Virus record (IMG/VR): IMGVR_UViG_3300048583_000222
Coordinates: 1 to 64,000 of that record
DNA: 64,000 bases
Origin: a virus
Strand: one strand, 5' to 3'
The notes below the pieces were generated by a model. That model saw nothing but the letters and a program-made list of their open reading frames with translations, was not told where the DNA came from and did no database searches. A program made the position numbers and the translations under genes. This document shows, piece after piece, positions 1-64,000 of this stretch (position 1 is the first letter of the stretch; the number at the start of each line of letters is the position of its first letter).

Positions 1-3000
1 AGTGGCTCCATTGTTATCTGTGGATGTTATACGGTACACATAAGTACCTGCCAAAGTAATATCCGTGATGTTTGTTGACACCGCAGCAGCATTTGCTATA
101 GTACCTCCAGCCGGTCCACTTACTTTTGTCCACAGAACTGAGGATACAATACCATCGGCATCCGTAACGGTTGCAGTAAGGATAGTACTACTGGTTGGCA
201 AAGTGATGCTTACATCTGTTCCAGCATTTGTAGCAGGAGGAGTGTTTACAAACACACTTACAGTATCATCATCTGTACCTCCTTCATTATCCGTAACGAC
301 CAATCTGAAAGTATACGTTCCTGCCACAAGATCTGATACGTTAGTAAAGGCAGACGCAGGTAATGCAATCGTTCCTCCTGTACCTGTTAGTTTTGTCCAA
401 GCATAGGAAACTATTGTACCATCAGGGTCAGTACCAGAACCGCTTAGGTTAATCTGAGAAGTAGGTGTCGTAATGATTTGGTCAACCCCTGCGTTGGCAG
501 TAGGCAATTGATTACTGGCAGGAATAACTTCAATAGCACTTATCTTGGCATTACCTACAACTCCTGTAAGGTTAATGTTTAAATTTCCATCTGCTACAGT
601 AATATCATTGTACGTCTTAATATCTGCTGTAGCAAACCCAACAGCAGCATGAATGTCATAGTTGTTTTCAACTGCTTGCCCACTTTCTATATTAATGTTA
701 AATACTCGCTGCCCATTGACTGTTGCAAATATTTCTGCAAAGTGCAGCACCACAGTAAACGTTCCATTTGTAACAGGGATAGTGTAAGCTAAGTTACCTG
801 CTGTACCAAAACGTTCCGACTGATATAAAGAATCCTTTGTTGTACCTGCTATAGGTTGGGCATACGCATCAAATGCACCAGAGCTTCCGCCAAAATACTG
901 ATCTGCTGACCAGCTTTCTGTACCTCCTGCTGTAAAAAATGCACCACCTGCATTGATTCTGATACCTCCAACTTGTGCTGGATTTACCGTAATGATAACA
1001 TCATCAAAAGCTGTGGCTCCGTCATCATCTGTTACAGTCAGCCTGAACGTATATGTACCCTCTACCAAACCAGTGACTGTAGTAGAAGCAGAACTTGGAG
1101 AAGTAATAGTACCTGAAACAGGACCTCCTTGCTTAGCCCAGGCATAACTTGCAATAGTACCGTCTGAGTCTGTACCACTACCAGAAAGGGAGACAGTGGA
1201 TGTTGGAGTATTTATCACCTGATCAGATCCTGCATTGGCGCTAGGAGCTATATTGGGGGCATCTTCTGAAAATGTAATTACCCTGTAGTCTACATTCTTG
1301 GCTCCCCTGTTATCTGTAACCTCACACATGACGTAATACTCCCCATAAGCAATAGTGCTTAACGTAGCTACTGAAGAAGTTGCGTTAGTCAGTGTTGTGG
1401 TAGACAAATAAGGTCTACGCATAATGTGCCACTGGTATGATGCTATAGAGCCATCTATGTCAGAAGCTGATGCTGTTAAGGGAAGGTTAGCCAAAGAGAA
1501 AATCGTAGTATCATTACCTAGTTCTATAGAAGGGGGGCGGGTAGTAATGATGCTAACACTATCTAGCAATCCCCCACCATAAGATAGTTGTAATGTATGC
1601 AAGCTGTTTGGGTCTATGCCACTTAAAAGAGACTCGTATCCGGTTGCGTTTGTTAATCCAAGAGAGCCATATACTTGGGTCCAAGAATAAGGAGCCGCAG
1701 TTCTTGGTTCTACAGACATCTTAATCAACCGATTGGGGGTGGCTAAAAACCCCGTATCCATCCATACTACTTGGTTACCCATTCTAATGTAGTAATCAGC
1801 CTGACCATGATTACCATACACATTATTATTAAAAATTTGATGGTCTGTTGTACTGGCTGTTGTTATTATTCCATACTGCTGATTATAGGTTTTACCTCTG
1901 AAAGAAACAGACCCTGTTCTATACACGGTGTTATTAAATACTCTGTTATTACTGGAGGATACGTAAATACCTTGAGGAGAAAATCTACCTGCTGCTCCAT
2001 TATCGTAAGAAGTGTTATTGTATAGATAGTTATAACGAGTGTATATTCTGTTTTCTCCAATGTCAATATTAGTCAGATCTTCTGTTGCAGCTAACCCAAA
2101 GTCTCCATTATAGTATGTAGTGTTGCCAAATACTAAACAGTACTGCATACCTCCAGATAGGTGCAATCCTTTACTTATTGACCCAAATACTGTGTTGTTA
2201 GCAACAATAGCATACCTACCATCTCGATCTGCTTCTGTGCTATCTCCATAACCTCCTACAGAAATTCCTGTAAAATCACACTCTTCGGCTATGTTGTTCA
2301 TAATAACAGAACGTCCGGAGGCACCTTCTAACAAAGAAAACTTATTTCTATATCCATAATTTCCAGTAAAAACTAAATACGGAGTATTCATGTTAAATCC
2401 GTTCTTGCCACAATACTGTGCAATAGAATTACGAACAACTGTGTATCCGCCTTTCTGAAATGAGTTGCTAAAATCAGCTACTCCATGACCATGCAAGTAC
2501 TCGAATTTCATGCTGTCGATCAAGCCATGACTTGCTGAAACATACCACATGATTCCCGATGGATCTGTAAGGGTATTGGTGGCCTCGTACCCGTAATTCT
2601 TGCCCCGAATAGTAAAGTTTTTAAACTGCACATTGTCACAGGTATCTTGGATGCCATCTGGCCCGCCTACTGCCATAAAAGCATGGTAATAGGTTGATGG
2701 GGTGCCATTAATTACGCCATCCATGAGGATGATTGAGCGATGAGTTCCTAGCCCAAGCCAGTGCTGATTAGCTCTAACCATTAAGCCCCTTAGTGCAGTA
2801 TTTTCATTACCGATTGTGTTTATAGAGGCTGCTGTAATTCTGAAAATACCGTCTGGAATCAAAATCTTTTTGAAGTTCCAGCCAATAATCATCTCCAACG
2901 TATCTGTATTATCAAAGGTTGTATCTATACCATTGCATCCAAACCAAGTAATATTCACCGTATCTATTGTAGCATTGATATAATTACCGAGAGAGTTTAC

Positions 3001-3780
3001 CCTTTTCATCCTTAATCCCGGAATCAGGCCGTTACCACCAATAGCTGTAAACCCACCCGGAACAGAATAGGTAAAAGCAGTTGCTCCAAAGTTTGCCGTT
3101 ACTTGAGAGGTGTTGTCTGAGTAGGAAAATGCGGGATACAATGTTCCTGTTAAGCCAGAAAATGCAACGCCTAAGTCAACGCCATTCTTGTAAAACTTTA
3201 GCGTACCAGCATCCATATCAAGAGCTACACCTATCACATCACCATTAACCAAGCCACTACCATAAGCAGTAGAACTTCCGTTGGTAATTTTATTACCGGA
3301 ACCAAATTGGTACGCCCAGCCATTAGCGTTATTTCCTACATGAACAGTCATTACGGCAGAGGAGTTTGCTACACCAATTCTGTTATTTGTACTACCATTT
3401 AAAGCATCTACTCTGACTTCCCAGTAATGCTGTCCGGAACTAACGCCACGAGTAGCTCTGACAATACCTTCAGAAAATGTTGAACCGCGAGCAGTCAAAT
3501 TACCGTTACTAAGTGGTACGTTAAACCTGTCAGCAGGATTCCAAGTTACAATAGGAGTAGGAACACCTTCATTGGCAATAACCACCGTACCTGTGTTAGG
3601 GCGAGTGGTAACGTCAGAAGCATCGTACCTGTAGATACCCTGCTTGCCTACGTCAGTCACATTAAACAAGTCCCCATCTGTAGCGGAACTAATAGCCCTG
3701 AGTTGGGTCATTGTCACGTTAGTCTGCCCAATGCTAATCAAGGTTGTTAGTAGAAATAAAAATGTAAGTAGCTTCTTCAT
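1..3780 (-). CDS. Secreted-looking tail fibre / adhesin with SPRY, beta-helix, PKD and malectin domains (partial)
   Basis: The frame is open from the ATG at 3780 to the window edge, so at least 1260 residues are present and the C-terminus is missing. It begins with a signal-peptide-like stretch (MKKLLTFLFLL, then a short polar region). Residues about 40-225 look like a SPRY/concanavalin-type domain (HYWEVRV, LKFYKNGVDLG). About 230-700 are parallel beta-helix repeats typical of polysaccharide-binding or -cleaving fibres. Four PKD-like repeats follow (about 747-835, 842-932, 1087-1177, 1177 onward; motif SGSGTDxDGTI). A malectin-like carbohydrate-binding domain sits at about 938-1087 (RINAGG, VVLHFAEIF). 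The start lies 1 nt after the stop of the preceding gene, suggesting translational coupling. The role is inferred as host-glycan recognition. A signal peptide is odd for a virion fibre; capture of a host surface gene is an alternative. Confidence 0.8.
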   Translation of the reverse strand, partial: MKKLLTFLFLLTTLISIGQTNVTMTQLRAISSATDGDLFNVTDVGKQGIYRYDASDVTTRPNTGTVVIANEGVPTPIVTWNPADRFNVPLSNGNLTARGSTFSEGIVRATRGVSSGQHYWEVRVDALNGSTNNRIGVANSSAVMTVHVGNNANGWAYQFGSGNKITNGSSTAYGSGLVNGDVIGVALDMDAGTLKFYKNGVDLGVAFSGLTGTLYPAFSYSDNTSQVTANFGATAFTYSVPGGFTAIGGNGLIPGLRMKRVNSLGNYINATIDTVNITWFGCNGIDTTFDNTDTLEMIIGWNFKKILIPDGIFRITAASINTIGNENTALRGLMVRANQHWLGLGTHRSIILMDGVINGTPSTYYHAFMAVGGPDGIQDTCDNVQFKNFTIRGKNYGYEATNTLTDPSGIMWYVSASHGLIDSMKFEYLHGHGVADFSNSFQKGGYTVVRNSIAQYCGKNGFNMNTPYLVFTGNYGYRNKFSLLEGASGRSVIMNNIAEECDFTGISVGGYGDSTEADRDGRYAIVANNTVFGSISKGLHLSGGMQYCLVFGNTTYYNGDFGLAATEDLTNIDIGENRIYTRYNYLYNNTSYDNGAAGRFSPQGIYVSSSNNRVFNNTVYRTGSVSFRGKTYNQQYGIITTASTTDHQIFNNNVYGNHGQADYYIRMGNQVVWMDTGFLATPNRLIKMSVEPRTAAPYSWTQVYGSLGLTNATGYESLLSGIDPNSLHTLQLSYGGGLLDSVSIITTRPPSIELGNDTTIFSLANLPLTASASDIDGSIASYQWHIMRRPYLSTTTLTNATSSVATLSTIAYGEYYVMCEVTDNRGAKNVDYRVITFSEDAPNIAPSANAGSDQVINTPTSTVSLSGSGTDSDGTIASYAWAKQGGPVSGTITSPSSASTTVTGLVEGTYTFRLTVTDDDGATAFDDVIITVNPAQVGGIRINAGGAFFTAGGTESWSADQYFGGSSGAFDAYAQPIAGTTKDSLYQSERFGTAGNLAYTIPVTNGTFTVVLHFAEIFATVNGQRVFNINIESGQAVENNYDIHAAVGFATADIKTYNDITVADGNLNINLTGVVGNAKISAIEVIPASNQLPTANAGVDQIITTPTSQINLSGSGTDPDGTIVSYAWTKLTGTGGTIALPASAFTNVSDLVAGTYTFRLVVTDNEGGTDDDTVSVFVNTPPATNAGTDVSITLPTSSTILTATVTDADGIVSSVLWTKVSGPAGGTIANAAAVSTNITDITLAGTYVYRITSTDNNGAT

Positions 3781-3781
3781 A

Positions 3782-5149
3782 TTATTGTTTAAATCCGTTA
3801 ATGCCCATTCCAAACCAACCGCTTCCTATATCGGATGGTATGTCATCTATGTATAATGTTCTTCCTTCCTGGCTGACGATCCTGCCCACTACCCGGAATG
3901 GTTGGTGAGTGACCAGATAATCACCTCTTTTAGTAACTACATCCCTGTCAAGGGTGACCGTCTTTTTCTCAACGTCTAAAGTCTGGTTGAGCAGCCATTG
4001 CCATGTTTCTATTTCTGAGTGTGCAACTACCCTCATTTTACTGGACGGCACAACCCCTATATTGAAGTAGTAGTTCGTTCTGCCCAATTCATCTTCAGCA
4101 GCAGCTTGCATAAGTGGCGGTAGGTCAAAGTAGCAATTAAAAAAATCGTTACCTATCCCGGCTATAACAATGCGTTTGTTATTCTGGTCGTCATAGTACC
4201 TAAAGGCACAGTTTTCAAACTTTATCCGGTTACCTTTAAAGTGGTAGTCTGAGGGAAATTTGAAAAAGGCAAAATCGAAATAAGAATCCCGTATAGTTAC
4301 TCCTACCCCGCCATCATCTATGTTGCCAACTTGGGTGATCGTTTCCGCAAATATCTTTTGGGCTGATGTAGTAGAAAGTTGGGGACCGTAGTTGAATATC
4401 TTACCAACGGTATAACTGGCAATGTTTGCCCCATCTATATAGGGCATTACGCCCAATCCCTGACCATACTCTTTACCTTCAAAAACTGTTTCTATATTGT
4501 CCCAACAGATAAGGTCACGAACGGTATTTTGCTTGCTCTGGCGTTGGCAACTTACATACGCAGCTTTCACGTGGTCAATAGCAACCTTTTCTACATGGAT
4601 GTTTTCACCGTTAAGTGTGACACCATTTTGAGATATGATAATGCCGACTGTGAAGTTTCTGATCCTGCATTGTTGGATAAGTATACCAGATGAACCAGAC
4701 GTATTTCCCCGGTAGTACGGGTCAATGCTGATTCCTGCGTACACATCAAAGCGGGTATCCTTGCCCCTTCCTTGCCCGTAGATAACCAACCCTTTAATCA
4801 TTGAACTTCTGGCAAGCTGGTACCCGATAGCAAACCCTTCTGTAAAGTTGCATATTATTCTTGCCTCAGATTCTTCCAGATTAAAATGAGCGGCATCCTC
4901 ACCAATAAGATTTAAGGAAACAAACTTCCCGTTATCTTCAATCAGCAGGGGCTTAGAAATAGGGTAATCACCCTTTCTGAAGATGATGGTTTTTATCTTC
5001 TTGGTAATAGCCGTCCTGATAATAGCTTGTAGGTAAGCATAGTTATCCCCTGCCTGCGGCCTTACCGTCAAAAAGTTGCCCGTAATAGGCGAAACGCTTG
5101 TCAGGGAAAGCAAGAGGAAGAGTACAATAAATGTGTTTCTTAGTTTCAT
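3782..5149 (-). CDS. Pectate-lyase-like beta-helix tail protein with N-terminal hydrophobic segment
   Basis: 455 residues from the ATG at 5149. I prefer this start to the in-frame one 72 nt upstream because it gives an 8-nt gap after the previous stop and starts directly on a hydrophobic segment (MKLRNTFIVLFLLLSL). Residues about 25-85 have the pectate-lyase-superfamily entry pattern (aspartate-rich turn, then alternating Ala/Ile helix, then IIFRKGDYPIS), followed by beta-helix rungs (ILIQQCRIRNF, GENIHVEKV). It probably forms a trimeric fibre or glycan depolymerase. No catalytic residues can be assigned by eye. It sits between the collagen-like fibre gene and the large malectin/PKD gene, so all three are likely host-range factors. 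The N-terminal signal-like segment is shared with the next gene. Confidence 0.75.
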   Translation of the reverse strand: MKLRNTFIVLFLLLSLTSVSPITGNFLTVRPQAGDNYAYLQAIIRTAITKKIKTIIFRKGDYPISKPLLIEDNGKFVSLNLIGEDAAHFNLEESEARIICNFTEGFAIGYQLARSSMIKGLVIYGQGRGKDTRFDVYAGISIDPYYRGNTSGSSGILIQQCRIRNFTVGIIISQNGVTLNGENIHVEKVAIDHVKAAYVSCQRQSKQNTVRDLICWDNIETVFEGKEYGQGLGVMPYIDGANIASYTVGKIFNYGPQLSTTSAQKIFAETITQVGNIDDGGVGVTIRDSYFDFAFFKFPSDYHFKGNRIKFENCAFRYYDDQNNKRIVIAGIGNDFFNCYFDLPPLMQAAAEDELGRTNYYFNIGVVPSSKMRVVAHSEIETWQWLLNQTLDVEKKTVTLDRDVVTKRGDYLVTHQPFRVVGRIVSQEGRTLYIDDIPSDIGSGWFGMGINGFKQ

Positions 5150-5157
5150 AAATATAT

Positions 5158-7182
5158 TTAAGAGTATATCGTCCCTACGTAAGCAATAATTTGAGGTACT
5201 TCTTCCGGAAGGTCTTCCCAAGCAGCATCTCCATCAACATCACTTTGCTTAGTAAATACTTGTCCCATTGTACCTCCAGCTGGAATACTTCCTCCTCCTA
5301 TAATTGTTGCCCAAGTGTTATCTCCTCTGAGATATGTGGATGCTGAAGGGATACCTGTAGCAGATAGATTAGCTATCCCTACTACACCATTGGAAAGCAC
5401 TGTATTAATAGCAGTAGTACCAGATCCGGTAACTGCTCCAGTAAGTGTTATGTTCTGGTTTGCTGTCAAATACACTGAAGTATCAAATATCCAGGTGTTT
5501 GTTCCTGTTCCGGTATAACGCAGAAATCCTGAAGGTACTCCTAAAGCAGGTAGAAGAACTCCTCTAAGTCCCACTACTGTCAGTGCAGTAGACCCTGTTG
5601 CATCACCAGTATGTGTAGCATTACTAACTAACCCAGAATATAGCGAGTTCGGAGCATTATCTCCGGTATTACTTCCTGATATTGAAGCAGCTCCTGATAC
5701 ATTCAAACTAGGAGTTGACGTTCCAGAGAACACAATACCATTAACTGAGGTAGGTGTAATAGCTCCAAGTGATAAAGTTATTGCAGGAGTAGTACTAGCT
5801 GTAGCTACTGAACCGCTGACTCCATTAGCAGATACTACAGATACAGATAGTACTGTTCCGGCTGGAGGAGGTACCCAGGTACCATCGGCCCTAAGAAAGT
5901 TCACAGTACCGCCTGCTGAGGCAGGTACAACTCCCTGCAAACTATTGGTAAATTGATTTAGTAGTGCCGTGGCTTCTGTAGCTGTAAGTACCTCGACTAT
6001 TCCCGTACCCGCATCGTTACGCCCAAGGAAAGTATTAGTAGGGATCACCTGGAGCTTTGCCAAGGTGACCGCACTATTATTGATAGTCCACACGGTTCCT
6101 GAAGAGTATACCGTGATGTCTGCTCCTTTAGCCCCATCAATAACTTTTATCCCAGGTTCAGCTACATTTATCCAGTTGGTACCATTAAACTTGAGGTAGT
6201 CGTTAACTTGGACTGCCGAGGTTTGTACGTCCGTAAGCCAGTTTAGGTCCTTTTCCGGGAATGGGGCATTTTCCCAACGGCCGTCGATAGGATCGTATAT
6301 TAAAATATCCCCTGCCTGTACACTGGTGATGGTAGGGGAAAATACCCCGCCCCCTGCTGCAGAGAAGAAGTTGACCAGTTTATACAGCGTGTATGCGGGA
6401 AGTTCCTGGTTGGCCAGATCACGCAAATCTCCCAGCGCTGGGTTATAGGAAAAGAAGGAGTCAGCTCCGTTGGCAATTGCGTTGAGCAATGTGAAGTCCA
6501 GAACATTGGTACCAGTGCCCAGTACACTCAAAATCGTGTTGTTGGTAGGCGTAAGTACGCTCATTCCAGCACTTCCGCTGAATTGCATGGGCTTGTTGAA
6601 GATGATGCGTACCTGGTTTGGACCCATCACAAACCCGATCAGTACTTCAGGCAGGGCAATGATACTGGCCCAGCCAAAGTCATAGTTTGTATTGGACAGC
6701 TTGACCAGTGCCTGACCTGTAGTACCTCCCGCAGCTACGCCAACCCCTGGAGATCCTGCGGGACCAGTAAGACCGGTGGGCCCTTGGATCCCTTGTATCC
6801 CTTGGGGCCCTTGCGCGCCGGTAGGGCCTTGTGCTCCTGTGTTTCCTGCAGGTCCCTGAGGTCCAATGACTCCGGAGAGCCCATCAAGGAAAGGTACCAG
6901 ATGTATGTCATCGGTACCATCTTTAAACCACCATGCGGTGTTGGTACCTCCGCTAAGAATGCCTTCTACGAGAATACCTCCCTGATTGATTATGATCAGG
7001 AACTGCCCCTGCCGGTATTTACTCAGGTTCAGGTAGGACTTTACCTCTGCTTCGTTGAGGTATGGTCTATAACGGAAGTATACCGGGTCATAGTAATATG
7101 ACCTGGCATCGGTTGGTACGCCTTGGGCTATACCTACCGACTTGTTGAAGACAATATGCTTGGCACCGTTATAGGTCGACAT
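5158..7182 (-). CDS. Collagen-like tail fibre protein
   Basis: 674 residues. The N-terminal ~100 residues (MSTYNGAKHIVF..., ending near VPFLDG) are probably the virion attachment domain. Residues about 104-148 are a collagen-type Gly-x-y run (GPQGPAGNTGAQGP, GIQGIQGPTGL). The rest is Ser/Thr/Gly-rich with repeated phrases such as LRGDNTWA, LRADGTWV and GSGTTAIN, typical of long trimeric fibres in Bacteroidota phages. The C-terminus ends in a short aromatic tail (YVGTIYS). The gene is packed tightly between a small structural gene (1-nt gap upstream) and the beta-helix fibre. Function as a fibre shaft is inferred from composition; no enzymatic domain is seen. Confidence 0.85.
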   Translation of the reverse strand: MSTYNGAKHIVFNKSVGIAQGVPTDARSYYYDPVYFRYRPYLNEAEVKSYLNLSKYRQGQFLIIINQGGILVEGILSGGTNTAWWFKDGTDDIHLVPFLDGLSGVIGPQGPAGNTGAQGPTGAQGPQGIQGIQGPTGLTGPAGSPGVGVAAGGTTGQALVKLSNTNYDFGWASIIALPEVLIGFVMGPNQVRIIFNKPMQFSGSAGMSVLTPTNNTILSVLGTGTNVLDFTLLNAIANGADSFFSYNPALGDLRDLANQELPAYTLYKLVNFFSAAGGGVFSPTITSVQAGDILIYDPIDGRWENAPFPEKDLNWLTDVQTSAVQVNDYLKFNGTNWINVAEPGIKVIDGAKGADITVYSSGTVWTINNSAVTLAKLQVIPTNTFLGRNDAGTGIVEVLTATEATALLNQFTNSLQGVVPASAGGTVNFLRADGTWVPPPAGTVLSVSVVSANGVSGSVATASTTPAITLSLGAITPTSVNGIVFSGTSTPSLNVSGAASISGSNTGDNAPNSLYSGLVSNATHTGDATGSTALTVVGLRGVLLPALGVPSGFLRYTGTGTNTWIFDTSVYLTANQNITLTGAVTGSGTTAINTVLSNGVVGIANLSATGIPSASTYLRGDNTWATIIGGGSIPAGGTMGQVFTKQSDVDGDAAWEDLPEEVPQIIAYVGTIYS

Positions 7183-7183
7183 G

Positions 7184-7786
7184 TTAGAAGAATTTGGTAA
7201 AGTGATCCGCAGTCAGTGTCAGTCCTACGTACGATACAATATAATGGTATCCATGAGCAGCAAATGCTGCGCGGAAATTGGAATCCGGCAAAGTACCGTA
7301 GTTGAATATGTCGTGTTCCCACTCGGTCTTAAGACTCTGGCTGGCTGGGTACCGTACTACGAAGTACTGGTTGACAGGGGCAGCTCTAAGATCTGTTACG
7401 ATCTGAGCCCCATCTGTAAATGTACTGCTGCCCAGATAGGTGATGTTGTCAGCTATCAGCAGGGCTGCGTAAGGGTCGTCGCTCATCCAGGCCCATTCCA
7501 CCAGTAGTGTAGGCACAGGCTCAGGTACTACCGGAGTGGACGGGAGCTCGATAGCTCCATCAGCATCCATCCTGCAAAGCAGGCACTGCAGCTGTTTTTC
7601 TGTAAGGATGTTGGGCGCACCGGGGGTAGGATCATAGCTTTCCAGTGCGAACATCCACAACAGTTGCAGGTTCCCACACCCGCAGTTCTCCATAGTGAAA
7701 ATATGTTTTACGGCATCGCTGTACCCTTTACCCATGAACTTGTCACGGGCCAGCGCCAGACGTGCCTCGAATTCACTTGTCAGCAT
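7184..7786 (-). CDS. Small structural protein of unknown function, next to fibre genes
   Basis: 200 residues; I do not recognise the family. It has a cysteine-rich patch (ENCGCGN and LQCLLCRMD, about residues 33-70), a proline-rich linker near 80-95, then a compact C-terminal half containing VEWAWMSDDPY and GYHYIVSYVGLTL. The gene overlaps the end of the upstream gene by 7 nt and ends 1 nt before the collagen-like fibre start, so all three are probably co-translated. The location suggests a tail or fibre-adaptor role. This is inference only. Confidence 0.6.
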   Translation of the reverse strand: MLTSEFEARLALARDKFMGKGYSDAVKHIFTMENCGCGNLQLLWMFALESYDPTPGAPNILTEKQLQCLLCRMDADGAIELPSTPVVPEPVPTLLVEWAWMSDDPYAALLIADNITYLGSSTFTDGAQIVTDLRAAPVNQYFVVRYPASQSLKTEWEHDIFNYGTLPDSNFRAAFAAHGYHYIVSYVGLTLTADHFTKFF

Positions 7787-8520
7787 GTTACACAGTTGGT
7801 GGTAGTGAGTTCCGGGGACAGGGTCACTGCCAGGTTATGGGCCTTGGAATAGTTGCCTTTTTCAAAGTTGTAGCTGGTAGCCAGGTAGAACCTGTAGCGT
7901 ACCATCAGCACTTCCAGCTCTTCTGCTCCGCAGCTCAGGCTTGTACAGCTGACGCTGCCTATTTCCTTTATCAGCCCGGCATAGCCCTGGGCATTCCACA
8001 GGGAATACACATATCCTTCCATGTACATGGTACCTGCTACAGATACATTGTCGGCGTCGAATGCCGTGGTGACGTACCCCCCTAAGTTGGTGAGTTTGGC
8101 TACATCCAGCTGGTATACTTTTCCTGCTATTTCAATGTGAGTGGCTCCTGCCAGTTTGGTAGAAGCACTGGTGAGGGTGAAGTTGAGATTTCCTTTCAAG
8201 GCTGTGATGCCTCCTCCAATAATGGAGAAGCCTACCAAATACCCAATACGGGTTACCCCTTCGCGAAAAGCGTGTACCCATGCCACACCTGCGCCAAGCA
8301 TGGAGGCTTTGTCGACCTCTTCCCATGCTCCAGGCGAGGAATCTCCCAGATACTCTTCCCGGGCCAGGACTTTTGTTACGTCCCCGGTAACTGGATTAGG
8401 GGCACCGTATCCCCCCGGGTTTGTCGATGCGTTGTACGCCCCGGTGTCATCCTGCAGGGTGATAGAGCCGTAGCCTACCGTGTCCTGCGAGAGTATTTTG
8501 AGTTTAGGCTGTAGTGACAT
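7780..8520 (-). CDS. Structural protein of unknown function
   Basis: 246 residues beginning MSLQPKLKILSQ. It has an all-beta look with Gly/Thr/Ser-rich strands and a C-terminal Cys motif (TNCVTC), plus internal Cys residues in VSCTSLSCGAEE. I do not recognise the family. It is the first gene after the giant virion protein, separated by a 60-nt gap, and overlaps the next gene by 7 nt. Its position between internal virion proteins and fibres fits a tail or fibre-base protein, which I infer from context. Confidence 0.6.
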   Translation of the reverse strand: MSLQPKLKILSQDTVGYGSITLQDDTGAYNASTNPGGYGAPNPVTGDVTKVLAREEYLGDSSPGAWEEVDKASMLGAGVAWVHAFREGVTRIGYLVGFSIIGGGITALKGNLNFTLTSASTKLAGATHIEIAGKVYQLDVAKLTNLGGYVTTAFDADNVSVAGTMYMEGYVYSLWNAQGYAGLIKEIGSVSCTSLSCGAEELEVLMVRYRFYLATSYNFEKGNYSKAHNLAVTLSPELTTTNCVTC

Positions 8521-8580
8521 GCATTAAAGGTAAAAGCTTTTAAATGCATGCCACCCGCCTGTGTTTCCGTACTATCAAGC

Positions 8581-11500
8581 TTACCTGCTGATCGTACTGA
8601 TATCGTGAGTGGTCAAGAATCTTACCCTGTTGATCTGGTTAAGGTATGGCGTTGCTTTGGTCCACTTCAGCGCTGCCTGATCCCAATCGTAGTCCTCACT
8701 CATGATGGCTTTCTTGGTGGCCTTCACGGCTTTTATGTAATCATTGATCACATCGAATGCAGGTATTGTGTTACGTACAAGATTGTTGGCTACATCAGGG
8801 GATGAGTAGAACTGCAGATCCTGGTTTACCCTGTTCATCATGTTCAGGATAATCATCAGTGATTCCTTAGTGATGCTGTCATCGTCGTCTCCTTCTCCCA
8901 TGACCGCTGTCAGCGCCAGTACTGCGCCCATCATGGAGAGTGTCCACATCATACCAGTGAAGTTCCTGCGCATGTTGTCCATGTCAACTTCAGAGTTCGC
9001 CAGCTTGCGTCCGTTGGTCATGGTCACGCCGCTGAAGTAGTCGGTGTTTCCAAACCATCCCGCAAACTGCCTGAGCATCACCTTGATGGATCCCTCCATT
9101 CCGATGTCCATATAAGTACGGTAACGTCCTTTGATCTTACGGTCCAACTGCTGGTCAAACTTCTCCTCTGCCCAACGTGCTGCCCATCCTTCTGTCAGCC
9201 AGCTTGCACGGAACTGGCCAATAAGTCTGCCGAGTATGTACTTGTTCATCTGTTTGGGAGAATTTTTGTCCATGTTACCCATGATGATCTGGGAGATACG
9301 TATTGTACGGTTGCGGAATTTCTCCCAGCTCTGCTGCTGCGTGACGTCTGCACTGTACCAGGCCGGATCTTCTTTGTACAGCCACTTGCCGTTCTCGTCG
9401 AAGGCTTCCCAAAGTGGAATGGTTTTCTTCTCCCCTGACTCTGTGGTCACTTCTACCTTGGTCTCAAGCATGGTAGCAATCATGATGGATCCTTTCATGT
9501 AGTAGTCTGAGCTGCGCAGAAACGTGTATGGATCAAGTGCTTTCTTGACCTTGTTCTTTCTGCTGGCCAGGTTGCTCTCCCCGTACTGGGAATCTACGAT
9601 GTCCCCCATCATACCACTACGCTCCATCAACGCCATGATTTTGTTTGTCATGGCATTGCCCCCTTTTCCAAACGTGAAGTACTTGCGTGTGGAGTTGGTC
9701 ATCATGCCCATGGCTTTCATGGCAGTCTTCATAGTGAAGTCCTTGTTCCCATTGGCGTAGATCGACATGGAGGCCATACCGAATGCCAGGTTCGCAAAAC
9801 CAGAGAATGGGTTAAATGCGAGTGCTTTCAGCTGGTTGATACCGATGAGCCTGTCTCCAAGTTTGGATAAGTATACGTTCTGCCCCATCTTCTCGTACTC
9901 GGTCAGCTCCTTATCGATTGTTTCCATCTTCGCACTGAGGTGGGTCATGCTGTCTCCCGGCTGTGGGTCAAGCATCCTGTCTTCCAGCTCTGCACGTTGG
10001 ATAAGCAGGTCTTTGACTTTCTTCACGATCTGACGGTGTACGACAGGGTTGGGTGAGTACAGCTTCATGCCTGTATTACCTTCCAGGTCCCGGGTTTTCT
10101 GGTACATTAAGTAGTCTTTGGCGTACTCCAGAGCCTTCAGCGTGTTGGTAAGTATTTCCTGATCTGTATTGTTGGCTTTACTACGTTCTATATGAATGTT
10201 GGTCAAAATGATTTCTCCCATGTCAACTGCATCTTTGACTGCTGCGAAATGGCGGTAATGCAGAGCCATGATACCAAACAATTCCGCAATACGAATCAGA
10301 TCCCGTGAGTACATCTCTGCCTCGGGTTGACGGTATACATATCGAATTGGTATTCTTCGTTTCTTATCCTGCTCAAACTCAGTCGCACTGATCGAATCCA
10401 TAACACGCCTACCCATAGAAGCTGCGTAGTCTTTGATACTGGTATCTTCCATCAGGTGTTTCTCCACGGCCGGCAGGAAGTTGTCATACATATCCCACTG
10501 TACATACACAGGAAGGTACCCTTTCAGTTCTTTCATGATGGCTGAGTAGTCGTCGTAGATCTTTTTCAACGGTTCAGTTTTCTGGATATACTCATACTTC
10601 TCATCATAGAATTCAGCTCGGCTCTTTCTCGGAAGCAGGATAGCGTACCGGTCCCCATGGTTGAGCTGCATCTGCTGGTTGGGATCATTCATCCCGGTGA
10701 AGAATCTGCGAGGAGAGTAGGTCTCTGCATACTCGTAGATCTCCTTATCAGCCTCATCACGGGTCAGGGTCCCTTCATGCATGCGCTGCTCTACCGCGGT
10801 GGTGTACACATCATAATCAGCCAGGTATTTCATGTACTTGTTACGCGCCTGCTCAATGGCATTGTCGGCGTCGAGTTCTGTACCTAGCTCACCAATGAGC
10901 CTTGTACGCTCGGCTGTGATGTCTGGTAAAAAGTTTCCATTTTCATCCAGTACCTTGGTGACGTCCACATATACCCCTATCTTCTTGATCTGTGTCCAGT
11001 ACCGATCCCAGGTTTTCTTGTAGGCCTTCGCCTTGTTTTTCTTATCCATCGGACTGCCGCTGATACCCTGCAGTTCTGACTTCCGTCTGCCCCTGAGTTC
11101 TGAGAGTGTGGAGAACCAGGTAGTGGAGTATTTCTGTACCAATCCGAATTCCGAGCCGGTCTCATTACTCTGCAGCATCATCTCATATACTTCCTCGCGC
11201 TTGCCGAATGCGTCGATCTGCTGCTCCAATGCCTGAAGTTTGTTGATCAAGCGATTGACATCTTCTCCTTTTCTTCTACCTGCATTTTTCAGCAGCAAGT
11301 CTATTTGCTGGACCAGTTGTGAACTGGAGTGATTTAGAGAGTATGCAAGTGCAGCGGCTGTATCCATATCTTTTAGCGCACTACCAAAGTCTATACGTTT
11401 AAGAGCACCCTCGCTGCGTAGCAACATGGCATCACGCAACCTAGCATCAAGCTTTTTACGAAGTCCTTCTGCTGTACTGGATACCTCTGCTAAAGCAGGA

Positions 11501-14500
11501 TCGATAGGTCCAAGTGTACCGTCAGGGTATAGAATACTCAGCATATTACCCCATACATCACTTACCCTCCAGGCAGCTACAAGATCAGCCTCCGTTTGAT
11601 CTGCTGTAGTCTCAGCTATACTACGAATCCAAGCAAGCTGTTGTTTACCAAACTCAGCTACGGAAGTCAGGTTAGCATGATCTTTAATGGACTGTATACC
11701 ATCGTCTATCTTTTTAATCTGGAGTTTTTTCTCTTCTCTGGCAGCACGATCTTCTGTACCGGCCATGGAATTGTTAATTGTCTCTTTTTGTTGTTCAAGT
11801 GCTGATATGATCTTGTTTAGTTCTGCAGATAGCGACTTGGGCTTTTTGGGGTTACCTTGTGTAAGTGCTTTAGGGTTAGCATGTACAATAATGTTCACAC
11901 CCTCACGCTCTGTCTTGATCTGCAGTCTCTCTTCCAGTACCTTTGCTGCCTTGGCTGCTTCCACCTCATTGCGGAATGTCCATGGACCAGGTGTACCGTC
12001 TGCTACTGTAGCGGATGCCGCAAGCAGCATGGAATTAGCCTGTAGGTTTACAGTCTTCGGATTGGCAGGATGCAATATGTACAGGTGTTCCTTTGTACGG
12101 GATACGGCCGTGTACATACCATTCATCACTTCCTTATCGGAGAACTTGTGCTGAGCAGGACCGATGAAGTTGTACTCATGTACGAACACGTGGTTGTACG
12201 TGGAGCCCTGACTTTTATGGGACGTCACCGTATAGGCAGGTTCGATGTCCACAATAAGCTTGGAGAGGGCTTCCATCATAGCTACGTACTTGGGATAGGC
12301 CAGAAAGTCTGCTCCTCCCGACATGCCACGCAGGTCCGCGGGAATGTTGAATCCCCCGTTTACGTACCGGTTCGGTTCGCCTTTGCGTTTATCACCTTCA
12401 ATGCGGTTCTTGATCTCGTAGTACGTATCCTTGGTAATGCCTTGGGTTTCCACTACAATGTTCTCCAGCTCACTGCCAAGGTCGAACTTGTAGTCAAATC
12501 CAGGCAGGTCGACTTTTACTGCAAACCATGGTTCGCCATCCCTGTCCAGTGCCACTGTGTCTTTGGTTACGCGTCCGGGAACTACAGATTCCACAATGAC
12601 ACGCTGCATGTTGAAGAAGTCTGCCTTGGCCTCAAGTTCACCTAAGCGCTGAGCAGTTTCCGCACTGAGTCTTGTGGGTTCATGCGCACTGTTGAATATC
12701 GCAATGTCTCCTGCACTGATCTTGGTGCTAGTAGCGATTGCTTCGCCGAAGCGCTTGGTGCGTACCATCAGGTTGAACTCTTCCCGTACCTTGTTGGTAC
12801 TCACGATCATCAAGGCATTTTTCGGATTCTTCATGTCTTTGCTGAGCTCGTTCATGAAGCTGTTGAAGAAGTCTTCCCGGCTGCTGAGATAGCTTACATT
12901 CTCAGAACTTACCCTGTTAGGGAATGCCACTACCGGGAACTTATATGTACCAGTACCTGCCCGTACACCGTCGATAGCGGCTCTGTACGCATTCAGTACG
13001 GTTACGACATCTGCTTTGTTGGTACGCATGTTCTGCGTCAGGGAGATGCCTGCCGTGTTGATGTACTCCCGAAAAGGCAGCGAATCGTTGACCTGGCCTA
13101 CGGGTGTAAGCTGTGCATAGTCTCCCATGAAGATGACCACCGCATTGTCTGGCGCATCTTGCTTCAGGTAGTTCATCAGTGTGTCATCGAGCATGGATGA
13201 TTCGTCAACTACGATGATACTGCTGCTGCGAAGTGGCTTCTTGAACTTGCCACGTTTCTGCTCGAACACGTCTGTACCTGTCTGCATGGACTTGATTGCA
13301 TTGCGCTTAAGGTCCAGTTGCGCATGTATGGTGTCGACCTTTGCATTGGGCAAGGTCTCTTTTACCTTTCCCAGGGCACTCTTCAGTTCCACAATAGCGT
13401 TGTGTGATGGAGCTGTGATCACCATCTTACGATCGGCAAACTCAGCCAGTACCTTGCGCAGGATAGTCGTCTTACCTGTACCACCCGCACCAGAGAGTAC
13501 GAACACGCGCTGTTCGAATGGGATGTTCTCTCCTGCCATAAGCTTGCTGTCCACATCCCCGATGAACGCTGGTATGCGGTCGATAGCCTCACGCTGCTTC
13601 TCATTGGCAAATACGCCCGGGAACAGTTCGTAGCGAGACATACCTACCTCTGGTTTATTTTCAGCAGGCTTCTTCCCAATCTTGGGGAATACGGGAGGTT
13701 GCCCTGGAATGATCGTATACTCGGTACCGTCCTCTATCCATGGTACGCTGTCCTCGTCTTCTTCGGGTTTACCGTAAAGACCCAGTACCTCGCTGATGGC
13801 TTTCTGACGCACCGGTTCTGGCATGCCATGCATGAAACTGTCGTGTACCTTGACTGCCACACCATCGGCTCGTACACCTACGATTACATCTCGGTCGTTA
13901 TATTCTACTGTACCGGCCGTGAGGATCTCGGTGACACCGCCCTGTTTCATCACGTGGATGATGTGCGGCAGCGCTTCTGCGAGTACAGAGTCGTGCTTGA
14001 CGGGCTCTCCGATCATGTTGGCAATGTTGTTGAACAGGGTGTTCAGAAAATCCCACACTGCTTCCAGTACAGAGCGCTCTCCGTCATACTTCATGTCGTT
14101 GAGAATCTTCATGGTCTCGGCGTTCGTCGTCGCGTGTGCAACAAACTCGTGCGGACTGGATGCCCAGTACTCGCCTTCATGTCCCTTGCGTGCAAACTCC
14201 CAAAGCTTGACGATATGGCGTGCAGATTGCATGACAGGATCATTGTAGTCGAAGTGCTTTTCGAAAACGCTGGTACTCTCCCCTTTAGTCCTGCGATACG
14301 CAAACTCTATCATAGGTAGTGTAGCCCAGTGCATCAGCTCGTGTACAAAGGTCTCCTGAACCCCCGCAGCTGCGTCAGGTCGTAAAGATGCCCCCGGAGT
14401 AACTTGCTGAAGTATAATACTGTTCTCAGGCAGCAAGTAAGCCGGTCTGCCGGAAGCAAATCCGATCTGCAGTCGTCCAGAACTGTTTGGTCCTCTGTTA

Positions 14501-17500
14501 GCGGAGGTCCTGTCATAGGTAATCTCCTCTATCAGGTCCTGGAATTCCTGGCTGCCGCTGAAGTTGTGCAACTCCGTGAGCAGGGTGTGGTACACGCCCG
14601 GGAGGGTACCGCTGTTGAGCATATGCGGGATGATGGTGTCGTTGATGTCCTCGACCTCAGATACTTCCTTGGTGATGCCCAGCACTTGGGTGTAGATCGG
14701 GTGCACATTGGAATTCTGCTCGATCTCCACCGGACGCTGCCCATTGGGGACCACAGTGTTGCCTTCACGAAGTACGGCCGGTGCCTGGTTATCTGCTACC
14801 TGCCAGTCCAGATTGAATGCACGGTTATCGGTCACGATGGAACGGTGAGTAGGTTCGGTGAGGTTGTACTCATCACTCATCCTGTTGCCAAGCGTGTCTA
14901 TGCGCGCATACTGAATGCCCGCCTCTTCATTTTCCGTAAGCTTCTTGTACAGTACCACATCACCACTCTCCGTACGATGGGAGATGTACGGTGTGAAGTA
15001 CTTCTTGATGCCTATGGTTACGATATATTTCTGCTGCTCTGCTGTAGGCCCGAGGTCCGGATCAGGATACGGGAAAGAGAAGAACTCAGGTACCCCTTCA
15101 TAGGTACGACCCGTTTCCTTGAATCCTGTATCTATGGAGATGGCTTTCTCGGGGTTGTGCCTGAACCACTGCTCGGTGAACACCCCGCTACTCAGCATGG
15201 AGTCCATGTTATTCTGCGCAGACTGCAATACGTTGAACCAGTTGGTCGCAGCCAGGTATCCAAAGGGTACATAGCGTACAAAGCTTTGGGCATCCTGTAC
15301 GCCTCCGGTGAGGAATGCATAGCGGACCAGATCTTCCCCCAGCATGCGTACATTCTTATCCGGACTGAGCAACAGGTCCAGCCAGGCCCGTACGTTCTCG
15401 GCATCGTCCATCCGTGTTACCTTGGCGGCGATGAAGTTCACCGAATGCGGGTCAAGTCCGTTACCCAGATCTGTATGCAGACGAGAGAGGAAGAAGTTGT
15501 TCTTGCCCCAGCTCAGCTGCGCTTCTGCTACGCGCTCTGCCAGTGATGGTCCATTTTCAGTAGCGTAGTACAGTCGTGCGCGTTCGGCAGTGATGTCTTC
15601 CACGCCCAGTGCCTGTCGTACGGCTTCGCTGTATACATAGGAACGTATGCCCTTCATCACGCTCTTCTGAATCTCCTCACTGATCTGGGTCATCGATTTA
15701 CGATTCGTGTAGGACTTGATATGGGTCAGTGTGTGCAGGTACACTTGGCTATGCGGCAGGTAATTGTCGAATAGGGATAGTGCCAGTGAGTTCACGGTAT
15801 CGAACAGGAATCCTTTCTCTCCACTTAGCAGGTCATTACCCCCGAGGATGACATCAGGTCCCAGTACGATCCCTGCTTTCTCATCCTTGTCAATGACCTT
15901 GAACAAGCTGCCATCAGTACCCTTCACGTCTTGTGTGGTCAGTGCAGCCATCTCACTCATTCTTGTACCCACTGCATGGAATTCCTGGAATGCCCTGAGG
16001 ATATCGCGTTGTGCCAGATAGTACTCACGCGTGTTCTTTGGCTTGTTGGCCATGTCAAGCAACTCTTTGGCGGTATATGCCTTGGCTTGTACCGGCTCTC
16101 CTTCTCCGATCTTCTTGCTAATCTCAGTGTAGAGCTGGTCGAATACGGACTGCTCGAGGTTAGGTACATATCCGCTCAGCATATCCTGTCCGCGTTCCAT
16201 CAGCAGATTGAATTGCCTGATGATGGGTTGGGACAACATGCGACTCACATAGGTGGTATTGACTGCTTTGCCTTCCTCAGTCTCGAGAGAAAGGATACCT
16301 GCAGCAGCCGGGTAAGTGTGCACAGTCAGGTTAATTTTATCGATCGTACGGTGCTTGGCGTGGTCAAGGAACTCCTGCAGCATAATGTTGATGTTGTCCA
16401 TCTTCGTACGAGTCTCTGGAATTCCACTGGCGGGTACATAGACTGAAGTACCATAGCCAGACAGATTCACCAATGATATCACACCGTCTTCGTCTTTGAA
16501 GATTTCAATAGGCGTTGGTATTTCTACCATCTCCTTGGTTTCTTCATTGTACTCCATAGTACCCAACTTGAGGTCAAGGTGCTGGATGGTGGCGAGAAAC
16601 TGATTGGTCTGTGCACCAAAGCCTACCAGGCTCTTGGCATCTTTCTGTGAAATGAAATCAGCCAACTGACTGCTGGCCCCAAAGAAGTTACCCACGGCAG
16701 ATGGTTTGGCCAGTTTCTTGGCTTCATCCTTAAGGTCAGGCTTGTCCAGCGGACTCATCATGACCGGGTACACGGAAGCTGCAGTGAGTATCTTGAAGTG
16801 CAGGTCAAAGTACTCCGCCATGATGCCGTCTGTCGCGGAAGCTGCTTTGTCGGTTATGGTATAGGGGCGACGATAGACGAAGAGTTTATCTACGTCAAAG
16901 TCAGACCCCATCTGTGTCGTGATGCCGGGAGGTACGATGATGGCGTCTCCCATATTATCAGGCAGAAAGCCGACGATCTTCATCGGGAGCATCGTGTTGT
17001 GCTTCGAAGTCGGGATACGGATACCAACCATCTCGAGTACTTCCAGGGGAAGCCTGGACATGTCCAGTGTACCATCCTCCAGCAGGAACTCGGTGATGAC
17101 CATCTTCTGCCCGTCTTGGAAGAAGTGGAAGGGCACCAGTATCTCGGCCGGGGTCACCGTACCATCTTCATTGAGTACAGGCATGCGCAACTCACGGGAG
17201 CCGTCATAGCCAGGTACCCAGGTTATTCCTGCGGTGGCGCCCAGTCCGGTGAGCATCCGGGTGATACCTACTGACGAGGCCTGTACGTATGACTTGCCCG
17301 GTACCTTGGTCTTCACCACGCCATCGATCATGCTCATCATGAGGTTGTGCAGTGGATCGGACAGTGAGGTGAAGAACAGTGGTGATATGGGACGGCCGTC
17401 TACCAGATGGGTGAGCGGAGCGAGTTCATTCTCTGAATAGCTTTTCTTCTTGCCCTCATCAATGAGACGCTTGATGAACTTGGCCGGATTGCGGAACCTG

Positions 17501-20500
17501 AACTTACCCTCGATCGCTTCGATGTCCAGTTCCTCTTTGAACTCCTCGATGTTCTCCTGTACCATTTGGATACGAAGCGCTTCTTTTTTCTCCCGGATGT
17601 TGTCCCTGTTGTAGGTCTGCCCATCCATCAGCGTTACACTGAAGTTCTCAGGCAGGTCAGATACAATAAGCTTGTTGGCCTGTGAGAAGATCTGGATCAT
17701 GTCCTTGTTACGATCATAAGGTACTTCCTGCTGGATGCGGAATCCTTCGCGACTCAGGCGCTGTACCGGCGCGAATTCTATGCTGTTGTAGTTGCCGTTC
17801 TTACCAAATGCCTGGAAGGGTTTGCCTGCACCGATCTTCTTGGCGGATATGAATTGTGCCCGGCGAATGCCGCGCTTCTCCATGTCCTTTCTCAGCTTAT
17901 CCAGTTCTGTGCCGGCAGTGAAGCCAGCGTACAGTGGGATAGCAGAACTCTTCACGTAGTCATGCAACAGGGCACCGCGATCCACATTGGGACGCTTGCC
18001 ATAGTACACGGGCTTGGTGATCTGCAGGGCAATGCGCTCGTGCCCTGCTCTGGTAAACTTTGCGAAGTTCGGGTCACGTACCAGTGCGATCATTTCATTG
18101 TACGTATCCTCGGCGAGCATGCCGAAGCGGAACATCACATCCAGATGCTCTTCCATGGTGACAAATTCCTGTGCATCCGTTACGTTCACATCTTTGTATG
18201 CAGGTATGCCCTTGATGTAATCCAGCGCTACCGTGTAATCATCCAGTACAATGATATCATAGTACATCTGCTCGGCAGTCCACTCGGTTTCTTTTCCCGG
18301 AGCGATGGGGCCGGCCAAACGTTTCTCGTACTCGATGAGGGTGTCAGCTACTGACTTCTTGTACACTTGTGCCGGGTCTCCGTACAGGAGCTGAGCCATG
18401 GATGTGTTGACCAGGAATGCGTTCATCGCGTAGTTCATCGCCACGAATTCAGAGAGTGCTTTGAGGTACGTTGGACGATCCACCCGTCGCTTATCGACTA
18501 TGTACACATCCTTGCGTGACACGCTGATCCCGGCTTGGGTATTGGCTACCTCTTTGATGTAGCGCTCATTGAACAAGTGTTTGCCAGTAGTCATGTCGAC
18601 CATGCCGGCTTCGTTGAACTTGCGCAGCTGTATGGCGGTCTCTTCTGTAATAAACTCGTTGAGCATTCGCTTCACCAGCTTGTCGAAAGCTTCTGTTCCT
18701 TTTCCAGGTGCATTGATGACACCGTCGCTGATCCATATGGTGCCCAGTTCCTCTTCAGTGATTTCTCCGGCATCCCTTCTCGCCTTCATGTTGGCGTAGT
18801 TGAACTGCGGCATCATGAAGAAAAACTTCTTACCCTGCTCGTACTGCTGATGGTCATCGTATATGTGTTCAGCACTGTTGGCGATCCTGTCGAATTCACT
18901 TTCAAACACGCTGTACAGTCTTTCCATCAGTACCAGTGAAGGCTTTCCTACAGCACCGGTCGGTGTACGCGGGATGTTCATGAACACTGGTGTACGGGAC
19001 TTGTCCGAGTGTGTAAGGCTCACGTAGTGGGACGATTCCCATCCATTGTTCATGTACATACCCAAGGCCATGAAGAGCTGGTCACGATCCGACATGTCAG
19101 TCCGCTCAGAGGCCGCTTTTCCCTTCATTTTCTTCAATCCCTCCAAATACAGCAGGTCGGCTTTCCTTCTGCTGGATGGATCATTCTCCCATACCTGCAG
19201 CAGCCAGTTGTTTCTGGCAAAGTCCGTATTTTTCAGCTGCTCTCTGTACACTCCTGACTCATCGACCAGGTCCAGGAAAGCATTGCTGAGGTAACTGTTC
19301 AGGATGTAGTCCCACACATTGTTCCCGGCAAGGTCACGGTGCGAGCTGTTGTATAGCATGTCAGCATGTCGTACGTAGATGCGACTGAGCATGTTCATGG
19401 TAGTATTCTCGGAGTACAGTGGATTGTTCTTCTCCAGCGTATTTTCAATGCCCTCCTCATCTTTTGTATTGAGCAGTTTAAGCAGGAACATGGAGAAGAT
19501 ACCATTACCTCCCCCGTCTTTTTTCTCAGACCACTCTTTGATTAGCATTTCCTCCCCAGACTTGTACAGGGTCTCGTACATTATAGGTGTGAGCATGATG
19601 CCGTTGTACTCAAACATCTTGGTGACCAGCTCCTTGGCTGCCTTGAAATAGATACTCCGCAGTTTTGCAGCTCCTGGTCCTTTAGCTCCTTCTATCCTGC
19701 GCTGGTTCTTTGCTTTCAGCTCCTCATAGTCTGCCTTCAGTTCATCTACCTTAGCAGGGTCAATGATATAGTAACCAGACTCTGTACGCTTCACCATAGG
19801 AGAACGCTTCTGGGCTTGCTTCCAGTTTTCCAGAACAAGCTTGCGGGCGGAGTATATGTTGGCATTGATCGTACGTATCTCTGCGTTGTCGTCCCAGAGT
19901 TTGTACTGGATCAGTGCGTACTGTGTGTAGGACTTGGTCATCACGGTGACGAATTCCCGGCGAATCTGTTCTGGGGTGGTGGAACTCTTCAAGCGCTGAG
20001 CCAGCTTGCGCAGGACAGGACTTCCGGATTCCAGTATTTCCATGTACTTGTCGAAGGAAGGTTTCGTGTTGGCGAGCATACCCGTGACGTTATCGTATAG
20101 GTTCTCCAGTTCAGCAAGGGTAGGGGTACCAATAAAAGAGGGTATGTTGACCAGACCACGCTCCTCTACAAACGGTACGATCTCCAGCAGCACATCGCCT
20201 TCCTTGGCTTCGTGTTTCTCCGCAGCGATCGCTGTGCCATCCGGACCAGTGCGCATGAAGTCCAGGTTCTCACGCTGATCACCTTCATTGTATTCCTTGG
20301 CTTCCTGTGCCGTCATGGGTTTTACTGGGCGAACCACATACCACGTGTCTCCAAGCTTGATGCTCCCGGAGTCCCCGGGTTTCAGGGAAAGGCCGATGTC
20401 GGCGAGCTGTTTTGGCGTGCGGACCGAGTACTTGCGGGTACCGTCAAGGATCTGCTGTATGTACACATGCCCCAGCGGCAAGCCGATCACCTTGGGCTTG

Positions 20501-23436
20501 AGCAGAGGTCCTTCTTCCACATTCTCAGTAGCTGCTATGTAGAGCTTCAACCTGCCCGATGCCGTAGCTTTTGGGTCCAGGGTGAAGATCAGGTCATTGA
20601 AGTTCTCAATCGCCTTGGCTTCCGTGGATACAAGCTCGCCGTCAGTGAGCTGGTCTGTAGCCCCGTTGCTATCCAGTTCGTTGACCTTGATGCCATAGAT
20701 GGCCAGACGACGAATGGTAGCCTTCATCAAATATTTCAGGGAGTACAATACATCCTCCATGTTGCGTGCATAGGTAGCACCCATCTCCGGAGTGATATGG
20801 GTATAATGCGCAGTACCCTTGACCATGACTGCCTTACCTGCGGCACGCGTCTGGTAGATACGCAGCAGCAACTTGAAGCGCTCCTCTATAGTGTCCTTCA
20901 GGGTCTTCACGTCGACACGTTTGCTTTTATTGACTTCCTGTGCGGTAAGGTAGATGATCGAGTCTGTAGCCTGTGTCTGCTGGAACTGATCAAAGAATCT
21001 TCCGCTCTTGCTGCCATCGGCATTGCGAATCTCTACAAACTGCTCGGCCCGGGCTTTGCGCAGCAGTTGCTCATCGATGCTTAAGGGTTCCCGTAGGGTT
21101 TGATCCTGCAGTACCATGTCAGAGGCAATGAACCTCACGGCCAGGTTGTCCATCAGTCCCCTGAATCTTTTCTCAAATATGATGTTGTCCGGGATGGGCC
21201 CGGCTTTGACAAACATGTTGGCCATTTCCTTGGCGCTGAATCCGCTCAGCATCCTGTCATGGGAGGTGTACCCAATCAGGAATTGCATGGTGGGGTTCTC
21301 CATCGCGGTTTGGTACAGGGTACGCATGTTCTCGATCACGCGTTCATCAGGCATCCGGTTACCGGCATTCTTACCACCAAGCTTTCCTTCTACGGTGACC
21401 AATGGGTATGACTTTCCTTCTGTACCGGTGGATATCTTGGAGTGCTCCCCGAGTACTACCCACTTACCCTTGGTACCTCGTACACTGGGGAATTCCTTGG
21501 GAGTATACTCTCTGCCTGCGGCAACTGCTGCTGCGCCTGCTCCGTGAAGTCCCTGGTTGTTGGCGCCGAAGACGAACACTTGGTTCTCACCCAACGCAGT
21601 AACCAGGCCTTCGTAGGTACTGTTCTTTACCACGGTCTCTCCTATTGCCGCATCCTTTGCAGAAGAAGGAGTCATGCCGGTTGTAAATACATTCTGAGTG
21701 TGCTCGTATACATTCTTAATAGCAACCTCTCCTGACGGCGTTAGCTCTCGTGTACCTATACCTGCAAAGTTCTTGGTAAGTGTAGGAGTACCTTGCCATA
21801 CGAACTTGTTACCATCCCACTTGAACCACTGCCCTTTTTCCTGGTCGAATACATTGACAGGTTTGCCAGCATCGATAGCCATTTGGACAGCCCAGCCTGT
21901 TCCTCCTTTTACTTCTGTGAGAGAAGTCAATTTCCCAATAGCAAATACTGCATCACTGTTCTTAACCTGCATCCAGTTACGGGCCAGAAGATCCATATAC
22001 TTCTCAGGCTTTCTTTTCAAGGTCTGATTAGCCAGCATCACTTTTTCCTTTCCCTCTGCAAAATCAGCATCGTTTACCTCATCCTCTGGTTTGGACAAGG
22101 GGTTTAGGGTCCCATGCCAATAATGCTTGTGATTAGTTACTCCAAAGGTTCGTCCAATCCGATCCCATGCTGTGTCAGATCCTTTTGCACCGCCAGAGTG
22201 ATTAGTTAGTGCAGCCATTTCTGTAACAGGATCCGCAGCCATGCCCAGTACAATGGCATCTGGTAAGCTGTCCCAGGCGTTCATCCATTCCGCTAAATAC
22301 TTGGATTCTGCAAGGCTTTCATTTAATATGTTGGTAGCAGCTGCAAATGCTTCTGTATATAAGGTAGGGTTCTCCTTGTTAATGTTCATTGCATTAAGCA
22401 GGAAGTCCATAATCTGTTGTAGGAGATTATCGTATTTACGGCCATCCATAGCTGGCAATTCCTGCAATTTCTTGATAAGTGTTCCATTGGTAAACAGGGC
22501 AACAAAGAACTCATCTTCATTGTACATACCATAGATACCTTCCTTAGTAGCAGGGAGATATCCTCCCAAGTGCTTTTTCGCATACTGATACAGCTCTCTG
22601 AAGTCAGAGCTAATTTCAACATTATCCTGCAATTTGCGCCATGACAGGGCATGTAGAATCTCGTGGATTAGAATTTGATCCATACGTGCACCGGAGTTTC
22701 TGGCTATCACGATTTCGTTTGCTGACGGGTCATATATACCAATAGCTTGTATCGGACTGTTACCCATACGATTAGCACTGATAACAGCTGAATCTTGCGT
22801 TGTGATCTCTATATTGTTGACCTCTGAAAATTGCAGTAGGTGCTCTGCAATGGTAGCAAAGCCGATGTTACTATCTGCAATGCGTTGCAGTACATCTGAC
22901 ACTTTGTTAGGCCCATCCTTTGTTACGTACTCTTCCAGTGTGAGGGTTTTGCTACCATCTGCTTTAGACACTACAGCTCCTGCTGCTTCAGGTCTGGGTC
23001 GGATCTCTATACGTGCAGTAACGGGATTGTACACAATCAGCAACTTCTTGTACAGTGGTCCGGAGACTTCGGTAAGTTGCTTATCCAGTGCCTTGGCCAG
23101 TTTTCGATTGCCTTCGTACTCAAAGAGGCGCCCGGGGATCCGCTTAAGTCCCCCATTCCAGTTCTCCACCAGCTTCATGTGCTGGGCTACATGGGACACA
23201 CTTCCCAGTCCAAGTACCTGCAGCGCAGCGTCAAGTGTGGGCTCACCCTGAAGGGTACGCGGGATTCGTACGTTCTTGTTCCGAACATCTGTCCAGTCAC
23301 CGGTCTTTCGCAGGTATTCTACACTGCGTAACATGTACCAGGCTTGTGTTGCGATCTGCTCTCCCATTAACTGAGAAAGCCCCGCGAACAGCATTGAAGG
23401 TTGACTGTTGGGGGCTTCGAAATTACATTGTAACAT
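8581..23436 (-). CDS. Giant polyvalent virion protein: RNA polymerase core, SF1 helicase, two HExxH peptidase-like domains, SLOG and macro-like domains
   Basis: 4951 residues in one unbroken frame. Visible segments in order: HEILH metallopeptidase-like motif (257-261); SLOG-type nucleotide-binding fold (about 405-570; GGAKGSDTAW, FAGIGTRELTP); A1S_2505/macro-like domain (about 610-750; VFVFGANNQG, HGAGAAA); ASCH/PUA-like stretch (about 985-1040; IQQILDGT); RNA polymerase double-psi-barrel region with the catalytic triad DFDVD (2179-2183) preceded by IVGFLPDNMGD; second HELMH (3032-3036); SF1B RecD/Dda-like helicase (about 3266-3850) with Walker A GAGGTGKTT (3316), VVDESS, a Gln-containing motif III (AQLTPVG) and TAVSR motif VI; and a C-terminal conserved region with a hydrophobic segment near 4830. 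By analogy with crAss-like virion RNA polymerases it is packaged and ejected to transcribe early genes. It starts 3 nt after the 1746-aa gene. Confidence 0.9.
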   Translation of the reverse strand: MLQCNFEAPNSQPSMLFAGLSQLMGEQIATQAWYMLRSVEYLRKTGDWTDVRNKNVRIPRTLQGEPTLDAALQVLGLGSVSHVAQHMKLVENWNGGLKRIPGRLFEYEGNRKLAKALDKQLTEVSGPLYKKLLIVYNPVTARIEIRPRPEAAGAVVSKADGSKTLTLEEYVTKDGPNKVSDVLQRIADSNIGFATIAEHLLQFSEVNNIEITTQDSAVISANRMGNSPIQAIGIYDPSANEIVIARNSGARMDQILIHEILHALSWRKLQDNVEISSDFRELYQYAKKHLGGYLPATKEGIYGMYNEDEFFVALFTNGTLIKKLQELPAMDGRKYDNLLQQIMDFLLNAMNINKENPTLYTEAFAAATNILNESLAESKYLAEWMNAWDSLPDAIVLGMAADPVTEMAALTNHSGGAKGSDTAWDRIGRTFGVTNHKHYWHGTLNPLSKPEDEVNDADFAEGKEKVMLANQTLKRKPEKYMDLLARNWMQVKNSDAVFAIGKLTSLTEVKGGTGWAVQMAIDAGKPVNVFDQEKGQWFKWDGNKFVWQGTPTLTKNFAGIGTRELTPSGEVAIKNVYEHTQNVFTTGMTPSSAKDAAIGETVVKNSTYEGLVTALGENQVFVFGANNQGLHGAGAAAVAAGREYTPKEFPSVRGTKGKWVVLGEHSKISTGTEGKSYPLVTVEGKLGGKNAGNRMPDERVIENMRTLYQTAMENPTMQFLIGYTSHDRMLSGFSAKEMANMFVKAGPIPDNIIFEKRFRGLMDNLAVRFIASDMVLQDQTLREPLSIDEQLLRKARAEQFVEIRNADGSKSGRFFDQFQQTQATDSIIYLTAQEVNKSKRVDVKTLKDTIEERFKLLLRIYQTRAAGKAVMVKGTAHYTHITPEMGATYARNMEDVLYSLKYLMKATIRRLAIYGIKVNELDSNGATDQLTDGELVSTEAKAIENFNDLIFTLDPKATASGRLKLYIAATENVEEGPLLKPKVIGLPLGHVYIQQILDGTRKYSVRTPKQLADIGLSLKPGDSGSIKLGDTWYVVRPVKPMTAQEAKEYNEGDQRENLDFMRTGPDGTAIAAEKHEAKEGDVLLEIVPFVEERGLVNIPSFIGTPTLAELENLYDNVTGMLANTKPSFDKYMEILESGSPVLRKLAQRLKSSTTPEQIRREFVTVMTKSYTQYALIQYKLWDDNAEIRTINANIYSARKLVLENWKQAQKRSPMVKRTESGYYIIDPAKVDELKADYEELKAKNQRRIEGAKGPGAAKLRSIYFKAAKELVTKMFEYNGIMLTPIMYETLYKSGEEMLIKEWSEKKDGGGNGIFSMFLLKLLNTKDEEGIENTLEKNNPLYSENTTMNMLSRIYVRHADMLYNSSHRDLAGNNVWDYILNSYLSNAFLDLVDESGVYREQLKNTDFARNNWLLQVWENDPSSRRKADLLYLEGLKKMKGKAASERTDMSDRDQLFMALGMYMNNGWESSHYVSLTHSDKSRTPVFMNIPRTPTGAVGKPSLVLMERLYSVFESEFDRIANSAEHIYDDHQQYEQGKKFFFMMPQFNYANMKARRDAGEITEEELGTIWISDGVINAPGKGTEAFDKLVKRMLNEFITEETAIQLRKFNEAGMVDMTTGKHLFNERYIKEVANTQAGISVSRKDVYIVDKRRVDRPTYLKALSEFVAMNYAMNAFLVNTSMAQLLYGDPAQVYKKSVADTLIEYEKRLAGPIAPGKETEWTAEQMYYDIIVLDDYTVALDYIKGIPAYKDVNVTDAQEFVTMEEHLDVMFRFGMLAEDTYNEMIALVRDPNFAKFTRAGHERIALQITKPVYYGKRPNVDRGALLHDYVKSSAIPLYAGFTAGTELDKLRKDMEKRGIRRAQFISAKKIGAGKPFQAFGKNGNYNSIEFAPVQRLSREGFRIQQEVPYDRNKDMIQIFSQANKLIVSDLPENFSVTLMDGQTYNRDNIREKKEALRIQMVQENIEEFKEELDIEAIEGKFRFRNPAKFIKRLIDEGKKKSYSENELAPLTHLVDGRPISPLFFTSLSDPLHNLMMSMIDGVVKTKVPGKSYVQASSVGITRMLTGLGATAGITWVPGYDGSRELRMPVLNEDGTVTPAEILVPFHFFQDGQKMVITEFLLEDGTLDMSRLPLEVLEMVGIRIPTSKHNTMLPMKIVGFLPDNMGDAIIVPPGITTQMGSDFDVDKLFVYRRPYTITDKAASATDGIMAEYFDLHFKILTAASVYPVMMSPLDKPDLKDEAKKLAKPSAVGNFFGASSQLADFISQKDAKSLVGFGAQTNQFLATIQHLDLKLGTMEYNEETKEMVEIPTPIEIFKDEDGVISLVNLSGYGTSVYVPASGIPETRTKMDNINIMLQEFLDHAKHRTIDKINLTVHTYPAAAGILSLETEEGKAVNTTYVSRMLSQPIIRQFNLLMERGQDMLSGYVPNLEQSVFDQLYTEISKKIGEGEPVQAKAYTAKELLDMANKPKNTREYYLAQRDILRAFQEFHAVGTRMSEMAALTTQDVKGTDGSLFKVIDKDEKAGIVLGPDVILGGNDLLSGEKGFLFDTVNSLALSLFDNYLPHSQVYLHTLTHIKSYTNRKSMTQISEEIQKSVMKGIRSYVYSEAVRQALGVEDITAERARLYYATENGPSLAERVAEAQLSWGKNNFFLSRLHTDLGNGLDPHSVNFIAAKVTRMDDAENVRAWLDLLLSPDKNVRMLGEDLVRYAFLTGGVQDAQSFVRYVPFGYLAATNWFNVLQSAQNNMDSMLSSGVFTEQWFRHNPEKAISIDTGFKETGRTYEGVPEFFSFPYPDPDLGPTAEQQKYIVTIGIKKYFTPYISHRTESGDVVLYKKLTENEEAGIQYARIDTLGNRMSDEYNLTEPTHRSIVTDNRAFNLDWQVADNQAPAVLREGNTVVPNGQRPVEIEQNSNVHPIYTQVLGITKEVSEVEDINDTIIPHMLNSGTLPGVYHTLLTELHNFSGSQEFQDLIEEITYDRTSANRGPNSSGRLQIGFASGRPAYLLPENSIILQQVTPGASLRPDAAAGVQETFVHELMHWATLPMIEFAYRRTKGESTSVFEKHFDYNDPVMQSARHIVKLWEFARKGHEGEYWASSPHEFVAHATTNAETMKILNDMKYDGERSVLEAVWDFLNTLFNNIANMIGEPVKHDSVLAEALPHIIHVMKQGGVTEILTAGTVEYNDRDVIVGVRADGVAVKVHDSFMHGMPEPVRQKAISEVLGLYGKPEEDEDSVPWIEDGTEYTIIPGQPPVFPKIGKKPAENKPEVGMSRYELFPGVFANEKQREAIDRIPAFIGDVDSKLMAGENIPFEQRVFVLSGAGGTGKTTILRKVLAEFADRKMVITAPSHNAIVELKSALGKVKETLPNAKVDTIHAQLDLKRNAIKSMQTGTDVFEQKRGKFKKPLRSSSIIVVDESSMLDDTLMNYLKQDAPDNAVVIFMGDYAQLTPVGQVNDSLPFREYINTAGISLTQNMRTNKADVVTVLNAYRAAIDGVRAGTGTYKFPVVAFPNRVSSENVSYLSSREDFFNSFMNELSKDMKNPKNALMIVSTNKVREEFNLMVRTKRFGEAIATSTKISAGDIAIFNSAHEPTRLSAETAQRLGELEAKADFFNMQRVIVESVVPGRVTKDTVALDRDGEPWFAVKVDLPGFDYKFDLGSELENIVVETQGITKDTYYEIKNRIEGDKRKGEPNRYVNGGFNIPADLRGMSGGADFLAYPKYVAMMEALSKLIVDIEPAYTVTSHKSQGSTYNHVFVHEYNFIGPAQHKFSDKEVMNGMYTAVSRTKEHLYILHPANPKTVNLQANSMLLAASATVADGTPGPWTFRNEVEAAKAAKVLEERLQIKTEREGVNIIVHANPKALTQGNPKKPKSLSAELNKIISALEQQKETINNSMAGTEDRAAREEKKLQIKKIDDGIQSIKDHANLTSVAEFGKQQLAWIRSIAETTADQTEADLVAAWRVSDVWGNMLSILYPDGTLGPIDPALAEVSSTAEGLRKKLDARLRDAMLLRSEGALKRIDFGSALKDMDTAAALAYSLNHSSSQLVQQIDLLLKNAGRRKGEDVNRLINKLQALEQQIDAFGKREEVYEMMLQSNETGSEFGLVQKYSTTWFSTLSELRGRRKSELQGISGSPMDKKNKAKAYKKTWDRYWTQIKKIGVYVDVTKVLDENGNFLPDITAERTRLIGELGTELDADNAIEQARNKYMKYLADYDVYTTAVEQRMHEGTLTRDEADKEIYEYAETYSPRRFFTGMNDPNQQMQLNHGDRYAILLPRKSRAEFYDEKYEYIQKTEPLKKIYDDYSAIMKELKGYLPVYVQWDMYDNFLPAVEKHLMEDTSIKDYAASMGRRVMDSISATEFEQDKKRRIPIRYVYRQPEAEMYSRDLIRIAELFGIMALHYRHFAAVKDAVDMGEIILTNIHIERSKANNTDQEILTNTLKALEYAKDYLMYQKTRDLEGNTGMKLYSPNPVVHRQIVKKVKDLLIQRAELEDRMLDPQPGDSMTHLSAKMETIDKELTEYEKMGQNVYLSKLGDRLIGINQLKALAFNPFSGFANLAFGMASMSIYANGNKDFTMKTAMKAMGMMTNSTRKYFTFGKGGNAMTNKIMALMERSGMMGDIVDSQYGESNLASRKNKVKKALDPYTFLRSSDYYMKGSIMIATMLETKVEVTTESGEKKTIPLWEAFDENGKWLYKEDPAWYSADVTQQQSWEKFRNRTIRISQIIMGNMDKNSPKQMNKYILGRLIGQFRASWLTEGWAARWAEEKFDQQLDRKIKGRYRTYMDIGMEGSIKVMLRQFAGWFGNTDYFSGVTMTNGRKLANSEVDMDNMRRNFTGMMWTLSMMGAVLALTAVMGEGDDDDSITKESLMIILNMMNRVNQDLQFYSSPDVANNLVRNTIPAFDVINDYIKAVKATKKAIMSEDYDWDQAALKWTKATPYLNQINRVRFLTTHDISTISR

Positions 23437-23439
23437 ACG

Positions 23440-26400
23440 TTATCCGCATTTAAGGAATGGATTGTGTCCATCAGCCAGATATGGAATATTTGCTTTGATC
23501 ATTTCTCTGTAGACCTGATCAGGCGTTTTCCCATTCCGTACCTCAGACGGTGTGAAGGTATATAAATCCTTCAATATCTTCATGGACAAAGGCTGCATAT
23601 CTGCACTAGGCACGATGGAAGTTACGGTATGCCCTACAAGATCAATATTGGAGTTCAACTCCATGCCCAGCATCTCATTGGCAGCGTCCAGATCATCGGC
23701 ACTGAACTCCTCCGAATCGGAGGTAGTGGGGGTGGTTACCTCAGGTATAAGGGTAGCCGTGACTGTCTGATCTTCCTTGAGTATAACAGTAGCGTCATCG
23801 AAGAAAGTGATCATCGGATTGGCAGCGTACACATACTTACCGGCAAGTTGGTTGCGCCCATCTACGTATGTGGTGGCGTGAGATTTCACGTAAGCATTGT
23901 AGTTAGCATGCTTGTGCACCTTCCACCCACTGGTCTGGTATAGTACTTCCTGGAACTTCTGGTTGTTATTGATACCCATTACCTCATCCTTGGTGTAGTT
24001 CACGTTCCGGTACCGGGTAGCCAGCCCTGCTCTTAAAGCTTCTACGAATTCAGGAGATAGCTCCTTGTTGCGCAGGTTGGCTACAATGGGCTGCTGTCCT
24101 GAATTGGCAAAGCCGATCATGACTGTGGCCAGTCCAGTGGACGGGTCGGTGACATTAAACAGGAAGTTATTGTTATCCGCCTCTGGGTTATGTGCCGTGT
24201 GGGAGGCGTCAAAAGACTGCAGGTAAGTGTACTGCTGGGTGATGAACCGACGCAGGTGCGCAGCATTGCCAAAATCGTAACCCGTACGGGCGAAGACATC
24301 TTTCAACTCTGCCTGTACATCCGCATCCTTGCTCTTCAGGTACAGCCAGATGGCCCGCTCTACAGTACGCAGGTCGAGCTCATTCTCCAGCTTGTCCATG
24401 TACAATGGAGATACGGTGACAGACCCATTGGCCATGGGGAGCACTACTACAGGGGCATTGTGCCATCTGTCCAGTTCGTCTATCGTGTTGTTCACCTCGA
24501 TTGGGTTGTTCCGAGCTGTGTTGACCACGGTCTGGTTGATCACCGCCAGAGAGAGTGTGGTATCGGGGAGCATGTCTGTTGCCGGCATGCGGGTGTACTT
24601 GGGCTTCTCTCCCGTGTTGTCCACGTGGAGGATTACCCTACCTGGGCCCTTGGCTTCTATGGTGAGTTGTACAGTACCGGCTTCAGAGATCAGCCTGCGC
24701 AGCTTACTCAAGCGCTCTTGTTGTATGGCAAGGTTGTCGATGATTGTACCGTCCTCCAGTTCGATGGTCTCTACGATGTTGCGCATGCGCTCGGGACCGC
24801 CTGTTCCCGGGAATTGCTCCATCATCCAGTCCCCTGTAGCCAGATATCCGATTACGGTACCCCGCTCATCTACCAGACGTATGGGTACATTCATATGGTC
24901 AGTCACCTTACCATCAGGGTCCGTGAAATCGGAGAAGCTGATGTCCTGCAACTTGTTGGCATGCCCATGTACCTTACCCTTGCCCTGATAGTTCTTGTCC
25001 AGTTCCGCGGTGACCTTAGTACCAGGCTTCAGCTGGGTGGGATCGAGGATAGCTGGATTGAGATTTGGGTTGAGTCCAACACCTGCTATGCGGTAGTTCC
25101 CCTTATCATCGGTGTAGTCCACCGGGTTCAGGGTAGTGGTGTTCACTTTCAGCATACTTACTGCCTTGGCTTCGTAGTGGGACTTATCCTTACCAACCAC
25201 AACATCCGGAGCATTGTCCGTCTCGGGTTGTTCAGGGTCTGTCACTACAGGGCCATGGGTAACCTCAGTCTCGGTCTTCTCAGGTTTCCCTGTCTTGGTA
25301 CCCTCATCTGTATGGGTCTCCCCGGGAGTTTCCTGATCATCCTGCACGGTAGGCAGACTCTTGATGTACTTGCGCAGGGCAGTCAGTGTGTCCATCACCT
25401 CATCAGAGAATATAAAGAACAATCCATCATCCAGTGCCTGCTGTGTTTCTGGCAAGTTGCGGAAGTCTATGTCGGGCAGATTCGGGTCCCGCTTCAGTGC
25501 TTCTTCGAATGCGGCAAAGGCAGAATGGGCCTCCGCAGGAATATTCTCCTCCAGTACTTTCAGGTACTCAGCCTGCTCTTTGATCAGTACATCGATCTCG
25601 TCTTCCACCGGTGCTTCTGGAATAGGTACCGGAGGTGGCGTAACAGTCTGACTGGCAGCCAGTGCTTTCTCCACATCTGACTTTACAATCTGCTTTCCGT
25701 TACGACCAGTAGGTACAATGGTGTTGATGTCCAGTCCATTGAGCTCCGCCAGGGCACGTGCTGCAGGTGTGATACTCACCCCAGTTTTCGCAGCAGGTTT
25801 TCTGGTCTTAGGAGCCGGTGCCGTCCCTGGCGGTGGTACTGTACTTGTAGCTGCTTGTGCCGCCTGAGCTGCTTGCTCATTGGTTTCCTGCTGTGCGAGT
25901 ATTTCAGCAGAGTTAAGCTTGAGGGCATCGTGCAACGCAAGTTCTTTTTGTTGTAGGTCATTGAGTGCAGATTTAAGGTTACTCAAATCGTACTTGTGCT
26001 TGAGCATCTTGGTCTTCCAGTTCAGGTTCCACATGGAATGTTCTGTCAGCTTCAATGCATTGATCTTCTGTATCACAGCAGTTATCCTGTCTTTGATTTG
26101 TACGATCTCCTTTTGGGTGGCGTCGAGTTCAACCTCGAGTTTCTGCTTGTGTTTATCCAGACTGGTCTTGTTGCGCTCTACATGAGCAGCTGCTGCATTG
26201 CGGGTAACCTGTGCCTGTAAAGCCACTTTACGATCTTCCTCAATCATCTTCTTACGCTGCTCGTCAATGGGCCCTTTGATCTTCTTCAGCAGCTTCTTCA
26301 CGTTGTTGGAATCACTCATGATGTCGTTCAGGTTGGCCTGATTAGCCTGAATCCTTGAACGAAGTTCCTCCAGCGAGGCCTTGTACGCAACGAGGTCAGA

Positions 26401-28680
26401 CTTCTTACCGTACTTGGTTGCGAGAAACTTGACATAGTCCTGCAGAGAAGTATTGGGATTCTCTTTAAGATACTCCTGGTATCCTGCACTGTTAAGCAGA
26501 TCTTCTGCCTTCTTCTGCATGGTCTTCTTGGAAGATTCAATCTGAGAGTCCATCATTTTCTGCAGTGCCTTGATCGTAGCCTCAGGTCCGATGTGCCCTA
26601 CCATCTTGTACTTCTCGAGTATCTGATCTATGGTCTTTGCATCCTTATTCGTGATGGCATCATTGAACTTCTGTACGTCACTGCTGATGCGGTCTACAAT
26701 CTTCTGATGCATGTCAATCTCCTCCTGTGCCCTGTTGGCGCCCGCATGCCATACGTCCGCATCATAGGATGAATTGCCGTACACTTCATCGTACTCTTCT
26801 TCTGCTTTCGCAATCTCAGCATCTCCCTTCTGGAGTAACCGCTTCTGACGGTACACTGTTGCTGATTGCTGGAACAGGTAATCTGCCACACCGAGCGTCT
26901 GCTCCTCAGGAGTAGTGAACTTGGCGTAGATAGTATCGTGCAGCTTTTGATAGTGCTTGATGTCTTCGATAGCTTCCTTGGCGCGCTGCTTATAGGAGTT
27001 GTCGTCGATATTGCTTGCCAGTCCTTTCTTCATGGCTTCACTCTCCTTGCTTTCTTCCTGCAAGATGAGGGCCTCTTTCTGGCGCTGCAGCTCTTCCCGT
27101 ACGACAGGATCTTCTGTCTCGCGCATCTGTAGGTTCAGCTCATCCAGCTGGGCCGCGGTATCGGTCTGTGGTACGGTATTGTCCGTGCTGGCAATCTCTT
27201 CGAAGGTAGAGATCCAGTTCTCTCCCATACCTACCTGCACGGCATTGAGCGCCAGTACATCGAAGAGCTGCATGCGAATGCGCTCCATGCCCACCTCGTC
27301 TCCAGCTGCCTTGGCTTGCGCCAGTTCCGCCATCTTCTTTTCCTTCCAGTCAAAGTCAGCAGCCACAGCTTTCACCAGGCTGTCGAAATAACGTCGCGTA
27401 CCATCTGCTTGGAGTGTACGGGAACTGACCAGCTTAGTCTCGCGTTTACCATCCATGGGTACATTCTCATCTACTATCTGCCTGTGCATAGGTATGTTAT
27501 CCATGATCGCTGTCTGAGCCACACCTCCGAACGCACCAAGGATGAAGTTGAGGGCACCTTCTTGATTGGTGACATCACTTAAGGCCCTGTCAAATGAAGT
27601 CAGAGATTCCACCAAGTTCTTCTTCTGCCCTTCTCCTACACGCTTACCTTCCGCTTCCGCGTACTGGGTGTTGATCTCTTCCAGACCTTCCTGTAGTGAC
27701 TCACTGCCATAGGATGTGATGCCCGAACGGAGCTTTGAAGGAGCTACTTCCTCATAGGCCTTACGCATCCGTACAGCGAAATCATCTGCCGACTCTCCAG
27801 CCATAGGTTTGCCATTCTGCTTCATGAACTGCAATGCCTTATCCTCCGCGTTGCGGAACATGGGTGCCAGGGCAGTCATGTTCAGGGCCGTGTTCATAAT
27901 CGTATTCATCTGTACAGTAGTGGATGCCGCATCAGCTGCTATCGTCTTGGCTTGGTTAGCGGCTACATTGGGGTCCAGCCCTGACTCTACAAGTTTCCTG
28001 TATTGCGCGTTGTAGGCATCCTCGTACACCCGGTAACCACTCATAGCCCCTTCCATGTATGCCAGTGAGCTGGCCGTGGCAGCGCGCGCTGCAACACTGG
28101 CAATCTGCCCCGTGGTACGTCCTGCTGTTGCTGCAAGTTTGGCTAGCGACATGAATCCTTTACCGATAAGAGCCCCTGGCAGCGCGAACTGCGAGGCACT
28201 TTCAACAAGTCCCCCAATATGAGTGATCCACCAGGCGGAGTCTGTCAAGTCAAAAGTCTGCTCAGGGTTTTCCAGGTACACTTCTCCAAATGGGTTCTTA
28301 GCGGACTTCATCAACTCAGTCAGCTCATTGCTATAGTCTTTGTCCTTGCCCCACTCCCCCACCAATGATCCAATATATCCTGTCATCTCTCCTATACCGG
28401 TGATGATGTTGAATGGAAGATTAGCCAGTTGTATACCTGCACTTTCCCAGCCTCCCTGATCTTGAGCACGCAGCTTATTATTATCCGCATTGCTTTTCAG
28501 TTGGAATCTATAGTCGTTCTGATCTTCTCCTTGTGTGATGTCTCCACCATATTTGGGATCTACAGGAGTAGCATGCTGTTGTGCAAGAAGATTCCCGAGC
28601 CTGGACTTTCCTTTGCCGGGAGGTTCTTCCAGATTAGATGTACTATGAGTATTGTTGAGAACCTGTTTGAGATCTGGCAT
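23440..28680 (-). CDS. Large internal virion (cargo) protein with coiled coils and a peripheral-subunit-binding-like domain
   Basis: 1746 residues. The N-terminal third has amphipathic and hydrophobic stretches (LANLPFNIITGIGEMTGYIGSL; Ala-rich around 150-260), suggestive of membrane interaction during ejection. Residues about 480-930 are long charged coiled coil. At about 967-1006 a segment flanked by Ala/Pro-rich linkers reads ITPAARALAELNGLD...VPTGRNGK...VKSDVEKAL, which matches the E3-binding (peripheral subunit-binding) domain pattern of 2-oxoacid dehydrogenase E2 subunits. The C-terminal part is globular and unrecognised, ending FLKCG. It lies immediately upstream of the RNA-polymerase giant, as do the cargo proteins of crAss-like phages, so packaging in the virion and ejection with the DNA is inferred. 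Confidence 0.8.
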   Translation of the reverse strand: MPDLKQVLNNTHSTSNLEEPPGKGKSRLGNLLAQQHATPVDPKYGGDITQGEDQNDYRFQLKSNADNNKLRAQDQGGWESAGIQLANLPFNIITGIGEMTGYIGSLVGEWGKDKDYSNELTELMKSAKNPFGEVYLENPEQTFDLTDSAWWITHIGGLVESASQFALPGALIGKGFMSLAKLAATAGRTTGQIASVAARAATASSLAYMEGAMSGYRVYEDAYNAQYRKLVESGLDPNVAANQAKTIAADAASTTVQMNTIMNTALNMTALAPMFRNAEDKALQFMKQNGKPMAGESADDFAVRMRKAYEEVAPSKLRSGITSYGSESLQEGLEEINTQYAEAEGKRVGEGQKKNLVESLTSFDRALSDVTNQEGALNFILGAFGGVAQTAIMDNIPMHRQIVDENVPMDGKRETKLVSSRTLQADGTRRYFDSLVKAVAADFDWKEKKMAELAQAKAAGDEVGMERIRMQLFDVLALNAVQVGMGENWISTFEEIASTDNTVPQTDTAAQLDELNLQMRETEDPVVREELQRQKEALILQEESKESEAMKKGLASNIDDNSYKQRAKEAIEDIKHYQKLHDTIYAKFTTPEEQTLGVADYLFQQSATVYRQKRLLQKGDAEIAKAEEEYDEVYGNSSYDADVWHAGANRAQEEIDMHQKIVDRISSDVQKFNDAITNKDAKTIDQILEKYKMVGHIGPEATIKALQKMMDSQIESSKKTMQKKAEDLLNSAGYQEYLKENPNTSLQDYVKFLATKYGKKSDLVAYKASLEELRSRIQANQANLNDIMSDSNNVKKLLKKIKGPIDEQRKKMIEEDRKVALQAQVTRNAAAAHVERNKTSLDKHKQKLEVELDATQKEIVQIKDRITAVIQKINALKLTEHSMWNLNWKTKMLKHKYDLSNLKSALNDLQQKELALHDALKLNSAEILAQQETNEQAAQAAQAATSTVPPPGTAPAPKTRKPAAKTGVSITPAARALAELNGLDINTIVPTGRNGKQIVKSDVEKALAASQTVTPPPVPIPEAPVEDEIDVLIKEQAEYLKVLEENIPAEAHSAFAAFEEALKRDPNLPDIDFRNLPETQQALDDGLFFIFSDEVMDTLTALRKYIKSLPTVQDDQETPGETHTDEGTKTGKPEKTETEVTHGPVVTDPEQPETDNAPDVVVGKDKSHYEAKAVSMLKVNTTTLNPVDYTDDKGNYRIAGVGLNPNLNPAILDPTQLKPGTKVTAELDKNYQGKGKVHGHANKLQDISFSDFTDPDGKVTDHMNVPIRLVDERGTVIGYLATGDWMMEQFPGTGGPERMRNIVETIELEDGTIIDNLAIQQERLSKLRRLISEAGTVQLTIEAKGPGRVILHVDNTGEKPKYTRMPATDMLPDTTLSLAVINQTVVNTARNNPIEVNNTIDELDRWHNAPVVVLPMANGSVTVSPLYMDKLENELDLRTVERAIWLYLKSKDADVQAELKDVFARTGYDFGNAAHLRRFITQQYTYLQSFDASHTAHNPEADNNNFLFNVTDPSTGLATVMIGFANSGQQPIVANLRNKELSPEFVEALRAGLATRYRNVNYTKDEVMGINNNQKFQEVLYQTSGWKVHKHANYNAYVKSHATTYVDGRNQLAGKYVYAANPMITFFDDATVILKEDQTVTATLIPEVTTPTTSDSEEFSADDLDAANEMLGMELNSNIDLVGHTVTSIVPSADMQPLSMKILKDLYTFTPSEVRNGKTPDQVYREMIKANIPYLADGHNPFLKCG

Positions 28681-28681
28681 G

Positions 28682-30811
28682 TTATTTCTTTTGTAAGTCT
28701 TTCTGCATTTCCTCTACTATAGTACCAAGTTTACTGGACACCTCGCCTGGAGTATTGTACAGATACTTCTGCTGTGTACCATCGGCTAATCTGAACACAG
28801 CTTCGTATTGTGGTTTGACATTTCCATACTCCTCATTGGTTGATATACCCGATGGATTTACCCTGCGTAGGCTTACGGTTTCTTTTTTTCCTCCGGGGAG
28901 TGCCAAATCAAGCGCTTTATCCGGAGAAGTTTCGAGGTCTCCTAGCGATTGTGCCACAGCTTGTTTGAAGTAGTGACTTTCTCCTGTGCCCAGTAAGTAC
29001 TGGATAACATCCTGACCGGCATCCATCTTTACAAGACGTGTGGTTCCTACAGTCTCTCCATCTTTAGTACCCAGTTTACCTACTTTGAATACGACTTTGT
29101 ACTTACCATCAGCAGGGTCAATGAACCATCCTCCAAATTTGGAGTCGCCTTTAATAGCTCCGTAGTCCTTGTCAGTCAACTCAGACCCGTCCATGTTCTT
29201 CATACCCAACAGGCCTCCTTTCAAGCCTCCAATGTCGAGATCCTGTGCCAGGTTTGTTACCATGTTTTCCATGGCTGTGTTTGCAGCTTTACTACGGAAC
29301 TGCTGTATCGGAACCTCTACAGTACTATTCTGAGCATCTGCCTTTAGTAACTGAGCATAGCGTTGATACCCGTCAGTATTCTGTAGTACCCTGGCGTAGG
29401 CGTCCTTGTACCGCTTCTCACGCAGTGCCTTTGGATCCCCTGATAGTTCAATAGCCCTATCAAGTAGATTGTAAGCTTGTTGCCCTGCTTTCTTGGCGTC
29501 TTTAATCAGCTCTTCGGTAGGATGGAATCCTGCCTTTTCCATAATCCGCTTTTCACGACTTTCCAATGCTTGCTGGGTTCTACGTGCTTGGGCAATCATG
29601 TCATTGTTCTTGTCTACTACGTCAGTTACATCCATGTTCTTGCTGTCAATGTAACGCCCATTTGCATTTTTAGTAACTCCGTTCAAGCGTAAGTAGTCGT
29701 TGGCTCCTGTCTCAAGCTTAGTTACAGCAGTCTGTGTGAGGTCTTTGGCACTGGCCAAGTCTGTAGGTGTCGCATATTGCATTCCCGGCAGACTAACTTT
29801 AGCAAGTCCTGCGAACGTAATCTTATTTTCATCTTCCACCCGTGCTTTAATTCGCGCAGCTGTTTCTTCAGTAGCTCCCATGTTCTTCCATACGTACTCG
29901 TGATCGTTGCGCTGGTACTTCTGACCCATTAGATCTACAGTCTTTTCGATCTCGCTGTACTTGGACTGGGCTTTGTACAGCTGGTAGGCCTGCTGCAGGG
30001 TAACACCTTGCTGATCTGCAATCTGCTGCAGCTGCGGATACAGAGGGGACTGCTTGATGGCATTCTCGGGAGTGTACTTGGCATCGTAGCTGTTGAGCAA
30101 GGTTTCCTGATTCACCCAAGCCTGGTATTTGGGATCTGATGCCTTGGCTGCATCTATGATAGGCTTGATCTGTGTTTTGTAATCAAGTTGCTTACGCGTG
30201 TTGCCTTCCATGATGTAGAAACCATTGATGTCTTTCTGTATCGTACGTCCTGTAGTGGTTTCTTTCAGTCCGATCAGCTGCTTGTCGATCCATGCAGGTA
30301 CATCGAGGTCATCGACCATAGCCTGACCCTGGAACTGGTTCTTCAACTGACCCGTGAGCGGATCACGTTGCAGTCCCTTGTACGAACGCGTAGAATAATC
30401 CAGCATCTTGGCCGCACGATCGGGTGATACGGTACCCTTGTCGACTTTCTCTTTCAGCTCTTTCTGGTACTCTGCATACAGCTGCTGGTTCTGTGCAATG
30501 GGCTTGTACTCATTGACAAAGTCCCGGGCATCGCGCGCAGTATCACGGACCATGTTTTCATAGTCTCCTTTCTTGGCACGCTCTCCGAGCCTTCCCTTGT
30601 ACTTCTCTTTCAGCTCGAGCAGGTGCTTGGTATCCTGCCCGAGGGAGGTAGCCTGCTTAATGCCCTGATCGATCGCATCTTCGTACTGCAATGCTGTGTC
30701 ATACCGTCCCTGCATGACCTGTGAAGCTTGGGTCAGCTCAGGAACAGAAGAACCCACAAAGCGTGGGATCTCTTTACTGTTCGATAATTGGTACATTCCG
30801 TAGTCAGGCAT
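28682..30811 (-). CDS. Internal virion (cargo) protein, helical
   Basis: 709 residues, highly charged and mostly helical. The first ~150 residues form a coiled coil rich in Glu/Lys/Gln (LLELKEKYKGRLGERAKKGDY). Gln/Tyr-rich segments (IADQQGVTLQQAYQLYK) occur near residue 260. The C-terminal third is more beta-rich (FKVGKLGTKDGETVGTT). No enzymatic motif is seen. It lies between two other cargo-type genes with 1-nt gaps on each side, the arrangement of the capsid-core proteins of crAss-like phages. An ejection-conduit or capsid-core role is inferred from position and composition. Confidence 0.75.
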   Translation of the reverse strand: MPDYGMYQLSNSKEIPRFVGSSVPELTQASQVMQGRYDTALQYEDAIDQGIKQATSLGQDTKHLLELKEKYKGRLGERAKKGDYENMVRDTARDARDFVNEYKPIAQNQQLYAEYQKELKEKVDKGTVSPDRAAKMLDYSTRSYKGLQRDPLTGQLKNQFQGQAMVDDLDVPAWIDKQLIGLKETTTGRTIQKDINGFYIMEGNTRKQLDYKTQIKPIIDAAKASDPKYQAWVNQETLLNSYDAKYTPENAIKQSPLYPQLQQIADQQGVTLQQAYQLYKAQSKYSEIEKTVDLMGQKYQRNDHEYVWKNMGATEETAARIKARVEDENKITFAGLAKVSLPGMQYATPTDLASAKDLTQTAVTKLETGANDYLRLNGVTKNANGRYIDSKNMDVTDVVDKNNDMIAQARRTQQALESREKRIMEKAGFHPTEELIKDAKKAGQQAYNLLDRAIELSGDPKALREKRYKDAYARVLQNTDGYQRYAQLLKADAQNSTVEVPIQQFRSKAANTAMENMVTNLAQDLDIGGLKGGLLGMKNMDGSELTDKDYGAIKGDSKFGGWFIDPADGKYKVVFKVGKLGTKDGETVGTTRLVKMDAGQDVIQYLLGTGESHYFKQAVAQSLGDLETSPDKALDLALPGGKKETVSLRRVNPSGISTNEEYGNVKPQYEAVFRLADGTQQKYLYNTPGEVSSKLGTIVEEMQKDLQKK

Positions 30812-30812
30812 A

Positions 30813-32432
30813 TCAATATAATTTGCGGAGTTTACCTCCCATTTTGAATTTCTTCGTGTTGGCTATGTACTTGTCCAGTGTCTGATCGGCTACCGGACGC
30901 TGCATGTTCTTCAGGGTCACGTACTGATGGTTGGCAGCAGGTGGTACGAAGTAGTCCCCGCTGCGGGCTGCTTCAGATGTCTGTGCGGCACGTGGTGCGA
31001 TGTTTAGCTGTGCGTTGCCGTAAGAAGTACCCTGTGCTGATTGGATCATGGCATCTCCTGTGCGATCAGCTTCCATGGTCTGGGCATACGCATGTCCTCC
31101 CATACTGGTGTGCCTATTGGTAGCCCTGCTGTACACATTGGTAGGTGCACCAACTACACCAGGTCTGGGTTCTTCCAGAAGTCCTCCGAATGCTTTCTTC
31201 TTGACATCTTTGGGGAGTACTAGTGGACGACTAAGCTCAGCGTTCACTTGTGCATCAGTCATAAGTCCTCTGGGATTCAATGCATCATCGTACGCATTGA
31301 TTTGATTCAATCCATAAGCAAACAGATCAGGATCTTTTAAGCCTCCTACCCAGGGAGTACGTGTCAGTACTTCATTGTTCTTCACAGCTTCTGGATCATT
31401 GCGTAGCATCTTCTCGAAGTTCTGTTTGTACAATATGGAGTCGCTCGCAGTGGGTGTACGTGCCGAAGACATTCTGTATTGCGGAGTAGGAATGAGTCCA
31501 CGAGTCAATCCTGGGCGCGGATCTATAGTACCACCTTTCCCGAACACCTTGTACATACCTCCGGCACGCTTCTTCATAATGGGTGTGTTTGTTCTGGGAT
31601 CAATGCCCATGTCCGCGGTCATCCGATCCAGTACTCCGCTATTGGCGTACACCTTAGAGAGTATACCGTATTTGGTTCCTTCTAATTTCATAAGATCTCT
31701 TTGGTTGCTTGATGCTACAAACTTGTCTGCTGCATTGGCCAGGTTGGCACTTTGCATGCTCGTATTGACCATCTGCCTGTTGACCTGAGCGTCCGCATAC
31801 TGGTTCTGGTTGTTGACATTCTGCATATCAATCTGGCTGTTGGCCATGTTACCGGTATTCGTGATCTGGGCATTGGCGTTGGCCTCAGCCTGATTGATCT
31901 GGTTCTTGGCCCGGATACCTTGGGTGAGGTTGGCCGTACGTACTGCAGCGGCTTGATTCTCCGGCATGAATCGTACACCCTGATTCATTCCCGCTACAGA
32001 GCGGTCTACCTCTGCTTTGTCAGCATCGAAGTTGACCTTGCTGAACTTCACTGGGTTAAAGCTCTTGGGCGTAGCGGGTTGAGGGGCCCTGCGAAATGCG
32101 TTGGCAAAGTTGGACAGGTACGGTGCCACATCAGCGATGTCCCGCTTCCAGTCTCTTTTAGGAACATCTTCTGCGAAGGAGGTTCTATTCTTTACCCACT
32201 CATTGGTATCTACAGCAGGTTTGGTAATATTCAAACCCCCCGATTGTGTAGCTGTAGCTTCAGGCATCATACCGGCCGCGGTAGGCAAGTTGTCTGGACT
32301 TATGACTCCTGTTTGTAAGGCAGCTAAGTCATTGGCCAGAGTACGTACTCGTGGAGTAGGTTTTTTAGCTGCCGTCTTAGTGGCGGTCTTGGTAGCAGCT
32401 GTGTTCGGTTTCGGCTTAGTAGATAACCCCAT
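30813..32432 (-). CDS. Internal virion (cargo) protein, Lys/Ala-rich N-terminus
   Basis: 539 residues. It starts with a low-complexity basic tail (TKTATKTAAKKPTPR), followed by a helical region with an Asn/Gln-rich stretch near residues 175-220 (NANAQITNTGNMANSQIDMQN). The C-terminal half has Gly-rich turns (RAGGMYKVFGKGGTIDPRPG) similar to phrases in the next gene. The basic tail may contact packaged DNA. No known enzymatic motif. It belongs to the block of internal proteins between muzzle and RNA polymerase and is inferred to be a cargo protein. Confidence 0.7.
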   Translation of the reverse strand: MGLSTKPKPNTAATKTATKTAAKKPTPRVRTLANDLAALQTGVISPDNLPTAAGMMPEATATQSGGLNITKPAVDTNEWVKNRTSFAEDVPKRDWKRDIADVAPYLSNFANAFRRAPQPATPKSFNPVKFSKVNFDADKAEVDRSVAGMNQGVRFMPENQAAAVRTANLTQGIRAKNQINQAEANANAQITNTGNMANSQIDMQNVNNQNQYADAQVNRQMVNTSMQSANLANAADKFVASSNQRDLMKLEGTKYGILSKVYANSGVLDRMTADMGIDPRTNTPIMKKRAGGMYKVFGKGGTIDPRPGLTRGLIPTPQYRMSSARTPTASDSILYKQNFEKMLRNDPEAVKNNEVLTRTPWVGGLKDPDLFAYGLNQINAYDDALNPRGLMTDAQVNAELSRPLVLPKDVKKKAFGGLLEEPRPGVVGAPTNVYSRATNRHTSMGGHAYAQTMEADRTGDAMIQSAQGTSYGNAQLNIAPRAAQTSEAARSGDYFVPPAANHQYVTLKNMQRPVADQTLDKYIANTKKFKMGGKLRKLY

Positions 32433-32434
32433 GA

Positions 32435-33184
32435 TCAGATATTTAAGTATTGTTTCAGCTCTTCCTGCTGTTCGTACAGGCTTAGCTCTTTTTGTTTCAG
32501 TCGATCTATCGCATTGATACGCTCAGGCGTCCCAGCTTTCTGTTCTATCTTCCCAATTGCCCGGGCCAGTGGCTTGTGCAACTTGGCAAATCCGAGTGCT
32601 TCTGAGAATATCCTGGGTCCGCTCATTGTCTCCCCACCTTCCAACTCTGCATTGTGCTGCGGGAGTTGTACACCCCCCTCTTCGTGGGAGTTGCCGTCCA
32701 CCTCTGCCGTATCACTGCTCAAAGGTCGTAGTTCTCCGCCAAACGACTTTATACCATTTACACTATTTAACCGGTGGAGCTCTCCGCCATTCTGGTAGAA
32801 CTGGGCTCCCTTGTTGCCGCGGATCAGGCTTGGATTGTTGGCAATCTCCATGTTGGAGCGATCACGTTCATATATCTCCATCTCCCGGAAGTTGCGGGCA
32901 TCTCCGATCTCCTGCTGCTTGCGTTGTACGGCTCCGCTGATGCCTCCATATAGCGCGCCTACTCCCGCACCGATCCCAAGTCCCAGTGGACCAAACTGTG
33001 AGCCCATGGCCGCACCACTCAACGCGCCCTTGCCGGCGGCCAGTCCTACGGAAGGGGCACGGTCTGTGGGAGAGAAGCCATCGAGGATAGATGCACCGGC
33101 GCCTGCTATGGAGCCGAACAGGGCATTGTTCTTCTCCATGAACCCGCCCTCCTTGTACACTTTGTAGAATTTAGTCTTCTTCAT
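32435..33184 (-). CDS. Internal virion protein with glycine-zipper membrane segment
   Basis: 249 residues. Residues about 25-85 are a long small-residue/glycine-zipper region (LFGSIAGAGASIL; MGSQFGPLGLGIGAGVGAL) that could form a pore in a membrane. A middle motif follows (GGELRPLSSDTAEVDGNSH, EEGGVQLP, AELEGGE) that recurs, to my recollection, in internal proteins of Bacteroidota phages. The C-terminus is a charged helix. Its ATG overlaps the stop of the preceding gene by 1 nt (TAATG). A role in the DNA-ejection channel is inferred from the glycine zipper and location. Confidence 0.7.
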   Translation of the reverse strand: MKKTKFYKVYKEGGFMEKNNALFGSIAGAGASILDGFSPTDRAPSVGLAAGKGALSGAAMGSQFGPLGLGIGAGVGALYGGISGAVQRKQQEIGDARNFREMEIYERDRSNMEIANNPSLIRGNKGAQFYQNGGELHRLNSVNGIKSFGGELRPLSSDTAEVDGNSHEEGGVQLPQHNAELEGGETMSGPRIFSEALGFAKLHKPLARAIGKIEQKAGTPERINAIDRLKQKELSLYEQQEELKQYLNI

Positions 33185-33936
33185 TACATGCTTTTATCCA
33201 TGATTGCACCGTGCTGGTGCAGAATGATGTTATAGTTCTGGGTGTTGTCGTACTCCAGGCGGATGACGAAGTGGTCGTCCATCAGCAGCTGCTTCTCATA
33301 CCATGGCAGTGTGGTGCTGATCTTGGTTGTGTCCACACTGTAGTCATTGAAGATATCCTTGAGGAAAGACTCCTCATTGTTGGTGACTACGTTGCGGAAG
33401 TCGTTGAAGTTCCATACACCCTTGCTCTTGCGATGGGTCGCGTAGGACAGGTCCTTGAATACATTGTCCAGCAGTACGCGGCCGGAACACTGATAGTTGT
33501 TCCACACGGTCACGTGTGTGAAGGTCAGATGCTCTTTATCCTTGTTGTTTGCGTCCAATACTTCAGTTACCCATTGCAGGGCAGCGAGGATCTCTTCCTT
33601 GCGGTTGGTCACCACGATATCGATGAAGAAGGGCTCTGGCGTATTCTTGTAGTACATGCCATACGCCCCTGCATTGTGCTTGTACAATTCATTGTCTTTC
33701 AAGGTGTAGAGCTGGTCCCGGGCTACGATGTAGTGATCCGGGGTATACCCATGGAAGAATACCCAGTCTCCGGCAAGCAAGGAGTAAGAGGCTGTAAAGT
33801 CCTCACGTACACTGTCCTGGGCTTCCCGGAACAGGTAGCAGGTACCATTCACATTCTTGGTGTACAGACAAGACAGGTCGCCTTCTGTAGCACCTGCAAG
33901 GTAGTTGGCAGCAGCCGGGTTGTTACATCCTATCAT
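33184..33936 (-). CDS. Muzzle C-terminal-like tail protein with a GC...SC Bacteroidota repeat
   Basis: 250 residues. The first ~25 residues read IGCNNPAAANY...GATEGDLSC, the GCxxPxAxNYxxxATxxDxSC pattern common in secreted Bacteroidota proteins. Residues about 50-95 (GDWVFFHGYTPDHY, LYTLKDNELYKHN) resemble the C-terminal region of crAss-phage muzzle proteins as I remember it. The start overlaps the end of the 1159-aa muzzle gene by 4 nt (ATGA), so the two look like one ancestral muzzle split in two. It would form the distal part of the tail. Assignment rests on remembered family patterns. Confidence 0.6.
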   Translation of the reverse strand: MIGCNNPAAANYLAGATEGDLSCLYTKNVNGTCYLFREAQDSVREDFTASYSLLAGDWVFFHGYTPDHYIVARDQLYTLKDNELYKHNAGAYGMYYKNTPEPFFIDIVVTNRKEEILAALQWVTEVLDANNKDKEHLTFTHVTVWNNYQCSGRVLLDNVFKDLSYATHRKSKGVWNFNDFRNVVTNNEESFLKDIFNDYSVDTTKISTTLPWYEKQLLMDDHFVIRLEYDNTQNYNIILHQHGAIMDKSM

Positions 33937-36900
33937 GCTACAATATTAATGGTGATGTAAAAGTCTGTCGTACCTCCTGTATCTGATGTGGCCCGGCAGT
34001 TAAGCTGGTACACATCTCCGATCTCCGGGAACAGGTTTCCATTTACGATCAGTTCTCGGGTAGCGGGATTTATGGTAAAGAAAGGCAGGGCTGCAGGTAC
34101 CGTACTGAGAAGCGTGACACTGTCGACAAAGGTTCCACTTAAGGTAGTGAGGACGTAGTTGTTGTAGACAGAAGCTTCCAGGTCATACGTAAAGCCTACG
34201 ATCACCGGTATCTTGACTTCATCGCAGCTCACTCCGCTAAGCACTACATTGTTGACGCCCCTGAATTCCAGGATACGTCCGTCCATGTAGACATAGTCTC
34301 CTACCACCAGTGTAGGGATATCAGCATCCTCCAGGTTGAACCTGACTGCCTTAGAGGCCTTGGTATACTTGCAGGTGAGTAACAGTCGCTTGAACTCCGG
34401 ATCGTATCCTACGGTAATCCCATCCCCAATGAAGGTATTGGTACGGGGAGCGAAGGTCTTGATGATCTCCAGGAATGTGTTGTACAGTCCGCCACCCAGA
34501 TTCTCCGGCTTGGTTTTGTACATGAAGATCTCCTGACTATTGGCATCCAGGAAGAAGTACCCGGCTGGAGAGCGCAGGCAACTCAAGTCGTGCTGGGTAC
34601 CAGCATAGCCTAGAGGAGCACTTTGGGCGTCTTGCGGATCGAACTGGAAGATGTCGGCCGAGCCCAGGGTCACCTGGAGCACGTCGCTTTCCAGCTTGGT
34701 CTTGTCTTGGGTCACCAGCAAAGCTGACTTGCAGTGGATCAGAAGTCTATCATCCTGCCCCTCGAGGTTGACGATCGTACCGACGTTCTTCTTGATTTCA
34801 TAGTAATCCAGCGGCAGGAACGTACGCCAGCTTCGTGTCTTGTCTTGCCGGCCGAGCTGTCCTCCGCGGTGTATCCGGAAAGGGTGTATAGTGTTGACTT
34901 CGTTGTTCGTGTTGAAGATGCCGGTATCGACACTCAGCTCATTAAGGGCATTGAAGTCCTTGGAATAGCCAAACTGATTGGGATCCTGCTTGAGGCTGTA
35001 ATCGGTAATGTAGTTGTTGACGTCCTCCTTGACAATGGGCGAATTGGGATACCACTTGGAATACACATTGCCCGGGGTCTCAAACCGTGCATAGAGGTTC
35101 GACGCCGCTTCACAGGCAATGCGCCTGACCACCTTGGTGCCAGACTTGTCCCCGAACTTCTGGTTGAACTGCATCCACCATCCATAGGTATGGAAGGAGT
35201 AATCCACAATGAAGGTATCTCCACCGAAGACTGTACTGGTTGTACCTACGACTTTGTCAGAAGCAGGGATGACTTTCTGGACCGTGAATGGGGCATAGAC
35301 ATCGTCTCGTACGCGCATCATGTTGGACAGATGGGTAACCTCGTGTGGGATACAAAGCCCGGCACTTTGGTTATTCTCGTCTACGTCGTGCAGGTGCGTG
35401 GTGATGTCCGCAGTATCCATGACAGAGGCATTCAGCTTGCCGGCATAGTACGCTTCCAGATCTATGTTGTGCCAGGCAGATACCTCTGTATTGTTGGGTA
35501 CCAGCTGGGTCTCTGTTATGTTGCGTAGTCGTTTGGCAGAGGACACCACAGTGGGCGTCAGACCTTTTGCCAGATAGTCGATCAGGTATACGATCGGACC
35601 ACGTACGTCGTTATTGCCCAGGTTGTTGTCCTCGATGAATCCTTCAGTCTGCAGCTGGGTGCGCTTAAGCTTGAGGTGTGTCGACAGGTAATACCCTGTG
35701 TCAGACAGTGCCGGCTTGTTGAACAGCAGGTCAAAGCCATGGAATCTCATCGCTTTGGTATCCAGTCCAAGGGCATTGTCCGGAGGATTACCATCTGGCT
35801 TTTTGGCTGCATGGAAGTTGCCTCCTGTAGATACGTATTTTGTACCGCCTCCGGTGAGGGTGAATGCCCCACCATTGTAAGCAGCGTACTGTGCACTATG
35901 CATGAGCGCGCCTTGGGCCAGTACCGTGGCATTATTGAGGGTACGCTTGCCAAAGCCCAGCTGCCATCCGTCGATCTGATCGGCGTACTCAGCCGGTATG
36001 ATGACATTGGTCAGTTTGAGACCCAGCAGGTCAAGCTTGTTCTTTCCGTAGGTAGTGTCTATGGGATACAGGTTTTCCTTGCACCAGGCAATGGAGGGCA
36101 TGCGGTGATGCCGTACTTTCTGGTTGCGCAGGTTGACCCCACCCAACCCACCGGTACTGGAGTCAAAGCTCGGGTCGTCGGGATAGGTCTCGTTGTCGTT
36201 TTCCCAGTAGCCCATCTCTCCTTCGAGCTGTGCTGCATTGAAACTGGGGATGGTATCCTCTACCTGGAACTTCTTGGCAGTGATGCCTTGCGTATTGGCC
36301 AGGGTCGACGCGTCAGTCTCACCTGCCAGAGGAGCTCTGCCCGGGATGTGGAACCACTGGGTCCATCCTCCGCGGGTGAGTGAGTATCTTATATAAGGTG
36401 CTACGACTTCTTCGTGCATCCAGCTACGCTTCTCTCCCCGTACGTGCTCCTGAGAAGGCGCCAGGGTATCAAGCAGTTCGCTTTTCCAGTTCACCCGGAT
36501 CAGGTTGGCGTAGCGCTGCATGTTGATGGTCGGGGCACTCTCGAGATTCCCCAGATACAGGGCATCGTTGAGTTGTCCGATCGTACCTACCTTGGTATAG
36601 AAGGCCTGTGGAATGAGTACATTCTCCAGTGTGGTATTCGTGGTAACCTCTGTACCGGTGTAGTTCAATGTCATCTCTTCCGACGTAATAGAAGCTTCTG
36701 GCAGCAGTTGCGGAGTACCATAGACTCCATTGACCTTGTAGAGGATCGCTGCCTGTACAAAATCATAGGTGAGGTCCAGGTTGGTCATGGTCAGTACCAG
36801 TGACTTGTCGGTCACTGAGTCAGTCGCTCCTGCTACGATCGTCACTCCGGTATTGCCCACGAAGCTGGTGATGGTACCGTCCTTCTTGGTGTAACGTACT

Positions 36901-37412
36901 GCAGCAAAGTAGGCCCCCGGGGAAAGTATCCCGCCGGTGTCCTGGGAGATCTTTACGATGGGCGCTTGGACAATCGGGAACAGGGAGATGTCTTTCAGGG
37001 AGCTCACGTCTGGGTTATCGCAGTTCAGGTAGCCTACCAGTTTGTTCTTGTCGGTAAAGGCCACTACGATCTCCCCAAGGTGGTTACGCTGGCTTTCCCC
37101 GGTGATATAGAAGTTCGAATGGAAACCCAGTTTGTACGACTCCAATGTATCATCGAGGATAGGCTGGTAGCTGTCCGTATCGGTATTGAAATAGCCTATG
37201 GCACTGTTCACATTATCTGTACAGAACAGGATGGGGTACTTGTCAGAGGGAATTACTCCGATGCATTTGTAAGGCAGCACTGCCGCACTCTTCACGAACC
37301 CGGGCTCATTCTCCTGCAGGCCCAGCTGTACATTGGACACACCATTCTTTCCGTAACGGTAGGTATCCTTCGGTTGGTTCTTAGGGCGTGTATTCTGGTT
37401 TATACCTTTCAT
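33933..37412 (-). CDS. Tail muzzle protein, N-terminal and main part
   Basis: 1159 residues, beta-rich and lacking membrane segments. The opening phrase (NTRPKNQPKDTYRYGKNGV) is the kind of N-terminus seen in crAss-like muzzle proteins, followed by propeller-like strands (VLPYKCIGVIPSDKYPILFCT). Near the C-terminus there is an Ig/cadherin-like fold (TYDLEASVYNNYVLTTLSGT). Length and position between ring genes and cargo genes match the crAss-phage muzzle, the large protein closing the tail end. It overlaps both neighbours by 4 nt. Function is inferred from gene order and overall architecture. Confidence 0.75.
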   Translation of the reverse strand: MKGINQNTRPKNQPKDTYRYGKNGVSNVQLGLQENEPGFVKSAAVLPYKCIGVIPSDKYPILFCTDNVNSAIGYFNTDTDSYQPILDDTLESYKLGFHSNFYITGESQRNHLGEIVVAFTDKNKLVGYLNCDNPDVSSLKDISLFPIVQAPIVKISQDTGGILSPGAYFAAVRYTKKDGTITSFVGNTGVTIVAGATDSVTDKSLVLTMTNLDLTYDFVQAAILYKVNGVYGTPQLLPEASITSEEMTLNYTGTEVTTNTTLENVLIPQAFYTKVGTIGQLNDALYLGNLESAPTINMQRYANLIRVNWKSELLDTLAPSQEHVRGEKRSWMHEEVVAPYIRYSLTRGGWTQWFHIPGRAPLAGETDASTLANTQGITAKKFQVEDTIPSFNAAQLEGEMGYWENDNETYPDDPSFDSSTGGLGGVNLRNQKVRHHRMPSIAWCKENLYPIDTTYGKNKLDLLGLKLTNVIIPAEYADQIDGWQLGFGKRTLNNATVLAQGALMHSAQYAAYNGGAFTLTGGGTKYVSTGGNFHAAKKPDGNPPDNALGLDTKAMRFHGFDLLFNKPALSDTGYYLSTHLKLKRTQLQTEGFIEDNNLGNNDVRGPIVYLIDYLAKGLTPTVVSSAKRLRNITETQLVPNNTEVSAWHNIDLEAYYAGKLNASVMDTADITTHLHDVDENNQSAGLCIPHEVTHLSNMMRVRDDVYAPFTVQKVIPASDKVVGTTSTVFGGDTFIVDYSFHTYGWWMQFNQKFGDKSGTKVVRRIACEAASNLYARFETPGNVYSKWYPNSPIVKEDVNNYITDYSLKQDPNQFGYSKDFNALNELSVDTGIFNTNNEVNTIHPFRIHRGGQLGRQDKTRSWRTFLPLDYYEIKKNVGTIVNLEGQDDRLLIHCKSALLVTQDKTKLESDVLQVTLGSADIFQFDPQDAQSAPLGYAGTQHDLSCLRSPAGYFFLDANSQEIFMYKTKPENLGGGLYNTFLEIIKTFAPRTNTFIGDGITVGYDPEFKRLLLTCKYTKASKAVRFNLEDADIPTLVVGDYVYMDGRILEFRGVNNVVLSGVSCDEVKIPVIVGFTYDLEASVYNNYVLTTLSGTFVDSVTLLSTVPAALPFFTINPATRELIVNGNLFPEIGDVYQLNCRATSDTGGTTDFYITINIVA

Positions 37413-38161
37413 GCTTCGTAGAAGTTACCATAGGTGTCAAAATAGTTCTGTGGCGGGATCAGGGTGATCATGTCGCACATCTCTTCCATCCGATTGGTGG
37501 ATGGGTAACGGGTAGCTGCTTTTCCACGAGCGCAGTTCATCGAGTACTGCTGATAGCAGGCTTCCCAGTTCAATACCGGATCGATCCAGCCACTCTCGAT
37601 GAGTTTCATGCGGCAGTACCAGTACAGGGCTTCTTTGTAGTTCTCCTGATCGGGGATCAGTGGCCATCCGTGCTTGTCATGCGGGGTCTCCTTGTAGTGG
37701 AACCTGATGAGCCCCTCTTTGAAGGAGGTGGCAATGTATCCTGGTCCGTCTTCCTGGTACCAGTCCGTCTGGCTTACCGGCACAGGGATCACCGCACTGT
37801 CCTGCTCGTACGCGGTCATTCCATTGGGGCTCTCCACTTTCTTTACCGAGGATATGAATACATCACTGGTCTGTGCTTCAGTTGGCCAGCTGGAGGGATG
37901 GCGTCCTACGTTTCTTTGAGGTAGTCTGGCGCCTTTGTATTCTACTGCAGTCAGCACCACCAGTCCGCATGGCATCTCTGCTTTGTAGAAGTGCACATTG
38001 CTGTCAAAGAATACCTGACGCAGTACCCATTTGGTCTTCATGTCAGCCATGGCTTCGGTGATCCAGATCAACAGGTCAGCGAAGTATGCGGTATCCTGCA
38101 ACTTGGTGTTGCGCAACACTCTTCCTACGATCTCGTCTATGCTTATCTTGTTGTACTCCAT
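37409..38161 (-). CDS. Tail ring / tube-adaptor protein
   Basis: 250 residues. The N-terminus (DEIVGRVLRNTKLQDTAYFADL...WITEAMADM) and the C-terminal helix (ENYKEALYWYCRMKLIESGW) match the general pattern of podovirus tail-tube/ring proteins that pack as a dodecamer under the portal. The middle is beta-rich (VVLTAVEYKGARLPQ). It overlaps the muzzle gene start by 4 nt. In crAss-like phages the ring protein next to the muzzle holds this place. Assignment by context and remembered pattern. Confidence 0.65.
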   Translation of the reverse strand: MEYNKISIDEIVGRVLRNTKLQDTAYFADLLIWITEAMADMKTKWVLRQVFFDSNVHFYKAEMPCGLVVLTAVEYKGARLPQRNVGRHPSSWPTEAQTSDVFISSVKKVESPNGMTAYEQDSAVIPVPVSQTDWYQEDGPGYIATSFKEGLIRFHYKETPHDKHGWPLIPDQENYKEALYWYCRMKLIESGWIDPVLNWEACYQQYSMNCARGKAATRYPSTNRMEEMCDMITLIPPQNYFDTYGNFYEA

Positions 38162-38162
38162 G

Positions 38163-38726
38163 CTAATTAGTGTATGGGTAATATATGTATGAGAGCTTCA
38201 GGTGCGGGTTGCGGATAAGGTGCTGACTGAACTGCTGCTTGAAACCTACCTTGCTCTTGGAGGAATTGGTCGGAGAGAACTTGTAGCCGGGAACATGTCC
38301 CTTCGCTGACCAGCCAATCCTGCAATAATCCTCTTCGGTGTAGTACACCTTGCGTACCGGTACGTTCTTTTGCTTCTCCTCATCAAACCTCATCTCCCCG
38401 CGCATCGTCTCCTTCCAGTTCACCCGTTTGTTGCGGAAGTTCCGCTCAATGCGCTTGGCATGGATGAACCCGCCCTGGTACAGACTAAGCCTTTCTCCTT
38501 GTATGATCTTCTCCCGGGCTTCTGCGAAGAACACTGTCATGATGTTGAACCATCTGTCGAAGGTCAGTAATATTGTACCAGATTCGTCATGCAGTTCGTA
38601 CGGGATGGCCCTTCTCCTAAGGTTCAGCTTTACCACTTTGGTTCCGGGGTAGCGCTGTTCACACTGCCTGATGAAGGCATAGTAGATATCCTTAGGAAGT
38701 AGGATCCGGCTTGTTTTGGGTTCCAT
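38163..38726 (-). CDS. Tail/connector protein of unknown function
   Basis: 187 residues, basic, beginning MEPKTSRILLPKDIYYAF. It contains a conserved-looking stretch IIQGERLSLYQGGFIHAKRIER and a Tyr-rich C-terminus (YIYYPYTN). The frame overlaps the end of the upstream gene by 35 nt, which is unusual but both frames look coding. It lies among the ring-protein genes, so a connector or tail-ring role is inferred. No catalytic motif. Confidence 0.6.
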   Translation of the reverse strand: MEPKTSRILLPKDIYYAFIRQCEQRYPGTKVVKLNLRRRAIPYELHDESGTILLTFDRWFNIMTVFFAEAREKIIQGERLSLYQGGFIHAKRIERNFRNKRVNWKETMRGEMRFDEEKQKNVPVRKVYYTEEDYCRIGWSAKGHVPGYKFSPTNSSKSKVGFKQQFSQHLIRNPHLKLSYIYYPYTN

Positions 38727-39342
38727 TGGCTTCCGGGTTTATGGTTTCACTCCGCCACTTACTCACAATCTCGTTTATGATAATGTCGATAACGTCACCT
38801 GAACAGGGGTATGTACTTTCCCAGAAATCACAGTTCGTACACCCCTTGGTCTTCGCATTGATGTTGTAGGCCTCTTCCGGGTTGGCGAATATGCCCACGA
38901 CCAGTATGCTGGGTATGCCTCCTTTCTCTACAGTGAGCATGTCCCGGTCACGATGGTACAGTATGAAATGCTGAGCATAACGTCCGGCGGTCATGAAGCG
39001 CGCTGCTCCGCGGGTCGTGTATCTGTACGCGTTAGAGCCATCTACAGATCCCACGTAATCGTACAGGATCGAGTTGGCTCTCAATGGTTTAGGAAGCCCG
39101 CACTTGGGCTTGGACCAGGTACAGATCATGTCGCCTATCCCTTCCATGGAGTTGAAGCTTTCCATAGGTACCTGCATTTCCTGTACAAAGAACTTGCGGT
39201 CCTGGGGTGTCTTCTCGAGGGTGCGCTTCAGTTGCTGCTCGCGAATGGTATCTGCACGTGCCAGAATGGTACGCTTGAAGGTGAAGTCGTTGACGGCCCC
39301 AAGTTCCAGTGCTATGATGTCTGTAAGTTCATTGGGTGTCAT
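38692..39342 (-). CDS. Connector-region protein of unknown function
   Basis: 216 residues from the ATG at 39342 (MTPNELTDIIALELG). A longer in-frame start at 39399 is rejected because it would lie inside an intrinsic terminator. The N-terminal part is helical. A Cys-containing segment follows near the C-terminus (KGCTNCDFWESTYPC) that could bind a metal. A promoter-like TATATTTA box sits 5 nt upstream, and the terminator of the preceding gene lies just beyond it, so this may start a new transcript. Position among ring genes suggests a tail connector; the family is not recognised. Confidence 0.6.
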   Translation of the reverse strand: MTPNELTDIIALELGAVNDFTFKRTILARADTIREQQLKRTLEKTPQDRKFFVQEMQVPMESFNSMEGIGDMICTWSKPKCGLPKPLRANSILYDYVGSVDGSNAYRYTTRGAARFMTAGRYAQHFILYHRDRDMLTVEKGGIPSILVVGIFANPEEAYNINAKTKGCTNCDFWESTYPCSGDVIDIIINEIVSKWRSETINPEANGTQNKPDPTS

Positions 39343-39346
39343 AGTG

Positions 39347-39354
39347 TAAATATA
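39347..39354 (-). promoter_or_regulatory. Promoter-like -7 box TATATTTA
   Basis: TATATTTA on the minus strand matches the Bacteroidota -7 pattern TAnnTTTG with A in the last place. It lies just downstream of an intrinsic terminator and 5 nt before the ATG at 39342. Transcription from it would be nearly leaderless. Confidence 0.35.
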
Positions 39355-39360
39355 CTGTGT

Positions 39361-39391
39361 TATAAACAAAAGGACAGCTATTACGCTGCCC
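39361..39391 (-). terminator. Intrinsic terminator after the 317-aa structural gene
   Basis: On the minus strand GGGCAGC and GCTGTCC form a 7-bp stem (one G-T pair) around a GTAATA loop, followed by TTTTGTTTA. It lies between the 317-aa gene and the next gene and would cut down read-through from the abundant structural genes. Confidence 0.8.
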
Positions 39392-39424
39392 TTCTGCATG
39401 ATAGGTATGTTAAGTCAGCTCACC

Positions 39425-40378
39425 TTAGAGTGCGAAGATCAGCTTGATCTCTGCTTCTGCGTTGGCGGCGCCATTCGCGGCTACCAGCAACTCGATGCAG
39501 TTAGGGTATTGATCTACCTTTTTCACAGTCTTTGCACTGTCAGATGCGATGATCTGGAAGGTGTAGTGATTGTACTGAACACCAGCTGCTGCCTGAGTGG
39601 AGGGAGCTCCGAAGTCAGATGCTTGGGTCATCGGTGTGTTAGGGTAGTTGGTGGTAACACCGTCCTTGATGTTTGCAGCCTCTTCGAACAGTACTGCCTC
39701 CTCGTAGAAGCCAGACCCCAGTACAGTAGCTACTGCAGAAGAACTTACAAACTTCTCACTGGCTTTGTACTGCGGAAGTACCTTGATGATCGCGCCGAAT
39801 TCCAGGTTGGAAAATACGATGGTGTCTGTACCGGAAGTGTAAGCTGCTGAAACCAGCAAATCACGATCGCGGTTCTCCACAGAAGTTGCATCATTTACCA
39901 GGGCTGCCAGACGTGCCATGGCTACGTCGAAGGTCTCGCCTGCTTTTACGACGATGTGGAAATCCTGGGTGGTAACAGGTCCACCACCAATGGTGAGGTC
40001 CATGACCTTGAAACCGAGCTCATCTCCTGTGGCAACAGTAGCACCGGTGTACACGAATGTGCTGCTTCCTTTAACAGGAGCCACATACGGAGTACGGGTA
40101 GCCTTGGCGCTGGCCAGGGTGAATGCTTCTGATTTCTTTACACCAATACCGGTTTTCAAAGCGAAGAAGATCGGTAGGGTAGCCGACACGTTACCAGCTC
40201 CTGAAATCAGGGCACCGGTTGCTGCGTTGAATACACCGATCTCACCTTCCACTGCTTCTGTTACGAAGAGCGTGAATGTGGTACTGTCTGAATACTCCAC
40301 CTGCTTGGTGATACCAATGAAGGAGTAGTTGCTGTTGATTCCAGCAGGGTTCTTAAAATAGCGGTTCTTGTAAGCCAT
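39425..40378 (-). CDS. Virion structural protein (head auxiliary or decoration type)
   Basis: 317 residues, Ala/Thr/Val-rich and beta-rich, beginning MAYKNRYFKNPAGI. It has evenly spread small residues and few Cys, typical of abundant structural proteins. It has a strong intrinsic terminator just downstream, consistent with high expression. It lies three genes after the major capsid protein. It could be a capsid decoration, head-fibre or tail-tube subunit; sequence alone does not decide. Confidence 0.65.
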   Translation of the reverse strand: MAYKNRYFKNPAGINSNYSFIGITKQVEYSDSTTFTLFVTEAVEGEIGVFNAATGALISGAGNVSATLPIFFALKTGIGVKKSEAFTLASAKATRTPYVAPVKGSSTFVYTGATVATGDELGFKVMDLTIGGGPVTTQDFHIVVKAGETFDVAMARLAALVNDATSVENRDRDLLVSAAYTSGTDTIVFSNLEFGAIIKVLPQYKASEKFVSSSAVATVLGSGFYEEAVLFEEAANIKDGVTTNYPNTPMTQASDFGAPSTQAAAGVQYNHYTFQIIASDSAKTVKKVDQYPNCIELLVAANGAANAEAEIKLIFAL

Positions 40379-40399
40379 ACGTTAAACAGGTTTAATACG

Positions 40400-41455
40400 T
40401 TAGATTGTTGTTCTTGTCATGTTGTCCCTAAGCTTGTTCTCCCAGTCCGGATCAGCCCTGAGTCCTTTGATGTACTCGATGGCCAGATCACAAATATCGG
40501 AGTGTACATTCTCGGGCAACTCGCAATTCTCCTCTAAAGATAAGCTGATCATGCGAGGTCTGCGCACATGGTATAGACGCACTCCACTTACTATAAAGCT
40601 ATTGTCCAGCTCAGTAACCACTTTATCGTTCTCCTGATAACAAAGCGGAGATCTGTAGTAGGTACTGGCAAATCCGGAGGCGGTCATCTGTGGAATCACG
40701 GTCTGGAAATAGAACCTTCCCGGGAACAGGGTGAGTGGGGAGTTTATGTACTTGGTCCTCAGCAGCGTGTCTTCGTACGTGGCTACCGTAGTGACGCCGT
40801 CGATCAGGATCTGGATGACTGTAGTAGGCAGTCCGGAAAAGATAATGGTGTCAGGTTTGTGTATGTCCCCGTAGGTTTCCCAGTGTACCTCATAGCCTTT
40901 GCTGCGTAGCTCCGCCATCAGTATAGGGACCAGTCTCCAGGTCTCATTCTTGGAAGAGAACCCGTTGAAGGTAACCCCCCTGTCTGCAGCATGCGCGGTG
41001 ATGTTGAACACGGGCTCTGCATTAACAGAGAGTACCACACTCTTGTACCACTCTGTATTTGCATTACTCTTTACGATCTTCAGGTAGTGGAGGGTGTGGG
41101 CCTCCCGCAGGGTCTTGGGGCTGGCCCCGCACAGGTTATGTACATGTGCTTCTACGGAGAGTACCTCCTGGACGTGGTAAGGAATCACCGCGGCGACATT
41201 AGTCTTTAGGGTGTCCCCGTTGTCGTAGCACGTGACATCGGTCTTGTCCAGCAGGGTGGACAGACGATTGAGATGCACAAGGGAATCAGCAGCGCCCGGC
41301 TCTTTTCGCAGGTCCCCTACATGAGAGCCAATGTACCGGTGTACCGTCTTGTTCAGGATCCAGTCGATCTCGTCGGGGTAGAACTTACGGCGGGCATTGG
41401 CTGCGAGGTTCTGCGTGGCCTGCTCGATCTCAATGTGCATCTCTTTAACGTCCAT
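40400..41455 (-). CDS. Portal-proximal ring protein
   Basis: 351 residues. The N-terminus (IEQATQNLAANARRKFYPDEIDWILNKTV) is an amphipathic helix pattern that I associate with the first ring protein of crAss-like phages. The C-terminal segment (LPENVHSDICDLAIEYIKG) is also typical. The middle is beta-rich. It follows the capsid genes and precedes tail genes, as expected for the protein docking under the portal. Assignment by pattern and order. Confidence 0.6.
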   Translation of the reverse strand: MDVKEMHIEIEQATQNLAANARRKFYPDEIDWILNKTVHRYIGSHVGDLRKEPGAADSLVHLNRLSTLLDKTDVTCYDNGDTLKTNVAAVIPYHVQEVLSVEAHVHNLCGASPKTLREAHTLHYLKIVKSNANTEWYKSVVLSVNAEPVFNITAHAADRGVTFNGFSSKNETWRLVPILMAELRSKGYEVHWETYGDIHKPDTIIFSGLPTTVIQILIDGVTTVATYEDTLLRTKYINSPLTLFPGRFYFQTVIPQMTASGFASTYYRSPLCYQENDKVVTELDNSFIVSGVRLYHVRRPRMISLSLEENCELPENVHSDICDLAIEYIKGLRADPDWENKLRDNMTRTTI

Positions 41456-41473
41456 CGTGATTTGTTTTAAAGG

Positions 41474-42418
41474 TTACGCCACTGGCTTACGACGCGCGGT
41501 CTTCGGCTTAGCCTGGATGTCCTGCAGGTTCCCACTCCATATCTGGAGGTTCTCGCTGTATTCTTTGTCCTGGAGTACCTTGACTGCTTCGTCGAGATCC
41601 TTGGCGATCATTTTATTGGTAGAAGCTTCGAATATCCGGTCTCCCACATTCTTGAAGATGCCGTTCTGTATGAACGACTTGATCTTCACGCGCAGTTCGA
41701 AGTTGTCTGTCTTATAGACCTTGTTGAAGTTTGCTGCATCGGTGTCAGCAATCGTACGCAGGCGCTTAGCACGTTGTGCTGGGGCAGAAGCTCCACCGAA
41801 GTCACGTGGATCGATGCCGAACATAATCAGCATACCACTGACTTTGGTATCATCTTCTTTGATGGCCAGATAAGTCGCAATGGCCTGATCTTGCTGAGAA
41901 GTGGTTTCGACCAGTACCTTGTCAGCCACTTCCGAATCAAAGATATAGTACAGCTTCAGCGGATCTCCCACAGAGCTCTCTTTGTCGATGGCTACCTGCG
42001 GATGCTCACGTGCGTGGCGATAGCGGACATAGTCCATGATTTCAATGGGCAGGTTCTGCATACCCTCTTTGTCTTTGTAGGTCACGGGCTTGTTGTTGTC
42101 CAGCAGCAGTCCGATCTCCAGGGCCCTACCTTCGGGTCCAAATGGAATCTGTGTGAACATCTCCTGATAGAACTTGTTGACCTTCTCGCGGAAGAAGCGG
42201 TCATCGGCTTCTGCATCAATGATCAGTGGGAGCAGTACGCGCTGTTCGTTGAAGTCCAGTCCGGAGCCTACAACTTTAGAACTGATGCTCTTCCAGTACG
42301 AGCCTATGGTCTTTCGACTCATGCTCATGAATTCCTTTGCACCGGTCTGTACAGAGTCCATGAAGGTCTCGGTACGTACGATGTTTACAATTTTGCTGTT
42401 AGGATGTTTTGCTGTCAT
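41474..42418 (-). CDS. Conserved head protein downstream of the major capsid protein
   Basis: 314 residues, mostly helical with a basic C-terminus (AKPKTARRKPVA). It contains DPRDFGGAS and a Gln-rich turn (TTSQQDQAIATYL). No catalytic motif is visible. It directly follows the capsid gene but has its own promoter-like box (42450-42457) after the capsid terminator, so it may start a separate tail-gene transcript. A head-completion or auxiliary capsid role is inferred. Confidence 0.6.
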   Translation of the reverse strand: MTAKHPNSKIVNIVRTETFMDSVQTGAKEFMSMSRKTIGSYWKSISSKVVGSGLDFNEQRVLLPLIIDAEADDRFFREKVNKFYQEMFTQIPFGPEGRALEIGLLLDNNKPVTYKDKEGMQNLPIEIMDYVRYRHAREHPQVAIDKESSVGDPLKLYYIFDSEVADKVLVETTSQQDQAIATYLAIKEDDTKVSGMLIMFGIDPRDFGGASAPAQRAKRLRTIADTDAANFNKVYKTDNFELRVKIKSFIQNGIFKNVGDRIFEASTNKMIAKDLDEAVKVLQDKEYSENLQIWSGNLQDIQAKPKTARRKPVA

Positions 42419-42449
42419 CTGAGAATGATTGTGATTTAGAAATGATGAA

Positions 42450-42457
42450 CAAATGTA
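42450..42457 (-). promoter_or_regulatory. Bacteroidota-type -7 promoter box TACATTTG
   Basis: TACATTTG on the minus strand matches TAnnTTTG exactly. It lies about 20 nt after the capsid terminator and 31 nt before the ATG at 42418, so it could drive the tail-gene block. A T-rich TTTCTTTAT stretch lies about 20 nt upstream, where a -33 TTTG element is expected. Confidence 0.5.
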
Positions 42458-42471
42458 CTCGTTCGGGTTGA

Positions 42472-42501
42472 TATAAAGAAAGCCCCACCGAAGCAGGGCT
42501 T
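42472..42501 (-). terminator. Intrinsic terminator after the major capsid gene
   Basis: On the minus strand AAGCCC and GGGCTT pair around a loop containing TTCGG, followed by TTCTTTAT. It lies 29 nt after the capsid stop. The placement would allow separate, higher output of capsid transcripts. Confidence 0.85.
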
Positions 42502-42529
42502 ATCTTTTTCTCATCCAAAACCAGCGTTT

Positions 42530-44065
42530 TTACGCACCAGCGATACACTGCAGATCGAAGCATGTGTTAGCACGCAGGATCTGGATACCAGCTGATTTGA
42601 AACGTGTATAAGATGACTCGTCCATATCAGAAGCCAGCAGGGAAGCTGAAGACTCCTTGTCGATAGAGAACGAACCTGTCATGAGTTGGATAGAACGTGG
42701 AGCAGGAGTCAGACCGGCGATCACACCATGGAGGAATGAACGGCCTTTCTGAGCAACGTGCTGAATGTTCGGCTGACCATCGTAGTCAGAATCGTCGATG
42801 AATACACCGCGATATGACTCCAGGGCCCATCCAGTCTCAGGGTGTACCACACCACCTGCACTCTGGGCCATGGCTACTTTACCATAGTCGAAGATCGGGT
42901 TGTGCTTTACCTTGATGGTGTAGCCATCGATGTGGTAGAACCCATCGAAATAACCACCCAGCATGAGGTTGTAGCCTGAACCAGTAACAAACTTCTCGGC
43001 GATATTGCCCCAGTCAGTCAGCATGTTAATGCCCTTCTCTTTCATGGCCTTGTCGAATTCCCTGAGGAATCCACGTCCACCATGGAAAGTAAGGCTCTTA
43101 CCAGCTTGGTCCTGCTGAGAGTACAATACGTCGCCTACCAGGTTCTGAATGAAGTTGTAGGTCAGTGAAGAGTACGTGGCTTTGTTCTGCACCTGCTCGA
43201 GGATACCAGAACCACGTGGGATCACCTTACCGGTCAACAGGTCCTTCAATGGAACAGTACCATCAGCAAGCCTGTTGTAACGGCTGTACCAATACGTGTG
43301 TTCACACTGAGATAACCAGTCGTTCTCGAACTGCCACATGAACCAATCCATCCACACGTTGGTAGATTTACCTTCGTGATCAGTGATGTTGATCTTCATG
43401 ATCTTGTTCGCAGCATTACCGGCCCAGCTCATACCAGCCCTGAGGAAGCCCATTTGGTTCTTGTATTGACCAGGCATAGCCATGACCGATTCAGTAGAAC
43501 GTGAGCGGGATTCAGGAACGGCAGTGAACATCGGTACCCATGAAGCGCCTTCTGCTACCTCTGTCAAAGGACAGAAATCGCTGGGAGCTGCAGGGTCAAG
43601 TACGCAGGTATATTCCCAATAACCACCGACATTCTCGGGGTCCTTGCGAACGTGTGCCTGCACACCGCGTGCTGACTGGATGATGAAAAACCTCTTGATG
43701 AGATTGTCTGAGAAGTACAGTTTGAATTCACCATGCCCGATACCAGGCTTGTCGCCACCGGTATAAATAGACTTGGTTACTACTGCAGCTTTGTGCAGAC
43801 GTCCCATAACAGGGTAAGTGAATTGAGGGTCATCCAACTCGACGGCTGAGCGTTTCAGCGCATTACCGCCATAACCGATGCCACCCATGGTCATCAGAGA
43901 AATGGGATAACTCTTGTTGTAATCACCAAGGATGAAGGTGAGCTTCTTGGTCAGTTCAGAGGGTGAGCCCTGCTTCTGATGGTAGAAGTTCTCCTCATCG
44001 AGCAGCGACTTAGTGTCGAGGATCTGCTCAGAGACTTGATACTTTAAACGAGGAAGCGTGTTCAT
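42530..44065 (-). CDS. Major capsid protein, crAss-like
   Basis: 511 residues, HK97-fold major capsid protein by family pattern. Signature stretches that I associate with crAss-like capsid proteins are visible: SRSRSTESVMAMPG with NQMGFLRAG shortly after (about 205-240), VWMDWFMWQF (about 250), GGRGFLREF (about 330) and YDGQPNIQHVAQKGRS (about 430-450), ending with RANTCFDLQ. Length is normal for the group. It is preceded by the scaffold gene and followed by a strong terminator, as expected for the most abundant protein. This is the main evidence for the crAss-like assignment. Confidence 0.9.
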   Translation of the reverse strand: MNTLPRLKYQVSEQILDTKSLLDEENFYHQKQGSPSELTKKLTFILGDYNKSYPISLMTMGGIGYGGNALKRSAVELDDPQFTYPVMGRLHKAAVVTKSIYTGGDKPGIGHGEFKLYFSDNLIKRFFIIQSARGVQAHVRKDPENVGGYWEYTCVLDPAAPSDFCPLTEVAEGASWVPMFTAVPESRSRSTESVMAMPGQYKNQMGFLRAGMSWAGNAANKIMKINITDHEGKSTNVWMDWFMWQFENDWLSQCEHTYWYSRYNRLADGTVPLKDLLTGKVIPRGSGILEQVQNKATYSSLTYNFIQNLVGDVLYSQQDQAGKSLTFHGGRGFLREFDKAMKEKGINMLTDWGNIAEKFVTGSGYNLMLGGYFDGFYHIDGYTIKVKHNPIFDYGKVAMAQSAGGVVHPETGWALESYRGVFIDDSDYDGQPNIQHVAQKGRSFLHGVIAGLTPAPRSIQLMTGSFSIDKESSASLLASDMDESSYTRFKSAGIQILRANTCFDLQCIAGA

Positions 44066-44099
44066 GTATATTGAATTTTAATTCCGAGGGTTGGTTTTA

Positions 44100-45188
44100 C
44101 TACAGTTCTCCGGGAAACTTGAGGTCTCCAAGTGTAGTACGCTGGTTTTGTGGAGGTGCTGGGATGGAGGCTTCGGTCTTTTTACGTGTCCCTGCAAGCT
44201 GGATCTGGTTACGCTTTACGTTCAGCGTGTTGGCTTTGCGGGCAATGAGGGCGCTGAGATCGCCTTTCTTGAACTGAAGGTACAACGACTCTATAATCTG
44301 TGGTACCGTCTTGGGGTCAACTGTCTGAGCGATGTAGAAATCCTGCCCATCTGTCTGGATCAGGTTACGTACGAAAGCATCGAACTGCTTCTTCTCGCTA
44401 TCAGGAATGACGATCTTGAGATCCTTGGATTCCAGGGTAGTGGCCAGGACTGTGTCCATTTCTTTTACGCGTCTGTGCCAAGCGGCCTGTTCTTCTTTCG
44501 CAGCTTCAGCCAACCTTCTCAGCTCTCTGCGATCTTCCTCTTCCTGTTGTTTGTAAGCTGCATCAGCTTCAGAACTCAGGGTGTTGGATTTAACAGCCAT
44601 TTCAACCAGTGCGTCTGCCTTCTCCGGGCTTAATCCGCGTCTCACAAGGTCACTCTTGTACACTTGCTTTTGTAAATCTACATCATCCTGCAATAAATCA
44701 TAGGATGGAAGCGATAAAGTTTTGCGTGAGAAGAACTCTTCGTCTGTTCCCCCTTGCATTCTATGGAGTAAATATGCAGCGCCACGAGGATCCCTGGCAG
44801 CCAATTCTTCGTTGACTTTCTGGATAGCGGCCTGTTCTATGGCACGCTCACGTATAACAATACCCTCCACTGAGTTGGGAGGTACGTCTCCGTACTCGAC
44901 TGCAAGTTCCACACCACGCATGCGGTTTACCTCTTCGAAGAACTCGAGCTGTGCTGCGATGTCTTCTTCAGAAGCAACCTCTTCCGGAGGTGTGTCGTCT
45001 ACAGGGTCTACCGGAGCTGCAGGATCTACAGGTGCTGGGTCTACAGGAGGTGCTGGATCTACAGGAGTAACCGGAGGCTGTTCTACTAACGGTACTGGGG
45101 TTGTTGAGTCTGCGTTTTGGATTTGGGTATCATCAGGAAGTTCATTTAACGAAACCTTCTTAACTTCTCCCTCTGCTGTTTGTGACAT
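44100..45188 (-). CDS. Capsid scaffold protein (candidate)
   Basis: 362 residues. Residues about 28-68 are a Pro/Asp repeat (VDPAPPVDPAPVDPAAPVD), followed by an acidic stretch and a long charged coiled coil (about 215-260, QQEEEDRRELRRLAEAAKEE). The C-terminus is basic (KRNQIQLAGTRKKTE). A long coiled coil with a basic capsid-binding tail placed between portal and capsid genes is the usual plan of a phage scaffold. No protease motif is seen here. Confidence 0.75.
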   Translation of the reverse strand: MSQTAEGEVKKVSLNELPDDTQIQNADSTTPVPLVEQPPVTPVDPAPPVDPAPVDPAAPVDPVDDTPPEEVASEEDIAAQLEFFEEVNRMRGVELAVEYGDVPPNSVEGIVIRERAIEQAAIQKVNEELAARDPRGAAYLLHRMQGGTDEEFFSRKTLSLPSYDLLQDDVDLQKQVYKSDLVRRGLSPEKADALVEMAVKSNTLSSEADAAYKQQEEEDRRELRRLAEAAKEEQAAWHRRVKEMDTVLATTLESKDLKIVIPDSEKKQFDAFVRNLIQTDGQDFYIAQTVDPKTVPQIIESLYLQFKKGDLSALIARKANTLNVKRNQIQLAGTRKKTEASIPAPPQNQRTTLGDLKFPGEL

Positions 45189-45214
45189 ATTCTGGATGTT
45201 TAGATGCTAAGGTA

Positions 45215-47632
45215 TTACTTTACTGCTTTCTTTTTGGCGGCAGCCTTCGCCTTGAGTTTATCGGAACGCTCTTTTGCGGCTATACCTTCAAGTTGTACAC
45301 CTGCTTTGAGCTTCTCCACGCCCATCTTCTCACTGTGCATCGCACGTTTGTTCTCCTCGGCAGCCATCTTTGTACGCTCATCACTCATGATCTTGAAGCG
45401 CTTCAGTACGCGATCAGCGATTTCGGTGGCGTCAGGTACGCCGTCTCCGTCATTGTCCTCACTCTTGGTGAAGGATACAATGTCGTACTCACCTTTGATC
45501 ATGGTGTTCTGATCCTTGCGATCCCACTCCTTGTCAATGAGCTGCTCTTTCAGCGTGTTCTCGAAGATGGCAAACTGCTGCTCGAGTTCAATCATTTCCT
45601 TCTTGGCTTCCTGCTCACTGGCGGCTCCATCCTGCGCGGCCTTGGCAGCAGTCTGCTCAATGAACTTGAGTTTCGTACGAAGCTCGGCGACGTTCTCGGT
45701 CAGGATGATCTCCAGTATGGTCGACGGAGAAGCCCCGTTCTGCAGCATCTCCTGCGTGTACATCTTCAGCTCATCGAGCCTGCGCTGCTCTTTGGCGGAG
45801 GTCTTCACCATTACGTTCAGGCAAGCGTTGCAGTACTCCACCGGATCCAGGTCCAGCAGCATGGTGTCCATGAGGTCTGAGGTGTACAGATCTTTGGTGC
45901 CTTCTGAGACCAGTACTCGGGAGAATTCCAGCATCTGGTTGAGGTCCTCATTGACGAACTCTTCAAAAGAAGTGAAGATGTTGTCGGTGATAATATTGCT
46001 CTGGAACAGGGAACGTTCGTTGTTGGTGGGCGAAGACGAGGCGAAGGTCTGACCCTTGCGTGGCATGGTGATGCCCAGTACGTCGTCCCACATCTGGCGG
46101 TAGTGGTTCTGCAGGTCAATGAGCTGCTTGATGTTCTCGTACATGCTCATGTCCAGGACAGTGTACTGGTTCCAGCTCTTGTCCACCTTGCGGTTGTCCC
46201 GGTCCATCAGGAAGTACCCCATGGCCTCTCCATAGTAGAAGAACTTCTCTTCATCCCAGTCTCCATGGGTAGGTACGGCGTTGACGTCGATCAGCAGGAT
46301 CTTACCCTTGCTTTTGGCAATCATCCGCTCAATGGTCCAGTTCAGGATCATGACCATGATCTGGAAAGGCAGCCCGATCTGCATCACGGAGATGTTCTGG
46401 GCGTGGGTATCGGAAAAGGCACGGCCGTTGTACGGTAGTGCACCATTCTGTATGGGTAGCGGTCCTTCTTCACAGTAGATGTCTTCCATCAACCGGTAGC
46501 ACTGGTAGATCTCATCGCGGTACTCTATGCGGGAAGTTTCCCCAGCCTCCTTGTCTACCGGGTAGTCCTCGTCGACTTCAAGCTCCTGCATCTCGCCGGT
46601 CATGGGATCAGGGAACGTAATGATCTTGACTCCCTTCTTACCTCTCCACACCACGTGGTAGACGTGCACCAAGTCTTTGGTGGTATTGATGCTTTCCTTT
46701 AAGTAGTTGTAGAACATCTGCCCATTGAAGGGCAGGTCCTGGTTGGAGGCTGTACGACTGTAGATCTGCTCTATGCTTTTCTTACTCAAGGTCTGGTAGA
46801 ACTGCTCCACTGCATCAGCCGTAGTGAGGTAGTACCGACGTACTGCCCAGGCTGCATCCTTCACGAAGGTGGCATTGGGGCTCATGGCATACTTGAGTTC
46901 CAGTGGGGAGATGCGCTCGTATTCGAACTTCCCATTCACGATATTCTGGAACGAGTAGGCCCATCCTGCAATCAGATAATCTTTCATCATCTGGGTACGT
47001 TTTCGCAGGAAAGACTGCTGGTCCAGGGTCTTGTTCAACCAGCGCTGACCTTTGATGGCCTGATTGTCAGCATAGGTAGCCAGGAACCTCTCTTGTATAG
47101 CAGCTGGTAGTGGAATCTCCTGCTGCTGGGGTTCTTCCATTCCCGGAACACCTTCTTCTGCTGCAGTAGCCTGCATGGCTTGGGCAAAGTGTTGGGTCAG
47201 GTTCTGTACCAGTGCAGCCTGGGAGCGTTCCTGGTACTCGTTGTATGCTTTTTCCCCGGTGTTCACCACCTGAACGACGAAGGGACGTTGGGAGAGTTCG
47301 TTAATGAGCAGGTCAATAGAGGTACGTAGTATATTGATGGGACGAATCTTAGCAGGGAAACGCTTGTGCTGTGCCTTCTTAGCGTTGAGTGGGTCGGTCA
47401 GGTGGGTAAACCACGACAGGGGAAACTGGTTATTGTACACTTCATAGAGCTGAGAGATCGACATATCACTGGTCGTGCCTCCAGTAGACATGGTCCAACT
47501 GTTGCGGATGTAGTACTCAGCGTTCTCATGGAACCACTGAGGTGTCTTCATACTGTACGGAATGATCTGATTGGGCTTGCCCATGAAGTTTTCAGGAGCA
47601 TCATCCAGTACCGAGGGTTGTTTCTTGGCCAT
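45215..47632 (-). CDS. Portal protein
   Basis: 805 residues, length normal for crAss-like portals. The segment RFPAKIRPINILRTSIDLL...QRPFVVQVVN (about 88-125) is typical of the family. A wing domain follows, with an acidic DEDYPVD stretch and a long C-terminal coiled coil (about 640-800; KMAAEENKRAMHSEKMG) ending in a Lys/Ala-rich barrel tail. It forms the dodecameric gate through which TerL packages DNA. It sits between TerL (1-nt gap) and scaffold. Confidence 0.85.
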   Translation of the reverse strand: MAKKQPSVLDDAPENFMGKPNQIIPYSMKTPQWFHENAEYYIRNSWTMSTGGTTSDMSISQLYEVYNNQFPLSWFTHLTDPLNAKKAQHKRFPAKIRPINILRTSIDLLINELSQRPFVVQVVNTGEKAYNEYQERSQAALVQNLTQHFAQAMQATAAEEGVPGMEEPQQQEIPLPAAIQERFLATYADNQAIKGQRWLNKTLDQQSFLRKRTQMMKDYLIAGWAYSFQNIVNGKFEYERISPLELKYAMSPNATFVKDAAWAVRRYYLTTADAVEQFYQTLSKKSIEQIYSRTASNQDLPFNGQMFYNYLKESINTTKDLVHVYHVVWRGKKGVKIITFPDPMTGEMQELEVDEDYPVDKEAGETSRIEYRDEIYQCYRLMEDIYCEEGPLPIQNGALPYNGRAFSDTHAQNISVMQIGLPFQIMVMILNWTIERMIAKSKGKILLIDVNAVPTHGDWDEEKFFYYGEAMGYFLMDRDNRKVDKSWNQYTVLDMSMYENIKQLIDLQNHYRQMWDDVLGITMPRKGQTFASSSPTNNERSLFQSNIITDNIFTSFEEFVNEDLNQMLEFSRVLVSEGTKDLYTSDLMDTMLLDLDPVEYCNACLNVMVKTSAKEQRRLDELKMYTQEMLQNGASPSTILEIILTENVAELRTKLKFIEQTAAKAAQDGAASEQEAKKEMIELEQQFAIFENTLKEQLIDKEWDRKDQNTMIKGEYDIVSFTKSEDNDGDGVPDATEIADRVLKRFKIMSDERTKMAAEENKRAMHSEKMGVEKLKAGVQLEGIAAKERSDKLKAKAAAKKKAVK

Positions 47633-47633
47633 A

Positions 47634-49721
47634 TCAATAGTTTGTAGTCGTTTCTAAAGTCTCTGCATCTGAGAACAGTTCCCGAGAATAGAAGTTATCT
47701 TTACTCTCCGACTCCACCTGCTTTTCCTGCTGGTAGACCTGTTCTCTGAGTTCGTACATAGCCACAATCAATGTAGAGATGGTATCTGCGTTTCGCTTGC
47801 CATTGAACTTGCGCATTTCCCTAATCCCTACAATATCATAGTAGTTGTGTAAAGTTAATCTCTTATTGCCCTTATCGTCTGTGCTACGGTGTTGTTTATG
47901 CCAATCTATGACGTAAGTCAACCCCATGCGTTTTCGCTCCGTGGGCATGTTCATCAGGTAGCTGCGGTTCTTATTCTTGTTGATTTCTTTGGTGTTGATG
48001 CTCTCTGGCTCGAAGCAGAGTTTGTGCAGCAGGTGCATGCGCTTGGCATAGTCCAGTACACCTTGTCCACCTCCTGCAATCTCCCCCTGTACATCTGCAT
48101 CGTACCACTCAGACAGATCGAAGAGCATTCCGTAGGCACGGTCCAGGTCCTGAGGCCTACCGCGGTACCAGGCTACAGGCATACCCTCGTTGATCGGATC
48201 AATGTTGTTGTACATCTTCATGACGTACACCGTGAATAAGGAGGAGATGTCCTCAGCCTCTTCTTTGTAGTACGGATCGAAGATGATTTTGTACAGTCCT
48301 TTGGGTACCTTACCATGCATGTCCCGGTAGGGTTGCTCCACTACAGTGGCACAGCCTTCCAGGTTATCGTCTTTGGTGTGGGGGTAGTTCTCGATCGGTC
48401 GGGCCTCGTTCTTGAGCATGTTCATGAACTCGATCTCCCCGTTGTCTTTGCGGTAGAACTCTCCATGGCGGAGCAGGGACTGGATCACAGAAGAACGCAT
48501 GACGCGTTGTTCCTGGGCTTTGAGTTCCTTCTGGCGGAATGGATTGATCGTAATCCGCTGGAACACTTCGCTGGGGAAGATGGGGTACTCTGCACAGTAC
48601 CCGTCGAACTCTCGAGGATCCGGCTTGCGCTTCTCCTGGGCCCGCCTGTCTTCTTCGTACTCCAGGGCCCCGCGGAAGTCGACGTTCCCGTCATCGTCCA
48701 TGAACATGGGGTTAGTACGATAGGCAGGTACGAAGTATCCGATCTCGGTAGCTTCCATGCCTTCCTCCCAGATGTTGGGAAAGGCCAGCATGTTGTACTC
48801 CCGGGGGTTATTGAACACGTCCTCCAGTGCTTCGATGGAAGGTCCTTCCTCACCACCGGTACCGAACGCGGAGATCTGTCCAGTGGTTACACCACCATCC
48901 TGTATGGAACCAATGCACACCTTCAGTGCTTTCTTACCATTCTTGAACGAACCGAACTCCTCGAATACAATCTTACGTCCCCGCTTACCCCTGGTCTTGT
49001 TGGGATTGTCGATAACCACACCAATGATCTCTGCGAAGTTACCACGCTCCACCCCGAAGCCGTCTATGTATGAGGCCTTCATCTTCATTACCTGATCGCT
49101 CTTCATCCTGTTCTGGGCCCACTCCGGACAGTTGTCATTGACAAAGTCCAGCATGTCCTTGGCTTTATTGAGGATACCATCTGTGGACAGATACTGTTCG
49201 ATGCCGGCAAAGTAGTAGCTCTTCGAACGTGGGATGAAAGTGTAGTTGTAACATCCATCAGAGGCTTCCTTGAAGGAGAAGCCGGCACCCCGTGCTTTGG
49301 CACAAGCAATGTGCTGACCACCATCTGAGTGTACCCCCATGAAGTCCCCGCCATTCCAGGCAATGTCCTTGAAGTTGTACCACTCGTAGTCGATCTCATA
49401 GAAACGTGGGAAGGAGAATATCTTCTCCATGGTCATCTTACCGATCTTACCTCCCTTGCCACGTGCTTCCGCCACTGCCTTGGCCAGCTGATCATCTGGA
49501 AGCTTGGTGATGGGTGTGAAGTTCAAATACCAGACATAGCGCCCGGGTATCCAGAGATCCCCTACACTCATTCCGTTGGCACAGCGCCTCTCCCACATGT
49601 CCCAGTACTCCCTGTACTCCCGACTGCCTGCGGGGGCGCGCGTATAGAAGCCACCGTTCTTGATGAAGTCGGTAGCAGCTTCCTTAAAGTATTGTACGTT
49701 AGTGAGTTTGTGGAATCCCAT
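47634..49721 (-). CDS. terL: Terminase large subunit (TerL)
   Basis: 695 residues. The ATPase domain has a Walker-A-like ARGAGFSFK (about 146), the unusual form found in crAss-like TerL, and a Walker B IVFEEFGS (about 250). The nuclease domain shows the three acidic clusters: YKIIFDPYYK (about 485), DVQGEIAGGGQG (about 558) and KRNADTISTL (about 655). It packages concatemeric DNA into the prohead through the portal. It directly precedes the portal gene and follows a probable pre-terminase gene. Confidence 0.9.
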   Translation of the reverse strand: MGFHKLTNVQYFKEAATDFIKNGGFYTRAPAGSREYREYWDMWERRCANGMSVGDLWIPGRYVWYLNFTPITKLPDDQLAKAVAEARGKGGKIGKMTMEKIFSFPRFYEIDYEWYNFKDIAWNGGDFMGVHSDGGQHIACAKARGAGFSFKEASDGCYNYTFIPRSKSYYFAGIEQYLSTDGILNKAKDMLDFVNDNCPEWAQNRMKSDQVMKMKASYIDGFGVERGNFAEIIGVVIDNPNKTRGKRGRKIVFEEFGSFKNGKKALKVCIGSIQDGGVTTGQISAFGTGGEEGPSIEALEDVFNNPREYNMLAFPNIWEEGMEATEIGYFVPAYRTNPMFMDDDGNVDFRGALEYEEDRRAQEKRKPDPREFDGYCAEYPIFPSEVFQRITINPFRQKELKAQEQRVMRSSVIQSLLRHGEFYRKDNGEIEFMNMLKNEARPIENYPHTKDDNLEGCATVVEQPYRDMHGKVPKGLYKIIFDPYYKEEAEDISSLFTVYVMKMYNNIDPINEGMPVAWYRGRPQDLDRAYGMLFDLSEWYDADVQGEIAGGGQGVLDYAKRMHLLHKLCFEPESINTKEINKNKNRSYLMNMPTERKRMGLTYVIDWHKQHRSTDDKGNKRLTLHNYYDIVGIREMRKFNGKRNADTISTLIVAMYELREQVYQQEKQVESESKDNFYSRELFSDAETLETTTNY

Positions 49722-49723
49722 AT

Positions 49724-50488
49724 TTAGTCTTCTGCGTCAGGGTCAAATTCAGGTACATCATTGTACTCCAGTGCCTCGTCGATATCATCCTCCATCTCAT
49801 CAGGATCATCTCCCTCCCCTTCCGTGGTGACGCTGCCGAATATACTACCGATAAACTCCTTGAATTCTGTACTACCTGTGTCCGGACGTTTACCTTCCTG
49901 CCAACCGGTACGCTTACCTTCTTTACCACCCAGCTTACGATCGCCACGTACCGTCTCCTCAGCGAGCAGTTCTTTGAACACACTGTCTTCGAAGTCTTTG
50001 TACGATTCGTATACTCCCTTCATGCTCTTCATGTTGGCAATCAGATCCTTGGCGTTGTGCACCATCTCTCCTTTCTTATCCCGCTCTTTGAAGTTCACCG
50101 TCTGGAAGTACTTGTCCATCTCATCGAGTCCCTTACGCATGGCTTTCACTGTACGCAGAGACCTGGCTGCATTCTCCTGGTACCACTCATATATACCCGT
50201 AGCCACCTTGACGGTTTCGGTGATATCAGTTTCCTCCAGTTCCGCGCAGCGCAAGGCTTCTTTACGCTTCTCGTCCTCATCCATATCCCTGAGCGGACTC
50301 TTGAAGTCCACCATCATGTAGATAAAGGTGAAGATGCGCTGAGCGTACAGTTTCTTTCTGCCGTCATAGTCCCCGTTACAGGGTTTACTTTTGATCAGGA
50401 TGGTCTTGAACTCCGGTACCATGCTGATCCAAACACGGTTCATCTGGATGAGTCCCGTGTGCTGGTTGAATTCGAACAGGTTCTGCAT
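49724..50488 (-). CDS. Conserved pre-terminase protein (TerS candidate)
   Basis: 254 residues. The N-terminus (LFEFNQHTGLIQMNRVWISMVPEF) resembles conserved proteins encoded just before TerL in Bacteroidota phages. The middle is helical and basic. The last ~45 residues are strongly acidic (GEGDDPDEMEDDIDEA...). The start at 50488 lies 104 nt inside the preceding gene; I keep it because the N-terminal pattern looks complete. Position suggests a small-terminase or packaging-cofactor role, but no HTH is evident. Confidence 0.65.
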   Translation of the reverse strand: MQNLFEFNQHTGLIQMNRVWISMVPEFKTILIKSKPCNGDYDGRKKLYAQRIFTFIYMMVDFKSPLRDMDEDEKRKEALRCAELEETDITETVKVATGIYEWYQENAARSLRTVKAMRKGLDEMDKYFQTVNFKERDKKGEMVHNAKDLIANMKSMKGVYESYKDFEDSVFKELLAEETVRGDRKLGGKEGKRTGWQEGKRPDTGSTEFKEFIGSIFGSVTTEGEGDDPDEMEDDIDEALEYNDVPEFDPDAED

Positions 50489-50705
50489 GCTTTCTGATTT
50501 TTCGGTTCATGTACTTCAACTTGAACTTCCCAAAGTACGGGATCTGGATAGAGTCTGCAGTCTGTTTGCGCATGTGGGAATCCGTAAAATGAAAAAGATG
50601 GACTACAGCTTCCTGTACCATCTTCTTTGATTCCTTACAGACCGTCGCTGACGTCTGTATACATGCGTTGTTACATATCTGCAGGTCCCTGAACGATTTG
50701 CCCAT
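50385..50705 (-). CDS. Small conserved phage protein with IPYFGKF motif
   Basis: 106 residues. The central pattern MVQEAVVHLFHFTDSH...SIQIPYFGKFKLK (about 29-64) matches a small protein family of Bacteroidota phages, possibly a distant HU/IHF-type fold (IPxFGkF beta-arm motif). The last ~35 residues overlap the start of the next gene in another frame by 104 nt, and the N-terminus overlaps the nuclease gene by 35 nt. A DNA-architectural role is a guess from the HU-like motif. Confidence 0.6.
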   Translation of the reverse strand: MGKSFRDLQICNNACIQTSATVCKESKKMVQEAVVHLFHFTDSHMRKQTADSIQIPYFGKFKLKYMNRKIRKHAEPVRIQPAHGTHPDEPCLDQHGTGVQDHPDQK

Positions 50706-51471
50706 TGGTAACGTGGTTGAGTAGATGAATTACATCATCACGAAGATAGTCCAATTTATATATTGTTGGCTTCTTGCTTAACTCACCAGGTTCTCCCATG
50801 TCTGCGGGCAATGGTTCGAAGTGATAGAGGGAGCGTGTGTAGGGTCTGAATCCCATGCACTCTAACATGTACTGATACATGCTCATCTGCAAGGTGTACT
50901 TCCAGTAGCTGCAGTCCATGATGTGGGACAGTGGTGGCTTGAGCATGCGGTACCCAGTCTTCTGATCCCACCAGGATCTCCTTGCTATTTTCTCGTTGGT
51001 CTTGTAATCTCCCACCGAAGCGTAACGGTGTCCGTGCCTAGTGAACAGTCGTATTTTATCCGCCCTGCCGGCGAGTTTGTACCCATGGTGCCAAAGCTTA
51101 AGCTCAGGATAGACGCCATCAGGCCAAAGCGAGTAATCGAATCCCGCAATATCGGCCATACGGTCCGCGTTCTGCACTCGGTGAACACCATCTTCATCTT
51201 TGTACAGTCCTGATGCATAGGCCAGTTCTTCTTTGAGGTTATGTAGATTGGTTCCCCTGTCCAGTGAGTAGTCGGTTTTGTTCTTCCACTTGGTAGCCCA
51301 GTAGTCAGGAGAATGGCCATGTCGCTCAGCCATTCCCACTGACTCGGACTTTGTGTTGAACTTGTTGGATACCAGATCCAGTACTTGCGTGACAGACCAG
51401 TACCGCTCCTGCGACAGGTTGTAGTACGCATGCAGTTCAGGATCGAATGATATGGGATCTACGTGCTTCAC
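50671..51471 (-). CDS. PD-(D/E)XK-family nuclease (RecB/Cas4-like)
   Basis: 266 residues. Core motifs: RGTNLH (about 73), LAGRADKI (about 132; first Asp), VGDYKTN (about 153; D-x-K form of the catalytic pair) and the trailing helix QMSMYQYML (about 200) with the usual Q..xY. This is the arrangement of RecB-like PD-(D/E)XK exonucleases common in crAss-like phages. Likely roles are DNA processing before packaging or recombination. The gene overlaps its upstream neighbour by 4 nt and lies three genes before TerL. Confidence 0.8.
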   Translation of the reverse strand: MKHVDPISFDPELHAYYNLSQERYWSVTQVLDLVSNKFNTKSESVGMAERHGHSPDYWATKWKNKTDYSLDRGTNLHNLKEELAYASGLYKDEDGVHRVQNADRMADIAGFDYSLWPDGVYPELKLWHHGYKLAGRADKIRLFTRHGHRYASVGDYKTNEKIARRSWWDQKTGYRMLKPPLSHIMDCSYWKYTLQMSMYQYMLECMGFRPYTRSLYHFEPLPADMGEPGELSKKPTIYKLDYLRDDVIHLLNHVTNGQIVQGPADM

Positions 51472-51770
51472 CCCATTAGTGCTTGTTGCAGGGTTCTGGT
51501 TAGTATCTGCAGCTTGTGGGACTGTTCTGCGTGTTTGGTCATTAGCCTTTCCAACATAGAGATCAGGTCATTTCCCCCACTTTCCTTTGTTGAACGTCCT
51601 GACTCCCTTACAGGAACTATAGTGCCGCAGATGATCTGGACTTGTGCATCCAAGGTCTCCAGCGACATTTCCTTATCTTCGGAGATCTTGTGTAGAGTCT
51701 CTACCAGCAGCTTTATATTGCGTGGAGTTACCGTAGCCTGTGGTTCCAAGCATATGTCAGTTTGATACAT
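51468..51770 (-). CDS. Small helical protein of unknown function
   Basis: 100 residues with a C-terminal coiled coil (ISMLERLMTKHAEQSHKLQIL). The N-terminal half has ITPRNIKLLVETLHKISED-like helices. Its end overlaps the nuclease start by 4 nt, so it may be a partner of the nuclease. No known domain. Confidence 0.55.
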   Translation of the reverse strand: MYQTDICLEPQATVTPRNIKLLVETLHKISEDKEMSLETLDAQVQIICGTIVPVRESGRSTKESGGNDLISMLERLMTKHAEQSHKLQILTRTLQQALMG

Positions 51771-51774
51771 AGCG

Positions 51775-52164
51775 TTATTTTAATGCGTTAACAATGCTGC
51801 GGAATAGCCTGTCCTTTTTCTGCTGGTGCTGTGGCAGTTGGTAGAATGGTACCAGACAGGGGTGTGTCTTAAGGTCTACATTCTTCTCCGCTCCGTACAC
51901 CCATCCTTCAGCTACTTTCTGGTCAGCCCAGCTGTCGTGCATGGCACTATCTCCTGCGTCAGGATTGCACAGTGCAAAGGCCACTCCATAGATAGCACTG
52001 CTTCGTTGCCACTCTGGAGCATTGTCCCAGTCCAGTTGGGAGTCGTCTCCTTGTGCTTCACACCAGGCCTTGTTGGCTTGGTGACATACCTTGGCAATCG
52101 CCTGCAGGGTAAGCTGCTGGGTGATATCATTGATCATGCTTACGGGATCTATTTGTCCAGTCAT
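51775..52164 (-). CDS. RyR-domain protein
   Basis: 129 residues. Residues about 78-125 read HDSWADQKVAEGWVYGAEKN...KTHPCLVPFYQLP...KDRLFRSIV, the pattern of the RyR (ryanodine receptor repeat) domain, which also occurs as stand-alone phage proteins. The N-terminal half (WDNAPEWQRSSAIYGVAFAL) is also usual for phage RyR proteins. In nucleotide-signalling contexts RyR domains are thought to sense ligands, so a counter-defence or regulatory role is possible. It overlaps the next gene upstream by 4 nt. Confidence 0.75.
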   Translation of the reverse strand: MTGQIDPVSMINDITQQLTLQAIAKVCHQANKAWCEAQGDDSQLDWDNAPEWQRSSAIYGVAFALCNPDAGDSAMHDSWADQKVAEGWVYGAEKNVDLKTHPCLVPFYQLPQHQQKKDRLFRSIVNALK

Positions 52165-52514
52165 TTTGGTAGTTTGTGAAAGTTAAGGTTTACAATAACA
52201 TTGCGGTGGCGCTCGGTTATCCAGTAGGGGACCTTCTCATTGATCTTGAACACTCCCCGGGAACCTTCGATGAGTCCCAGGTTCTTGAGTACCTTGATGT
52301 TGTTGTGGAAGTTCTGCTGACTGAATCCCAGCGCTTCACTGTACTCACTGAACACCACTACTACGTGCCCCTCGGCATCGGCCTTTGTACACATCCAAAG
52401 CAGTACCTGTAGTGCGGGCTCTGAGGTCAGGCCCAGTACAGACTTCATGGAATGCAACACTGCCAGCAGCAGGTCATCCGGAGTAGTGACGGTCAGTGAG
52501 TGCGTTGTTTTCAA
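52161..52514 (-). CDS. RepL-like winged-helix protein
   Basis: 117 residues. Helix-turn-helix part: YSEALGFSQQNFHNNIKVLKNLGL (written here in two parts, YSEALGFSQQ and NNIKVLKNLGL, about 55-80), followed by a wing and the phrase GVFKINEKVPYW, as in RepL-type replication or regulatory proteins. It has no start-site ambiguity; both ends overlap neighbours by 4 nt. It could be a late-operon regulator. A second RepL-like gene lies at 55557-56138. Confidence 0.65.
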   Translation of the reverse strand: MKTTHSLTVTTPDDLLLAVLHSMKSVLGLTSEPALQVLLWMCTKADAEGHVVVVFSEYSEALGFSQQNFHNNIKVLKNLGLIEGSRGVFKINEKVPYWITERHRNVIVNLNFHKLPK

Positions 52515-52675
52515 AACTTAGGATTTGGTCGTTCTTTACGTTTACGCTTGAACAAGATTTTATTGGTTGTGTAGCCTACATTGAACATGTCTTCTGTAGG
52601 GTCACGGAGGTTACGCACAGGCCCTCGCTTGTACTTGTAGATCAACTTACGGATAAGGTCTCTGATCAGTTTCAT
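52511..52675 (-). CDS. Small basic protein of unknown function
   Basis: 54 residues from the ATG at 52675, chosen because it forms a 4-nt ATGA overlap with the preceding stop; an upstream in-frame ATG at 52699 lies inside that gene. The protein is very basic (KLIRDLIRKLIYKYKRG; ILFKRKRKERPNPK). It could bind nucleic acid. Family not recognised. Confidence 0.5.
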   Translation of the reverse strand: MKLIRDLIRKLIYKYKRGPVRNLRDPTEDMFNVGYTTNKILFKRKRKERPNPKF

Positions 52676-52920
52676 AGCGTGGCTGCTTTCACGGCCCACA
52701 TGGCTGCTTCTTCTGCTGCGGTCTGGGCCAAGGCCTGTAGACGGAAGAATTCACTGCGCTTTTCTATCTCCCCATCTTGTGCAACAGGTGCACTGATAGC
52801 TGGTACAGCAAGCTCTTCTACCAGATCAATGAACTTGGCAGCACTCTCCTTGATTTCGTATACGTGGCCGCTACCACTGGGGTTAAACTCTACGCGTACT
52901 CTTGATTCTCCTTTTGACAT
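52672..52920 (-). CDS. Acb2/Tad1-like cyclic-nucleotide sponge candidate (anti-CBASS/Thoeris)
   Basis: 82 residues. Two parts match the small helical hairpin family as I remember it: VEFNPSGSGHVYEIKESAA with FIDLVEEL (about 10-37), then RLQALAQTAAEEAAMWAVKA (about 60-79). In that family the C-terminal helix carries exactly this AMWAVKA phrase. Acb2/Tad1 proteins bind cyclic dinucleotides or cyclic ADP-ribose isomers and block CBASS and Thoeris signalling. The start is unambiguous; the gene sits in a cluster of small accessory genes next to a RyR-domain gene. Function is inferred by family resemblance. Confidence 0.6.
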   Translation of the reverse strand: MSKGESRVRVEFNPSGSGHVYEIKESAAKFIDLVEELAVPAISAPVAQDGEIEKRSEFFRLQALAQTAAEEAAMWAVKAATL

Positions 52921-52949
52921 TTTGTGTGGTTGTCTGGTGAATAATTCGA

Positions 52950-53177
52950 TTACAACATAGGGTAACCGGTCCCTACATTGGTCGTTGGTTTGTCCTGAGC
53001 TGTCTCGCTCTGGTCCTCGCTTTGCTCAGGTTCCTGTACAGAGTCTGTCTCGGTTTCTGTCCCTTGTTCTGCCAGTACTTCCTCAGCCAGGGTAACTGCG
53101 GTGGGTGCGGTATCTGGGGTATTGTCTACACCGATCGTACCGTTACTTGGGTCTACTGTTGTTGTGTTCTCGTCCAT
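52950..53177 (-). CDS. Small acidic disordered protein
   Basis: 75 residues, Glu/Asp/Thr-rich with few hydrophobics (AEQGTETETDSVQEPEQSED). It is probably disordered. No domain recognised. It could be a DNA mimic, but nothing beyond charge supports this. It lies between the Acb2-like and coiled-coil genes with ~20-30 nt gaps. Confidence 0.5.
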   Translation of the reverse strand: MDENTTTVDPSNGTIGVDNTPDTAPTAVTLAEEVLAEQGTETETDSVQEPEQSEDQSETAQDKPTTNVGTGYPML

Positions 53178-53197
53178 ATCATTGTTTTAATTGGTGA

Positions 53198-53614
53198 CTA
53201 ATCGATGTGTGATTCTTCTCCGGTCGGGTGCATGGTGGTCCCATGGGGCGTGTTGAAGATAGCCTTCCTGTACACCGGAGACTTGAATACAGTCTGTACA
53301 ATACCGTGGAGCTCAGTGGCCCGCTTCTCGGCTTCCTGTACCTTGACTTTGAGTAAGGTCACCTCGAGTTCACGCTCCCGCTTTTCCACTTCCACCTCCC
53401 GGTAGGTGAGATCGCCATCCCACTTCTCCTTTGCTTTCAGGGCAATCAGCTCAGTGTCCAATTCTCCAATTCGCTTTATCCCTACTACACGGGCAGCTTC
53501 AGCATTGGCTAGTTGCTCCTCCAGTTCCGGGATACGGGCCAGTTCCTTCTGCAGTGTCTCCCCTACCTGTGCCGGCAGGTTCTTGGCGATGATGTCTTTG
53601 ATTTCGTCTAACAT
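53198..53614 (-). CDS. Coiled-coil protein of unknown function
   Basis: 138 residues, nearly all coiled coil from about 20 to 110 (LEEQLANAEAARVVGIKRIG; VEVEKRERELEVTLLKVKV). The C-terminus is a short non-helical tail (GTTMHPTGEESHID). It overlaps the upstream gene by 7 nt. No known family. Confidence 0.55.
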   Translation of the reverse strand: MLDEIKDIIAKNLPAQVGETLQKELARIPELEEQLANAEAARVVGIKRIGELDTELIALKAKEKWDGDLTYREVEVEKRERELEVTLLKVKVQEAEKRATELHGIVQTVFKSPVYRKAIFNTPHGTTMHPTGEESHID

Positions 53615-53865
53615 ATTACTGGTTTTAGTTTTCTAAGTCCTCCCCGCTCCAGGAACTTGAGCAGGTCTTTTCTGGTGTACCCCCATAGATACGGGGCGTC
53701 TGGACCACAGGTCACAGTTTCCCATACTGCTATGTGCGGCTCACATACGGTTTCTGTCCCGTTAGTACTCATCATTACCAATCCACCGGTAGTCATGGTG
53801 TGGATCTCATAGGTCTCCCCGATCCTGATCTCCTCTGGCTTCGGTATGTAGTACTCAGCACTCAT
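53608..53865 (-). CDS. Small protein of unknown function
   Basis: 85 residues, mixed beta (EIRIGETYEIHTMTTGGLVMM; WETVTCGPDAPYLWGY). Ends with a basic helix (KDLLKFLERGGLRKLK). Overlaps both neighbours (7 nt and 4 nt). Family not recognised. Confidence 0.5.
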   Translation of the reverse strand: MSAEYYIPKPEEIRIGETYEIHTMTTGGLVMMSTNGTETVCEPHIAVWETVTCGPDAPYLWGYTRKDLLKFLERGGLRKLKPVIC

Positions 53866-54212
53866 CTTCCTTCAGGTATAACGCTGCAGATGACCATGTA
53901 CTCAGGACCTATCTGCTCATGTGCTATGATGAACGTCTCAGACTGGCAGAAGATGTCACACACCTGTATCCCACTAGCATCCGTGGCACAGACATAGAAT
54001 TCTTTACCACTGGTGTGCAGCAAGACGTTACCTCTCACTGGAGTAGGTCTTTTCCCGGATAGTGTCTCCAGTCCCAAGTTCCTGTACTTGAAAGTGGTAC
54101 CTCCGATGCCAGGCTGATCCACTTCCTTAACCAGTGCCTGTACGGCCGCTGGAGCAGCAACTGTAGCTGCAGCGAGTCCTAGTAGTCTTCTGATAAAGCT
54201 TTTCCTATTCAT
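53862..54212 (-). CDS. Exported protein with Tat-like signal
   Basis: 116 residues. The N-terminus NRKSFIRRLLGLAAATVAAP has a twin-arginine followed by a moderately hydrophobic helix and an Ala-x-Ala-type region, resembling a Tat signal. The mature part is beta-rich with three Cys (CATDASGIQVCDIFC). It could act at the host envelope or be a minor virion protein. It is the first of the longer genes in the late operon. Confidence 0.55.
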   Translation of the reverse strand: MNRKSFIRRLLGLAAATVAAPAAVQALVKEVDQPGIGGTTFKYRNLGLETLSGKRPTPVRGNVLLHTSGKEFYVCATDASGIQVCDIFCQSETFIIAHEQIGPEYMVICSVIPEGR

Positions 54213-54213
54213 A

Positions 54214-54333
54214 TTACTCGATTGTTATGGTTCCTTTAAATATCCATGTGAATGGGGCACGTATCAACTGCCAGAGTCTGTGCAGCAGGCCTTTGCCCGA
54301 ATTGATGTGCAGCAAGACGTATCTTCCTTTCAT
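54214..54333 (-). CDS. Small amphipathic peptide (39 aa)
   Basis: 39 residues from the ATG at 54333 to TAA at 54214 (MKGRYVLLHINSG...LLHRLWQLIRAPFTWIFKGT). The C-terminal half is hydrophobic/basic and could contact a membrane. It fills the gap between the Tat-signal gene and the membrane-protein gene. The short length limits confidence. Confidence 0.4.
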   Translation of the reverse strand: MKGRYVLLHINSGKGLLHRLWQLIRAPFTWIFKGTITIE

Positions 54334-54360
54334 ATAATACTCATTAACTTATTGCTCATG

Positions 54361-54561
54361 TTACTTAATTTCCGAATGTGCTTCGAAGACTTCTAACGAA
54401 TCGATCCCAGGCCTGTACCAGTGCGAACCACGCATCTCTGAGGGATAGGCCTTGTACAGGACCAGTACTGCCACCCCTGCCAGCGCTTCCAGCAGCAGTA
54501 TAACCAGAATAGTCCTGAGCAGTTTTCGTGATAGGGTCAGATGTGAGCGATGGTTTATCAT
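54361..54561 (-). CDS. Small membrane protein, holin-like size
   Basis: 66 residues with one strong N-terminal membrane helix (LLRTILVILLLEALAGVAVL, about 14-33) after a basic start, then a short polar tail. It is fully nested in another frame inside the 109-aa gene at 54365-54694. Nested small membrane genes are typical of lysis cassettes (holin or spanin), but no lysin is adjacent. Its holin role is only a suggestion. Confidence 0.45.
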   Translation of the reverse strand: MINHRSHLTLSRKLLRTILVILLLEALAGVAVLVLYKAYPSEMRGSHWYRPGIDSLEVFEAHSEIK

Positions 54562-54694
54562 GTGATGATGGTTTCTGTGTCAGTTTGATCTTCCCCGGGA
54601 CAATGTGTTTGTACTCAGCCTCCAGTGCAGACTTCATGTGCTGTGTGATCTGCGCTGCCGGTGGAATGTCCTGTAGTCTGTACTTCCTTGCCAT
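54365..54694 (-). CDS. First gene of the late operon, unknown
   Basis: 109 residues from the ATG at 54694. A longer frame from 54793 is rejected because it runs through the control region. The N-terminal half looks coding (MARKYRLQDIPPAAQ; EAEYKHIVPGKIKLTQ). The C-terminal half (SAGRGGSTGPVQG...) overlaps the 66-aa membrane gene and may be its shadow. No domain recognised. Confidence 0.45.
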   Translation of the reverse strand: MARKYRLQDIPPAAQITQHMKSALEAEYKHIVPGKIKLTQKPSSHDKPSLTSDPITKTAQDYSGYTAAGSAGRGGSTGPVQGLSLRDAWFALVQAWDRFVRSLRSTFGN

Positions 54695-54721
54695 GAGATG
54701 AAGGTAACTACATTTCTGATA

Positions 54722-54737
54722 TGTAGTGCAGACTACA
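54722..54737. promoter_or_regulatory. Inverted repeat TGTAGT-GCAG-ACTACA, candidate operator
   Basis: A perfect 6-bp inverted repeat with 4-nt spacer lies 28 nt from the minus-strand start codon, in the leader of the late operon. On the plus strand it is followed within 5 nt by a run of seven T, so it could also act as a weak plus-strand terminator. Confidence 0.45.
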
Positions 54738-54813
54738 CAAAATTTTTTTAGTTGTGTGGAAAAGTAGTGTCGCGGGCGAGGAGTGGGTACCACTTCTGTT
54801 CAGGCCCCCCTAC

Positions 54814-54822
54814 TAACTTTTG
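54814..54822 (+). promoter_or_regulatory. Promoter-like -7 box for the early operon
   Basis: TAACTTTTG resembles the Bacteroidota -7 element TAnnTTTG with one extra T. It lies about 63 nt upstream of the ATG at 54886. The region between holds a GC-rich hairpin. Confidence 0.4.
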
Positions 54823-54885
54823 CGGAGGGTTAGCCCCCGCACACCTAAGAGCGTTCACTAATTTTCACCATAAAAACTCACACAA

Positions 54886-55488
54886 ATGAGCACGAAAAAC
54901 AAGCGCACCGTAGGTGCAGAAGAGTCCAGGTTCAATGCCATCATGAACTCACGTTTGGTAGCAGGATTGCACAACGCAGGCGAGCCTGTCCGTTGCAAGG
55001 TCTCTGGCAATCCACTGTTGGGATACTGGGATGAGCGTATCGTTAATCCCACAACTGGCGAGGTTGGTGCCCTGAAGGACATCTACTCGTTCAACGTGAG
55101 CAAGTTGCCTGTCATCCAGAGTCCATGGTTCAAGACGAATCATGCCAATGCCATTGCATTGGAGGCAGCTGGCGAGGTTGACCAAGCACGTGAGCTGTTC
55201 AACAAGCTCATGAATGCTACTCAGCTGACCATGGGCATCATCAACCGCGATGGCACGAAGGCCCAGTTTGCGAGCAATCAGCTCGTGGACGTGGTTATCG
55301 GAACAGCCAGCGTGGAGGATAAGGATGCTAATGGTAATCTGCTTGGCACGACGCATACCGCGTTGATTGCCGAGGGGATTACGCCTGTTACCGCCACCAA
55401 GCTCACCAAGCAGATTATGTTTGGCGCTGACGTGGAGGAGATTGACGAGGAGCCTGCAAAGGTGATCGGCAAGGTTGCCAGCAAGTAA
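54886..55488 (+). CDS. Abundant-looking early protein of unknown function
   Basis: 200 residues (MSTKNKRTVGAEESRFNAIM), mixed alpha/beta, acidic C-terminus (EEIDEEPAKVIGKVASK). Codon choice differs from the surroundings: Lys AAG, Asn AAT/AAC, Gly GGC/GGT and many GTT/GCC, as in highly expressed genes. It is the first plus-strand gene, with its own promoter-like box and a strong terminator 16 nt after the stop. It could be a single-strand DNA-binding or other stoichiometric early protein, but no motif confirms this. Confidence 0.65.
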   Translation: MSTKNKRTVGAEESRFNAIMNSRLVAGLHNAGEPVRCKVSGNPLLGYWDERIVNPTTGEVGALKDIYSFNVSKLPVIQSPWFKTNHANAIALEAAGEVDQARELFNKLMNATQLTMGIINRDGTKAQFASNQLVDVVIGTASVEDKDANGNLLGTTHTALIAEGITPVTATKLTKQIMFGADVEEIDEEPAKVIGKVASK

Positions 55489-55503
55489 GATCTTCTGCAC
55501 GAC

Positions 55504-55542
55504 CAAGGAGAGTGGCCCGCAAGGGCTGCTCCCCTTGTTTTT
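55504..55542 (+). terminator. Strong intrinsic terminator after the first early gene
   Basis: CAAGG/CCTTG, GAG/CTC and GCCC-GCAA-GGGC nest into one long stem, followed by TTTTT. It isolates the 54886-55488 gene as a single transcript. Confidence 0.85.
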
Positions 55543-55556
55543 GACGAGCGCAGGGC

Positions 55557-56138
55557 TCAGGTACTGAGTAGGCGAGCTCCTTCGAAGTCCAGTCCATCAA
55601 CTGGTTTTAGGTCCCTGAGCATGTCATCTGTTGGTCGTTTGTTGATCAGCATGTTGGCAGTGGTCGCCGTGACCTCCACAGCACCGCCACGCCTTAGGTG
55701 TACGGGATTGACGATGTAGATATGTGTAGTCTCCGTTGGAATGAGGATGCTCTTGTCAATGAGACCTTTAATGGCTGTCCTGTACTCAGTGGAGTTACGC
55801 TTACGCGTGACATCAGCTTTCCACAATGCATTGTTTTCGTACAGATCCAGCATAATGAGCCCGACTAAGTACCACTCTGAGCGGGTACATTGGGCTGCAA
55901 GGTCAGTGTGCGTCACTACAATGGGCTGTCTAAGCCTATGCGATGTCTCTCCGGTGCGATGTCTACTGTACTTTGTACCATTCATCTGTGTACGATACTG
56001 GTTGAACTCCTTGATCTGCTTGGAGATAGACTGTCCAATGCCCATGACTGCGAAGAAAGCGGGTAATGCGTTCGATTTACGTCTCATTTGCGGTGATTTC
56101 CCGACAAGATACGACATTTTACGGAGAAAAGCCGACAA
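55557..56138 (-). CDS. RepL-like winged-helix protein (replication initiator or regulator)
   Basis: 193 residues. After a basic start (GKSPQMRRKSNAL) the region about 70-165 has the RepL pattern: VTHTDLAAQCTRSEWYLV, TAIKGLIDKSILIPTE and THIYIVNPVHLRRGG (helix, recognition helix, then NP-x-x-x-x-x-G wing). RepL-type proteins initiate replication in plasmids and are used as replication or regulatory proteins by Bacteroidota phages. It is the only minus-strand gene in the early region and ends facing the terminator at 55504-55542. The start codon lies 4 nt from the tRNA-like element on the other strand. Confidence 0.65.
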   Translation of the reverse strand: MSAFLRKMSYLVGKSPQMRRKSNALPAFFAVMGIGQSISKQIKEFNQYRTQMNGTKYSRHRTGETSHRLRQPIVVTHTDLAAQCTRSEWYLVGLIMLDLYENNALWKADVTRKRNSTEYRTAIKGLIDKSILIPTETTHIYIVNPVHLRRGGAVEVTATTANMLINKRPTDDMLRDLKPVDGLDFEGARLLST

Positions 56139-56141
56139 ACA

Positions 56142-56238
56142 ATCTTTGTGAACGAGCCACTATGGCTGATCTATATTTCTACCTCTGATAAGAGAGGGGG
56201 TTAGGGGGAGAGATAGGGTTCGAGTCCTAACAAGGATC
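56142..56238 (+). tRNA. Degenerate tRNA-like element
   Basis: Acceptor-like strands ATCTTTG (56142-56148) and CAAGGAT (56231-56237) pair over 7 bp with one G-T. The 3' strand follows directly after a T-loop TTCGAGT and its CCTAA strand, as in a tRNA. The T-stem has one mismatch and one G-T pair. The D-arm is not regular, and the anticodon region (CCTCT-GATAAG-AGAGG) has a 6-nt loop, so no isotype can be given. At 97 nt it is longer than a normal class I tRNA. It may be a decayed tRNA or a tRNA mimic. Confidence 0.3.
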
Positions 56239-56589
56239 CTGCACATTGCGTAGAAATCGTACAAAATGCTACTAAAAGAGCCTCAAAGCTACGCAAAGTC
56301 TCATGAATCAGACTCAGTGGCAGGTGTTGTTCTCGTTTTACCATCGAAAGTCCAACTATTGAGACCTTCGGTCGGCCTCGCGGCGGGCCTATACCACTCG
56401 ACCACTCTCAGGTCAACTGACACACTGTCCTATTCCTCCCTTCCCTGGCAGTCTATGTAGCTCACAAGCCATCACACAGCCTACAACTGCCTCATCCTGA
56501 CCCATATACAACGTACCTCTTGTAGCTTGTACACGCTCCAGTCCACACACAACTCACGAAACATTCACAATAACCATAAACCATTTCAC
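56239..56589 (+). other. Gene-poor stretch with hairpins
   Basis: No convincing gene. An 8-bp stem TTGCGTAG (56246-56253) / CTACGCAA (56289-56296) encloses 35 nt. Short GC-rich hairpins (GACC-TTC-GGTC; GGCC...GGCC) follow near 56361-56389. A 64-residue frame at 56266-56460 has no coding character. A C-rich, A-rich leader precedes the gene at 56590. Confidence 0.4.
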
Positions 56590-56823
56590 ATGAAAAGGAT
56601 CATCGCACACATCTCATTCACACTCGGCATCCTCATGCCACTGGCCTGCCTCTTCAACGCCTACCACCTGTACATGTACACATACCTGGATGCACCTCGC
56701 ATCTTCCTCATGCTCTTCTGCATAGGGGTATGTCCACTGTCAGCGTACGGCTTCATATCATTGTACCAAGACCTCATGGCTTCGTACAGGCTCTCACGTT
56801 ACTGTGAGGACAGGCCTGAGTGA
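56590..56823 (+). CDS. Small two-helix membrane protein
   Basis: 77 residues from the ATG at 56590 (MKRIIAHISFTLGIL). An earlier in-frame ATG at 56527 is less likely because the extension is polar and the later one starts directly on a membrane helix. Two hydrophobic segments (about 5-24 and 36-58; IFLMLFCIGVCPLSAYGFIS) and a charged tail. Probably sits in the inner membrane. Function unknown; such early proteins often alter host uptake or exclude other phages. Confidence 0.5.
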   Translation: MKRIIAHISFTLGILMPLACLFNAYHLYMYTYLDAPRIFLMLFCIGVCPLSAYGFISLYQDLMASYRLSRYCEDRPE

Positions 56824-56836
56824 GTCTACAACTCAT

Positions 56837-56978
56837 TGCACCCTCGAATCGACTCTGTGTCCACTATTGGTACGTGGACATGCTACCACAGCAGGAGGAA
56901 AACTTCTAGAGGGTGCATACTTTACCGGGGACAATGGGCACCTCGTAAGCTGAGCGAACTCAGCATTGCCCTTATTTT
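56837..56978 (+). ncRNA. Structured RNA candidate: three-way junction followed by terminator
   Basis: A 9-bp closing helix TGCACCCTC (56837-56845) / GAGGGTGCA (56909-56917) encloses two nested stems, CTGTG/CACAG and TGTCCAC/GTGGACA, plus a small AGGAG-type hairpin. A second element, an intrinsic terminator, follows at 56936-56978. The 60-residue frame over this region lacks coding character. Together this looks like a free small RNA of about 140 nt, or a leader attenuator for the gene at 57003. Confidence 0.6.
56936..56978 (+). terminator. Intrinsic terminator of the 56837 RNA
   Basis: GGGCA and TGCCC close an inner perfect hairpin GCTGAG-CGAA-CTCAGC, followed by TTATTTT. It ends 25 nt before the next gene. 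Confidence 0.8.
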
Positions 56979-57002
56979 GACAGCTATCAGCTACTTACAC
57001 AT

Positions 57003-57407
57003 ATGTTGTATTGTATAGAACTCCGACCAATAGCAGGTATATGCTACACTCTTGTGGTAGAAGCAGACAATCCAGCACATGCCATGGCCTCATTATCACG
57101 TACCATGCGTATTGAGCTTGGTGTATACCGTGCACGTAACATCAAAGAGGGTAAATCCCCTGATCATGATGAGTACCAGCACATGAAGCGTTCTAAAGAG
57201 GCCCTGCGTACAGTGCGCAAGTACTACCGAAGACATAAGCCAACCTGGGGATGGAATCAGCCTGTACCGTTTGTTACAGTAAGCCTCATCCCACCTGGTA
57301 TGGCATGCAGTGCATCTTATTTCGGATACGGTGCTAACGGTGATCGCAGTATCGTAGGCCGTAAATTCTTTCAAACCCAAGATCTACTGACCCGCAAGAA
57401 GTCATAG
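57003..57407 (+). CDS. Basic early protein of unknown function
   Basis: 134 residues, basic in the middle (KRSKEALRTVRKYYRRHKPTW). The N-terminus YCIELRPIAGICYTLVVEAD is a beta hairpin, and the C-terminal part has a Gly/Ser-rich stretch (SASYFGYGANGD). I do not recognise the family. It follows the 56837 RNA directly and is followed by a strong hairpin (57436-57474). Confidence 0.5.
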   Translation: MLYCIELRPIAGICYTLVVEADNPAHAMASLSRTMRIELGVYRARNIKEGKSPDHDEYQHMKRSKEALRTVRKYYRRHKPTWGWNQPVPFVTVSLIPPGMACSASYFGYGANGDRSIVGRKFFQTQDLLTRKKS

Positions 57408-57435
57408 TATGGGTACGGAACCATTGATACATATA

Positions 57436-57474
57436 CGTACTGTCCCGAGCGTCTGGTAGACCAGGGGCAGTACG
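57436..57474 (+). terminator. Strong hairpin after the 57003 gene, terminator-like
   Basis: CGTACTG/CAGTACG and CCC/GGG form a long stem with an inner CTGGT-AG-ACCAG hairpin. The T tract is weak (GGTATT), so termination may be factor-dependent or the hairpin may mark a processing site. Confidence 0.5.
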
Positions 57475-57485
57475 GTATTGGTGGA

Positions 57486-57493
57486 TAACTTTG
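57486..57493 (+). promoter_or_regulatory. Bacteroidota-type -7 box TAACTTTG
   Basis: Exact match to TAnnTTTG, 19 nt upstream of the ATG at 57513 and just after a hairpin. No clear -33 TTTG is seen. Confidence 0.5.
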
Positions 57494-57512
57494 TAATCAA
57501 CATCTACATCAT

Positions 57513-57893
57513 ATGATCACATTAGCCACCTTACCTCAGGCTACAGCTCAAGAGGTATTCGACCAAGTAGCCATTCACCTGCTCACACAAGGAGAGAAGG
57601 CCGTAAAAGATGGTACATGCTTGTACAGAACAGAGTCTGGTCTGAAGTGTGCTGCAGGAGCCCTCATGTCAGATGAGGAGTATGCAGCGCTCCCTGAAAA
57701 TGACCGAAAATCAAGTTGGCGTAATCTGGTGTACGCTACACTAGCACCTTTCGAACATGTTGACTTGATAAACAGCTTGCAACACATTCATGACAGCGCT
57801 AATGTAGATAACTGGGAAAGATATCTGCTTATAACAGCCAGAGACTTTAACCTGAGGCCAACAGTAGTCACCAACTTCAAACATGCTGTATGA
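57513..57893 (+). CDS. Conserved phage protein with CxYR...GLKCAAGALM motif
   Basis: 126 residues. The phrase TAQEVFDQVAIHLLTQGEKA (split as TAQEVFDQVA and HLLTQGEKA), then CLYRTESGLKCAAGALM and EEYAALPEN, is a pattern I have seen in unannotated phage proteins, with two conserved Cys. The C-terminal part has a conserved HDSANVDNWE-like stretch. It has its own promoter-like box and terminator, so it is a single-gene unit. Function unknown. Confidence 0.65.
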   Translation: MITLATLPQATAQEVFDQVAIHLLTQGEKAVKDGTCLYRTESGLKCAAGALMSDEEYAALPENDRKSSWRNLVYATLAPFEHVDLINSLQHIHDSANVDNWERYLLITARDFNLRPTVVTNFKHAV

Positions 57894-57944
57894 GTGACAA
57901 AAAGAAGGATACTTTTTAAAGCTTACCATGTGAAGCATGGTTAT

Positions 57945-57985
57945 GGGTGTATCCTAGTCGCTTTCTAGGCACCCTTTATTTCTTT
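57945..57985 (+). terminator. Intrinsic terminator after the 57513 gene
   Basis: GGGTG/CACCC plus CCTAG/CTAGG stem with loop TCGCTTT, followed by TTTATTTCTTT. Confidence 0.85.
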
Positions 57986-58011
57986 ATCTTGTCACCAAAT
58001 TGTATCCACGT

Positions 58012-58227
58012 ATGGAACATACCTTCATACCCCGGGAGATCTACCTTCAGATGGTAGCAGTCTCCACAGGACAGACCAGGGAATTGCTGCAACACATCGC
58101 AGACAACTGGGGCAGTCCCCGAGCTGAGTTCTATTTTCAGCTCCATAGTTGTAAAGCACTGGTCATACGTATCAACGAAGATGACCACTCCATGGCCAAG
58201 TCCATCCAGCCCATCTGTCACAACTGA
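58012..58227 (+). CDS. Small protein of unknown function
   Basis: 71 residues from the ATG at 58012 (MEHTFIPREIYLQM). Mixed alpha/beta; no domain recognised. It is the first gene after the terminator and may be co-transcribed with the next genes (37-nt gap). An antisense frame over the same region is rejected. Confidence 0.5.
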   Translation: MEHTFIPREIYLQMVAVSTGQTRELLQHIADNWGSPRAEFYFQLHSCKALVIRINEDDHSMAKSIQPICHN

Positions 58228-58264
58228 TCTAACATTCATCACCATCATCAAAACAAAACGCATC

Positions 58265-58504
58265 ATGAAACCAAGAGCTGTTTCACCACCACCGTCTATT
58301 AGTAAGAAAGAGGCCGGCATCAAGCTGGCAAAGAGTTTTATTGCATTGTTCTTCCCATTCTTATTGATATGGGCCTTGTACATACTCACCGGGTTTGCCT
58401 TTGAGCCTGGAGATGTATTTGCATCTCCCACATTCTGGGCCATAACCACCTTCTACATGATGCTGGCATTGTGCATTGTATCACATATCTGGGAGGAAAA
58501 CTAA
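58265..58504 (+). CDS. Small two-helix membrane protein
   Basis: 79 residues from the ATG at 58265. Two hydrophobic segments (about 26-45, FIALFFPFLLIWALYIL; about 57-75, ITTFYMMLALCIVSHI) with a proline-rich start (AVSPPPSISKKEAG). Inner-membrane location predicted. Function unknown. The stop is 5 nt before the next start. Confidence 0.5.
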   Translation: MKPRAVSPPPSISKKEAGIKLAKSFIALFFPFLLIWALYILTGFAFEPGDVFASPTFWAITTFYMMLALCIVSHIWEEN

Positions 58505-58509
58505 GGAGT

Positions 58510-58818
58510 ATGAAAAAGAACTATGTGATTTACAAGTACTGTCCCCGGGTAGGGGAGCCCATGACAGCGTACAAAGACCTGCGGGTACTGTCCATTCAGT
58601 ACAATGCAATGGATGTCAATGGCGAGTCATTCTGTATATGGGCAGTAGTGGATACCAATTCACCTGCTCATGACTACCATTTCAGGATACTGGGAACAGG
58701 TAGTCAGCTTGATCCAAGATATCCGTATTACCTTGCTACATTTCAAATGGTACCATTCGTATGGCACCTGTTCTGTGATCAGAATATCGATCCCATCAAC
58801 AGTAAACATTTTCTCTAA
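58510..58818 (+). CDS. Protein of unknown function with aromatic-rich fold
   Basis: 102 residues from the ATG at 58510. An AAGGAG sequence lies directly upstream, close to the start, and the ATG follows the previous stop by 5 nt. The protein is beta-rich with many Tyr/Phe/Trp (YVIYKYCPRVGE; FQMVPFVWHLF). No family recognised. Confidence 0.5.
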   Translation: MKKNYVIYKYCPRVGEPMTAYKDLRVLSIQYNAMDVNGESFCIWAVVDTNSPAHDYHFRILGTGSQLDPRYPYYLATFQMVPFVWHLFCDQNIDPINSKHFL

Positions 58819-58841
58819 CAAATCAACAATCTTCCAAGAAC

Positions 58842-59270
58842 ATGAAAAGATTATTTACGGTACTGTTAGCCTGTCTGATGGTGGGCGCAGTACAATCCCA
58901 GGGGTACCTGGAGAATTGCACAGTAGACCGGTTCAGCTATGTACAGGCCTATGCCCAGCCGCAAGGCGGAGGTATTGAGGTAGGTGTATGGCCACAGGAG
59001 TCTGTATTTAAGCCTAAGGTAGCAGGCTCTACGGAACTGGTACAATCCACTACCGTAGCACCACTCATGTACACCACAGGCATAGCCCGGGTCAACCGGT
59101 ATGTGTACGGTACAGGCAGAGTGGGTATCAATGATTTGGACCGACTCTATCTGGGTGTAGGACTCAGGCTCTCATTACCTGTATCATCCACCCCGTGCAG
59201 TGTACTGGTAGAACCCCAGTACAGCACATTAGGCTTTAACACAACAGCAGGCTTTGGCCTGGCATTCTAA
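58842..59270 (+). CDS. Exported outer-membrane-protein-like beta-barrel
   Basis: 142 residues. A clear signal peptide (MKRLFTVLLACLMVGAVQSQG) precedes alternating beta strands (YVQAYAQPQGG; INDLDRLYLGVGLRLSLP; TTAGFGLAF). The protein ends in Phe, the usual C-terminal residue of outer-membrane barrels recognised by the BAM machinery. Two Cys flank the barrel part. A phage-encoded small outer-membrane protein would fit receptor masking or superinfection exclusion. This is inference; no specific family is recognised. Confidence 0.6.
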   Translation: MKRLFTVLLACLMVGAVQSQGYLENCTVDRFSYVQAYAQPQGGGIEVGVWPQESVFKPKVAGSTELVQSTTVAPLMYTTGIARVNRYVYGTGRVGINDLDRLYLGVGLRLSLPVSSTPCSVLVEPQYSTLGFNTTAGFGLAF

Positions 59271-59277
59271 GGAGGTA
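59269..59277 (+). promoter_or_regulatory. Strong Shine-Dalgarno AAGGAGG
   Basis: AAGGAGG lies about 5 nt before the ATG at 59282 and overlaps the stop region of the previous gene. Such a strong site is rare in this window, where most starts have only A/T-rich leaders. Confidence 0.5.
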
Positions 59278-59281
59278 TACC

Positions 59282-59698
59282 ATGTGGATAATAATAGCTA
59301 CAATCATAGGGGCACTGCTGGGAGCTGGATTGATGTACATTGCCCGGGAAAAAGAGGTGATTGACACGAAGAGGGACTATAGTGACCGGTTCGAGACTGC
59401 AAAGATGCTGTACAAGGAGCTCCTAACTTCCAAGGAGCGTGTTATTGCCTATCAGCGCGAAGACTTTGTGGATAAGCTGGAAACATACAAGCAACGCTTA
59501 AAAGATGTAGAGAAATTACACGCAGATTCCCGCTCTTTGGAATCACTTGCATTCTTTGAGTATGCCATCATGCGTACTATCCCCAATGTCTTTACCGACA
59601 CCGACTGGGATATTATACGTGGTAAGTATGCAGTTATGTATGATGATTTCTTAATCGGCCTCAAGGCCAAAGAGGGGGTAGAGCCATGTTTCAAATAA
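59282..59698 (+). CDS. Membrane-anchored coiled-coil protein, first of a paralogous pair
   Basis: 138 residues. N-terminal membrane helix (MWIIIATIIGALLGAGLMYIA), then a coiled coil (about 28-85, YKQRLKDVEKLHADSRS), then a helical tail (LAFFEYAIMRTIPNVFTD...YDDFLIGL). The same plan occurs in the next gene. It follows a strong Shine-Dalgarno. The coiled coil would face the cytoplasm or periplasm. Function unknown; paired membrane-anchored helix proteins could form a barrier at the host membrane. Confidence 0.55.
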   Translation: MWIIIATIIGALLGAGLMYIAREKEVIDTKRDYSDRFETAKMLYKELLTSKERVIAYQREDFVDKLETYKQRLKDVEKLHADSRSLESLAFFEYAIMRTIPNVFTDTDWDIIRGKYAVMYDDFLIGLKAKEGVEPCFK

Positions 59699-60111
59699 CA
59701 TCATCCCCCTCAGTGTTTGTACTACTGGCATTGCTTGGCATCGCGTGCTTTGCGTGTACAATACTCGCTATTAAGATACAGACTGATAAAGCACACATGA
59801 AAGATATGTGGGATTTGACCGATAAACTGCTGGCCACTCGTACTAAAGACCAGGAAAAGATCAGTGATTTGGAGGGTATTCTGTGGGAATCTGAGGTAGA
59901 ACTCAAAGCCCTGAAGGCTGTACAGTCACATACCACGCAGCTCCCTGCCCGTAATAAGGATGGTGTACAACTCACCGTACCCAGCTATCTGATAGCTATG
60001 GATTTTGCGGAGTATGCCCTTGCACGAGCTACATCTGTAGAGAATCTATCTAATCTGTGGAGTACATATTTTGAGGACTGCGCCAAACGCGCTGCACAAA
60101 ATCCTCAGTAA
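59686..60111 (+). CDS. Membrane-anchored coiled-coil protein, second of a paralogous pair
   Basis: 141 residues with the same order as its neighbour: N-terminal membrane helix (VLLALLGIACFACTILAIK), coiled coil (about 34-75, DKLLATRTKDQEKISDLEG), and a helical tail with MDFAEYALARATSVENLSN...YFEDCAKR matching the neighbour's FFEYAIMRTIPNVFTD...YDDFL pattern. It overlaps the neighbour by 13 nt. Tandem duplication with divergence is inferred. Confidence 0.55.
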   Translation: MFQITSSPSVFVLLALLGIACFACTILAIKIQTDKAHMKDMWDLTDKLLATRTKDQEKISDLEGILWESEVELKALKAVQSHTTQLPARNKDGVQLTVPSYLIAMDFAEYALARATSVENLSNLWSTYFEDCAKRAAQNPQ

Positions 60112-60143
60112 CTCGCTCAATTGAGCTAAACTCTCATCAGACG

Positions 60144-60169
60144 CCCGGTGTTTCTACACGTGGGTTTTT
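60144..60169 (+). terminator. Intrinsic terminator before the tRNA cluster
   Basis: CCC/GGG and GTGT-TTCT-ACAC form a stem with small bulges, followed by TTTTT. It ends the small-gene operon just before the tRNA-like element. Confidence 0.8.
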
Positions 60170-60170
60170 A

Positions 60171-60317
60171 TTCGGCACATGATGGAAGGGCAAACATAGG
60201 GGACTCACACCCGGTATCGCTTAAACGTGTGAGCGCAGGCTGTACTCAACGTTGGTACAGCGTCAGGTAAACCTGAGCGCAAAGCTTTACTTGGAGGTTC
60301 GAATCCTCCTGGCCGAA
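60171..60317 (+). tRNA. Leucine-type tRNA-like RNA with about 70-nt insertion in the anticodon region
   Basis: The ends pair as an acceptor stem with one bulged A: TTCGGC(A)CA (60171-60179) / TGGCCGAA (60310-60317). A D-arm (ATG 60182-60184 / CAT 60195-60197, GGAA and GGG in the loop) follows TG at positions 8-9 as in class II leucine tRNA. The T-arm GGAGG-TTCGAAT-CCTCC (60293-60309) is perfect. Between, instead of a normal anticodon arm, lie three strong hairpins: CTCACAC/GTGTGAG, GCTGTAC/GTACAGC, GCGTCAGG/CCTGAGCGC. No anticodon can be assigned. It is either an interrupted tRNA or a tRNA-like regulatory RNA. Confidence 0.45.
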
Positions 60318-60321
60318 CAAA

Positions 60322-60458
60322 ATTGAGATGTACATGCGTAAAAGCTGGAAGGGTAATTCCTATGTGCAAAAACAGAACGTAGTAGTAATACTACCGAGTG
60401 TAGTTAGTATGGTAATGGCTACACGCAGACAGCACCATAAGCCTCTGTGCATCTCAAT
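60322..60458 (+). ncRNA. Branched structured RNA candidate next to the tRNA-like element
   Basis: Nine-bp closing helix ATTGAGATG (60322-60330) / CATCTCAAT (60450-60458). Inside: GTACAT/ATGTGC (one G-T), GGAA-GGGTAA-TTCC, GTAGTA-GTAA-TACTAC (60379-60394, GNRA loop) and GTGTAG/CTACAC. No open frame fits. The plan (closing stem plus several hairpins) is shared with the tRNA-like element 4 nt upstream, but without a T-arm. Confidence 0.5.
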
Positions 60459-60488
60459 CTTATTGACAGCCTGGAAAGACAGGCAAAA

Positions 60489-60561
60489 GGAGCAATAGCA
60501 AAGTTGGTCTATGCGGCGGACTGAAAATCCGAAGATTGTGGTTCGATCCCACATTGCTCCA
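60489..60561 (+). tRNA. tRNA-Phe (GAA)
   Basis: 73 nt. Acceptor GGAGCAA / TTGCTCC (7 bp), T8-A9, D-arm GCA...TGC with TTGG in the loop, anticodon loop CTGAAAA (anticodon GAA), T-arm TGTGG-TTCGATC-CCACA and discriminator A. Only the outermost anticodon-stem pair is mismatched (G-A). CCA is not encoded. Confidence 0.9.
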
Positions 60562-60639
60562 CAAACTAAAGTAGGTTTTTCACAGGGACTTGATCTCCTA
60601 GCCTGTTTCTACATGCTGGACTTTTTTATCTTTACCTAC

Positions 60640-60942
60640 ATGAAAAGTATCCTGTTCCTACTCCAACTGGTATGGTGTACCACTGTGCATGCGCAGAAAC
60701 ACGCCGGGCCTATCTTAGAAGAGCACCCCATTTACGGCCCTACCAGCTCACTGCTGGGGGTAATGCGCAGATGGAATCCCTCTTACTTTTATCCGCTCGA
60801 CTCCTCCTTCCACAAGTACATGAACAAGTACGATCGTGAGTTACTCTTCGATCCTGCACGACTGGACATGTATCTCAAGGACAGGAAGTTCGTGTGGTTC
60901 CGCCATTCAGACACCACATTTCTACCTTTTAAATTAAACTGA
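60640..60942 (+). CDS. Small exported protein
   Basis: 100 residues from the ATG at 60640. Starts earlier would run through the tRNA. A signal peptide (MKSILFLLQLVWCTTVHAQ, Ala-x-Ala-like HAQ) precedes a basic mature part (EEHPIYGPTSSLLGVMRRWN; YDRELLFDPARLDMYL). Its stop overlaps the next start (TGATG). It may act in the periplasm; family not recognised. A TATCTTTA box (60627-60634) lies directly upstream. Confidence 0.5.
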   Translation: MKSILFLLQLVWCTTVHAQKHAGPILEEHPIYGPTSSLLGVMRRWNPSYFYPLDSSFHKYMNKYDRELLFDPARLDMYLKDRKFVWFRHSDTTFLPFKLN

Positions 60943-61337
60943 TGGATAAACATCTCATCGCCCCAGCACATGTAAAGACCTTCGTATTCGGAGGCAGAGC
61001 CAAATTCATTGTACAGCATGGTCAGCAGGAGTACACACTCAGGGTAGCTGTGACTTCGTACGACAAGCACAAGTTCAACATCTACCTGAACCAGGAATGG
61101 ATGGGCGCTATCTATAAAGTGGCAGGCGTTACGCTGGACCAAAAGATTGGTACAGCTGAGCAGCGACTTGTTGTTCAGGAAATCCTTGACAGTGTACTGT
61201 ACGAGAACTATCCGCATGACATGCATTTCTACCACATCGGTATTTGCGGTATCTGTGGCCGTGACCTGACTGACCCGTATTCCATTCATATTGGTATTGG
61301 TCCCACATGCAGAAAGCGTGTAGGGCTGGTAAAATAA
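60942..61337 (+). CDS. DUF6011-like zinc-binding protein
   Basis: 131 residues. The C-terminal stretch ICGICGRDLTDPYSIHIGIGP followed by TCRKR (about 97-125) is the DUF6011 pattern: CxxCGRxLTDPxSIxxGIGPxC, a small zinc-binding motif often seen in phage proteins. The N-terminal 95 residues are beta-rich (TFVFGGRAKFIVQHGQQEYT). Its TGATG start suggests coupling to the preceding gene. The exact role is unknown. Confidence 0.75.
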   Translation: MDKHLIAPAHVKTFVFGGRAKFIVQHGQQEYTLRVAVTSYDKHKFNIYLNQEWMGAIYKVAGVTLDQKIGTAEQRLVVQEILDSVLYENYPHDMHFYHIGICGICGRDLTDPYSIHIGIGPTCRKRVGLVK

Positions 61338-61340
61338 AGA

Positions 61341-61362
61341 GGCCCGCAGAGAACTGCAGGCC
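61341..61362 (+). other. Hairpin after the DUF6011 gene
   Basis: GGCC-CGCAG-AGAA-CTGCA-GGCC, with one C-A mismatch. The T tract is missing, so it may be a processing or pause site rather than a full terminator. Confidence 0.45.
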
Positions 61363-61432
61363 GACTATCCAATATCCTAAGTTCCCTACGAACTCATGGA
61401 AACATTAAAAATGTCAGTGCAAATATACACGT

Positions 61433-61537
61433 ATGGAAAGCAAGAAACAACAGGATACATACAATTTTCTAGTTATGATCCTCATCGTATTAGTAGTCAG
61501 CATAGTTACATACCTGACCAAACAGATCAGTCCTTGA
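61433..61537 (+). CDS. 34-aa single-helix membrane peptide
   Basis: 34 residues (MESKKQQDTYNFLVMI, then hydrophobic LIVLVVSIVTYL, ending KQISP). One membrane helix flanked by charged ends, with a terminator 27 nt after the stop. Its short size is balanced by a clear membrane pattern and the downstream terminator. Confidence 0.45.
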   Translation: MESKKQQDTYNFLVMILIVLVVSIVTYLTKQISP

Positions 61538-61563
61538 TGATGTGGGATTGTTGTTTATGTTAG

Positions 61564-61604
61564 ATCCCTCCTGTACTGAAAAGTGCAGGGGGATTTTTTT
61601 TTTT
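61564..61604 (+). terminator. Strong intrinsic terminator with GAAA loop and 11-T tail
   Basis: ATCCCTCCTG...ACT-GAAA-AGT...CAGGGGGAT forms a long stem with small bulges, followed by eleven T. Confidence 0.9.
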
Positions 61605-61624
61605 CACCTAAACTCAATGTGACT

Positions 61625-61900
61625 ATGTCACAACAGCCAATGAAACCCGCTCCGATTGTGCTGGAGCGAGGATACTGTACTTGTACAGCAGCACCAATGG
61701 CCCACGGAGGACTTGAAGGATACATGGACAACATGGACTACAAGTATGAACTCATGATGGACTCGGGCATACCCAGCGCACAATGGTATAGGGTATATCA
61801 TCACCAGGATCCAGATGAGGATGTCTATTACCAAACCTGCAACAGTGGTATATTCAAACAACATTTCCGGATATTCCGGGTAGATACGAAATTATTGTAA
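61625..61900 (+). CDS. Small protein of unknown function
   Basis: 91 residues from the ATG at 61625. An earlier in-frame non-ATG start would lie in the terminator and is rejected. Met/Tyr/Gln-rich (GYMDNMDYKYELMM; WYRVYHHQDPDEDVY). Cys at about 18, 20 and 70. Family not recognised. Confidence 0.5.
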   Translation: MSQQPMKPAPIVLERGYCTCTAAPMAHGGLEGYMDNMDYKYELMMDSGIPSAQWYRVYHHQDPDEDVYYQTCNSGIFKQHFRIFRVDTKLL

Positions 61901-61919
61901 ACGCTAAAACATAAGCAAC

Positions 61920-62420
61920 ATGGACAACAAGAAGAAGGCAGAGAAAGTATTCTCTACCAAAGCCCAGAAGATCGCCTCAGTAGAGGCACTCAGGTACAAT
62001 TGCGAGCATGGGCTCTTTACTCGTGCAGCACATCTCAAGGACCGCTTTAATGTGAGCAATACTATATCCAAGTTATTGGCAGAAGGTATTATCATAGAGA
62101 ATGGGGTAAAGCACAAGTACAAGTGGATGACTGATAAAACTCCCGAAACTATTGTGGAGGCTATCTGGAATACACATGGTAGTACAGGTAAAGAGATTGG
62201 AAAAATTGTGGGTGGGGCTACCGATAAGCAGCAGGACATTGCGCTACTGCCAACTCCTCATGCCGAACCAGTAGTGGAAAAACCTGCAAAAGCACCGGTT
62301 AGTAAGGTAACCAACGTCGAGCAGGAGATTAGATCCTGCTTGGACCGCTGTAAGGAGTACGGTATCAGTAATCAGGCCAAGTACATTGCAGATCATCTGC
62401 GACACCTGAGGGCTGTATGA
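61920..62420 (+). CDS. Winged-helix-like small protein (regulator candidate)
   Basis: 166 residues. Residues about 10-70 (KAQKIASVEALRYNCEHG; LKDRFNVSNTISKLLAEGI; GVKHKYKWM) fit a winged helix. A Pro/Ala-rich linker (AEPVVEKPAKAPVSKV) leads to a second helical segment (EIRSCLDRCKEYGIS). It could regulate early-gene transcription. It overlaps the next gene by 4 nt. Confidence 0.5.
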   Translation: MDNKKKAEKVFSTKAQKIASVEALRYNCEHGLFTRAAHLKDRFNVSNTISKLLAEGIIIENGVKHKYKWMTDKTPETIVEAIWNTHGSTGKEIGKIVGGATDKQQDIALLPTPHAEPVVEKPAKAPVSKVTNVEQEIRSCLDRCKEYGISNQAKYIADHLRHLRAV

Positions 62421-62728
62421 GCAAGAAATTCACTACGCCTTTCGAGTATGATTACATATTCAAAGGCCCAGACCAGAAAGAGCATACCCTACGCTTTGTA
62501 GGGGAGTACACCAGTGAGTGGATCGATGGACAATTCCGCGAGACCTCTAACGCAACCGACATTATGTTGGATGGTGCACCCGTCGGAGAGCTGATTATGC
62601 ACATAGTAGTGGAATTCGATGACTTACATTTTGCCAACCATATCAACGACCTGCTGGCGGAACATTGCCGCAAGTTATATGTGGAAGACGATGATTACGA
62701 TGACTGGCGACAAAAACAGGAGAAGTGA
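62417..62728 (+). CDS. Small acidic protein of unknown function
   Basis: 103 residues, beta-rich in the first half (FEYDYIFKGPDQKEHTLRFVGEY split by charged residues), acidic at the C-terminus (EDDDYDDWRQKQ). It overlaps the winged-helix gene by 4 nt and ends 1 nt before a tiny coupled frame at 62730. Family not recognised. Confidence 0.5.
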   Translation: MSKKFTTPFEYDYIFKGPDQKEHTLRFVGEYTSEWIDGQFRETSNATDIMLDGAPVGELIMHIVVEFDDLHFANHINDLLAEHCRKLYVEDDDYDDWRQKQEK

Positions 62729-62729
62729 T

Positions 62730-62765
62730 ATGAAAGTAATCTATGAACCAGCCGAGAAATTATGA
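62730..62765 (+). pseudogene. 11-codon coupled frame MKVIYEP..., possible remnant
   Basis: A tiny frame reads MKVIYEPAEKL and stops at 62765, inside the start of the structured RNA. The first seven residues match the N-terminal phrase of phage radical-SAM/SPL-like proteins (MKIIYEPxGxA...), so it may be a truncated gene remnant or a leader peptide. Confidence 0.3.
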
Positions 62766-62771
62766 CCCCCT
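62762..62771 (+). repeat. Direct repeat copy 1, ATGACCCCCT
   Basis: Identical to the copy at 62983-62992. The two flank the RNA core, 221 nt apart. Confidence 0.8.
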
Positions 62772-62982
62772 CTAAGTTAGACCGTGATCGTGGGTAGGAG
62801 GGTTGCGTAGAGCAACTAGGCGCCAGTATGCGAAAGTGTAGCTGGTAGAGTGCTGAAGTCGACTAGGCACTCGTGGATACCCCAAGTAACCGGAGGATGC
62901 CGAGATTGGGGGCACTACGGTAGGCGGTAGTTGAAAGGTACTACGACGGTAAAAGCCCCGTGCGGGAGACGTACACCGCGGA

Positions 62983-62992
62983 ATGACCCCCT
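62983..62992 (+). repeat. Direct repeat copy 2, ATGACCCCCT
   Basis: Second copy, which forms the 5' arm of the terminator. Confidence 0.8.
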
Positions 62993-63036
62993 GATGCCTT
63001 CCTGCAGCAATGTGGGAGGGTGACGGGGGTATTTTA
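62986..63036 (+). terminator. Intrinsic terminator at the 3' end of the 62764 RNA
   Basis: ACCCCC/GGGGGT encloses CCTTCC/GGGAGG, followed by ATTTTAT. The next gene starts 22 nt later. Confidence 0.8.
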
Positions 63037-63057
63037 TAACATCAAAACAACAATCGC

Positions 63058-63381
63058 ATGGTCACAGAACAAATGACTATGGACGAGATCATTCAGATTT
63101 GCCGGGTCGCTTTGGCAGAATGGGAAGCATTACACAAGAAGTACCCACAAGGAGCCCCTTTGAAGGTACGTCAGAATCGTAGAATAGCCTACGGACTGTG
63201 TTATTATTTGAAGCATGTACTAAACTGGGCTGACTTTCAAGAGTTGCTGGTACCTGAGCTGTTGGAACACAGAGGTAGCCTATTCTTGCCCCACATCCGG
63301 CCGTACAACAGGAAGAAGTACCTGCCTGTACGCATCCAGTTTCTGAAGAATCTCATTGAGGAACTCGAAGAAGCTAAATAA
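63058..63381 (+). CDS. Helical protein of unknown function
   Basis: 107 residues (MVTEQMTMDEIIQICRVALAEW is split by turns), all helical with a conserved-looking YGLCYYLKHVLNW core and a basic C-terminal part (IRPYNRKKYLPVRIQFLKN). It follows the 62764 RNA and is ended by a terminator. Family not recognised. Confidence 0.5.
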   Translation: MVTEQMTMDEIIQICRVALAEWEALHKKYPQGAPLKVRQNRRIAYGLCYYLKHVLNWADFQELLVPELLEHRGSLFLPHIRPYNRKKYLPVRIQFLKNLIEELEEAK

Positions 63382-63440
63382 GCACTCCCTCAGCAGACGA
63401 AGAATCCGTTGATGAAGTGGCGGGGGAGCTGCTTATTTTT
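63380..63440 (+). terminator. Intrinsic terminator after the 63058 gene
   Basis: AAGCA/TGCTT and CTCCC/GGGAG form a 10-bp stem with one bulge around a 34-nt loop, followed by ATTTTT. It begins at the last base of the stop codon's trailing context. Confidence 0.75.
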
Positions 63441-63442
63441 AC

Positions 63443-63450
63443 TACCTTTA
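63443..63450 (+). promoter_or_regulatory. Promoter-like -7 box TACCTTTA
   Basis: Matches TAnnTTTA, 17 nt upstream of the ATG at 63467 and just after a terminator, the same arrangement as at 57486 and 42450. Confidence 0.4.
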
Positions 63451-63466
63451 AACCCCCTTTTCAATT

Positions 63467-63685
63467 ATGGAGAATTCATGGATGATATTTGCCCACGAAG
63501 GCAATGCAAACCACATGTGGTACTGTGGCAATGACCACTATGTAGACCTCGAGACCGGAGAACAAGCCTGGGACATGGATATGGACCAACTGCACGAGAT
63601 CCTGCACAACAAGAGAAAGAAACATTTTACTGACAACAAAACACGCTACGTCATTGTAGCACGAGGGACACGTTATGAACCTTAG
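63467..63685 (+). CDS. Small protein of unknown function
   Basis: 72 residues, Trp/His/Asp-rich (FAHEGNANHMWYCGNDHY; ETGEQAWDMDMDQLHEIL). It could be a small metal-binding protein given the many His, Asp and one Cys, but no motif is certain. Its stop overlaps the next start by 11 nt. Confidence 0.5.
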   Translation: MENSWMIFAHEGNANHMWYCGNDHYVDLETGEQAWDMDMDQLHEILHNKRKKHFTDNKTRYVIVARGTRYEP

Positions 63686-64000
63686 AAAACCAAAACTGGC
63701 CAAGCTGGTGGATTCCACCAAGAGCCTGGCCCTGCAAAGTGTCGTACATGATCTGGATGTCTTCAAGGAGCAGATGCAGGTCCTACTGGACAGGCATACA
63801 GACCTGCTCACAGCCCATTACGAAAAGGAAAAGATCATGGAGCGGATCCACAGCATCACGGATATACAGGATCTGCTTGACTTTAAGCTCAGTATACTTC
63901 CTTCGAGTGCTATGGACACCGTAGCTGAAAGCATAGATGAGCTGTTCCCCAAGGAACCTACGTTTGTACAGGTACAGCTGTATCTGGAGACACTTACCCA
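63675..64000 (+). CDS. Helical protein, partial at the right edge
   Basis: At least 108 residues from the ATG at 63675, open to the window end. Coiled-coil-like (LALQSVVHDLDVFKEQMQVL; HYEKEKIMERIHSIT), then a more globular acidic region (AESIDELFPKEPTF). It overlaps the previous gene by 11 nt. Function cannot be assigned. Confidence 0.55.
   Translation, partial: MNLRKPKLAKLVDSTKSLALQSVVHDLDVFKEQMQVLLDRHTDLLTAHYEKEKIMERIHSITDIQDLLDFKLSILPSSAMDTVAESIDELFPKEPTFVQVQLYLETLT

Follow-up and report, generated by a model that had tools for sequence, protein, structure and literature searches.

A giant, predicted crAss-like virion RNA polymerase carries a Dda-type helicase cassette, two zincins and likely counter-defence domains

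The DNA analysed here (the window, 64,000 nucleotides, 49% G+C) belongs to a 95,727-base virus record (IMGVR_UViG_3300048583_000222, or G000), in which no end repeat was found. Read leftwards, the window encodes a terminase, a portal protein, a capsid protein, tail proteins, a 1746-aa gene and, at the end of this series, a 4951-aa gene (Table 1). The terminase, in a search of named phages, and the portal and major capsid proteins, by PHROG, are homologous to their counterparts in crAss-like phages, placing the source among the Crassvirales. From these genes it appears to be a crAss-like phage beyond close reach of the named families in the searched collections, because its terminase matches crAss-like phages at only ~30% identity. 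Megablast and blastn returned no close DNA relatives among GenBank phages, and no close protein relatives of the whole 4951-aa chain were found in IMG/VR, where a profile of the RNA polymerase (RNAP) core was needed.

Within the structural block, the 1159-aa virion structural protein is, judged by its position, a probable tail stabilisation protein. The PHROG scan gave no name to a 187-aa gene located where an IHF-like gene, or genes 74/75, would be expected. The 1746-aa gene occupies the same place in the order as phi14:2 g067 and is of similar size, with no detectable sequence match between the two. Collagen-like repeats are present in probable tail fibre genes, both in the window (5158-7182) and in another locus (L003:9346-10563; compared loci are given L numbers throughout), and a tRNA-Phe gene lies within the early region at window positions 60489-60562. 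A family A-like DNA polymerase is distributed over several ORFs of the genome (G000 65826-69550; L002:5826-9550), with LAGLIDADG-like and HNH-like ORFs between them, the pattern that intron or intein insertions would be expected to leave. No shared promoter motif was seen upstream of the early genes, only A-runs resembling ribosome-binding sites.

Table 1. Features of the 4951-aa chain and of the neighbouring virion genes, in window coordinates
Feature	Residues (aa)	Position	Strand	Evidence
Single ORF, 4951 aa, ATG start	1-4951	8581..23436	-	4951 codons without internal stop
Conserved C-terminal region	3871-4951	8584..11826	-	corresponds to a downstream gene in relatives (position of phi14:2 g065); C2 at ~4359-4946
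Helicase cassette	~3163-3870	11827..13950	-	collinear flanks in BLASTP; block missing in L008, L009, L010, L011
Dda-type SF1B helicase domain	3270-3800	12037..13629	-	profiles, fold; motifs I, II, III, V, VI intact
Walker A GAGGTGKT	3316-3323	13468..13491	-	motif
Second zincin	2967-3199	13840..14538	-	profile E 3e-29; HELMH at 3032, EFVAHA ~3097
Two-barrel RNA polymerase (predicted)	1371-2929	14650..19326	-	phi14:2 gp66 E 8.6e-29; AlphaFold2 + Foldseek to 6vr4 E 2.8e-43
Catalytic DFDVD	2179-2183	16888..16902	-	three aspartates invariant, 49 sequences
First barrel (DPBB-B), probable	~1800-1900	17737..18039	-	invariant lysines; barrel assigned by homology to gp66
A1S_2505-family (possibly macro-like) domain	602-779	21100..21633	-	NCBIfam NF049995 E 8.7e-12
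SLOG/DprA-like nucleotide-binding domain (weak assignment)	401-545	21802..22236	-	PHROG_768 E 6e-10
N-terminal zincin metallopeptidase domain	189-356	22369..22872	-	profile E 3e-21; HEILH at 258, EFF ~309
Large gene upstream of the 4951-aa ORF	1746 aa	23440..28680	-	synteny only, with phi14:2 g067
Virion structural protein	1159 aa	33933..37412	-	PHROG_15100 E 4.5e-20
Major capsid protein		42530..44065	-	PHROG_11589 E 7e-75
Portal protein		45215..47632	-	PHROG_6547 E 7e-93
Large terminase		47634..49721	-	PHROG_6681 E 6e-84; best matches crAss-like phages, ~30% identity

The 4951-aa gene is a real, uninterrupted frame on the minus strand; the plus strand of the same interval is full of stops. 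The initial annotation had described one protein here, in which a crAss-like virion RNA polymerase with a double-psi-barrel DFDVD signature is joined to a complete SF1B helicase with Walker A at residue 3316, two HExxH peptidase motifs and nucleotide-ligand domains. This overall composition proved right: both HExxH motifs lie in profile-supported zincins, the helicase is intact and Dda-like by motifs and by fold, and domains of nucleotide-ligand type are present. A chain of the same composition would be expected by chance to contain 0.04 DFDxD and 0.10 HExxH motifs, and each of the domain assignments is backed by more than a motif alone, through profile and/or fold matches.

Homology and structure prediction both indicate that the chain holds a crAss-like, two-barrel, virion-type RNA polymerase. 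Residues 1744-2192 match phi14:2 gp66 (PDB: 6vr4), with GSDFDVDK in the window aligned with GSDFDIDK, and profiles widen the homology to the full extent given in Table 1; identity to named relatives is 27-30%. D2179, D2181 and D2183 are invariant in 49 relatives, and so, in 49 sequences, are K1808, K1829 and K1867 (columns K206, K227 and K265 of alignment A2). An AlphaFold2 model of residues 1603-2700 (pLDDT 86, pTM 0.85) retrieves 6vr4 first in Foldseek (TM 0.77), followed by QDE-1 and then the P74 gp62 polymerase, making phi14:2 gp66 the best match by sequence as well as by predicted fold. The region around residue 2180 is thus predicted to adopt a double-psi-barrel fold, and the reading of DFDVD as a signature of this polymerase type is borne out. 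An N4-like virion RNA polymerase was also considered and set aside, since the core is of the two-barrel type and not a T7-like single-subunit core. Two of the compared RNAP genes are interrupted by ~490 bases at a similar place inside the core (L073:9291-9776 and L080:9310-9797), perhaps by a self-splicing intron.

Searching IMG/VR with the RNAP-core profile yielded at least 80 loci, and giant single-chain polymerases are usual among these relatives: the complete RNAP ORFs have a median length of 4207 aa (n=67), and 57 of the 67 reach at least 3000 aa. In a set of 78 relatives, chosen for likeness to the RNAP of the window and giving frequencies that are not unbiased, the zincin is inside the RNAP chain in 65 (by profile) and the helicase in 19, where it is always C-terminal to the RNAP. 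The C-terminal domain is fused in 16 of the sampled relatives and is the next gene in most others, and the SLOG-like (8) and A1S_2505 (10) domains come before the RNAP in some relatives and after it in others. At least 20 other records contain RNAP-helicase chains, the named Crassvirales phage cr118_1 among them, and the design is hence not unique; only the window's chain, among the chains surveyed, combines RNAP, helicase and C-terminal domain. At L064:12933-17528, an RNAP chain and a zincin-helicase chain are encoded in two overlapping frames, possibly representing a frameshift or a split gene.

Both HExxH motifs sit in zincins of one family. Some 45-110 residues beyond the motif, its members share a conserved EF(V/I) segment, with a Glu suited to be the third zinc ligand. 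The profile of this family hits an internal virion protein at E 1e-13, a tetrameric ejection protein at E 9e-11 and, at E about 7e-6, the zincin of the N4 virion RNA polymerase (vRNAP), a zincin that directly follows the polymerase in that protein (PMC12633501, PMC5512222). One zincin family (profile A5; PDB chains 9sfn_G, 8vb2_A and 9pnr_A) spans ejection proteins and two unrelated virion RNAPs.

The presence of two peptidases had led to the proposal that they free the parts of the chain by self-cleavage. In such a polyprotein the zincins would release RNAP, helicase and C-terminal products from the chain, either within the capsid or once in the host. This would accord with relatives in which separate genes specify the C-terminal part or the zincin, so that the parts can act apart, and with P1 DdrB, which is thought to self-process (PMC5512222). 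However, the first His of the zincin is lost in L015, L027, L034 and L055, and no HExxH was found in the zincin of L020, yet all five chains are still giant, and those of L015 and L055 still carry the helicase. In phi14:2, L076 and L087 the zincin resides in a separate gene, and the N4 vRNAP, with a zincin of the same family, is packaged unprocessed (PMC5512222). The relatives with inactivated zincins lead us to reject obligatory self-cleavage, and we consider a self-processing polyprotein improbable altogether. Processing of the 4951-aa protein is possible, though not needed, and the chain more likely works whole.

Two further domains lie between the N-terminal zincin and the polymerase. The first is 40-48% identical to modules of eight relatives, in which an NHSGGA...GGT pattern is strongly conserved. 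The SLOG fold claimed for it agrees with these conserved motifs and with its sole profile match, to a PHROG family named 'DprA-like', whereas Pfam, NCBIfam and PDB gave no match. For the second, earlier described as macro-like, we find a match to the N-terminal domain of the A1S_2505 family that lies at the cut-off (45.3 bits vs 45), and a homologue is present in the RNAP protein of cr112_1; the macro fold itself was not confirmed, with no match to a macro profile or structure. The SLOG and macro assignments are weak. Even as weak assignments, the SLOG-like and A1S_2505 domains would fit a proposal that gives SLOG and macro domains of phages a role against defence based on NAD/ADP-ribose (PMC9503650), and the chain likely carries counter-defence domains. 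At the opposite end of the protein, a C-terminal domain (about aa 4350-4951, including C2), on which the initial annotation was silent, is conserved in nearly all relatives; the C-terminal domain has no meaningful Pfam or PDB match.

The helicase matches the PHROG Dda-like profile (E 1e-56) and RecD2 (E 3e-22), and its fold matches T4 Dda (E 1.4e-22). In BLASTP against L008, the nearest RNAP relative, residues 1085-3162 and 3871-4951 of the window's chain are collinear with residues 462-2605 and 2692-3833, so that L008 is nearly continuous (2605 to 2692) across the helicase block, and L011 places the breakpoints in agreement (3170 and 3873). L018 and L014 are 56% identical, and a helicase block of 655 aa within the ORF likewise sets them apart; their last 47 residues beyond this block are 68% identical. 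Because relatives without it align end to end with the flanking sequence, the helicase can be recognised from these alignments as a discrete cassette between the zincin and the C-terminal domain. L040 shows the RNAP-helicase association without fusion, its helicase being encoded by a gene of its own (887 aa; L040:18245-20905) that lies a few kb downstream of the RNAP gene.

Outside the window (G000 70402-71868), the genome encodes another helicase, a standalone one belonging to the same broad family. In the helicase tree, the fused helicase of the window falls within an all-fused group of 12 (support 98/85) and the phage's own standalone helicase within a standalone group (support 99/99). We therefore reject the fused copy as a recent duplicate of the phage's replication helicase, forcing the pair together giving p 0.028. 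In the helicase tree the helicase label switches only 2-4 times, against at least 11 switches along supported branches of the RNAP tree, and a single origin of all helicase fusions is rejected (p 0.0045). The cassette thus entered RNAP chains more than once, and was then either exchanged or lost many times.

Such frequent gains or losses on the RNAP tree could also point to a passenger helicase of little use, whose insertion a flexible linker tolerates. The helicase of L055, and perhaps also that of L019, looks degraded, and the domain is thus not always kept. Against this, the motifs are intact in the window, Walker motifs are present in nearly all others, and the fused helicases group in old lineages of their own, not as recent copies in decay, which makes a passenger very unlikely in our view.

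The two helicase forms were scored in 49 contigs with a length of 75 kb or more: the fused form alone is present in 12, the standalone form alone in 18 and neither in 18, while a single contig, that of the window, has both (Fisher one-sided p 0.007 for exclusion, on contigs that may be incomplete). Phylogenetically independent pairs show the same trend, not significant with only 1-3 informative pairs where at least 6 are needed, and the window itself, carrying a fused and a standalone helicase, counters mutual exclusion. The data are suggestive only of fused and standalone helicases being mutually exclusive.

The 4951-aa protein is probably carried in the virus particle, because its gene lies at the end of the virion operon in the same order as the phi14:2 proteins g065-g067, which are virion proteins by MS/MS. 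An enzyme that is produced late in infection but is neither part of the virion nor ejected would also suit a protein known from its sequence alone and located in the virion by way of its homologues. This we regard as highly improbable given the operon position, the homology to the MS-proven phi14:2 g065 and g066, and the cargo proteins of crAss001, whose gp47, gp49 and gp50 are carried in the virion and for which ejection with partial unfolding has been proposed (PMC10172136). The chain also has features of a polyvalent protein as defined by Iyer et al. 2017 (PMC5512222), namely several unrelated enzymatic domains (two zincins, SLOG-like, A1S_2505, RNAP and helicase) within a virion operon, and a zincin-like MPTase hub domain with HExxH and a downstream Glu whose profile matches the N4 vRNAP zincin. 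Polyvalent proteins with RNAP and zincin are known for N4-like phages (PMC5512222).

Taken together, we think it likely that this polyvalent virion polymerase brings in, together with the genome, a DNA motor as well as probable counter-defence modules, the helicase doing Dda-type work early and the chain acting whole. By analogy with its homologues, the chain would be a late product that is loaded into the capsid as cargo and enters the host by ejection along with the genome. The two-barrel polymerase, for which the predicted fold and the active site are found here and the activity is suggested by phi14:2, would be present in the virion and transcribe the early genes of the incoming DNA. The two zincins and the SLOG-like and A1S_2505 domains might target host proteins or nucleotide signals of defence. 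The Dda-type helicase could supply the phage genome with a DNA motor from the very start of infection, ahead of phage gene expression, and would most likely do early what the Dda-like helicase of the replication block does, clearing bound proteins and opening DNA. More tentatively, one may picture a virion-delivered machine in which the RNAP and a co-acting helicase work on one template next to counter-defence domains, with a cassette that is swapped and can replace the separate replication helicase.

The main rival to an independent motor is a role in starting up the polymerase, in which promoter melting or strand separation by the helicase would let the RNAP initiate on incoming DNA that is double-stranded. 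The N4 vRNAP requires unwound DNA to start, and a helicase in the same chain, always C-terminal to the RNAP in 19/19 sampled fused relatives, would be in keeping with such a role. But most relatives have an RNAP that lacks a helicase, including L014, the 56% identical sister of L018, and the RNAP therefore does not need one. The distribution of the helicase, moreover, tends to complement that of the replication helicase and does not track RNAP features. We thus view transcription coupling as possible but rather unlikely, and favour the independent motor. Natural pairs with and without the cassette (L018/L014 and window/L008) make the benefit of a polymerase-delivered motor directly testable. 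Crassviruses, whose giant cargo proteins may do more on entry than transcribe, abound in the gut as well as in other environments.

Among known systems, phi14:2 gp66 shares with the window's chain the two-barrel single-chain RNAP, the invariant DxDxD, the barrel lysines and the genome position, and phi14:2 g065 shares the zincin and the C2 domain. In contrast to the window, phi14:2 has separate genes for RNAP (2180 aa) and zincin-C2 (1421 aa), and neither protein has a helicase, SLOG-like or A1S_2505 domain. The Flavobacterium phages Fpv3 and Fpv20 (Fipvunavirus) have a giant virion protein (gp32, 4287 aa, and gp33, 4419 aa, respectively) with RNAP then zincin, but theirs lacks the helicase, has C2 in the next gene and uses the active site DYDID. 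The 4946-aa QOR58373 of the uncultured phage cr118_1 (Besingivirus coli), nearly equal in length to the window's chain, shares with it the RNAP core (2775-3230) and the SF1B helicase (4433-4870), but has no zincin, SLOG-like or A1S_2505 domain by profile and C2 in the next gene. This locus (MT774379.1 16381-31221; L092) is publicly annotated as 'DNA helicase' / 'exonuclease V' despite its crAss-like RNAP core; the 'DNA helicase' of this named gut phage is a virion-type RNA polymerase plus helicase. The cassette shares fold and motifs with T4 Dda and Dda-like SF1B helicases, which are free enzymes, whereas the helicase of the window sits inside a polymerase chain.

Giant crAss polymerases are already known. 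We found no description of an RNAP-helicase chain in the text of the open literature, and an earlier mention elsewhere is possible; apparently undescribed are the SF1B helicase cassette in a two-barrel polymerase, the shuffled SLOG-like/A1S_2505 modules and the zincin common with the unrelated N4 polymerase. The N4 vRNAP, gp50, has the same giant virion chain plan of RNAP, zincin of the same profile family and large C-terminal region, with accessory domains that vary, but differs in its T7-like rather than two-barrel core, and no SF1B helicase has been described in it (PMC5512222, PMC12633501). The crAss-like polymerase chains thus share their plan with an unrelated polymerase, and take up modules.
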